A stretch of DNA of 30,510 nt, taken from a virus. Of the stretch, positions 1 through 30,510 are shown in pieces; position 1 is the stretch's first letter, and every line of letters starts with the position of its first letter. The DNA lies in the IMG/VR virus record IMGVR_UViG_3300025870_001407, positions 1 to 30,510 of that record. One strand, written 5' to 3'. The position numbers and the translations under genes were made by a program. The notes under the pieces are model-generated. The model was not told where the DNA came from. It searched no databases and worked only from the letters and a program-made list of their open reading frames with translations.

Positions 1-555
1 GAAGTTAAAATCAGTATCAACTGAATCTAAAACCGATTTTTTCGATTTTCCATTAAATATAGAAGTATCAACTCCTTCAAATAAAACTTCAACAGGTCTA
101 TCTAATTTGACTTGCCCTATTTCTTTTTTAGTTGTTTTATCAACTTGAGTATATGTTGTTTTAACTAAAACTTCTTTTGTAAACTCTGATGGTGTTATGA
201 TTAAATCCATCTGATTACCACCTTGTAAAAATTCTTGAGGTGCAACCGTAGATTCTACTCCAGCAGTAATCCCAATATTATACTCACCAACTCTTTTAAA
301 TTCATTTGCAACCGATACTTGTATAAAAATATCTGGTTTTCTATCAACTTGAGTTGTTATATTTTGTATAACCTTTTGTCCAAACTCAGTTTGTGGATTG
401 ATTTGGTCTTGTGGAGTATTTCCCCATCGTGTTGGTACAATTTTAACATCGTACTTATCTAATTCAAATAATGATTTCAAGATATCTCTTGAATGGTCAC
501 CATAACCACTTCTAGTTGCTATTGGTGCCTGATATACTAATAAAGGTTTATTCAT
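1..555 (-). CDS. GT4-like glycosyltransferase, C-terminus cut by window edge
   Basis: The frame starts at ATG 555-553 and stays open to base 1, so at least 185 residues are visible and the C-terminal part lies outside. The N-terminus (MNKPLLVYQAPIATRSGYGD) has the hydrophobic strand and S/T-G-YG loop usual at the start of GT-B fold glycosyltransferases. Later there is an ITAGVEST segment, a hydrophobic strand followed by TPSEF, and a VLFEGVDTSIF segment. The last resembles the 'pHGVD...F' linker of GT4 enzymes. The donor-binding EX7E motif would lie beyond the edge and cannot be seen. The start overlaps the stop of the 92-aa gene by 8 bp (ATGAATAA), which implies translational coupling. A second glycosyltransferase lies just upstream, so the pair may decorate virions, DNA or cell surface. 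The substrate is unknown. Confidence 0.75.
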   Translation of the reverse strand, partial: MNKPLLVYQAPIATRSGYGDHSRDILKSLFELDKYDVKIVPTRWGNTPQDQINPQTEFGQKVIQNITTQVDRKPDIFIQVSVANEFKRVGEYNIGITAGVESTVAPQEFLQGGNQMDLIITPSEFTKEVLVKTTYTQVDKTTKKEIGQVKLDRPVEVLFEGVDTSIFNGKSKKSVLDSVDTDFNF

Positions 556-826
556 CTTCTAATTCTCTTAATCGGTTTTCTTCTTCGTTTCTCAAACATC
601 TTTCTATTGATATCTGAGTTAGTTTTGTTATTTCTTCTAACTTTTCTGGTTCATGTGGTGAGTTATAACACTCAAATCGTATAGTTTCAACTTCATTATC
701 AGATAATACTAATACATGATACTCATTTGATAGTTCTTTTCTATCGTAAATTGCTTTTCTTGATATATCAAATTGTTTAGGATTCCAGTAACCTGGTAAT
801 CTAACTATGAAGATTGGCTTACTCAT
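548..826 (-). CDS. Hypothetical 92-aa protein between two glycosyltransferases
   Basis: I do not recognise this family. The protein begins MSKPIFIVRLPG, a short hydrophobic strand ending in a turn. A second strand (YHVLVLSD) follows, then a C-terminal half that is helical and rich in Glu and Arg. It has no signal peptide and no Cys motif. Its ATG overlaps the stop of the upstream glycosyltransferase by one base (TAATG), and its own stop overlaps the downstream glycosyltransferase start by 8 bp. The three genes therefore look like one translationally coupled unit. A role with the glycosyltransferases is inferred from position only. Confidence 0.75.
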   Translation of the reverse strand: MSKPIFIVRLPGYWNPKQFDISRKAIYDRKELSNEYHVLVLSDNEVETIRFECYNSPHEPEKLEEITKLTQISIERCLRNEEENRLRELEDE

Positions 827-2229
827 TACCTAATTTTATAAACGTTAAATTTATCTTTTGGTTTCCAATTTTCAAATGTAGTTTCAATTCCATCAACAAG
901 TGTTTTACACATATTTTTAGAATTCAATCCCATTTCACCTAAAAATTCATCTCTACCCTTTAATCCTCGTTCTCTTCTATCTTCTGGATGAATATCATAC
1001 CAATATCTAATTGCATCTGCAACTTCATTTACATCAACCTTATCATCAATGATATAAGGAGTTGGAACTGAACCAACCATAGTTTGAACTCTTGGCCAAA
1101 CTGGCTTTACCCATTCCCCATGTGTTACTTTATCTTCCCAATCTCTGTAATTGTGAAGTGAACCAATTTCTTTATAATCTTCAGCAGTTAGGTATTTTCC
1201 ATCTACTTTTTTATCATCAGAAATCCATTTGAATCCACATTGGTCTTGTAATCCACCTGTAACGTTTATAATAGATGGTGTTCCTGCCATAACAGATTCT
1301 GCAGTTGTTAACCCAAATCCTTCATTACCCGCAATATTGATTGTACAATCTGCTATGTTATATAACTGATTTAGTTGTTCTTGTGTAATTCTATCGGTTG
1401 AGAATTTTATATCACATCCAGGTGCGATTTTCTCAGATACAGATACTAAATCAGTTCCATTCTGGTCAATCGGATTTGTATGCATAATTAAACACACCTT
1501 ATCCCTGTCTTCTTTAGGTAACTCATTCACAAATTTACTGAATGCCCAAATAACATCTGATGGTTGTTTACGTTTGATATTTCGGTTCATCCAAAATAAT
1601 ACAAACTTATAATCCTTATCACCTAGTAATTGTTTTTTGAAATCCTCATTTACAATAGTTGGTTTGTAGGTTTCTGAATTGATACCATGTGGTACATAAG
1701 ATACTTGCCAATCTTCTAATGGTTTGATTGTTTCTGAATCTATATTACCTACTCTACTTACAATACCATAAGTTTGTCTTGAGATACATCCCAACCAATC
1801 ACATGATTCATAGTAGTTTCTATTGTAATCCGGGTCTGGTAAATCATCCCAAATGTGGTAAAATAAAATAGGAAGATTTTGTCTTACCTCCGCTTCCATC
1901 TCATATAACCATCTCCAATATCTTGGGTCTGTAAAGTGTAGAATTGCATCAGGTTGATGTCTCATGATTAATTCACGAAGAATGTTTGCATCTCCATAAC
2001 CTGTCCATGGAATAATTTTAAGAGAAGCATCTTCTATTCCACTTCTTTTTTTCGCATCATCTCCTAAATCTATTTCCTTACCCTTTTCTGGATGATTAAC
2101 TGCTGCTCCTAATTGAACCCAGTCGTATTTATCAAGAGTACCAAAAACCAATTCTTTAGAAACTGTTGCTATACCCGATGACATTCGTAAGTCATCAGAT
2201 AGTAATAAAATTTTCTTCTTTTTACTCAT
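826..2229 (-). CDS. GT4-type glycosyltransferase (467 aa)
   Basis: This is a retaining GT-B glycosyltransferase. The N-terminal domain opens with KKILLLSDDLRMSSGIATVS, the acceptor-side Rossmann strand with its glycine-containing loop. The linker contains VSYVPHGINSETYKP, the typical PHGID-like segment that starts the donor domain. The donor domain carries NEGFGLTTAESVMAGTPSI, which holds the EX7E motif (Glu-x7-Glu) that binds the sugar nucleotide, followed by a TGG loop. Length (467 aa) is normal to slightly long for the family. The sugar and acceptor cannot be read from sequence. In T4-like phages such enzymes may act on modified DNA bases, virion proteins or host glycans; none is demonstrated here. 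Confidence 0.85.
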   Translation of the reverse strand: MSKKKKILLLSDDLRMSSGIATVSKELVFGTLDKYDWVQLGAAVNHPEKGKEIDLGDDAKKRSGIEDASLKIIPWTGYGDANILRELIMRHQPDAILHFTDPRYWRWLYEMEAEVRQNLPILFYHIWDDLPDPDYNRNYYESCDWLGCISRQTYGIVSRVGNIDSETIKPLEDWQVSYVPHGINSETYKPTIVNEDFKKQLLGDKDYKFVLFWMNRNIKRKQPSDVIWAFSKFVNELPKEDRDKVCLIMHTNPIDQNGTDLVSVSEKIAPGCDIKFSTDRITQEQLNQLYNIADCTINIAGNEGFGLTTAESVMAGTPSIINVTGGLQDQCGFKWISDDKKVDGKYLTAEDYKEIGSLHNYRDWEDKVTHGEWVKPVWPRVQTMVGSVPTPYIIDDKVDVNEVADAIRYWYDIHPEDRRERGLKGRDEFLGEMGLNSKNMCKTLVDGIETTFENWKPKDKFNVYKIR

Positions 2230-2250
2230 ATAACCTTTATTAATAATTTT

Positions 2251-2391
2251 TTAAATGTTTCCGAATCTTCTCTTAGATTCCCATTGTACTTTTTTACTTT
2301 TACCTAAGAATAACTTCTTAGAAACTAATTCATTGTAGGTAGACCTAAGTGTGTTTAATTGAGGTCCGGAGTTGCTACTTATTGTACTCAT
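2251..2391 (-). CDS. Small hypothetical protein, 46 aa
   Basis: This small ORF fills the space between the glycosyltransferase and the ribbon-helix-helix gene. It runs from ATG 2391-2389 to TAA 2253-2251 and reads MSTISSNSGPQLNTLRSTYN, then a Lys/Arg-rich end closing in RRFGNI. It is basic and soluble with no recognised motif. The region upstream of the ATG is A-rich without a Shine-Dalgarno sequence, like other starts in this window. Spacing to both neighbours is short (about 20 bp each side), which fits a real gene in a packed operon. The function is unknown. Confidence 0.55.
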   Translation of the reverse strand: MSTISSNSGPQLNTLRSTYNELVSKKLFLGKSKKVQWESKRRFGNI

Positions 2392-2409
2392 TGTTTTTTT
2401 ACTTTCTTA

Positions 2410-2604
2410 TTAAAATTGAGAACCGCTCTCATGTAGATTATCATATTTATTAATATCCAATCTAAAATCTTCATCTTCAATATATTTGTTTACAGACCTG
2501 TTAACCAGTTTTTGTAGGGTTATATTTGAGTCAAATGATATTTTTTTGAATTTGGAATAAATATCTTTAATTATTTTTACTGTTGTAAGTTTTGTTTCTG
2601 CCAT
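2410..2604 (-). CDS. Ribbon-helix-helix-like small DNA-binding protein (64 aa)
   Basis: The N-terminal part, about residues 4-50, has the pattern of a ribbon-helix-helix fold. A short strand (KLTTVKIIKD) is followed by one helix (YSKFKKISFDSN), a turn (ITLQ) and a second helix (KLVNRSVNKYIED). The C-terminal 15 residues are polar and probably disordered. RHH proteins bind DNA as dimers through the strand and usually repress. Small phage-encoded versions of this kind occur in T4-like marine phages. A promoter-like element lies directly upstream (2628-2659), so it would head its own transcript. Whether it represses its own promoter is not known. Confidence 0.65.
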   Translation of the reverse strand: MAETKLTTVKIIKDIYSKFKKISFDSNITLQKLVNRSVNKYIEDEDFRLDINKYDNLHESGSQF

Positions 2605-2627
2605 AACTATCCTTTTATTGTTTTATA

Positions 2628-2659
2628 TAAATATATATAAATTATAAAAACGTTACTAA
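2628..2659 (-). promoter_or_regulatory. Promoter-like element P1 (weakest copy)
   Basis: On the minus strand this has TTAG, a 20-nt spacer and TATATTTA, the same geometry as eight stronger copies in the window. It lacks the conserved TTCG just before the -7 box. The expected start site would lie about 17 nt before the ATG at 2604. The TTAG overlaps the stop codon of the nuclease gene. Confidence 0.45.
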
Positions 2660-3513
2660 TTCCATGCAGAACATAATCCTCGTTGTTTGAATTCACACCA
2701 ATCACAAGGTTTACCTTTATTGGTAGGGAAATCAGTTTGTATTATCTCACCATCATCACCAAATACCGAATCAACAAAGAACATAAAATTCTTCCATGCC
2801 ATATTCATTGAGGGTTTACCATTTGCAGGAACAAACTTAGATATTCGTGGTTGTACGAAATCAGCACCTTCCCAAAGCTTTCGTTTGAGTATCTGATATT
2901 CTACTTTAATCTTATCTAATGGTATATCATACTTTTCAGAATAGAACTTCTTATATAATAACATCTGAGAAGTTTTTATTTTATCAGCTTTTTGATACTT
3001 GTTCCAACCTCTTGTTGAAGTTTTCAAGTCAATGATAATATAATCTTGGGTAGTTTTATCCTTTAGAAGTACATCAATGAAACCAATAAAATGAACACCA
3101 GGTTTAATCTCAGCATTCAATCTTTGTTCAATTGCTATAAGTTCGAATCCACTTTTAGTATATAACTTATCTAATTTACTTGTGAAGTATTTCAAGATAG
3201 CCTTACCATCTTCAAAGAACTCTTGTAGTTCTTCTTTGGTACATGGGTCATCTTCACCCATCTTTTCTTTATACTTAGTAAAGTGTTCTACAAGTTTATC
3301 TTGTAACATTGATTCAAGTGGAAGTGTTAATGCTTGTTTTTTAGTTACATTATACATAACATCTAAGAAATGTTGTACCACTTCGTGCATTGCACTACCA
3401 AATATCAAATGGATATTAGCATTACTAATACCAAGTTTATCTATATAATTTAATTTGTACTGTTGTTGGCATGAACTATACATACCGTACTGAGAATAAC
3501 TTACTCTTGCCAT
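2656..3513 (-). CDS. PD-(D/E)XK nuclease with Cas4/RecB-like Fe-S cysteines
   Basis: The protein (285 aa) has the RecB/Cas4-type nuclease core: a His in GSAMHE (H43), Asp in GFIDVLL (D147), the IIDLKTS segment (D162, K164) and the motif-IV Gln in SQMLLYK (Q183). Four cysteines are placed as in Fe-S nucleases such as Cas4, AddB and Dna2: one near the N-terminus (C15 in SSCQQ) and three at the C-terminus (C270, C273, C281). An iron-sulphur cluster is therefore likely. Family members are Mg-dependent DNA exo- or endonucleases. The gene lies just after the clamp-loader gene gp62 and has its own promoter-like element at 3537. A role in phage replication, recombination or host DNA breakdown is likely. 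No cas1, cas2 or CRISPR array is present. Confidence 0.85.
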   Translation of the reverse strand: MARVSYSQYGMYSSCQQQYKLNYIDKLGISNANIHLIFGSAMHEVVQHFLDVMYNVTKKQALTLPLESMLQDKLVEHFTKYKEKMGEDDPCTKEELQEFFEDGKAILKYFTSKLDKLYTKSGFELIAIEQRLNAEIKPGVHFIGFIDVLLKDKTTQDYIIIDLKTSTRGWNKYQKADKIKTSQMLLYKKFYSEKYDIPLDKIKVEYQILKRKLWEGADFVQPRISKFVPANGKPSMNMAWKNFMFFVDSVFGDDGEIIQTDFPTNKGKPCDWCEFKQRGLCSAWN

Positions 3514-3536
3514 ATTTTTATGTTTTATTTACTATG

Positions 3537-3568
3537 TAAATATACGAAAAATATTTGATATATCCTAA
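3537..3568 (-). promoter_or_regulatory. Promoter-like element P2
   Basis: On the minus strand: TTAGGA, then a spacer ending TTTTTCG, then TATATTTA; exactly 20 nt separate TTAG from the -7 box. It drives the PD-(D/E)XK nuclease gene, with an expected leader of about 17 nt. Confidence 0.7.
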
Positions 3569-3577
3569 TTTTTTCTA

Positions 3578-4030
3578 CTAAAGTTTCAACTTTAATTTAG
3601 TTATTTGTTTCTTATCAATACCATACTTTTCACAAATGAACTTTATATTTTCTCTACCTTCTTTAGTTGCATAAAGTATTTCACAATAATCTTCTGCTTC
3701 TATACTTGAACAATTAAAATCTTGTATAAGTAAATCAATTAACCAAGATTCGTACTTGTTTGCTTTCTTACCTTTTGTATATTTCAAATATCTTCTACCT
3801 TTTGGTAATATACCGATAAGAGCAAGATATAATTGTTTCGGTTCTAAAACTTGTGTGTATGGTTGTATCTCTGAAAGAACTTCTATCCAATCAGGATTCA
3901 TAGAAAGAAAACGATGTACCATATAGTTACTCCATGTTTTCTTATCAGCATCTTCTAAACTATCCCAATACTTTGGATTTTGAACTGAAGTTATATTTGT
4001 TATATGGTCAAATAGTGTTCTAGTTGCCAT
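3578..4030 (-). CDS. 62: Clamp loader small subunit (T4 gp62-like)
   Basis: This 150-aa protein resembles T4 gp62, the non-ATPase subunit of the 4:1 gp44/gp62 clamp loader. The clearest match is the central segment LPKGRRYLKYTKG, which corresponds to the PRGKRYGKWAK stretch of T4 gp62 as I remember it. The following helix and the NYK/DYCEIL region also match. It is shorter than T4 gp62 (187 aa), as in many marine T4-like phages. Together with gp44 it would open and load the gp45 clamp for the gp43 polymerase. Its start overlaps the zinc-ribbon gene by 11 bp. In T4 the order 45-44-62 is contiguous; here several genes separate the subunits. The identification rests on a short motif and context. 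Confidence 0.75.
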   Translation of the reverse strand: MATRTLFDHITNITSVQNPKYWDSLEDADKKTWSNYMVHRFLSMNPDWIEVLSEIQPYTQVLEPKQLYLALIGILPKGRRYLKYTKGKKANKYESWLIDLLIQDFNCSSIEAEDYCEILYATKEGRENIKFICEKYGIDKKQITKLKLKL

Positions 4031-4286
4031 TATTCTGTAATTCTTTTGGTAATAACTCTTTGTTTATTTCACCACAATCACCACATAGATATAACTCTAC
4101 TGGTATGATTGCATCTTGTGGTGTACCTGTTACTATCTTTGAAATCTTCAAGAACTTAGTACCTTGTATAAACACAGTACCACCACATTCTTCACATTTC
4201 ATTTCTGTTGCCTTAGATAAATCTATCTTTGGTTGTTGAGGTGGGGGTGTATTTCCACCATTATTCATTCCTATAATCTTTGCCAT
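4020..4286 (-). CDS. Zinc-ribbon hypothetical protein (88 aa)
   Basis: The protein has two CxxC knuckles, CEECGG near residue 31 and CGDCGE near residue 68, separated by a beta-rich segment. This is the layout of a zinc ribbon. The N-terminus has a short Pro/Gln-rich linker (NTPPPQQPK). It lies between gp62 and a hypothetical gene, and overlaps the gp62 start, so the two are probably co-translated. Zinc ribbons of this size commonly bind nucleic acid or protein. No specific function can be assigned. Confidence 0.7.
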   Translation of the reverse strand: MAKIIGMNNGGNTPPPQQPKIDLSKATEMKCEECGGTVFIQGTKFLKISKIVTGTPQDAIIPVELYLCGDCGEINKELLPKELQNNGN

Positions 4287-4297
4287 AATTTATTTAT

Positions 4298-4645
4298 TTA
4301 ATCGAACCATTGTGAACGGTCTGTTTTTACATTTTTTACTGTTTTCTTTAACATTTCGATTTCCTTCTCTTTCCACTCTTTGTTTTTAATCTTATCAATA
4401 GCTTCTAGTTCATTCTTTCTACCAATATCATTAGCTTTCTTAAGTTCTTCTTCTGTGATTGATTTACCTTGTTGTGCTGAACTTAATGAAGCAAATCTTT
4501 TGGTATGATATGAACTAAGTGGTTTAGTGAATTGTTTAAGATATTCTGTTTTACTATCGAGATATGCAAGAAAAGAATCAAAGTTCTCATTACCCAATGC
4601 TTCTAACTCTGCTTCATTTAATGGATTTTCGTGGTCGTATTTCAT
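4298..4645 (-). CDS. Hypothetical 115-aa charged helical protein
   Basis: I do not recognise this protein. It is predicted mostly helical and highly charged. There is an acidic N-terminus (NEAELEALGNENFDSFLAYL) and a Lys/Glu-rich C-terminal half that may form a coiled coil, ending in DRSQWFD. It has no Cys motif, signal peptide or membrane segment. It is the first gene after promoter-like element P3 and precedes the zinc-ribbon and gp62 genes, so it probably belongs to the early replication transcript. The function is unknown. Confidence 0.7.
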   Translation of the reverse strand: MKYDHENPLNEAELEALGNENFDSFLAYLDSKTEYLKQFTKPLSSYHTKRFASLSSAQQGKSITEEELKKANDIGRKNELEAIDKIKNKEWKEKEIEMLKKTVKNVKTDRSQWFD

Positions 4646-4667
4646 CTTTTAAAGTTTATTTGTTATA

Positions 4668-4699
4668 CAAATATACAAAAAATATTTTATTTATCCTAA
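4668..4699 (-). promoter_or_regulatory. Promoter-like element P3
   Basis: On the minus strand: TTAGGA, a 20-nt spacer and TATATTTG, with TTTG instead of TTCG before the -7 box. The upstream half lies inside the last codons of the thioredoxin gene. The expected leader to the ATG at 4645 is about 16 nt. Confidence 0.65.
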
Positions 4700-5005
4700 T
4701 AAAATTGATAAAACTTTATCAACTATCTCTTCTTTGTTTCCATATTCATTTGCAATTACCTTTCCTTTCTTAAAAGCAACTACCATTGGTATGTTTGTTA
4801 AATCAACTAACTCTCTACTATTTGGTGAGTTATCAGGATTAACATACACAAACGGAATTTGTCTATTTTGTTGTTGATTAGAAACTTTCTCAAAATATGG
4901 TTTAAGAACATCACAATTCCCACACCAATCAGTTCCAAACATAACCATTAACTTTGGTTGTGTTCGTATCAATACATCAAGTGAATCTGTTTCTAAGTTT
5001 ATCAT
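4691..5005 (-). CDS. Thioredoxin-like protein with WCGNC active site (104 aa)
   Basis: This protein has the thioredoxin fold. A strand (LMVMFGTDWC) leads into the redox motif WCGNC, followed by a helix, then FVYVNPDN, and NIPMVVAFKKGK, where the Pro is the conserved cis-proline. The motif differs from canonical WCGPC, so its redox potential may differ. Length is normal. It sits directly downstream of gp44 and a 33-aa ORF whose stop overlaps its ATG (ATGA). It may reduce ribonucleotide reductase or serve as a processivity or redox factor, but its partner is not known. A second, canonical thioredoxin lies next to nrdA. Confidence 0.85.
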   Translation of the reverse strand: MINLETDSLDVLIRTQPKLMVMFGTDWCGNCDVLKPYFEKVSNQQQNRQIPFVYVNPDNSPNSRELVDLTNIPMVVAFKKGKVIANEYGNKEEIVDKVLSILLG

Positions 5006-5103
5006 AGTAAAGGTCCTGCACTACCACATTTGATTGCGGCTTTCATTCGTTGTTCTTCTAACCAAGTTAGATAGTTCCAAACTTTTTTTAATTTGTTTAT
5101 CAT
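5002..5103 (-). CDS. Very small protein (33 aa) between gp44 and thioredoxin
   Basis: The ORF runs from ATG 5103-5101 to TGA 5004-5002. The sequence begins MINKLKKVWNYLTWLEEQRM and ends CGSAGPLL. It overlaps the gp44 stop and the thioredoxin start, both as ATGA. That is the arrangement expected of a translated, coupled gene. It is amphipathic and basic, with two Trp residues. The function is unknown. Confidence 0.6.
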   Translation of the reverse strand: MINKLKKVWNYLTWLEEQRMKAAIKCGSAGPLL

Positions 5104-6053
5104 AATATACCAACTATTTGAATTATACAACTCATAAAGGTAATTTCTTTATCTACTACCAATGCATCTTTGTGTTGTGATTCTGATAAGATTAGTATTA
5201 TGTTTGAGGTATTTGTACCACCATAAACTTCTACTTTTTCATATAAGAACGTATAAAGTTCTGTGAAATCTTGTACTCTCGCATCTGCAACTGCTTGTCT
5301 GATATTTTTCCATTTATTGGCTTTTGCATCAGAACCTTTAAGAATATCTACTACCTTTGATTTAATATCTGCATCAATTACAGAGGTTGTATCAACTTTT
5401 AATTCTCCCTTAGATGAATTCAACTGGCAAGTATTGATAATCTTTCTAATATCAGGATATGAACTATCAATGATAGGTACAAGGTTTGCTGGTTGGAAAC
5501 TAATAGATTCTCTACCTAAAATCTGTGATATTTGAACTGCAACATCTTTTTTAGTTGGAGGTACAATCTGAAACTCTTGTGTTCTACTTCTAATTGGTGA
5601 GATTACTTTCTCAACATAATTACAAGTTAGAATGAATCTACAATGTTTTGAGAACGTTTCCATCAAGTTTCTTAAAAGTGCTTGTGCATTTGGTGTCATA
5701 TAATCAAACTCATCAAGTATGATTATTTTCATATCTTTGAAACCAACAGTTGAAGCAAATCCTTTTACTTTATTACGAACTGTATCTACATTATTCTCAT
5801 CAGATGCATTTATAATGATATGGTCACAATCAATTGAATTTACAATTAACTTAGCTAATGTTGTTTTACCTGTACCAGCTTTACCGAAGAATAAAAGATG
5901 AGGGATTTCTCCACTTTCAAGATAATCCTTTACCTTATCCTTTAAATGTTCATTACCAACGTATTCTGTTAGTTTAGAAGGTCTGTACTTCTCTACCCAT
6001 AGAGAATTTGCTACCTTATTTGGTTGTGTGTTATTATCTTCGAAGAATGCCAT
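5100..6053 (-). CDS. 44: Clamp loader AAA+ ATPase subunit (T4 gp44-like)
   Basis: This is the ATPase that, with gp62, opens and loads the sliding clamp. It has the clamp-loader start SLWVEKYRPSKL, Walker A GKAGTGKT (residues 57-64), Walker B IILDEFD (111-117) and sensor-1 Asn in ILTCNY. The arginine-finger segment reads SRTQEF, where many loaders have SRC. The C-terminal collar domain follows. Length (317 aa) matches T4 gp44 (319 aa), so the gene is complete. It starts one base after the stop of a 74-aa gene and overlaps a 33-aa ORF at its end. Expression probably comes from element P4 at 6303. Confidence 0.95.
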   Translation of the reverse strand: MAFFEDNNTQPNKVANSLWVEKYRPSKLTEYVGNEHLKDKVKDYLESGEIPHLLFFGKAGTGKTTLAKLIVNSIDCDHIIINASDENNVDTVRNKVKGFASTVGFKDMKIIILDEFDYMTPNAQALLRNLMETFSKHCRFILTCNYVEKVISPIRSRTQEFQIVPPTKKDVAVQISQILGRESISFQPANLVPIIDSSYPDIRKIINTCQLNSSKGELKVDTTSVIDADIKSKVVDILKGSDAKANKWKNIRQAVADARVQDFTELYTFLYEKVEVYGGTNTSNIILILSESQHKDALVVDKEITFMSCIIQIVGIL

Positions 6054-6054
6054 A

Positions 6055-6279
6055 TTAAAATGTAGAGTTTTTTACTTCTTTACAAAATTCTCCTAACTTT
6101 TCTAATTTAGTAATTAGTGATTGTTTTTGATTTTCATCAATACCTCTGTTTTGATTTCTGTTTAATTCACCGATTAAATCTACCATTGATGTTGCTACGA
6201 TTAGTAACGCATCTTCTTTTGAGTTCAGAAAATTATCTGATACTCTAAACTTTTTTGCTATTTCTTGTAAGTTTGCCAT
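6055..6279 (-). CDS. Hypothetical 74-aa protein upstream of gp44
   Basis: This small helical protein begins MANLQEIAKKFRVSDNFL and has a second helix (LEKLGEFCKEVKN) near the C-terminus. No family is recognised. The stop codon is separated from the gp44 start by one base, and the gene is the first after promoter-like element P4. It is therefore probably co-expressed with the clamp loader. A replication-linked role is inferred from position only. Confidence 0.7.
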   Translation of the reverse strand: MANLQEIAKKFRVSDNFLNSKEDALLIVATSMVDLIGELNRNQNRGIDENQKQSLITKLEKLGEFCKEVKNSTF

Positions 6280-6302
6280 TTTATCTATTATTATTTGTTA
6301 TA

Positions 6303-6334
6303 CAAATATACGAAAATTATTTGGACTTTCCTAA
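6303..6334 (-). promoter_or_regulatory. Promoter-like element P4
   Basis: On the minus strand: TTAGGA, a 20-nt spacer ending TTTTCG, then TATATTTG. It lies upstream of the 74-aa gene and gp44, with an expected leader of about 17 nt. The upstream half lies inside the last codons of the P-loop protein gene. Confidence 0.75.
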
Positions 6335-6862
6335 TAATTTCATAATTTTTTTTACTGTTTTACCATCAACCTTAATTGTATGATATGGAATATTGTTATC
6401 ATCCAATATTTTTTTACACAAATTATCAATTTCAATTGATTGTTCTAATTTCTGAAATCTCTCATCATCATTGTGTACGGTTTCACCTCGTTCTAATAAA
6501 ATATTAATATTATCATATCTTCCATGTAAATCAATGATTAAATCATGAAATGGTTGTCCATAAAATTCTGCAGGATAACCTTCCGTATAGTATTGATGAT
6601 ATATGGTAGAGAATAGAATAGGTGAATCGATTACTATATAATCTACTTTGTTATAACATTCAGCGATTCCTCTATGTTGATTTGCAAATACATAAAGTTG
6701 GTCTGATATTGCTGGTATATTATGGTCCCAAGCTAATCTCTTTGGGAATTCATATGGGTTATTACAACTGATATGTTGTTTCTTTAGTTTGTAGGTGATT
6801 CCATTTGCTATTGAAGATTTACCAATACCAGGTCCACCAAAGAGGTTTACTAATTTACTCAT
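6317..6862 (-). CDS. P-loop ATPase / nucleotide kinase-like protein
   Basis: The protein (181 aa) starts with a Walker A motif, NLFGGPGIGKSS, at about residues 6-17. A strand with acidic end (VDYIVIDSPIL) acts as a Walker-B-like segment. A later HNDDERFQ region may form a lid. The pattern matches a P-loop family seen in many phages and related to NadR/AAA_28-type kinases. The substrate cannot be assigned; a nucleotide or nucleoside is most plausible. The start overlaps the stop of the S1/P1 nuclease gene as ATGA. The 3' end carries the upstream half of promoter element P4. Confidence 0.8.
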   Translation of the reverse strand: MSKLVNLFGGPGIGKSSIANGITYKLKKQHISCNNPYEFPKRLAWDHNIPAISDQLYVFANQHRGIAECYNKVDYIVIDSPILFSTIYHQYYTEGYPAEFYGQPFHDLIIDLHGRYDNINILLERGETVHNDDERFQKLEQSIEIDNLCKKILDDNNIPYHTIKVDGKTVKKIMKLLGKSK

Positions 6863-7641
6863 TCTCCAAATATATTATTTAATAGGTTACCCAATCTGAT
6901 TCCAGCAAAATATAATCTTTCATCTACAATTGGTAGATTCTCATATACATAATCATATGATAAATATGAACCACTTTTTGTTTCATAAATCTTAGGTACA
7001 TACTGATGTGATTCATTTGCCCACTTGATAGCATTTCCTTGTTCTACTACTATATCTTTAAATTGGTTTTGTAGTTTATCTGCATATTCAGTATAACTCA
7101 TCTTGTAATCATCAATCATATCTGTATCCCATAGTACATGAAGATTCGTTTGATTCTCTGCTCCTTTTCTTCCTTTGAAGTTTACTTTGATTTTACTACC
7201 ACCATAATCTTCAAATCTTCCAGTATGTAAAGGTTGGTGCAAATCTCCTACCATATGAACCAAATACTTTAACCAAAACGCTTTCATCTCTTTTGATGCA
7301 GATGGTGATTGTAAAATAGGAATTGCAGTATTAATCATTTTTACTACATTTTCTTGTGTATGTTCTACTTCCTCATAATTTTTATCAATTGGAAGATTAA
7401 CATAATGCCAAGTTGAAAATTTATCAAAATCAGGATTACTCCTCATCTCATCTGCCCAAGTACTTGCAACTGCAAGTGTTTGTCCATCTAAAATTTCATT
7501 AACTCGTTGTTCTGTTGTTAGTGTTAATTGTCTTTGTGCAATTTCACCAACTGTTCTGTGTCCTATCTTACCCCAAAACATCGTTGTTGAAAACGATGTT
7601 AAGGTAAATAAGATTAAAACTAATATTAATAATTTTTTCAT
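6859..7641 (-). CDS. Secreted S1/P1-family zinc nuclease
   Basis: S1/P1 nucleases are tri-zinc enzymes that cut single-stranded DNA and RNA and remove 3'-phosphates. The protein has a Sec signal peptide (MKKLLILVLILFTLTSFS), and cleavage is expected just before WGKIGH, which would expose the Trp that binds zinc through its N-terminus. All nine family zinc ligands can be found, numbered from the MKK start: W23, H28, D64 (WADEM), H79 (WHYVNLP), H129, D133 and H139 (HMVGDLHQPLH), H168 and D172 (LHVLWDTD). Length is normal. An ATG two codons earlier (7647) is possible. I prefer 7641 because it overlaps the upstream stop as ATGA and gives a standard signal peptide. Location would be periplasmic or extracellular, unusual for a phage nuclease. 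Confidence 0.92.
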   Translation of the reverse strand: MKKLLILVLILFTLTSFSTTMFWGKIGHRTVGEIAQRQLTLTTEQRVNEILDGQTLAVASTWADEMRSNPDFDKFSTWHYVNLPIDKNYEEVEHTQENVVKMINTAIPILQSPSASKEMKAFWLKYLVHMVGDLHQPLHTGRFEDYGGSKIKVNFKGRKGAENQTNLHVLWDTDMIDDYKMSYTEYADKLQNQFKDIVVEQGNAIKWANESHQYVPKIYETKSGSYLSYDYVYENLPIVDERLYFAGIRLGNLLNNIFGE

Positions 7642-7883
7642 AACCATGTTTTTATAAGCGAATATATGTAACCAGTGATTCCTACTAAATTAAGTAAGGA
7701 TAAATTATATTGTTTTGTTCTTTGTGTTTGTACTGTAATGAGGATTAACCCCACAACCATTCCCATCTTTCCATAAATTGAATCGATAATGAATGGAGAA
7801 AGCATCATTAATGCTGTACCGAAGTATATTACACCATATTGATATAATAACTCTATTCTATTAGTTTTTTTTGTGCTTTTCAT
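7638..7883 (-). CDS. Small membrane protein (81 aa)
   Basis: After a basic, hydrophilic N-terminus (MKSTKKTNR) the protein has two or three hydrophobic segments, roughly residues 14-34, 38-50 and 62-78. It is therefore probably an inner-membrane protein. No family is recognised. The stop overlaps the S1/P1 nuclease start. The ATG lies only four bases beyond the T-run of a hairpin terminator that follows the TonB receptor. Expression would thus depend on read-through or an unrecognised promoter. It could be a holin-like or envelope-modifying protein, but nothing in the sequence proves this. Confidence 0.7.
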   Translation of the reverse strand: MKSTKKTNRIELLYQYGVIYFGTALMMLSPFIIDSIYGKMGMVVGLILITVQTQRTKQYNLSLLNLVGITGYIYSLIKTWL

Positions 7884-7886
7884 AAT

Positions 7887-7918
7887 AAAAAAGGGGGAAA
7901 TTAATCCCCCTTATTTTA
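7887..7918 (-). terminator. Rho-independent terminator hairpin after the TonB receptor gene
   Basis: On the minus strand an 8-bp stem (AAGGGGGA / TCCCCCTT) with a 6-nt A/T loop is followed by a run of six T. It begins 7 bp after the receptor stop codon. It ends just before the ATG of the next gene, so it may also act as an attenuator. The plus-strand version is followed by TTATTTT and could work in reverse, although no plus-strand gene ends here. Confidence 0.8.
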
Positions 7919-7924
7919 TAAGTT

Positions 7925-10639
7925 TTAGAATCTTACTTTTAGAGATGTGTTGAAAGTACGTCCGAATCCGAACCATACTGAGTTTCTCGTATCTACACCA
8001 TTCCATGTCTGTGAACTACCATCCGCGTGGATGTTAGTGTTAGACTCTGCAATGTAGTAAGTATCAAATAAGTTATTTACGTTAACTCTAAACGATGCAT
8101 CAGTTCCGAATAAATCAAACACATAAGTTGCTCCTAAATCAGCCAATCCATAAGACGGTAATTTTAAAGCTCCTTGGTTATCTGGTTGAGTAAATTCTGA
8201 ATCTGTGATTGAATAATCAGCATATAATCCATCAACGAATCTATATCCTAAATCAACTCTTAATCCTTGGATAATCTCGTAATCTGCTTCAACATAAGTT
8301 GTGAACTGAGCCGCATCTCCTACTTTAGCATCTTTTAGGTATAATGTACCTGTACCGATTGATTGTTGATTATCATCAAATAATTCTGCTGAGAAATCAT
8401 TAGTATATCTCCAATCACCGATTGATAACATACCTTTTAATCTCAACTTATCTGTTGGGTTATAAGAAGTTTCAACTTCGATACCATTGTGTACTACATC
8501 GATATCTTTAAATTGAGCTGAACCATCTACACCTTGTTGATTAGATAAACTTCTTTGAACGAATCTATTACCCCATACTGTTGAATATGCATTAACATTA
8601 ACTTTAAAGTTACTACCAATGAAACCATATCCTAATTCGAATGATTTAATTTCTTCGTTTTGTAAATCTGGATTAACATCATTTGCATAGTTAGGGAATA
8701 CTGCTCCAAATTGTGGTTGTCTTGAAATCATACCAGCATTAAAGAATACGTTTTGTTTATCATCAATGTTGTAGTTTGCACCACCTTTAAGATAACCTCC
8801 ACCTTGATTCTTAGTATCTGATTCTGGATTATCTGGTTGGTCGAAATAATCAAGTCTTTGGAAAGATTGATTAGAAGTACCTGCTTGTAATACTGCAGAA
8901 ATCTTATCATTCTTATATTCAACTAAACCATTGAATCCTTGCCATCCAACTTTACCAACATTGTAATAATCAATCTTCGGTCCTTTTAAACCAGTACCTT
9001 TAAATGGAGATGCCTCCACTAAAGTATTGATAATTTGACCATTAGAGTTTCTATTACCCGTTGAGTAGTATCCATCTAATCCCATTAAGTGGTTAAGAGT
9101 TCTATAATGATAACCAGTATAGTTTCTTAAATCCACACCAACTGAATATTTCCAATTTCCACTTTCGTATTCTAAGTTAGAGATTGCTCCAACCCAGTCA
9201 TGAGAGTTCATAGATGCTCTTCTTACAAGAACTTCTCTATTAACACCATCATCTCTGAATCCATTAGAACCAATTAACTGACCTTCAAATGCACCAATAG
9301 CTCCACTATATGGGTCTGTTGTATCTTGATTGTTAGCAACAACTGCATCGAAATCTATAAATCCTTCAGGAGTTCTTGCACCTCTACCATTTTCTAAGTA
9401 GTGTTCAGTTAAATCCTTTCTGAATGGTAAGATATCAGATGTAGCGTTTCTAAAATTGTTTCCTCTTGGACCAGTTCCTCCACCTCTACCAGCTGAACCA
9501 TATAATGATGTAGCTAATTTAAGGTTATCGTTGATTTCCCAATCCCAATTTAATGTTGCTAATGGTTTGTTATAGAAGTTTCTTCTCATTGAGAATTCTT
9601 CACCATTTAAAACACCACCATTGGAATTCCATCTTCTATCAATTCCTTCTTTACCGAAGTTTTGGTAATCTCTAATAGAAACCCAAACATCTCTTTGGTG
9701 ATGCCATTGTCCAGCACCTAAGAAAGAAAAGTTAACAGAATGGTCTGAATCTTCAGGTGCATATCCTAACGCAAAGAAGTAAGTGTAACCCTCTCCTTTT
9801 GTGTTATAGATATAACCATCACCTTGCCACTTAGAAAGTAACACAGATGTAGCCCATCCATTATCAGATAATCCTGTTGATACAGAAGCAGTAGTTTTAA
9901 AGTATCCATCATTACCAAATGATTGTTGTACAGATGCACCTTTTCTTGCTTCAGCAGCTTTTGTAAAGATTGATACAGTTCCACCAACAGATGGTACTGC
10001 TAATCTTGAAGCTCCCAATCCTCTCTGTAATTGGATACCACTTGCAACATCAGTTAAACCTTGCCAGTTAGACCAATAAACCCATCCGTTTTCCATATCA
10101 TTAACTGGTTGCCCATTAATAAGGAAAGAAGTGTTTCTTTGGTCAAATCCTCTTAAAGAGATTCTTGAATCACCATAACCACCACCTTGTTTGGTAGCGT
10201 AAACTCCAGGAGTTTTATTCATGATTTCAGGAAACTCTTGGTTACCTACTTTTAACGCAATCTCTGATGGTGAAATAGTTGATACAGCAACAGGAGTTTC
10301 TCTCACTTTCGCAATATCAATTACACCAGAAGTTACTACAACCTCACCTAATTGATTTAGGTCTGGTTTTAAGTAGATTTCCATAAAATCATCCACAGTA
10401 GAAACAACAAATGCAGTTTCATACCCTAGATAGGAGATAATCAATTTTTCTCCGTTTTTAGCATCGAGTTCAAATGTACCATCAAAACCAGTTACAACTC
10501 CATCCGCCGTTCCTTGAACGATGATGGTTGCTCCTGGTAGAGGGTCATTAGTTTCGATGTCTAATACTTTCCCACTAACTTGTGCAAAAGTAACGATACT
10601 CGTTAAGAGCATCAATCCAACTAATAATAGTTTTCTCAT
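7925..10639 (-). CDS. Complete TonB-dependent outer-membrane receptor (904 aa)
   Basis: TonB-dependent receptors import large substrates across the outer membrane using TonB energy. The protein has a signal peptide (MRKLLLVGLMLLTSIVTFA, cleavage before QVSGK). Next comes a CarboxypepD_reg-like domain (about 20-95, VSGKVLDIETNDPLPGATI), the N-terminal extension common in Bacteroidota. A TonB-box-like EVVVTSG follows. The plug domain (about 110-225) has RISLRGFDQRN, FLINGQPVNDMENG and GGTVSIFTKA. A long beta-barrel then carries alternating aromatic strands. The end has NVNNLFDTYYIAES and a final ...SLKVRF with the C-terminal aromatic needed for barrel assembly. There is no frameshift. No SusD partner is nearby, and the substrate is unknown. 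It looks like a host-derived gene. It lies between guaB-like and gp44 modules and ends at its own terminator. Confidence 0.95.
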   Translation of the reverse strand: MRKLLLVGLMLLTSIVTFAQVSGKVLDIETNDPLPGATIIVQGTADGVVTGFDGTFELDAKNGEKLIISYLGYETAFVVSTVDDFMEIYLKPDLNQLGEVVVTSGVIDIAKVRETPVAVSTISPSEIALKVGNQEFPEIMNKTPGVYATKQGGGYGDSRISLRGFDQRNTSFLINGQPVNDMENGWVYWSNWQGLTDVASGIQLQRGLGASRLAVPSVGGTVSIFTKAAEARKGASVQQSFGNDGYFKTTASVSTGLSDNGWATSVLLSKWQGDGYIYNTKGEGYTYFFALGYAPEDSDHSVNFSFLGAGQWHHQRDVWVSIRDYQNFGKEGIDRRWNSNGGVLNGEEFSMRRNFYNKPLATLNWDWEINDNLKLATSLYGSAGRGGGTGPRGNNFRNATSDILPFRKDLTEHYLENGRGARTPEGFIDFDAVVANNQDTTDPYSGAIGAFEGQLIGSNGFRDDGVNREVLVRRASMNSHDWVGAISNLEYESGNWKYSVGVDLRNYTGYHYRTLNHLMGLDGYYSTGNRNSNGQIINTLVEASPFKGTGLKGPKIDYYNVGKVGWQGFNGLVEYKNDKISAVLQAGTSNQSFQRLDYFDQPDNPESDTKNQGGGYLKGGANYNIDDKQNVFFNAGMISRQPQFGAVFPNYANDVNPDLQNEEIKSFELGYGFIGSNFKVNVNAYSTVWGNRFVQRSLSNQQGVDGSAQFKDIDVVHNGIEVETSYNPTDKLRLKGMLSIGDWRYTNDFSAELFDDNQQSIGTGTLYLKDAKVGDAAQFTTYVEADYEIIQGLRVDLGYRFVDGLYADYSITDSEFTQPDNQGALKLPSYGLADLGATYVFDLFGTDASFRVNVNNLFDTYYIAESNTNIHADGSSQTWNGVDTRNSVWFGFGRTFNTSLKVRF

Positions 10640-10680
10640 AATAATTGTTTTTAATTTAATTAAATTGTATAACCTTGTCT

Positions 10681-11751
10681 TTATAATAAATGTGGTTTTG
10701 CTTCATTAATACCCGAATTTGTAACCTGAACATAAGGTGGATTAAAATCTTCTAATGTTTGAGCACCTCCATAAGAGAGTGCCGATTTTACTCCATCAAT
10801 TAACCCATTCACTATGAACTTAACTCCGCCCTTGTAGGGAATGGTTGTAGATTCACCTTCTACATTTCTAGCCTTTTGACCATGTGTTACTTTCGTTTCT
10901 AACGATGCAGAACCTCTATATCTCTTATAAAGACCTTTTTGAGTTTCAACAATCTGACCTGGTGCTTCATCAGTACCAGCGATTAGAGAACCCAACATAA
11001 CAGAACTCGCTCCAATTGCAAGAGCTTTTGATATATCACCACTTGAACGAATACCTCCATCAGCCATAACGGGTGTTTTCGCAACAGATACTATATCTTC
11101 TAAACAACTTACATTCGGTACTCCGAATCCTGTCTTAACTCTTGTTGTACAAAGTGAACCTCCACCAATACCGACTCTCAACCCATCTGCTCCCCAAGAT
11201 TCTAATTCTTGAGCTGCTTCTTTGGTTGCGATATTACCAGCGATAATGTCTACTTTGTCATCAAGGTTACTTTTCAACCATCCCAACATTGTTTCAACGT
11301 TTTTGTGGTGTCCATGAGCTACATCAATAACGATAATGTTACAACCATTATCTACTAAAGATTTTGCTCTATCTTTATCACTTTCACTTACTCCAATGGA
11401 TGCCATAATTGGAACATGAGGAATTTCTGAATGCCAATTGTCAATCATGACTCCCCATGATTCAAATTGATTTCCCCATTCATCGGAATAAATTCTATGA
11501 TATAGTTCTTTGATTATTTTGGATTGTTCTTCTATTGAATTGAAACGGTGAATACAACCCACTCCACCGAGTAAAAATATCTTGTAAGCCATTTCTAATC
11601 CACAAACTGTATCCATCGGAGATGCTACAATTGGATTTAAAATACCATATCTACGAGATACAAGTGTTTTTAAGTCAATTTGAGTACGAGAGGGAACAGT
11701 AGAGTACTGAGGTACTAACTGAATATCATCGTATGTTAGAGAGTTTCTCAT
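10681..11751 (-). CDS. guaB: IMP dehydrogenase / GMP reductase family enzyme without CBS domains
   Basis: The 356-aa TIM-barrel protein begins LTYDDIQLVPQYSTVPSR. It has the catalytic loop GIGGGSLCTTRVKTGFGVP (catalytic Cys), the phosphate-binding MADGGIRSSGD and MLGSLIAGTDEAPG, and the C-terminal VTNSGINEAKPH. The usual two CBS domains of IMP dehydrogenase are absent. The flap is short and lacks the Arg-Tyr pair of IMP dehydrogenases. It has an EG-x4-PYKG end, and the loop has KTG after CTTR; both resemble GMP reductase. The VIDVAHGHHK segment and the C-terminus look more like IMP dehydrogenase. It may therefore oxidise IMP to XMP or reduce GMP to IMP. The start overlaps the GroES stop by 4 bp. 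Confidence 0.85.
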   Translation of the reverse strand: MRNSLTYDDIQLVPQYSTVPSRTQIDLKTLVSRRYGILNPIVASPMDTVCGLEMAYKIFLLGGVGCIHRFNSIEEQSKIIKELYHRIYSDEWGNQFESWGVMIDNWHSEIPHVPIMASIGVSESDKDRAKSLVDNGCNIIVIDVAHGHHKNVETMLGWLKSNLDDKVDIIAGNIATKEAAQELESWGADGLRVGIGGGSLCTTRVKTGFGVPNVSCLEDIVSVAKTPVMADGGIRSSGDISKALAIGASSVMLGSLIAGTDEAPGQIVETQKGLYKRYRGSASLETKVTHGQKARNVEGESTTIPYKGGVKFIVNGLIDGVKSALSYGGAQTLEDFNPPYVQVTNSGINEAKPHLL

Positions 11752-12050
11752 TGAATAAAACCTAAAAGTTCATGTTCGTGAAAAATAAGAAGTTCTTCAC
11801 CATCTACTTTTATAGTATTAGAAGCTTCTTGTTTGGTATATAATACCTTATCACCCACACTAACTGTTATTGGGATTTTAGTTCCAGTTTGTGAGAAAAG
11901 ACCAGTACCAACTGATACTACTTCTCCATAAACTTTAGTTCCCCTTGAGATGGAATCAGTAAGGATTAATCCTCCTTTTGATTTCTTTTCTTCGTTTTTA
12001 GAATCAGGTCTTACCAAAATTCTATCACCTAATGGTTTAAAATTACTCAT
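11748..12050 (-). CDS. groES: GroES co-chaperonin
   Basis: This 100-aa protein is a standard Cpn10: FKPLGDRILVRPD at the N-terminus, the mobile-loop region GGLILTDSISRGTKVYGEVV that contacts GroEL, SVGDKVLYTK, and an EHELLGFIQ end. It caps the GroEL ring as a heptamer. T4 encodes the very divergent gp31 for this role. The present protein is instead of bacterial type, which suggests acquisition from a host. It is about 4.3 kb away from the phage groEL gene rather than adjacent. The stop overlaps the downstream guaB-like gene (ATGA), and the start overlaps a 73-aa gene by 8 bp. Confidence 0.95.
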   Translation of the reverse strand: MSNFKPLGDRILVRPDSKNEEKKSKGGLILTDSISRGTKVYGEVVSVGTGLFSQTGTKIPITVSVGDKVLYTKQEASNTIKVDGEELLIFHEHELLGFIQ

Positions 12051-12264
12051 CTTCTTTTTTATTTATATTATTTTCAAATGTATTTGTTGTTGTGTACCAA
12101 GGTTGATTTGGAATATTGGGTTCGGTTTGCCAATATGGATTTGGTTGATATGGTATATAAGTAATACCACCCCTCGAAGTTTCATTAGTTAACAATACTA
12201 CTGCTTTTTCAGCGGTAATATGTCCTTTATCTAGTAACTCCTGTACTATTTCTGCTTTAGTCAT
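12043..12264 (-). CDS. Hypothetical 73-aa protein upstream of groES
   Basis: The first 30 residues (MTKAEIVQELLDKGHITAEK) form a helix-turn-helix-like amphipathic pair. The rest is Pro/Tyr/Trp/Asn-rich (IPYQPNPYWQTEPNI) and probably disordered, with an acidic end. I do not recognise a family. The gene starts 6 bp after a methyltransferase-like gene and overlaps groES by 8 bp. It therefore sits in the same transcript as the chaperonin and methyltransferase genes. Confidence 0.65.
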   Translation of the reverse strand: MTKAEIVQELLDKGHITAEKAVVLLTNETSRGGITYIPYQPNPYWQTEPNIPNQPWYTTTNTFENNINKKEDE

Positions 12265-12270
12265 ATTTTG

Positions 12271-13899
12271 TTATTTTTTATGGAATACGAATATAGGTTC
12301 AAATTTATATGATTTCCCATTATGTTTTACTGCGTTTTTAATTCCACTCTTGGAAGGGTCTAATCCAACCATTCGTGTCATTAACATTTTAAGCTTTCCT
12401 TTATACTCACACCCAAGTTGATTTAATATATCAATTGAATCTTGTTCCAATGGATAGTAAGTACTTTCACCTATTTTAATATCTGCAATATTCCACAAAA
12501 TATATCTATCTTTATTTAAGTATTCGTAAATTGTTTTTAAGGTTGGTTTTAAGAAATTATCTCTCCAATCTTCGTACTCAGAATATGCTTTGAAAGACTG
12601 TGTTTCATCTTGTGAATATTGTTCTCTATTAAAATATGGTGGTGATGTAAATGATATATCAACTTTACCTTTATACTTCTGAAACTTTGGATTGTTTGAA
12701 ATTAATTCAGAACCATCTTGAAAGAGTTCATATGTATTAGATTGTGTTTCAACATCAAAAAATGATGTAAGTTTATCCGAATGATTATCTATACAATTCT
12801 TGTTGTAAAAATCTGCTACATACTCATAACGAGAAATACCTTCATTATCTAAGAAGTTATCAGGATTAGGGTCTGTACCAACATAATGAATTTTCTTACG
12901 AGAACTCATTGCACCGATAATTCTACCACCCCAACCACTCGATGAATCATACACAGTTATAGGTTCAGTTGAATCAATATGATTAGTATAGTTTTCGTAA
13001 ATCCACTTTGCAGTTAATGCAGGAAAGTTTACAGCTGCTTGTCCACAACTTAAACGTATTACTCTTAACATATTAGGAAATAATCCTTCAGTTTTATCAT
13101 ACCATCTAACCATATAAGAATATTTCGTTACCTTCCCCACTTTAGATGTTGAAGATTCTTCTATTTTATTTATGTTAGAAACTTGTCTTGAATTTAAGTA
13201 ATCATTATCTACTAATTCATTTACTTCATCTGATGTTAGATATATGTTTGTAAACCCAACATACTCATCATTAAATGTTCCGTAGTTATCAAATGTACTA
13301 TCTTTTGATTTCGTTAAATAGATATCGTAGTTTTCCCATTTACCTGTGAATACTTTTCCATCTTTAACATCTTTGATAAATTCGTATCCACTCTGACCAT
13401 TCCAAAAGGGATTCTCATCTTTTTTATTAACAAGTGAACGAGACCAAACATACATAGAATCTCTTCGTACTGCTCTCTTCATTATCTTAATAAACTGCTC
13501 TTCCATTGTAGGGTCACCAAAATAATCATAAATAGATAAACCACCTTCAGCAGTTTTTCCACTTGATATTTTAGTTTTCAACATTGTAGGAAAGAACTGA
13601 TTTACAACAGATGCATCCTTGTTAAAGTTTTTGATAATACCCAACGATTCATCATCACCACTTAAATCTTTTTCAATGAAATCACAATCATTTGATTTTA
13701 ATTTACCAAGTGATGTAATAATCTTATCATGATTTTTTCCGATAACAGGTGGATTTCCGAACTCATCCCATTGTTCAGTAACTTCTTTACGCAAAGTCTT
13801 TGCCCAATCTTCGAATTCGGAATCACTAGTATCAAGTAATTCATGGAAAAGAATATTTGATTTAAAATCTACAAATTTATTTCGTTGGTAATAATGCAT
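12271..13899 (-). CDS. Predicted SAM-dependent DNA methyltransferase, paralogue A (542 aa)
   Basis: The C-terminal half is a Rossmann methyltransferase. It has motif I YDSSSGWGGR (residues 317-326), the GTDPNP strand end (341-346), catalytic motif IV TSPPYF (418-423) and a following ILWNIADIK strand. The (S/T)PPY form is typical of N4-cytosine methyltransferases, while adenine enzymes more often have D/NPPY. Motif I preceding IV without a C-terminal extension resembles the gamma order. About 290 N-terminal residues of unknown fold (including ENPFWNGQ, VVNQFFPTMLKT) could recognise target sequence. Paralogue B lies 3 bp upstream and is clearly homologous along its whole length. Substrate and base are inferred. 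Non-DNA substrates are not excluded. Confidence 0.75.
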   Translation of the reverse strand: MHYYQRNKFVDFKSNILFHELLDTSDSEFEDWAKTLRKEVTEQWDEFGNPPVIGKNHDKIITSLGKLKSNDCDFIEKDLSGDDESLGIIKNFNKDASVVNQFFPTMLKTKISSGKTAEGGLSIYDYFGDPTMEEQFIKIMKRAVRRDSMYVWSRSLVNKKDENPFWNGQSGYEFIKDVKDGKVFTGKWENYDIYLTKSKDSTFDNYGTFNDEYVGFTNIYLTSDEVNELVDNDYLNSRQVSNINKIEESSTSKVGKVTKYSYMVRWYDKTEGLFPNMLRVIRLSCGQAAVNFPALTAKWIYENYTNHIDSTEPITVYDSSSGWGGRIIGAMSSRKKIHYVGTDPNPDNFLDNEGISRYEYVADFYNKNCIDNHSDKLTSFFDVETQSNTYELFQDGSELISNNPKFQKYKGKVDISFTSPPYFNREQYSQDETQSFKAYSEYEDWRDNFLKPTLKTIYEYLNKDRYILWNIADIKIGESTYYPLEQDSIDILNQLGCEYKGKLKMLMTRMVGLDPSKSGIKNAVKHNGKSYKFEPIFVFHKK

Positions 13900-13902
13900 T
13901 AA

Positions 13903-15555
13903 TTACTTTTTATGGAATACGAATATAGGTTCATATTTGTACCAAGTACTTCCAACTTGTACTAAGTTTTTCATACCTGTTTCAATTGATTCTCGTTTGT
14001 TTACATTTGCACCAATCATTGCTGCCATTGTCATCTTAAGTTTACCTTTATATTCACCACCAAGTGATTGAAGAATATCAATCGAATCTTGTTCTAGTGG
14101 AAAGTAAATTGATTTACCAATTTTGATATCAGCAATATTCCATAGGATATATCTATCATTTTTAAGATACTCATAAATTGTTGTTAGAGTAGGTCTTAAA
14201 AAGTTATCTCTCCAATCATCATACTCACCATACGCTTTGAACGATTGGTTCTCATCTTGTGAATATTGTTCTCTATTAAAGTAAGGAGGTGAAGTAAATG
14301 AAATATCTAATTTACCTTTATACTTTTGGAACTCAGGATTGTTTTTAATTAACTCTGAACCATCTTGAAATAACTCATAGGTGTTACCTTGCTTTTCTAC
14401 TGCAAAGAAGTTACTCATTGCTTCTGAATGAGTATCAACTACTTTATCATTATAGAACTTTGCCATGTATTCATATCGAGAAATACCCAAATCATCAATA
14501 AAGTTATCTGGATTAGGGTCTGTACCAACGTAGTGAACTTTCTTTCTACTACTCATTGCTCCTGCAATTCTACCACCCCAACCACTAGATGAATCATAAA
14601 TATGTAATGGTTCTTCTTGTTCAATATGATTAGTATAGTTTTCGTAAATCCATTTTGCAGTTAATGCAGGAAAGTTTACAGCAGGTTGTCCTAAACCTAA
14701 TCTAAATGCTTGTATAATCTTAGGGAAAATACCATCTGATTTTTCATACCACCTTACATTGTAAACATAATTAACAACTTTACCATTTTTTAAAGTTTTT
14801 GAATTAGGTATATCACCAATATTTGAAATCTGACGTTTGTTTAGAAATCCTTCTTTTACTAATCTTCTTACTTGTTTACCAGTTAAGAATAGGATTGTTC
14901 CATACGTTTGTTTAGTTTCATTTAAAGGTCCGTATTTTCTAATAGATGCTTCAGTTGTTCTGTGAAGTACGATATCGTAGTTTTCCCATTTACCTTTGAA
15001 TATCTTACCATCATATACCTCCTTTACGAATTTATATGGTGTTTGTCCATTCCAAAAAGGATTCTCATCTTTAACAGTTGTTAATGAACGACACCATGCA
15101 TACATGGAATCTCTCTTAACCGCTCTTGCCATTGTTTTAATGAAACCACCTTCTAAACTATCTTCTGCAAAATAATCATAAATTGATGTTCCACCATCAG
15201 CTGATTCACCAATAGAAATTCTAGTTTTCAACATTGTTGGAAAAAACTGATTTACTACACTTTGACTTTTATTAAAGTTTTTTATAATCCCCAATGATTC
15301 TTTATCTTCATCATCTTTAATAAAGAAATTACATTCATCTTTTTTCAACTTACCAAAATGGCTGATAATTTGTTCTTCTGTTTTTCCTTTAACAGGAGGT
15401 TGCCCATCAATATCCCACGCATCGACAATCTCCTTACGGATTAACCTTGCCCAATCCTCAAACTCACCATCAGTCATATCAAGTAACTCATGGTAAGTTT
15501 TTTTAGATTTGAACTCAGAAAATTTACTTTGTTCGTAAAAATATTTAGTGCTCAT
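13903..15555 (-). CDS. Predicted SAM-dependent DNA methyltransferase, paralogue B (550 aa)
   Basis: The full-length layout matches the downstream paralogue: the N-terminus contains FHELLD/YHELLD and EFEDWA, then NQFFPTMLKT and ENPFWNGQ. The C-terminal half has YDSSSGWGGR, GTDPNP, TSPPYFNREQYSQDE and ILWNIADIKIG. Differences concentrate between about residues 190 and 260 and at the C-terminal end. That is where divergent target recognition would be expected if the copies modify different sites. The start overlaps the sliding-clamp stop by one base (TAATG), so both paralogues are probably translated from the clamp transcript and made early. The activity is predicted, not shown. Confidence 0.75.
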   Translation of the reverse strand: MSTKYFYEQSKFSEFKSKKTYHELLDMTDGEFEDWARLIRKEIVDAWDIDGQPPVKGKTEEQIISHFGKLKKDECNFFIKDDEDKESLGIIKNFNKSQSVVNQFFPTMLKTRISIGESADGGTSIYDYFAEDSLEGGFIKTMARAVKRDSMYAWCRSLTTVKDENPFWNGQTPYKFVKEVYDGKIFKGKWENYDIVLHRTTEASIRKYGPLNETKQTYGTILFLTGKQVRRLVKEGFLNKRQISNIGDIPNSKTLKNGKVVNYVYNVRWYEKSDGIFPKIIQAFRLGLGQPAVNFPALTAKWIYENYTNHIEQEEPLHIYDSSSGWGGRIAGAMSSRKKVHYVGTDPNPDNFIDDLGISRYEYMAKFYNDKVVDTHSEAMSNFFAVEKQGNTYELFQDGSELIKNNPEFQKYKGKLDISFTSPPYFNREQYSQDENQSFKAYGEYDDWRDNFLRPTLTTIYEYLKNDRYILWNIADIKIGKSIYFPLEQDSIDILQSLGGEYKGKLKMTMAAMIGANVNKRESIETGMKNLVQVGSTWYKYEPIFVFHKK

Positions 15556-16268
15556 TAAGATTGAATTTCTACAAGAAAGTAATTTGATTCATAATTGTCA
15601 ATTGAAAAGGAAATGTGGGCTAATCCCTGAGAAGAAATCTTTAAAGTTGCATCAGTTGCTTCTTTGTTTGCAACTAATATCTCTTTTAGGTATGTTGCAG
15701 AAAATGAAATTGGGTCTACATCACCTTCACATACACAATCAACATCAATATTAATTCTGTTTGTGTTAATATTAGAATATCCTAAGATAATCTGACCAGC
15801 ACCTTCTTTACAAGTAAATGTAAAATTGTTCTCATCTTGCAATGCACCCTTTGCTTTGATAAATGTAGATATAAAGTTTGAATCCAATTTAATTTCTACA
15901 TTAAAATCTGGTAATTGTTTCAAATCTGGTACATTAGGGATAACTGATAAATCAGCTAACATATAATTTACAGATGTTGATTTATCTTTGAATTTTAAAG
16001 ATACTGCTTTACCATCAATATCATTCATTGAGAAATCTACATCGTTACCAAGAACCGATAACATCTTTGTTAGTTTGGTTGTATCATATACACCAAATGA
16101 TGCATCTGAACTATCAAACTCTTTCATACTTACACTTCCTAAAACTGATTTATCATCAGAGATGAAAGAAGTAGTTAGAGAACCATCTTTTGATTCCCAC
16201 TTTACAGATTCTACTAGACCTGATAGGTTGTACTTTGATACGAACCTGCTTAATGATTGTTTTTCCAT
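15555..16268 (-). CDS. 45: Sliding clamp (T4 gp45-like)
   Basis: This 237-aa protein fits the T4 gp45 family in length (228 in T4) and in pattern. It starts with the SLSRFVSKYNLSGLVESVKW helix-strand unit. Two repeated clamp domains follow, with VYDTTKLTKMLSVLG and PISFSATYLKEILVANK as the corresponding helical segments. The trimeric ring gives processivity to the polymerase and, in T4, activates late transcription. The ATG follows promoter-like element P5 with a leader of about 24 nt. The stop overlaps the methyltransferase B start. Identification rests on family pattern plus the presence of gp43, gp44 and gp62 in the same window. Confidence 0.9.
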   Translation of the reverse strand: MEKQSLSRFVSKYNLSGLVESVKWESKDGSLTTSFISDDKSVLGSVSMKEFDSSDASFGVYDTTKLTKMLSVLGNDVDFSMNDIDGKAVSLKFKDKSTSVNYMLADLSVIPNVPDLKQLPDFNVEIKLDSNFISTFIKAKGALQDENNFTFTCKEGAGQIILGYSNINTNRINIDVDCVCEGDVDPISFSATYLKEILVANKEATDATLKISSQGLAHISFSIDNYESNYFLVEIQS

Positions 16269-16298
16269 TGTTTACTTAATTATAATTTATTATTTGTA

Positions 16299-16330
16299 CA
16301 AATATACGAAATTTATTTGATACTACCAAA
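16299..16330 (-). promoter_or_regulatory. Promoter-like element P5 (sliding clamp)
   Basis: On the minus strand: TTTGG, a 20-nt spacer ending ATTTCG, then TATATTTG. This is an exact match to the Bacteroidota -33 TTTG and -7 TAnnTTTG boxes. It lies between the groEL stop and the clamp ATG. Confidence 0.8.
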
Positions 16331-16346
16331 CTTTTTCGTATTTATT

Positions 16347-18168
<1,822 letters not shown>

Positions 18169-18179
18169 TTTCTATTTAT

Positions 18180-18554
18180 TTAATATTCGTTTTCTCCATA
18201 TGCTAATGGTTGGAAACCACCTGTCTTTGTCCACTCCTCATTTGGTACACCAACTTGTAGTGATTCATCACAACCTTTATTACGAGAATCGAAGAACTCA
18301 TTTTCAGTATAAGCTTCTTCCATACCTAAATCATATATTTCATCTTCACCATAAACCTCTTTATTATGTTCATTATCATAGAATTCATATTCATTCCACA
18401 CTTCGTTTTGTAGATAGTTTACCAATTCTTGTTCTGAATCACCTTCATATGGTGGTTCACATTTTCTTAATGCTTCTACGTTAACCTCAATCGGGTCACT
18501 TGCAGCTGAGATTGTCCAAGTTTCAATTTTACGGACGTAAATCTTTTCGCTCAT
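18180..18554 (-). CDS. Acidic hypothetical protein (124 aa)
   Basis: The first 30 residues (SEKIYVRKIETWTISAASD) look like a beta-strand pair. The remainder is very rich in Glu, Asp, Asn and Tyr (for example NEYEFYDNEHNKEVYGEDE), with few positive charges. No family is recognised. Length and charge are compatible with small phage inhibitors or DNA mimics, but also with a plain structural protein. The gene lies between a 42-aa ORF and the 65-aa acidic gene. Confidence 0.65.
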   Translation of the reverse strand: MSEKIYVRKIETWTISAASDPIEVNVEALRKCEPPYEGDSEQELVNYLQNEVWNEYEFYDNEHNKEVYGEDEIYDLGMEEAYTENEFFDSRNKGCDESLQVGVPNEEWTKTGGFQPLAYGENEY

Positions 18555-18558
18555 AACT

Positions 18559-18687
18559 TTACTTTTTATTTCTATTCATTATCAAATTTGTTAATTCTTT
18601 TGATTCCTTTGTATCTAATATTCCATATTTGATAACATCATTTGCCAATTGTTTTACATCGATTGATTCGATTGTTTCTTTACTCAT
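18559..18687 (-). CDS. Small hypothetical protein (42 aa)
   Basis: The ORF runs from ATG 18687-18685 to TAA 18561-18559 and reads MSKETIESIDVKQLANDVIK, ending in LIMNRNKK. It is helical and charged. It starts about 25 nt after a possible sigma70-like -10 (18719-18724) and ends 4 bp before the next gene. This favours a real gene. The function is unknown. Confidence 0.55.
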   Translation of the reverse strand: MSKETIESIDVKQLANDVIKYGILDTKESKELTNLIMNRNKK

Positions 18688-18718
18688 TTATTTTAATTTA
18701 TTATATTATAGTTCATTT

Positions 18719-18746
18719 ATTATACCATTTTACTTAAACATGACAA
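18719..18746 (-). promoter_or_regulatory. Possible sigma70-like promoter overlapping a palindrome
   Basis: On the minus strand: TTGTCA, a 16-nt spacer ending in TGG, then TATAAT, which gives an extended -10 (TGnTATAAT). The -35 lies inside the palindrome at 18737-18757. It would drive the 42-aa gene and the acidic genes and perhaps groEL. The A+T-rich background makes chance matches possible. Confidence 0.4.
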
Positions 18747-18757
18747 ATTGTCATGTT
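18737..18757. repeat. 21-bp perfect inverted repeat (operator- or hairpin-like)
   Basis: The arms are AACATGACAA and TTGTCATGTT, 10 bp each, around a single central base. It begins one base beyond the polymerase stop codon. It has no T-run after it, so a classical terminator is unlikely. Overlap with a -35-like hexamer suggests an operator. Confidence 0.6.
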
Positions 18758-18758
18758 A

Positions 18759-21275
18759 CTAAAAACTGAAGAATTTTTCAGCAGTTCTTTGTTCACTTAT
18801 TACTTCACCCCAACCAACAGCATCAAAGAAAACTTGAAGTTTATGTCCCAATTCTCTTTCGAAGATTTTATTGTGGTCAATGTAAGTAGCTAGGAACTTC
18901 TCAATCTCTGGTGGGTCTTTATAACCTGTGAATGCTAAACCATCAATTCCCAATGGATTATCTTTAAGATATACCCACTTAACTTTATCACCATTTTTTA
19001 ATGGTTCATAATTGAAAGGAGCATTGAAATGTTTTAAACAATCATTATATAGAATTGCTGCTTTAACATGAGCAGGTGTTCCTTTCATCATAGAGAATCG
19101 TTCTCTTTTACCTTTCGGCATATATTTTTTAAGATTCTTTACTGCTGAGTTCTTTGCAATCTCGGATGTAGGTCTATTTACCATATTCTTTTTGAAATCT
19201 AAAACATAATCTGAAATCTCTTCTTCTGTTTTACCTTTTAGAATATCAATAAGAACTGTACCCATACATTCTTGGAATGCTTTTGGGAATGATGAACGTT
19301 TTACATCTAATCCTTTTACATCTAACTTATCTACTGGTACACCATTATCTGATATAATCCATTGTGCATATCGTTTCTTTGCTACCCACAATCCTGCTTT
19401 TGCAACATACTCCTTCTTAATCTCTAATCTGTGTTTATCTTTATCAACATTTAAAACCTTTGTTGAAAGTATATCATAGAAATCATTAAGGTAATCTTGC
19501 ATCTCTTCTGCAATATCATTTACATAACCAGCAATTGTATCTTGTTCTTCATCTTTCCAATTAGGAAATCGTTTATCCATTAAAGGAACTGCTGAGAAGA
19601 ATACAGAATCAGTATCGATGTATATGTTAGAATCCAAATCAGGAGTATTAAGCTCCTTGTTGTACTTGATGTTAGCCATATCCGCAGTTGATTTAATAAC
19701 TGTCTGTCCTGTCGTGGTAACAGCGGTAGCATTATCAACATCATAGAACCTAAAGGCAGGAAGACCAAGAACACCATATAAAGAGTTAAGTAAAATCTTC
19801 TGAACCAACTGACGTTTGTGATAGAAGGCATATTTTTCATCATCTCCTGCTTTCCCATATTTTTTCATTTCATTTTTATACTCAACTCGTTTTTGAAACC
19901 ACAAGTCAAGAATACCAGGTATACAACCAACGGTATCGGTTCGGTAAAGTACACCATTCGATGCAACTGAGAATTTGGAATCATCTAAATACTTTCTTAA
20001 ATTTTCTTTAGATATGGTATTATCTCCGATATAATAAGTATCAACTTCCCCTTTAACAAATTTATTTGCATCCCAATCTTGAATCTTACCAATCTTTGAT
20101 TCGGGTGAAATGTTGAGGGTCATAATAATAGAAGGATATAGAGATGTTAAATCTAAATCATATATCCAATCATATTTTCCAACAATTGGAGCTTTTACAT
20201 ATGCTCCAATAAATTTCTCTTGATTATTATCACGAATTTCTTGCATTCGTTCTTGCCTATCTGCTGGTTTGTTTGGTGCAACCAATCCCTTTCTTCTAAG
20301 ATAAGTTAACATTGCTCCTTCAAGATACTTTGATGAGTAAACGAAATCTTCATATGGAACGTGTCCCGCATGACAGATACCTCTACACAAATCGATGAAC
20401 TGAAGTTTTTTATCAAACTCAACTACTAACTCAACATCTACTAAGTTATATTCGATAAACTTTTCAATATCATCTCTAAATAATTGGTCCAAGTTTCCAT
20501 CATACTCAATCTTTCCTCTACCCAATTCTTTTTGTGCAACACTATCCAATCGATAGTTTGGTAGTTCACCATAATTGTAATTCTTATAAAGTGTAATGTA
20601 ATCTAAATAAGATACACCTGCCATAAAGTATCTTTTACGATAAGGTGACCAGAAACATTGTCCGATTGGTGATAATCTATTTGCTTGTTTCTCACCCAAT
20701 AATCTTTTGATTCTGTTGTATAACATTGGTGTATCAAAGAAATCAATATTCCAACCGGTAACGATTGAGGGATTAATCATCTCATATAACTCCAAATACT
20801 TAGCTAACATATCTCGTTCATCTTGGAATGGGAATACGATACACTTATCAGTAGTCTTTTCTTTCATACCACCTTCCTTATCAACAACCAATACCCAATA
20901 CTGGTCTGTTGCAGAATCGTGAAGTGCAATTGAAGTTAATTCATTCTTAGCTTCTAGTGGGTCTGGTAATCCACTTATCATTTCACACTCAATATCATAT
21001 GTTAAGATAACATGACCGTCTGATATATCATCTTTATCTGAATACATATCTACTAATGCTCGTGTAGTTTCAGGTACATCTGACTCAAATAAATTTGGGT
21101 CATCTTTCTTAAACTTATAAATTTTGGATAAACTATCTCCATAAATAGATTTATACTCACCTCTTTGTGCAGGTTCATAAGCATATCGTGTGTATGGAAA
21201 TGCAGAATATCCTCTTTGGTCATCCCAAAGATGGATTAAATTTCTTTCTCGTTGGTAATAAATGTTTTGATACAA
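18759..21275 (-). CDS. 43: Family B replicative DNA polymerase (T4 gp43-like)
   Basis: This 838-aa protein has both domains of the T4-type replicase. The 3'-5' exonuclease has Exo I DIECE (94-98), Exo II TGWNIDFFD (173-181) and Exo III YNLVD (276-280). The polymerase has motif A DLDLTSLYPS (373-382), motif B KILLNSLYG (about 493-501) and motif C YIDTDS (552-557). All catalytic acids are present. It is somewhat shorter than T4 gp43 (898 aa), and no split or intein is seen. The C-terminal end (VISEQRTAEKFFSF) may hold the clamp-binding tail. The gene is driven by promoter-like element P6 with a leader of about 18 nt. Confidence 0.97.
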   Translation of the reverse strand: MYQNIYYQRERNLIHLWDDQRGYSAFPYTRYAYEPAQRGEYKSIYGDSLSKIYKFKKDDPNLFESDVPETTRALVDMYSDKDDISDGHVILTYDIECEMISGLPDPLEAKNELTSIALHDSATDQYWVLVVDKEGGMKEKTTDKCIVFPFQDERDMLAKYLELYEMINPSIVTGWNIDFFDTPMLYNRIKRLLGEKQANRLSPIGQCFWSPYRKRYFMAGVSYLDYITLYKNYNYGELPNYRLDSVAQKELGRGKIEYDGNLDQLFRDDIEKFIEYNLVDVELVVEFDKKLQFIDLCRGICHAGHVPYEDFVYSSKYLEGAMLTYLRRKGLVAPNKPADRQERMQEIRDNNQEKFIGAYVKAPIVGKYDWIYDLDLTSLYPSIIMTLNISPESKIGKIQDWDANKFVKGEVDTYYIGDNTISKENLRKYLDDSKFSVASNGVLYRTDTVGCIPGILDLWFQKRVEYKNEMKKYGKAGDDEKYAFYHKRQLVQKILLNSLYGVLGLPAFRFYDVDNATAVTTTGQTVIKSTADMANIKYNKELNTPDLDSNIYIDTDSVFFSAVPLMDKRFPNWKDEEQDTIAGYVNDIAEEMQDYLNDFYDILSTKVLNVDKDKHRLEIKKEYVAKAGLWVAKKRYAQWIISDNGVPVDKLDVKGLDVKRSSFPKAFQECMGTVLIDILKGKTEEEISDYVLDFKKNMVNRPTSEIAKNSAVKNLKKYMPKGKRERFSMMKGTPAHVKAAILYNDCLKHFNAPFNYEPLKNGDKVKWVYLKDNPLGIDGLAFTGYKDPPEIEKFLATYIDHNKIFERELGHKLQVFFDAVGWGEVISEQRTAEKFFSF

Positions 21276-21299
21276 TCTGTTCTGTTTTATTTATTTATA

Positions 21300-21331
21300 C
21301 AAATATACGAATTATTTTTGACATATCCAAA
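21300..21331 (-). promoter_or_regulatory. Promoter-like element P6 (DNA polymerase)
   Basis: On the minus strand: TTTGGA, a 20-nt spacer ending AATTCG, then TATATTTG. The upstream half lies inside the end of the methyltransferase C gene. Confidence 0.8.
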
Positions 21332-22541
21332 CAGGTTCACAAAAAGTTTGATTTTTTGTTTCTTCTGCTAATTTTAAACTTTCTTCTGAATACTGTCCAT
21401 CATCTTTAGCAGTTCCTGCTCCACCACTATTAGGTCTCTTTGCCATTTCCATACCAATACAACCTTTGTAAGTTAATCCTTGTGATGTAAGATAATCAAT
21501 CATTGGATTACAAATCTCTAACCATCCCTTATCACCTTTAGAACTTGCATAAACATCAGCTATGTTCACTGCAATGATACCACCTTTCTTTACTGTTGGT
21601 ATAATCTTACCTAAAGTAGTATGTAAAAAGTTCTTGTTCCAATCGTTTATGTTTTTATATCTTACCCAACTCTGAGTATCATCATGTGAATATCTTTCTA
21701 CTGAGAAATATGGAGGTGATGTAAATACTACATCAAAGTACTCGTTATATTCAGAGTAATCAAAATCTTCTGCTGGTGATTGATAGAATGTTGTTTTGGT
21801 AGGTGTTTCAAAGAAAGATGTATGTTTAGTATAAAAATCTCTTTGTTGTTCGTAGAATGGATGATTCTCTATACGAGGGTCTAGTCCTACATAATGTTCA
21901 ACAGTTTCACTACTAAATGCTCCTGCTAATCTATCACCCCACCCCATTGAGAAATCAAGTACGGTCTTAGCGTTATTCATATCATAGAACATCTTCGCTA
22001 CATTTGGTTTGAACTGAGCACATATGTACTTTCTTAATCCAATCATAGTTCTTAATTCTTTCTTACCAACTTGTGGTAATTTTAAAGAATAAGCTGCACC
22101 CATTAGTGATACCATAAATGATTTAGTTTCCCAAGTTCTTTTTGGACCGGGTGAAACCGAACCATCTACACTCCATCTATTGTGTTGCTGGAAGTAATTG
22201 GATGCTCTGTTACCTGTATTGATACGAGAAAAGTATTGTTGTTTTCCATCGTATGTTAGTGGATACTTAGATTCCGCTGCTTTTCGTGGAAACCATTCAC
22301 CTTCCTTTAGATAGTTTCTCCACTGGAAACCCTTAAGTGATAAGAAATCATCATATGCATTTTTTTCGCTAATTTCTGCATAGGGTATTTCATACTCCAT
22401 GAATAATTCTGCAAATGCTTCCTTTACTTCTAACTTATCAAAGTTTTTCTTGAGTAAAGTAAAATCTTCTTCAGATACAGTTGGGTACTCACCTTCGTAA
22501 GTACCCTTTTTGTATTTATTTAATATTGATTCTATCGTCAT
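21312..22541 (-). CDS. Predicted SAM-dependent DNA methyltransferase, paralogue C (409 aa)
   Basis: This is a shorter relative of the two methyltransferases at 12271-15555. Motif I reads LDFSMGWGDR (195-204), the next strand ends in GLDPR, and motif IV is TSPPYFSVERYSHDDTQSW (274-292). The C-terminal NIADVYAS and EPVWICQK match NIADIKIG and EPIFVFHKK of the others. The N-terminal 190 residues are unrelated at a glance, with GFQWRNYLKEGEWFPRK and RTWETKSFMVS. TSPPY points to N4-cytosine methylation, but this is only predicted. The gene starts 3 bp after the DUF262-HNH gene, so the two form an operon. It could protect phage DNA from its neighbour or from host nucleases. Confidence 0.75.
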   Translation of the reverse strand: MTIESILNKYKKGTYEGEYPTVSEEDFTLLKKNFDKLEVKEAFAELFMEYEIPYAEISEKNAYDDFLSLKGFQWRNYLKEGEWFPRKAAESKYPLTYDGKQQYFSRINTGNRASNYFQQHNRWSVDGSVSPGPKRTWETKSFMVSLMGAAYSLKLPQVGKKELRTMIGLRKYICAQFKPNVAKMFYDMNNAKTVLDFSMGWGDRLAGAFSSETVEHYVGLDPRIENHPFYEQQRDFYTKHTSFFETPTKTTFYQSPAEDFDYSEYNEYFDVVFTSPPYFSVERYSHDDTQSWVRYKNINDWNKNFLHTTLGKIIPTVKKGGIIAVNIADVYASSKGDKGWLEICNPMIDYLTSQGLTYKGCIGMEMAKRPNSGGAGTAKDDGQYSEESLKLAEETKNQTFCEPVWICQK

Positions 22542-22544
22542 ATA

Positions 22545-24107
22545 TTATGCAACTTGTGGTTGTTGAGAATACGCCATATCAAATCTCTTTCTCGTTTTTT
22601 CATATCTCTCAGGATATAATGTCTTATCTTGGTGGCAATCCAAACAAAGAGCTTCACCATTTGATAATTCAGTATCACCACCATCTTTAAATGGTTTAAT
22701 ATGGTCTGCTTCATAACTTCCCATTTCATCTATTTCTAGTTCTACTCTACAAGAAGCACATTTACAATCTTGTGAAAGTAATAAGTGTCTTTTCTCTTCT
22801 TTAGTAAATGCTCTTTTTTTAGAAACGTTTTTTGCAATTTCTTCCTTTTCTAATTGCTTTAAAATAGTTTCAATAACAAATTCAAGAGGATGTTTGCTAT
22901 CACCTTGTTGGTAACAAGCAGCGAAGGTATTATCTCTTTCCCAAACTGATTTTTGTAACACATCCCTATCTAAACAATGATTTACATCTGTAAGATATCC
23001 TTTATCAACTGCCCAACTATTTAATTTAAGTTGAGTTCCTTTTAATTCACCTATAATTCTTTGATACTTTCCTGCTAACTTTTTAGCATCAAATTTTATA
23101 CTATTTTTGTAAAGTAAATCAATAGTAATAAATAACATCAGTATATCTCTTTTCTTCCAAAACTCTTTACTAGTTTTATCAATCACAAAATCTACCTTTT
23201 TTAAAACCTTTTCGATTCTTTTCTTATGAGATTCTAAAGTTGCTTGGGTATTTTTAGGTCCCAACTTTTCATCTTTAGTTTCATAATCAAAATATAACTT
23301 CTTAATTTGACTTCCTCCTATGTTTGTAAATCCATCATTATGTACACACACAAGGTACTTCGCTATTATTTCTTGTAATAACTTACCTTTTGGAGAACAA
23401 TTTAAGTATTCAAACTCTAATGCTCCATCTTTTACTCTTGCAAATTTATGTTCTGGTACTGCAGGTAATGTTAAATCGTTTATATAATTAGATAAAGGAT
23501 TATCTAGTGAAGAAAGTATATCTTGTGATGATAATGTGTTATGGTCATTCACTTTTTGAAATCTGTTGTGTTTTTCTTTCTTTTTAAGTTCAGATTCTAA
23601 AACGATAAATGAATAAGTAGATTTCCATTCGTTAAAATACCCCTCGTGGTATTTTTGTATATCTGAAAGTGTGTATCCACTAACATCAACATCTCTACCA
23701 TTTATTTGTATAAAAGATTTAGGATTTGATTTATCTCCAGGTAACTTTACAAGAGAACTCATAATAGCTAAGAATGTTTTTGTTCGTTGTTGTCCATCAA
23801 GTGATTCTGATGTTGTAGTTACTTTTCCATTTTCATCAACTGTCTTAACCCATTCAATCTGTCCAATAGGTTCATAATTGATAATTGAAAGAAATAAGTT
23901 TCTTTGCCATTCATGACCAGGGTCTCCAATTTTATTATAAAATAAGTAATATCTTTGAAAGTTTTTTGAATACTTTACCATTAATGATGCTGAGTTAAAT
24001 GCATCAACTGAGTATTTACTTAATTGGAATTTTTCTGTTGGCGATTTCATTAAGATATCTACTCCGCCTTTTGTTTCAGTAGATAAATTTGTGTTAATTT
24101 TTGTCAT
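22545..24107 (-). CDS. DUF262 protein with C-terminal HNH nuclease domain (520 aa)
   Basis: The N-terminal domain has the DUF262 signatures: WQR (67-69) in the place of the usual (F/Y)QR and DGQQR (104-108) followed by TKTFLAIM. DUF262 is a ParB-like NTP-binding fold found in modification-sensing restriction proteins such as GmrSD, SspE and BrxU. The C-terminus has an HNH domain with CASC (about 452), YEADHIKPFKDGG (catalytic DH, about 471) and LCLDCH, a zinc-stabilised HNH. The middle 300 residues are unassigned. I chose ATG 24107 because the upstream extension (MVVKWFIKL...) looks non-coding. The next gene is a methyltransferase. A restriction-type role is inferred from the domains, not shown. 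Confidence 0.85.
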   Translation of the reverse strand: MTKINTNLSTETKGGVDILMKSPTEKFQLSKYSVDAFNSASLMVKYSKNFQRYYLFYNKIGDPGHEWQRNLFLSIINYEPIGQIEWVKTVDENGKVTTTSESLDGQQRTKTFLAIMSSLVKLPGDKSNPKSFIQINGRDVDVSGYTLSDIQKYHEGYFNEWKSTYSFIVLESELKKKEKHNRFQKVNDHNTLSSQDILSSLDNPLSNYINDLTLPAVPEHKFARVKDGALEFEYLNCSPKGKLLQEIIAKYLVCVHNDGFTNIGGSQIKKLYFDYETKDEKLGPKNTQATLESHKKRIEKVLKKVDFVIDKTSKEFWKKRDILMLFITIDLLYKNSIKFDAKKLAGKYQRIIGELKGTQLKLNSWAVDKGYLTDVNHCLDRDVLQKSVWERDNTFAACYQQGDSKHPLEFVIETILKQLEKEEIAKNVSKKRAFTKEEKRHLLLSQDCKCASCRVELEIDEMGSYEADHIKPFKDGGDTELSNGEALCLDCHQDKTLYPERYEKTRKRFDMAYSQQPQVA

Positions 24108-24147
24108 ATTATAAAATTTTAATTTAATGAACCACTTCACCACCATT

Positions 24148-24171
24148 GGCTTTTAAAGCCGGCTTTTAAAG
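24148..24171. repeat. Tandem 13-bp duplication in the DUF262 gene leader
   Basis: GGCTTTTAAAGCC is followed directly by GGCTTTTAAAG, so the second copy matches 11 of 13 positions. Each unit is itself nearly palindromic (GGCTTT-T-AAAGCC), so the leader RNA could form a hairpin. It lies 41 bp upstream of the DUF262-HNH start. Confidence 0.6.
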
Positions 24172-24215
24172 TAATTCGGTTTGTTTGGACTTTTTTCTAT
24201 TTCAACGTTTTCCAT
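24153..24215 (-). CDS. Possible 20-aa leader peptide upstream of DUF262-HNH
   Basis: The ORF runs from ATG 24215-24213 to TAA 24155-24153 (MENVEIEKSPNKPNYFKSRL). It is the first ATG after promoter-like element P7, and it terminates within the 13-bp duplication. It may be a leader peptide, a remnant shortened by the duplication, or chance. Confidence 0.25.
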   Translation of the reverse strand: MENVEIEKSPNKPNYFKSRL

Positions 24216-24256
24216 TTATAGTAAGGTTTGCCCGAACCCACAACGTTTATATTATA

Positions 24257-24288
24257 CAAATATACGAAATTAATTTCATATATCCAAG
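24257..24288 (-). promoter_or_regulatory. Promoter-like element P7 (DUF262-methyltransferase operon)
   Basis: On the minus strand: CTTGGA, a 20-nt spacer ending ATTTCG, then TATATTTG. The distance to the DUF262 ATG is about 140 nt, far longer than the 16-24 nt leaders of most other copies. Confidence 0.75.
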
Positions 24289-24290
24289 CT

Positions 24291-24434
24291 TTATTTACGA
24301 AAAATTAATTTCATACCTGTGTACCAACCAAATTTTTCTTTTTGTTTTGGTTGTTTCTTTAAATTCTTTTTAAAATTTAATTTACGCATTCTTACTTTTT
24401 TTGGGAATGTGTTTCTATCTCTTTTATAACTCAC
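24291..24434 (-). CDS. Small basic protein with GTG start (47 aa)
   Basis: The ORF starts at GTG 24434-24432, which overlaps the TGA of the 80-aa gene as GTGA, and ends at TAA 24293-24291. It reads SYKRDRNTFPKKVRMRKLNF and then a Lys/Gln-rich stretch, ending in WYTGMKLIFRK. It is strongly basic, as expected for a nucleic-acid-binding peptide. The coupled start and the lack of other ORFs here support it. The function is unknown. Confidence 0.5.
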   Translation of the reverse strand: MSYKRDRNTFPKKVRMRKLNFKKNLKKQPKQKEKFGWYTGMKLIFRK

Positions 24435-24673
24435 CTTAGTGATTTATAAATTTCTCGTGCATATTGATAATCATTCAATAACGAAGATGTCTCTGCATTG
24501 GAAAAATCTGAAGCATATTTTGGTTTATTAGCTAAGATTTCATCAAGTACAACTTCATACTTTGAGTAAATGTGAGATGCATAGTTTTTCCAAAAGATAG
24601 GTCCTAGTTGGCTAGCTTCTTGGAAGTTTAGATTTCGTGGTTCGAAAGAACCTGCGTTGAGCAGCTGCTCCAT
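24431..24673 (-). CDS. Hypothetical 80-aa protein
   Basis: I do not recognise this protein. It reads MEQLLNAGSFEPRNLNFQEA, with helices around IFWKNYASHIYSKYEVVLDE and ending DYQYAREIYKSLR. It is soluble and aromatic-rich. Its first 62 bases overlap another ORF in a different frame (24612-24746). It is followed by a GTG-started basic ORF. It belongs to the short transcript started at element P8. The function is unknown. Confidence 0.6.
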   Translation of the reverse strand: MEQLLNAGSFEPRNLNFQEASQLGPIFWKNYASHIYSKYEVVLDEILANKPKYASDFSNAETSSLLNDYQYAREIYKSLR

Positions 24674-24746
24674 AATTGGTTTGGTTCAGTATATCCCTGT
24701 TCCCGGCTTTAATTAATGTTAATAATTCTGCCTTAAAACCACCCAT
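24612..24746 (-). CDS. Possible 44-aa protein overlapping the 80-aa gene
   Basis: The ORF runs from ATG 24746-24744 to TAG 24614-24612 and reads MGGFKAELLTLIKAGNRDIL, continuing to QTNYGAAAQRRFF and a basic end. It starts about 21 nt after the expected start site of promoter P8, matching the leaders of the other copies. It overlaps the 80-aa gene by 62 bp out of frame. Either both are translated, or an ancestral single gene has been shifted. Confidence 0.4.
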   Translation of the reverse strand: MGGFKAELLTLIKAGNRDILNQTNYGAAAQRRFFRTTKSKLPRS

Positions 24747-24773
24747 TGGGTTTTTATTAAGACATATTTAGTA

Positions 24774-24805
24774 CAAATATACGAAATTATTTTGAATTAT
24801 ACAAG
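24774..24805 (-). promoter_or_regulatory. Promoter-like element P8
   Basis: On the minus strand: CTTGTA, a 20-nt spacer ending ATTTCG, then TATATTTG. It sits immediately after the stop codon of the GNAT gene and would drive the group of very small ORFs. Confidence 0.7.
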
Positions 24806-25330
24806 CTAAAACTGAAAAAACTTTTCACTTTTTATTTTTTCTAGTTGTAATCTGTAAATTACACCTGGTATTATACCTGTTTCCTTTGAATTCCATTGTA
24901 TATCTGAATCGTACTTAAATCCATATCTTTCATAGAATTTACGAGCTCTATCGTTGAAAGCTCGAACAGTTAATAATATATTACCAGCTTTTTTTGATTT
25001 ACAATATTCTACAAATTCATCTAATACCTTTTTAGTTGCACCCTTTTGGGTTTGGTCTGATGCTATTTGGTGAATAATAAAATCATTTGTTTTCTTTATT
25101 GTTGTTGCATTTCGAGATAGTTTACCACCATGTGTATATTGTGTAAATGTAATCATTACACCATCTTGTAAAACTAAGTTACCTCGTTTGATTCTTTTAA
25201 CAAGTTTGAATCCCTGTTTGTACATATGAGGAAATATATCAGGATACATATCGATAATAACCATTGTATCCTCAATGACTTTATCCATCGCTTCACCTTC
25301 TTCTTTTATATGAACTACGTTTAATCCCAA
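24806..25330 (-). CDS. GNAT-family acetyltransferase (174 aa)
   Basis: GNAT enzymes transfer acetyl from acetyl-CoA to amines. The acetyl-CoA pyrophosphate loop is represented by IASDQTQKGATKKVLDEFV (the Q/R-x-x-G-x-G/A pattern), preceded by the beta-4 strand. The C-terminal ILLTVRAFNDRARKFYERYGF is a classic GNAT motif B. The N-terminal 60 residues are less typical. The frame starts at TTG 25330-25328 and overlaps the asparagine-synthase stop by 10 bp. An ATG at 25288-25286 (MDKVIEDT) is an alternative start. The acceptor is unknown; the neighbouring amidotransferase suggests a shared small-molecule or surface-modification task, which is inference. Confidence 0.8.
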   Translation of the reverse strand: MGLNVVHIKEEGEAMDKVIEDTMVIIDMYPDIFPHMYKQGFKLVKRIKRGNLVLQDGVMITFTQYTHGGKLSRNATTIKKTNDFIIHQIASDQTQKGATKKVLDEFVEYCKSKKAGNILLTVRAFNDRARKFYERYGFKYDSDIQWNSKETGIIPGVIYRLQLEKIKSEKFFQF

Positions 25331-26760
25331 AACTTCTTTATATTTAAATTATCTTTATACTGAAACTGATTTTTCAATCTGTCCTTTAGTGTATCTTTTA
25401 TTGTTTCTATACCATCTGATATTCCTGCTCCTTGTGCAAACCAAATTTTCTTTCTATACAAAAGTTCATCTGATATTTCTCCTTTAAATGCTTCTCTTAA
25501 CAATGGTTTCATATATCCCTTTTCATTTTGATACAACGGAGGAATGTTTAAAGAGTACTCTACGAATGGTCTCCAAGAGTATGGAGTTCTCATCTCAACA
25601 GTACCACCCCACATCATAGATTGATTCTGTGATGGAAAGTTTCCTTTATGTACATCCTTTATTAATTTTCTTCTTGCTATATTATAAGTTTCAGGTGTAT
25701 AATGAAATGCTTGTATATGACCATAACTACCCCAAATCTCATCTGATAAATCACCACTAAACACTACCTTAAATCCATGTTTCTTTATCTCTTCACCTAG
25801 TTTGATAGTTGCAAGTGCACTACCTATATTCTGCCATTTTGTTAATTCAGTTACATATAATGTAGTATCAATTGAATTCATGATTTCATCATTTGTCATA
25901 TGAATTTCATGTAATTTGATACCAAATTCTTTGGCTGCTATTCTTGCAAACTTTATATCACTACCACCCTCTGTTGTTACTACAAATGCTTCTAATTTAG
26001 GATATAACTTAGATAAAAGGTATGTTGTTATTACAGAATCAATTCCCCCACTTAGAAGTGTACAAATGGGAACATCTGAAATCATCTTTACTTCAACTGC
26101 TTCTCCTAATAATCTTCGTATGTTCTTAATAATAGTATCTCTATCATGTTCTATTATTTCATTAGGTAGTTCATAGTAAGTTTTTACACTATGATATAGT
26201 GTTTCATAATTGTATTCAACATATGTACCAGGATAAACTGTCTTTACACTCTTCATGTAAATATCTGATAAAGGTAATCCTTTTTTCTCTGAACAGAATG
26301 CTAACTTATTAGTTAATTTATCAATTGAATACCAAAAAGGAAGTTCACCAATATAATCTCTAACTAAATATGCAGTTTTACTTCGTGTATCAATAATACA
26401 AAAAGAAAACATACCATCTAAATCTTTGAAAGAATCTACACCGAACTCTAAGTAAGAGTTTAATATAATTTCAGTATCAGAAGTTGTTCTGAATGGTATT
26501 GTTATTTTACTCTTAAGTTTATCGGTAAGTTTACTTCCCCATAGTTCACCATTATAAACTATACAAACTGTTTTATCTTCATTCCAAAGTGGTTGATTTG
26601 CAAATTCTGATAAATCTTGTATTGATAATCTATTATGAGCAAAGTAGAAATCTCCAACTTGTTCAATAGTTGAATTATCTCTACCTCTATGTAGTATCTT
26701 GTCTAACCCATCTTTTATAGAAGATGAGTTAAAGTTATTTCCTCCGATGATTCCACACAT
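25321..26760 (-). CDS. asnB: Asparagine synthase-like glutamine amidotransferase (AsnB family)
   Basis: The enzyme uses glutamine and ATP to amidate a carboxylate, in the classical case aspartate. The N-terminal class II amidotransferase domain starts MCGIIGG (Cys2 is the nucleophile), followed by ILHRGRD, AHNRLSIQDL and YNGELWG. The C-terminal synthase domain has the PP-loop LSGGIDS (236-242), FSGDLSDEIWG and MRTPYSWRPFVE. With 479 aa it is shorter than E. coli AsnB (554 aa), mostly at the C-terminus. It could feed asparagine synthesis, or amidate another substrate as do AsnB-like enzymes of surface-polysaccharide clusters. It starts 1 bp before the HD gene stop region and overlaps the GNAT gene. 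Confidence 0.88.
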   Translation of the reverse strand: MCGIIGGNNFNSSSIKDGLDKILHRGRDNSTIEQVGDFYFAHNRLSIQDLSEFANQPLWNEDKTVCIVYNGELWGSKLTDKLKSKITIPFRTTSDTEIILNSYLEFGVDSFKDLDGMFSFCIIDTRSKTAYLVRDYIGELPFWYSIDKLTNKLAFCSEKKGLPLSDIYMKSVKTVYPGTYVEYNYETLYHSVKTYYELPNEIIEHDRDTIIKNIRRLLGEAVEVKMISDVPICTLLSGGIDSVITTYLLSKLYPKLEAFVVTTEGGSDIKFARIAAKEFGIKLHEIHMTNDEIMNSIDTTLYVTELTKWQNIGSALATIKLGEEIKKHGFKVVFSGDLSDEIWGSYGHIQAFHYTPETYNIARRKLIKDVHKGNFPSQNQSMMWGGTVEMRTPYSWRPFVEYSLNIPPLYQNEKGYMKPLLREAFKGEISDELLYRKKIWFAQGAGISDGIETIKDTLKDRLKNQFQYKDNLNIKKFWD

Positions 26761-26761
26761 A

Positions 26762-27415
26762 TTAAAACGGAGCGTTTTGTGTATCTCTTTCTATACAAGT
26801 ACTCATATGGTCAGCCCAATGAAGTATAAATTGTATATTTGATTTTAAGTAGTTTTTTGGGTCAAATACTTTGAAATATTTTACGTTATCTTCATCATAC
26901 ATACCATCAGTAAGTTTGATTCCAAAATATTCGTTTTCATTGTATTTAATTCCATATTCTTGTAATAAGAAGAATGTTCTATCAGTATGTGTTAGATATG
27001 ATAGGTCTGAATTACTAACATATATCTTACCTTGATTCTTTACGTGCCAATCAGAAGGATTTGTTACATAATGAACTTTTCCTTTACTTCCTAGTTTTCC
27101 TAAATCGTGATGGAATGCTGCAAATAATAATTCATCTTGTGTGAAATCAATGATACCACCTGCTTCTTTGTAGAGTTTCATCATTCTGAGTGAATTTCTA
27201 GCTACATTCATAACATGGTCAATATAACCACCTTCATATGCATTGTGATAATTAACATTTCCACTCGCTGGTGATAACATTAGGTTTGGTCCTAATTCAT
27301 CCATTGAGTACATATGTAGTAATTTCTCTAATCTATCTCCTTCGAAAGATTTCTTAAGTGCCTCGATAAACTTATTATAATTCTCTTCGAGTTGTTTTTC
27401 ATTGTATTTATTCAT
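26762..27415 (-). CDS. HD-domain phosphohydrolase (217 aa)
   Basis: The metal-binding HD pattern is present: H66 in YEGGYIDHVMNVAR, HHD (102-104) in LFAAFHHDLGKLG and a late Asp in HWADHMST near the C-terminus. The N-Y-H-N-A-Y-x-GG-x-x-x-H layout resembles the HD domain of the YhaM exoribonuclease and related hydrolases. The OB domain of YhaM is missing. I place the start at ATG 27415-27413, because the longer frame (to 27478) would run into the upstream HTH gene. Substrates of HD proteins include nucleotides and RNA ends; none is assigned here. Confidence 0.8.
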   Translation of the reverse strand: MNKYNEKQLEENYNKFIEALKKSFEGDRLEKLLHMYSMDELGPNLMLSPASGNVNYHNAYEGGYIDHVMNVARNSLRMMKLYKEAGGIIDFTQDELLFAAFHHDLGKLGSKGKVHYVTNPSDWHVKNQGKIYVSNSDLSYLTHTDRTFFLLQEYGIKYNENEYFGIKLTDGMYDEDNVKYFKVFDPKNYLKSNIQFILHWADHMSTCIERDTQNAPF

Positions 27416-27429
27416 AATTCTTTTAAATT

Positions 27430-27630
27430 TTAAATGTGTGTCCAAGTTTTTCTTTTTACTATTTCTTCTACATTCCAAGTAGATACCTTATAGTTACGAG
27501 CAATGACATTTGTAGAAAACCCCTTGGAGTAAAGGTCTCTAATTTGTATTACTTGTTCTGTTGTTAATTTTGACCTAGGGTGAGATTCTCCTCGTAACCT
27601 ATTACTAAAAAACCATAAGGTTTTTGACAT
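27430..27630 (-). CDS. Stand-alone helix-turn-helix protein (66 aa)
   Basis: The segment HPRSKLTTEQVIQIRDLYSK, followed by GFSTNVIARNYKVSTWNVEEI and a final RKTWTHI, matches the C-terminal HTH module of HNH homing endonucleases and associated DNA-binding domains (KLT-x-x-V-x-x-I ... W). The nuclease domain is absent, and the first 15 residues (MSKTLWFFSNRLRG) do not replace it. It may be a remnant of a homing endonuclease or a small regulator. It lies between the 78-aa gene and the HD gene. Confidence 0.65.
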   Translation of the reverse strand: MSKTLWFFSNRLRGESHPRSKLTTEQVIQIRDLYSKGFSTNVIARNYKVSTWNVEEIVKRKTWTHI

Positions 27631-27647
27631 AACTTTTTATTTTATTT

Positions 27648-27884
27648 TTAAACTCTTTCGATTGGAATGGTAATTACAGCATAGCTACTGTTTTGTGGAT
27701 GTTTTTGTGTGAAATCTACAAAATTATCTAGTTTCATTCTAAACGCAACCTCCGTATCAATATAGTATAACGTATTACCACCATCCATACTACTTAACTT
27801 TTTACTTTTACTAAAAGGAACTTTAGGTGTTCCTTTTAATTTTACTACTTCTTCTTCGTGATGTACAAATTTAATTCCTGCCAT
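27648..27884 (-). CDS. Hypothetical 78-aa protein
   Basis: No family is recognised. The protein reads MAGIKFVHHEEEVVKLKGTP and continues with a Lys/Ser-rich loop. It ends with a beta-rich segment (YAVITIPIERV). It is soluble. It is the first gene after promoter-like element P9, with a leader of about 20 nt, and precedes the HTH and HD genes. The function is unknown. Confidence 0.65.
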   Translation of the reverse strand: MAGIKFVHHEEEVVKLKGTPKVPFSKSKKLSSMDGGNTLYYIDTEVAFRMKLDNFVDFTQKHPQNSSYAVITIPIERV

Positions 27885-27910
27885 ATATTGTGTTTTTATT
27901 ATTTACTATG

Positions 27911-27942
27911 TAAATATACGAAAAATAAATGAGAAATCCAAA
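27911..27942 (-). promoter_or_regulatory. Promoter-like element P9
   Basis: On the minus strand: TTTGGA, a 20-nt spacer ending TTTTTCG, then TATATTTA. It lies just after the stop of the WCGPC thioredoxin gene. Confidence 0.75.
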
Positions 27943-27946
27943 TATT

Positions 27947-28210
27947 TTACGATAAATTTTCAGTTAAAGCGTTTGTATATGCTAATTCTGATTGAACTCC
28001 TACCATTCTTTGTACTTCAACACCATCTTTTTCAATAATTACTGTTGGTACAGAACGTACATGATACTTCTGAGCTATTTCGAATTGTGAATCAATATCC
28101 ACATTTTCAAAGTTAACATCTGAAAATTTAGTTTTAACGTTTTCCATTAAAGGTGTTAGAACCTTACAAGGTCCACACCATTCTGCATAAAATTTCTTTA
28201 CTTCTACCAT
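27947..28210 (-). CDS. trxA: Thioredoxin with WCGPC active site (87 aa)
   Basis: This is a short canonical thioredoxin. FYAEWCGPCKVLTPLMENV carries the redox pair, VDIDSQFEIAQKYHVRSVPT includes the cis-Pro loop, and a VQRMVGVQS segment ends the fold. It lacks the usual N-terminal strand-helix (87 aa versus about 105), which is common for phage thioredoxins and glutaredoxin-like proteins. It lies 26 bp after nrdA, so it is the likely electron donor for the phage ribonucleotide reductase. The second thioredoxin-like protein (4691-5005) has WCGNC. Confidence 0.92.
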   Translation of the reverse strand: MVEVKKFYAEWCGPCKVLTPLMENVKTKFSDVNFENVDIDSQFEIAQKYHVRSVPTVIIEKDGVEVQRMVGVQSELAYTNALTENLS

Positions 28211-28236
28211 TTTAATTTTTCCTATTAATTAATTAA

Positions 28237-30021
28237 TTATCCGTCACACGCAACACAATCGGGGTCAACCGCTCTTGTTGCTATATCACCTCTAAGAACT
28301 GATTCAGTTCTCATGTAGTACAATGTTTTAATTCCTTGTTTCCATGCTTCTAAAGATACTTGGTTAATCCATTTCGGTGATGCAATGGAAGGGAATGCTA
28401 AATTTAATGAAACTCCTTGGTCAATATATTGTTGTCTTACACCAGCTTGTTTAACTAAATCCATTTGATTGATTTCTTTAAAGGTTCTGAATACATCTTT
28501 TACAGGATAAATTTTATCTATATCTCCGTTTTGGATTTCTTCACAAAGTACCATTTTACCATCCAAGTAACACCACTTATTAAGTTCTTTGATATCTTGC
28601 ACAGAACCACCATCTGCCATTATCTGGTCCCATGTCTCTTTATTATTGATACCTGCTTTTCTTAAAACCTTTACTAACTCATTGTTCTTTCTAATGAAAG
28701 TTCCTTTTGCAGTTTGTTCGGTGAATACATTCGCCGCCCAAGGTTCAATACCAGCAGATACATTTCCAGCTAATTTAGAGTTACTAACTGTTGGAGCAAC
28801 TGCTCTTAAGTGAGTATTTCTAAATCCACTTTCTCTACACCATAGAGGTTCACCATATTCGGTTGCCATATCTCTTGATGCTCTTTCTGATTCTATCTTT
28901 AACTGAGAAAAAATCTTACGAGTTTCAAATTGAGCTTCCATACCTTCAAATGGAATACCATTTTGTTGTAGGTAAGTGTGCCATCCTAAAACTCCCAATC
29001 CTAATGCTCTACCTTTTTCAGCAGATGCAACAGAATTTTCAAATCCTCTCATGTTTTTAGCCTTTTGGATAAATTCAGAAAGTACTCCATCTAAGAACCA
29101 AGTTGCAGTATAAACCAAATCAGTATCTCTCCACTCATTGTATTTAGATAGATTTACTGATGATAAACAACAAACAAAAGAATGGTTCTCATCTGTATGT
29201 AATGTAATCTCAGAACATATGTTTGTCATATGAACTTTTAATCCATTTTTTTTGTACATTTCAGGATTTGCTTTATTAACATTTCCTTTGTACATGATGT
29301 ATGGTTCACCAGTTGCTTTTCTTTTTTGTAGTAATTTTCCCCACTTTCTTCTTGCAGTTTCATCTCCATCTTGAAGTTTTCTCATAAACTTATCACCCAC
29401 AACTGCACATTGGTGTAGATTAAGTGATTGTCTATTTACATCTCCTTTAGGTTCTCTGATTTCAATCCACTCATCGAAATCCTTGTGGTCAATATTAAGG
29501 TTAACAGATGCTGCTCCTCTTCGTACTGAACCTTGGTTTGTGGCAAGGATTGTAGAATCGTATATTTTAGCAAATGGTACTACACCATCACTTGTTCCAT
29601 TACCTGTAATCTTAGCTCCTGCAGGTCTGATTTGGTTGATACCAATACCAACACCACCACCATGTTTTGCAAGTAACATTAATTCTAAGTTCTTATTTCC
29701 GATATCATATATGGAATCAGCAACATCTATACCAAAACAAGATATAGGTAATCCTCTATCAGTACCAGTATTTGAAAGAACTGGTGTTGCTAAGTTTAAC
29801 CAACCTTTCCAAATATAATCGAAGAATTTAGTTGCCAATTGTGGTTTATCTAATCTTTGAGCAACTCGTGTTGCAACTCTCCAATAAGCATCTTTTGGTT
29901 TTTCACCTTCTAACAAATATCCTTTAGATATAGTTTTAACATATATCTCTGTATTTGCCCATGATGGGAAATCTACATCAAGTTCCCAACCTAAATCTGC
30001 TCCGTAATTTGTTTTTGCCAT
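28237..30021 (-). CDS. nrdA: Ribonucleotide reductase large subunit, class I (NrdA)
   Basis: NrdA reduces ribonucleoside diphosphates to deoxyribonucleotides, using a radical supplied by NrdB. Catalytic elements are intact: LPISCFG (Cys95), the NICSE radical-site Asn-Cys-Glu (267-271), CCLSSVN (284-290), the Tyr-Tyr radical path in LYYMRTE (568-569) and the C-terminal redox pair CVAC (589, 592). The protein has 594 aa and lacks the N-terminal ATP-cone, so dATP feedback through that domain is absent, as is common in phages. It starts 2 bp after the mazG-like gene stop, with nrdB upstream and thioredoxin downstream. The set forms a dNTP-supply operon. Confidence 0.95.
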   Translation of the reverse strand: MAKTNYGADLGWELDVDFPSWANTEIYVKTISKGYLLEGEKPKDAYWRVATRVAQRLDKPQLATKFFDYIWKGWLNLATPVLSNTGTDRGLPISCFGIDVADSIYDIGNKNLELMLLAKHGGGVGIGINQIRPAGAKITGNGTSDGVVPFAKIYDSTILATNQGSVRRGAASVNLNIDHKDFDEWIEIREPKGDVNRQSLNLHQCAVVGDKFMRKLQDGDETARRKWGKLLQKRKATGEPYIMYKGNVNKANPEMYKKNGLKVHMTNICSEITLHTDENHSFVCCLSSVNLSKYNEWRDTDLVYTATWFLDGVLSEFIQKAKNMRGFENSVASAEKGRALGLGVLGWHTYLQQNGIPFEGMEAQFETRKIFSQLKIESERASRDMATEYGEPLWCRESGFRNTHLRAVAPTVSNSKLAGNVSAGIEPWAANVFTEQTAKGTFIRKNNELVKVLRKAGINNKETWDQIMADGGSVQDIKELNKWCYLDGKMVLCEEIQNGDIDKIYPVKDVFRTFKEINQMDLVKQAGVRQQYIDQGVSLNLAFPSIASPKWINQVSLEAWKQGIKTLYYMRTESVLRGDIATRAVDPDCVACDG

Positions 30022-30023
30022 TT

Positions 30024-30335
30024 TTATAAATTTTCTTCTTTAACGAACACTCCGTTAACTGTTTTACCTTTTCTATTTTCTATTTCGTTGTATGCTAATT
30101 GTAAACATTCTGTTGGGGAATAACCTAATTGCTGACAAAGTATGATAAGAGTTACAAATGAATCACCTATCCCATCTTTTAATTCTGCTTCATTATTTTT
30201 TAAAAGTGCCCCAGCAGTTTCACCTACTTCTTCCATCACTTTTAGCATTTGTTTTGGTGCATTTTCTGGCTTATCTATACCCTTTTCTATTGCCCAATTT
30301 CTTACGCTTATTTCTAATTCGTTAAATGTTTTCAT
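30024..30335 (-). CDS. mazG: MazG-like nucleotide pyrophosphohydrolase (103 aa)
   Basis: The short all-helical protein has the MazG-type metal site: MKVMEEVGETAGAL (EExxE) and DGIGDSFVTLIIL (ExxD-like pair on the second helix). MazG-fold enzymes hydrolyse NTPs or dNTPs to monophosphates; phage versions have been linked to dNTP recycling or ppGpp control. I chose ATG 30335-30333 (MKTFNELEI). A longer frame to 30365 would overlap the nrdB end and adds only MGRFILKYKY. It lies between nrdB and nrdA. Confidence 0.85.
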   Translation of the reverse strand: MKTFNELEISVRNWAIEKGIDKPENAPKQMLKVMEEVGETAGALLKNNEAELKDGIGDSFVTLIILCQQLGYSPTECLQLAYNEIENRKGKTVNGVFVKEENL

Positions 30336-30346
30336 ATATTTGTATT

Positions 30347-30510
30347 TTAAAATAAATCTCCCCAATCTTCACCTTCGTTTGCCTTACTATAATCAGTAGG
30401 TCTAACGGCAAAGAAATCAGTATGAGTTAATCCACCTGTTAGGTGATAGAACCATTCTAACTTTTCAGCCTTCGTTTTATCGAATTCATGAATGGAGTCA
30501 TATCCTAATT
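30347..30510 (-). CDS. nrdB: Ribonucleotide reductase small subunit (NrdB), C-terminal end only
   Basis: The last 54 codons enter from the right edge and end at TAA 30349-30347. The visible part (HLTGGLTHTDFFAVRPTDYS and KANEGEDWGDLF) resembles the C-terminal tail of class I small subunits: an FF-x-x-R-x-TDY-x-KA segment and a terminal acidic-aromatic peptide that docks on NrdA. Its place directly before mazG and nrdA supports this. The diiron-binding core is outside the window, so subclass and completeness cannot be judged. Confidence 0.75.
   Translation of the reverse strand, partial: LGYDSIHEFDKTKAEKLEWFYHLTGGLTHTDFFAVRPTDYSKANEGEDWGDLF

What the first reader, a model, noticed from the sequence alone, without database searches (positions are those of the whole stretch)
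7925..10639. Intact TonB-dependent receptor encoded by a T4-like phage
A full-length receptor with signal peptide, CarboxypepD_reg-like domain, TonB-box-like sequence, plug and complete barrel sits between replication genes. Phages use such receptors to enter cells; carrying one is unexpected. It could change nutrient uptake during infection, replace or mask the receptor used by rivals, or serve as bait for released virions. It has its own terminator, so it may be separately controlled.
Basis: partly seen in the sequence, partly recalled or inferred. Interest (0 to 1): 0.8.

Follow-up and report, generated by a model that had tools for sequence, protein, structure and literature searches.

The report
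Phage-carried outer-membrane nutrient gate
Some viruses of bacteria carry an intact copy of a bacterial outer-membrane import gate, the sort of protein other viruses use to get in, and probably use it to keep an infected cell fed.

Summary
The gene is real, intact and phage-borne: 904 aa, minus strand, 7925-10639, with CarboxypepD_reg, Plug and barrel domains. Another viral contig is colinear at 98.5% over 18 kb, so a chimera is very unlikely. In IMG/VR, 434 stretches encode relatives; of the best 80, none has an internal stop and 75 are complete. dN/dS is 0.15-0.22 in 18 of 19 comparisons. Viral and bacterial copies interleave on trees; a single viral clade is rejected. It is accessory cargo: a close relative has 11 bp where the window has a 5.4-kb cassette. 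A terminator-like hairpin follows it in 66 of 79 viral loci, against 27 of 883 other ORFs. No Bacteroidota-type promoter pattern lies just upstream, so it probably ends an operon with gp45. One of 50 phage records also encodes TonB nearby. Most likely it is a working transporter, taken from hosts, that feeds the infected cell. The substrate is unknown: exported nucleases and nucleotide genes beside several viral copies suggest nucleic-acid breakdown products, but bacterial neighbours partly suggest beta-glucan. Prior art: a different TonB-receptor family in megaphages (PMC9723777).

The parts
7925..10639 (-). TonB-dependent receptor, 904 aa: CarboxypepD_reg-like domain, TonB-box-like motif, plug, barrel
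7891..7912 (-). terminator-like hairpin (8 bp stem, 5 G-C) plus T-rich tail directly after the receptor gene
   Evidence: such a hairpin within 70 bp in 66 of 79 viral and 69 of 79 genome-contig loci, against 27 of 883 other viral ORFs
6864..12262 (-). 5.4-kb cargo cassette (p73, GroES, IMPDH/GMPR, receptor, p81, S1/P1 nuclease), replaced by 11 bp in relative L163
10681..11751 (-). IMP dehydrogenase / GMP reductase-type enzyme directly upstream of the receptor
   Evidence: PF00478; directly upstream in 16 of 75 viral loci with an upstream ORF
11748..12050 (-). GroES co-chaperonin
   Evidence: phrog_3188
7638..7883 (-). p81, small hydrophobic protein (by eye), no family; the protein at the same place in L034 matches Imp-YgjV
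6859..7647 (-). S1/P1 nuclease with a signal-peptide-like start (probably exported)
   Evidence: PF02265, 5.9e-62; start read by eye; co-occurrence
6317..6862 (-). nucleotide-kinase-like P-loop protein (AAA_28; PHROG thymidylate kinase), first gene after the cassette
15555..16268 (-). sliding clamp gp45-like, first gene of the probable transcription unit that ends with the receptor
   Evidence: phrog_947, 9e-5; weak
16287..16350 (-). copy of a repeated promoter-like element (TTTG-N20-TATATTTG) upstream of gp45; nearest copy upstream of the receptor
   Evidence: repeat family; pattern match (the pattern alone is no more frequent than in shuffles); promoter consensus recalled
18759..21275 (-). 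family B DNA polymerase, gp43-like: phage context
   Evidence: phrog_262, 8.9e-185
5100..6053 (-). clamp loader gp44-like: phage context
   Evidence: phrog_168, 1e-82

Best explanation
The gene is auxiliary metabolic cargo: a transport-competent outer-membrane TonB-dependent transporter, exchanged with Bacteroidota hosts and kept by selection. Shown by computation: intact reading frame, purifying selection, conserved plug and extracellular loops, more than one phage-host exchange, presence/absence as a cassette, a terminator tied to the gene. Inferred: the host group and the direction of transfer; that it is transcribed with replication genes as the last gene of a unit starting at gp45; that the protein is exported, folds in the outer membrane and uses the host's TonB-ExbBD; and that it keeps importing a scarce small nutrient while the host's own synthesis is being replaced. 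Which nutrient is open. My working choice is nucleic-acid breakdown products (oligonucleotides, nucleotides or nucleosides) that feed phage DNA synthesis.
For: Complete and undamaged: 0 of 80 viral loci have an internal stop, 75 of 80 are complete, 72 of these 75 end in an aromatic residue. dN/dS 0.15-0.22 in 18 of 19 comparisons with the window copy; the 99% identical L001 gives 0.45 on few changes; over 20 copies mean pN is 0.035 in the plug, 0.07 at the TonB box, 0.086 in the barrel and 0.26 in the CarboxypepD domain. Viral and close bacterial copies differ by one fixed residue. Viral copies are not one clade: 11 label changes forced by starred branches on 158 rows, AU p = 2.7e-67 on 58 rows. 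Accessory: relatives L163 and L206 lack the gene; 12 of 46 records with a related polymerase hold a Plug domain, many being fragments. Another tailed phage (L044's record; baseplate wedge subunit) encodes TonB 3 kb upstream of its receptor, as expected for energised transport. Substrate hints: S1/P1 nuclease within four genes downstream in 12 of 80 loci, and in 9 of 50 receptor-bearing records against 0 of 40 others; Endonuclease_NS directly upstream in 4 loci; a phosphoribosyltransferase directly downstream in 4 and one gene further in a fifth (L054 and L057 tested singly); in MAG contigs L098 and L099 the receptor is followed by S1/P1 nuclease, and in L099 also by a nucleoside transporter and Endonuclease_NS.
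Against: No expression, location or transport data. The TonB-box letters vary more (1.22 bits over 40 viral rows) than plug or barrel, and a few rows have lost the usual form. TonB was found in 1 of 50 viral records. Replication modules are rich in nucleotide genes anyway: near-receptor ORFs had 20 such family matches of 127 against 8 of 127 farther away (p = 0.026; my sums from top-25 lists, lineages not independent). Endonuclease_NS is as common without the receptor (11 of 50 against 7 of 40). Bacterial context is mixed: phosphoglucose isomerase at 36 of 80 loci, glycoside hydrolases beside about 5, S1/P1 nuclease near 2 of 80 although 40 of 50 such genomes have one somewhere. The transporter part is much stronger than the substrate part.
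Confidence: 0.6

Rival explanations
1. Same mechanism, but the substrate is a glycan oligomer such as laminarin or another beta-glucan, giving the infected cell carbon and energy.
For: Phosphoglucose isomerase lies at 36 of 80 genome-contig loci (family checked on one). Among 110 neighbour ORFs of non-pgi loci, 3 match GH16, 3 GH17 and 3 GH2, which I place by eye at L104, L110, L111 and L094, L104, L147 (L104 and L110 tested singly). The profile's best solved relatives are SusC homologues, over the N-terminal 179 positions only. Laminarin is a main predicted substrate of marine Bacteroidetes (PMC6794258, passages).
Against: No SusD partner was recognised among the window ORFs scanned; the SusC/RagA model is far below cut-off (93 against 368 bits). 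The bacterial synteny may be housekeeping. No glycoside hydrolase is among the 25 commonest of 59 families near viral copies in 24 loci.
Confidence: 0.2
2. Same mechanism, but the substrate is an iron-siderophore or a cobalamin-type cofactor, for instance to serve iron-dependent ribonucleotide reductase during phage DNA synthesis.
For: Best fold matches are BtuB (Z 37.6) and siderophore receptors; the profile finds FecA by sequence at about 1e-9. nrdA or its thioredoxin is directly upstream in 9 of 75 viral loci.
Against: Fold class does not fix the ligand; many small-solute transporters score alike. B12 equivalog TIGR01779 is far below cut-off (43 against 600 bits). No siderophore or cobalamin family is among the 25 commonest of 115 neighbour families (a part of the list only).
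Confidence: 0.25
3. Superinfection exclusion or receptor exchange: the phage copy displaces, masks or competes with the host's receptor so that rival phages or colicin-like toxins fail.
For: Phages do use TonB receptors, and phage lipoproteins block FhuA (review PMC11436027, passages; PDB 8a60). Phage-encoded porins that replace a host receptor are recalled, not found by a call.
Against: Viral loops track bacterial loops (87% same consensus), one fixed difference. A copy with the same surface should add adsorption sites, not remove them. The plug, needed for transport, is the most conserved part.
Confidence: 0.1
4. Assembly chimera, host contamination, or a neutral passenger.
For: Closest bacterial copies reach 74% identity; viral status of each contig rests on IMG/VR and was not checked one by one; at least one MAG contig holding the gene is a phage (L106), so binning errors occur.
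Against: Colinear second contig at 98.47%, 434 viral stretches, several phage backgrounds, no stops in 80, purifying selection.
Confidence: 0.01

Closest known systems
Megaphage TonB-dependent receptors (Mar_Mega_1, LR745206; PMC9723777 whole text)
   Same: Phage-encoded TonB receptor, suggested by those authors to raise carbohydrate uptake during infection
   Different: The genes I read in LR745206, LR756502, LR756501 and Lak-A1 are 660-689 aa and match the window protein at 25-35% over 24-36% of its length; Pfam on the LR745206 gene shows plug and barrel but no CarboxypepD domain. The Mar_Mega_1 protein was seen only as the probable BFVD hit A0A8D9FQQ5, 13% identity
TonB-dependent receptor of Bacteroidota genomes, often near phosphoglucose isomerase
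   Same: Direct homologue, up to 74% identity, same domains, nearly the same conserved residues in the close set
   Different: Bacterial housekeeping context; the viral copy sits among phage replication genes
Phage-encoded ExbB of Lentisphaerae phages (PMC11361711, passages)
   Same: A TonB-system part proposed as auxiliary metabolic gene in a phage
   Different: Inner-membrane energiser, not a receptor, in other hosts
Nutrient-uptake auxiliary genes of cyanophages such as pstS (recalled)
   Same: Works like: an uptake gene shared with hosts and carried by phages
   Different: Periplasmic binding protein for phosphate, not an outer-membrane gate
Phage-encoded outer-membrane porins such as Lc of phage PA-2 (recalled)
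   Same: Outer-membrane barrel carried by a phage
   Different: Lambdoid prophage porin linked to exclusion; no plug, not TonB-driven

Membership tests
TonB-dependent transporter | Plug domain | tested here: met
   PF07715, 47.7 bits against cut-off 23.9
TonB-dependent transporter | 22-strand barrel closed by the plug | tested here: met
   PF00593 35.2 against 27 bits; AF2 model and Z 32-38 to BtuB, FhuA, FecA; 22 strands by my reading of the DSSP string
TonB-dependent transporter | TonB box | tested here: met
   LGEVVVTS at 97-104; a similar motif in most of the 79 aligned rows by eye, divergent in some (L057, L058, L059, L064); 1.22 bits over 40 viral rows
TonB-dependent transporter | Export signal | tested here: inconclusive
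   Typical start by eye and simple hydrophobicity; no predictor at hand
TonB-dependent transporter | TonB-dependent uptake of a ligand | not testable with these tools
   needs experiment
SusC/RagA glycan importer | NCBIfam TIGR04056 cut-off | tested here: not met
   93.2 bits against 368.25, N-terminal part only
SusC/RagA glycan importer | SusD lipoprotein partner | tested here: inconclusive
   None recognised among the window ORFs scanned; not every ORF was scanned against Pfam and the record is a fragment
BtuB (vitamin B12 receptor) | NCBIfam TIGR01779 cut-off | tested here: not met
   43.1 bits against 599.7
Megaphage TonB receptor family | Full-length sequence kinship | tested here: not met
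   LR756502 matched over 36% at 25.8%, LR745206 over 24% at 34.7%; length 660-689 aa
Auxiliary metabolic gene | Homologue of a host gene, exchanged with hosts | tested here: met
   bacterial homologues up to 74%; virus and bacterial rows interleave; direction of transfer not tested
Auxiliary metabolic gene | Accessory in the phage lineage and kept by selection | tested here: met
   empty sites L163, L206; dN/dS 0.15-0.22 in 18 of 19 comparisons
Auxiliary metabolic gene | Expressed and active during infection | not testable with these tools
   needs transcript, protein and uptake data

The most novel reading that the evidence does not exclude
Phages of Bacteroidota carry a modular nucleic-acid scavenging route: exported nucleases (S1/P1 and an Endonuclease_NS lipoprotein) cut DNA or RNA outside or in the periplasm, the phage's TonB receptor (in one phage with its own TonB) pulls fragments through the outer membrane, and phage salvage enzymes (phosphoribosyltransferases, IMPDH/GMPR, nucleotide kinase, ribonucleotide reductase) turn them into new phage genomes, so that lysed neighbours are recycled into virions.
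Probability: 0.2. Interest if true: 0.87.

Novelty: new variant of a known kind. Interest (0 to 1): 0.62.

Why it matters
Phages are known to enter through TonB receptors; here phages with quite different gene contents carry such a receptor themselves and keep it intact. If confirmed, infected Bacteroidota (important recyclers of algal matter in the sea; recalled) feed partly through virus-made gates, and the virus chooses what the cell imports. The 11-bp empty site in a close relative, and the phage with its own TonB, make the function testable by comparing otherwise similar phages. Ten full-text searches of the open PMC library were answered; in their listings and the papers I opened I saw no report of this receptor family in phages. 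Papers outside that library were not searched.

Tried and rejected
Chimera or contamination: rejected. Separate promoter: a recalled -33/-7 Bacteroidota-type pattern was found in the 200 bp upstream of 1 of 80 viral copies; the pattern itself is no more frequent in the window than in shuffles (3 against 2.4), so only the repeat family supports the promoter reading, and its function is inferred.

Substrate from fold: no help; BtuB, siderophore, haem and PQQ transporters all score within a few Z units. Substrate from bacterial neighbours: mixed (phosphoglucose isomerase 36 of 80, glycoside hydrolases at about 5 loci by eye, S1/P1 nuclease 2, RecA 3 of 110 ORFs). One search scanned 110 of 127 neighbour ORFs chosen from 25 non-pgi loci (17 left out to keep the list short) and shows 25 of 115 families. 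One search scanned 127 ORFs within three genes of the receptor in 24 viral loci (four near-duplicate loci and ORFs under 75 aa left out, one 2739-aa ORF dropped) and shows 25 of 59 families; its control, scanned 127 of 305 ORFs five or more genes away and shows 25 of 63. Endonuclease_NS as a partner: not specific (11 of 50 against 7 of 40). S1/P1 nuclease: 9 of 50 against 0 of 40, p = 0.004, but the 40 are 34 records without any Plug match plus 6 with a megaphage-type receptor, many are fragments, and lineages are not independent; the 50 are the records of 50 of the 80 loci.

Trees: 158 rows were the window, 80 viral and 77 of 80 genome-contig loci (three under 780 aa dropped). The 58-row tree was a hand-picked subset (32 viral, 26 bacterial, 15 of these pgi-linked); L106 was left out because its ORFs match viral ORFs at 100%. 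The dN/dS figures use 20 viral copies. Strand and loop borders are my reading of the DSSP string. A search with a distant bacterial copy (L138) returned mostly the same viral contigs at 41-47% (best 80 of 403); one distant phage copy exists (L334, 847 aa). A search for further phage TonB proteins found only the same contig, by a short-pattern method that finds close relatives only. The habitat of the viral contigs was not looked up.
Full report
What is there. The window is a 30,510-bp IMG/VR virus record. Its main genes lie on the minus strand and include a T4-like replication set: polymerase (phrog_262), clamp (weak match), clamp loader (phrog_168), exonuclease, ribonucleotide reductase large subunit, GroEL and GroES. 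The ORF at 7925-10639 encodes 904 aa without a stop. Pfam gives CarbopepD_reg_2, Plug and TonB barrel above their cut-offs. An AlphaFold2 model from 79 aligned relatives (pLDDT 85.3, pTM 0.80) matches solved TonB-dependent transporters along plug and barrel, best Z 37.6 to BtuB, with FhuA, FecA and others close.

It is a phage gene. L001, from another IMG/VR contig, is colinear with the window over 17,978 bp at 98.47%. 434 of 435 pattern-matched viral stretches encode relatives at E <= 1e-3; the best 80 (65-99% identity) were kept. In those 80 loci the receptor stands in several different phage gene backgrounds; the viral status of each contig rests on IMG/VR and was not checked one by one. 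None of the 80 has an internal stop; 75 are complete at both ends; the other 5 are open at one end. In the GenBank phage collection 79 records match, all under 60% identity and two over most of the length (34-35%), so that collection holds no close relative.

Where it came from. The best 80 genome-contig relatives reach 41-74% identity, in Bacteroidota and a few Balneolaceae (Balneolota) records by their titles. At 36 of 80 phosphoglucose isomerase lies in the same stretch (Pfam checked on one), with an M23 peptidase and a DUF3108 protein further upstream in about 30. On a 158-row tree the 81 viral rows need 15 label changes, at least 11 forced by starred branches, and the window lies in a purely viral clade of 28 rows. 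On a 58-row set, forcing viral rows into one clade is rejected (AU p = 2.7e-67). At least one 'cell' row is a phage contig binned into a MAG (L106), so the number of transfers is uncertain, but more than one is well supported. The direction of each transfer was not tested.

It is cargo. In L163, whose polymerase is 94-95% identical, the alignment passes from window position 12263 to 6863 with 11 bp in between: the 5.4-kb cassette p73-GroES-IMPDH-receptor-p81-S1/P1 nuclease is absent. L206 keeps p73 and GroES but has 5 bp where the window has 6401-11757. In other loci the receptor follows IMPDH, GroES, gp62, gp44, MT542, nrdA or its thioredoxin. 12 of 46 records with a related polymerase hold a Plug domain; many records are short, so absence is weak evidence there.

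It is kept working. Against the window copy, 18 of 19 viral copies give dN/dS 0.15-0.22 (my Nei-Gojobori script); the 99% identical L001 gives 0.45 on very few changes. Over 20 viral copies the mean pN is 0.035 in the plug, 0.07 at the TonB box, 0.086 in the barrel and 0.26 in the CarboxypepD domain. Between 40 viral and 17 close bacterial rows one position is fixed differently (Y651F, over 80% on each side); consensus agrees at 87% of loop, 86% of strand and 99% of plug positions; loops are no more variable than strands in the viral set (0.69 bits each). Against this, the TonB-box letters vary (1.22 bits) and some rows lack the usual form. On the whole this is what a retained transporter shows; a decoy with a changed surface would not.

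Expression. A hairpin with a T-rich tail follows the stop codon (7912-7891). With one criterion (at least 4 G-C pairs, within 70 bp), 66 of 79 viral and 69 of 79 genome-contig copies have one, against 27 of 883 other plus-strand ORFs of at least 100 aa in the same viral loci (p = 2e-66). A promoter-like repeat family of 7 to 8 copies lies upstream of gp45 (16287-16350), the polymerase and other genes; no copy lies between gp45 and the receptor. I infer a unit from gp45 to the receptor, closed by this terminator. That argues against 'separately controlled'.

How it probably works. The protein would be exported, fold into the outer membrane and be driven by the host's TonB-ExbBD. Support for energised transport comes from L044's record, a tailed phage (baseplate wedge subunit phrog_219) that encodes a TonB-like protein (215 aa from ATG, 238 from an upstream TTG; TonB_C 1.8e-22) 3 kb upstream of its receptor. 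TonB_C was found in 1 of 50 viral records. The simplest function is to keep, or raise, import of one scarce solute while host gene expression is replaced.

Which solute. For nucleic-acid products: S1/P1 nuclease with a signal-like start lies within four genes downstream of the receptor in 12 of 80 loci, and in 9 of 50 receptor-bearing records against 0 of 40 others; an Endonuclease_NS protein is directly upstream in L054, L055, L068 and L076 (L054 tested singly, with a lipobox-like start); phosphoribosyltransferases are directly downstream in L054, L055, L057 and L076 and one gene further in L058; and MAG contig L099 has receptor, S1/P1 nuclease, Na-dependent nucleoside transporter (opposite strand) and Endonuclease_NS in one stretch. 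Against: replication modules are full of nucleotide genes (20 of 127 near, 8 of 127 far, p = 0.026, my sums from top-25 lists), Endonuclease_NS is not receptor-specific, S1/P1 nuclease occurs in 40 of 50 bacterial genomes (37 above cut-off) but near the receptor in 2 of 80 loci, and bacterial neighbours also include glycoside hydrolases at about 5 loci and phosphoglucose isomerase at 36. Iron or cobalamin remains possible on fold grounds. In Riemerella, insertions in a SusC/RagA-type gene lower natural transformation (PMC8459023, passages), so a DNA-linked role for such proteins has a precedent, but not in this family. I give transport of some solute 0.6 and the nucleic-acid route 0.2.

Compared with what is known. 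Megaphages Mar_Mega_1 and LR745206 were reported with a SusC-like TonB receptor, suggested to boost carbohydrate uptake (PMC9723777, whole text). I read intact 660-689 aa receptor-like ORFs of another family in LR745206, LR756502, LR756501 and Lak-A1; Pfam was run on the first and NCBIfam, all below cut-off, on LR756502 and Lak-A1. A phage-encoded ExbB has been proposed as an auxiliary gene (PMC11361711, passages). New here are the family, its abundance in viral contigs, repeated phage-host exchange, the empty-site cassette, the gene-tied terminator and a phage TonB. The kind, a phage-carried uptake gene, is known; this is a new variant.

Noticed in passing
L044:2955-3599 (record G008, 46 kb): A tailed phage encodes a TonB-like protein (TonB_C 1.8e-22) 3 kb upstream of its TonB receptor.
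   Followed up: partly
window 3525-3588, 4656-4719, 6291-6354, 16287-16350, 21288-21351, 24245-24308, 24765-24807, 27899-27962: Repeated 43-64 nt element upstream of several genes, on the minus strand like TTTGG...TATATTTG, resembling Bacteroidota promoters (resemblance recalled).
   Followed up: partly
L328:249-857, L330, L331, L332, L333: Endonuclease_NS proteins with a lipobox-like start in relatives of the window phage, in three of them beside structural-looking ORFs (by eye): exported or virion-linked nucleases in phages.
   Followed up: partly
L329:3573-5546 (record of L027): A 252-kb phage record carries a second, 658-aa TonB receptor of another family, about 1.4 kb after an Endonuclease_NS ORF.
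   Followed up: partly
L254:1726-3705, L255:1954-4002, L256:2516-4582, L257:2481-4523: Huge phages, including Lak-A1, hold intact 660-689 aa TonB-receptor-like ORFs in unannotated records (Pfam on L254; NCBIfam on L255 and L256, below cut-off).
   Followed up: partly
window 12271-15555: Two neighbouring methyltransferase-like genes (542 and 550 aa) about 72% identical in DNA over most of their length: probably a duplication.
   Followed up: no
L001-L161, 70 bp after the receptor: Stems of the terminator seem to start G-rich in viral copies and C-rich in many pgi-linked bacterial copies (not counted).
   Followed up: no
L106: A Crocinitomicaceae MAG contig is a phage: its five ORFs match viral ORFs at 100%, and its receptor is identical to that of L078.
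   Followed up: yes
window 18759-21275: Nearest polymerase in the GenBank phage collection is that of Microcystis phage Mel-JY01, 52.8% identity over the whole length; the other nine rows shown are 30-34%.
   Followed up: no
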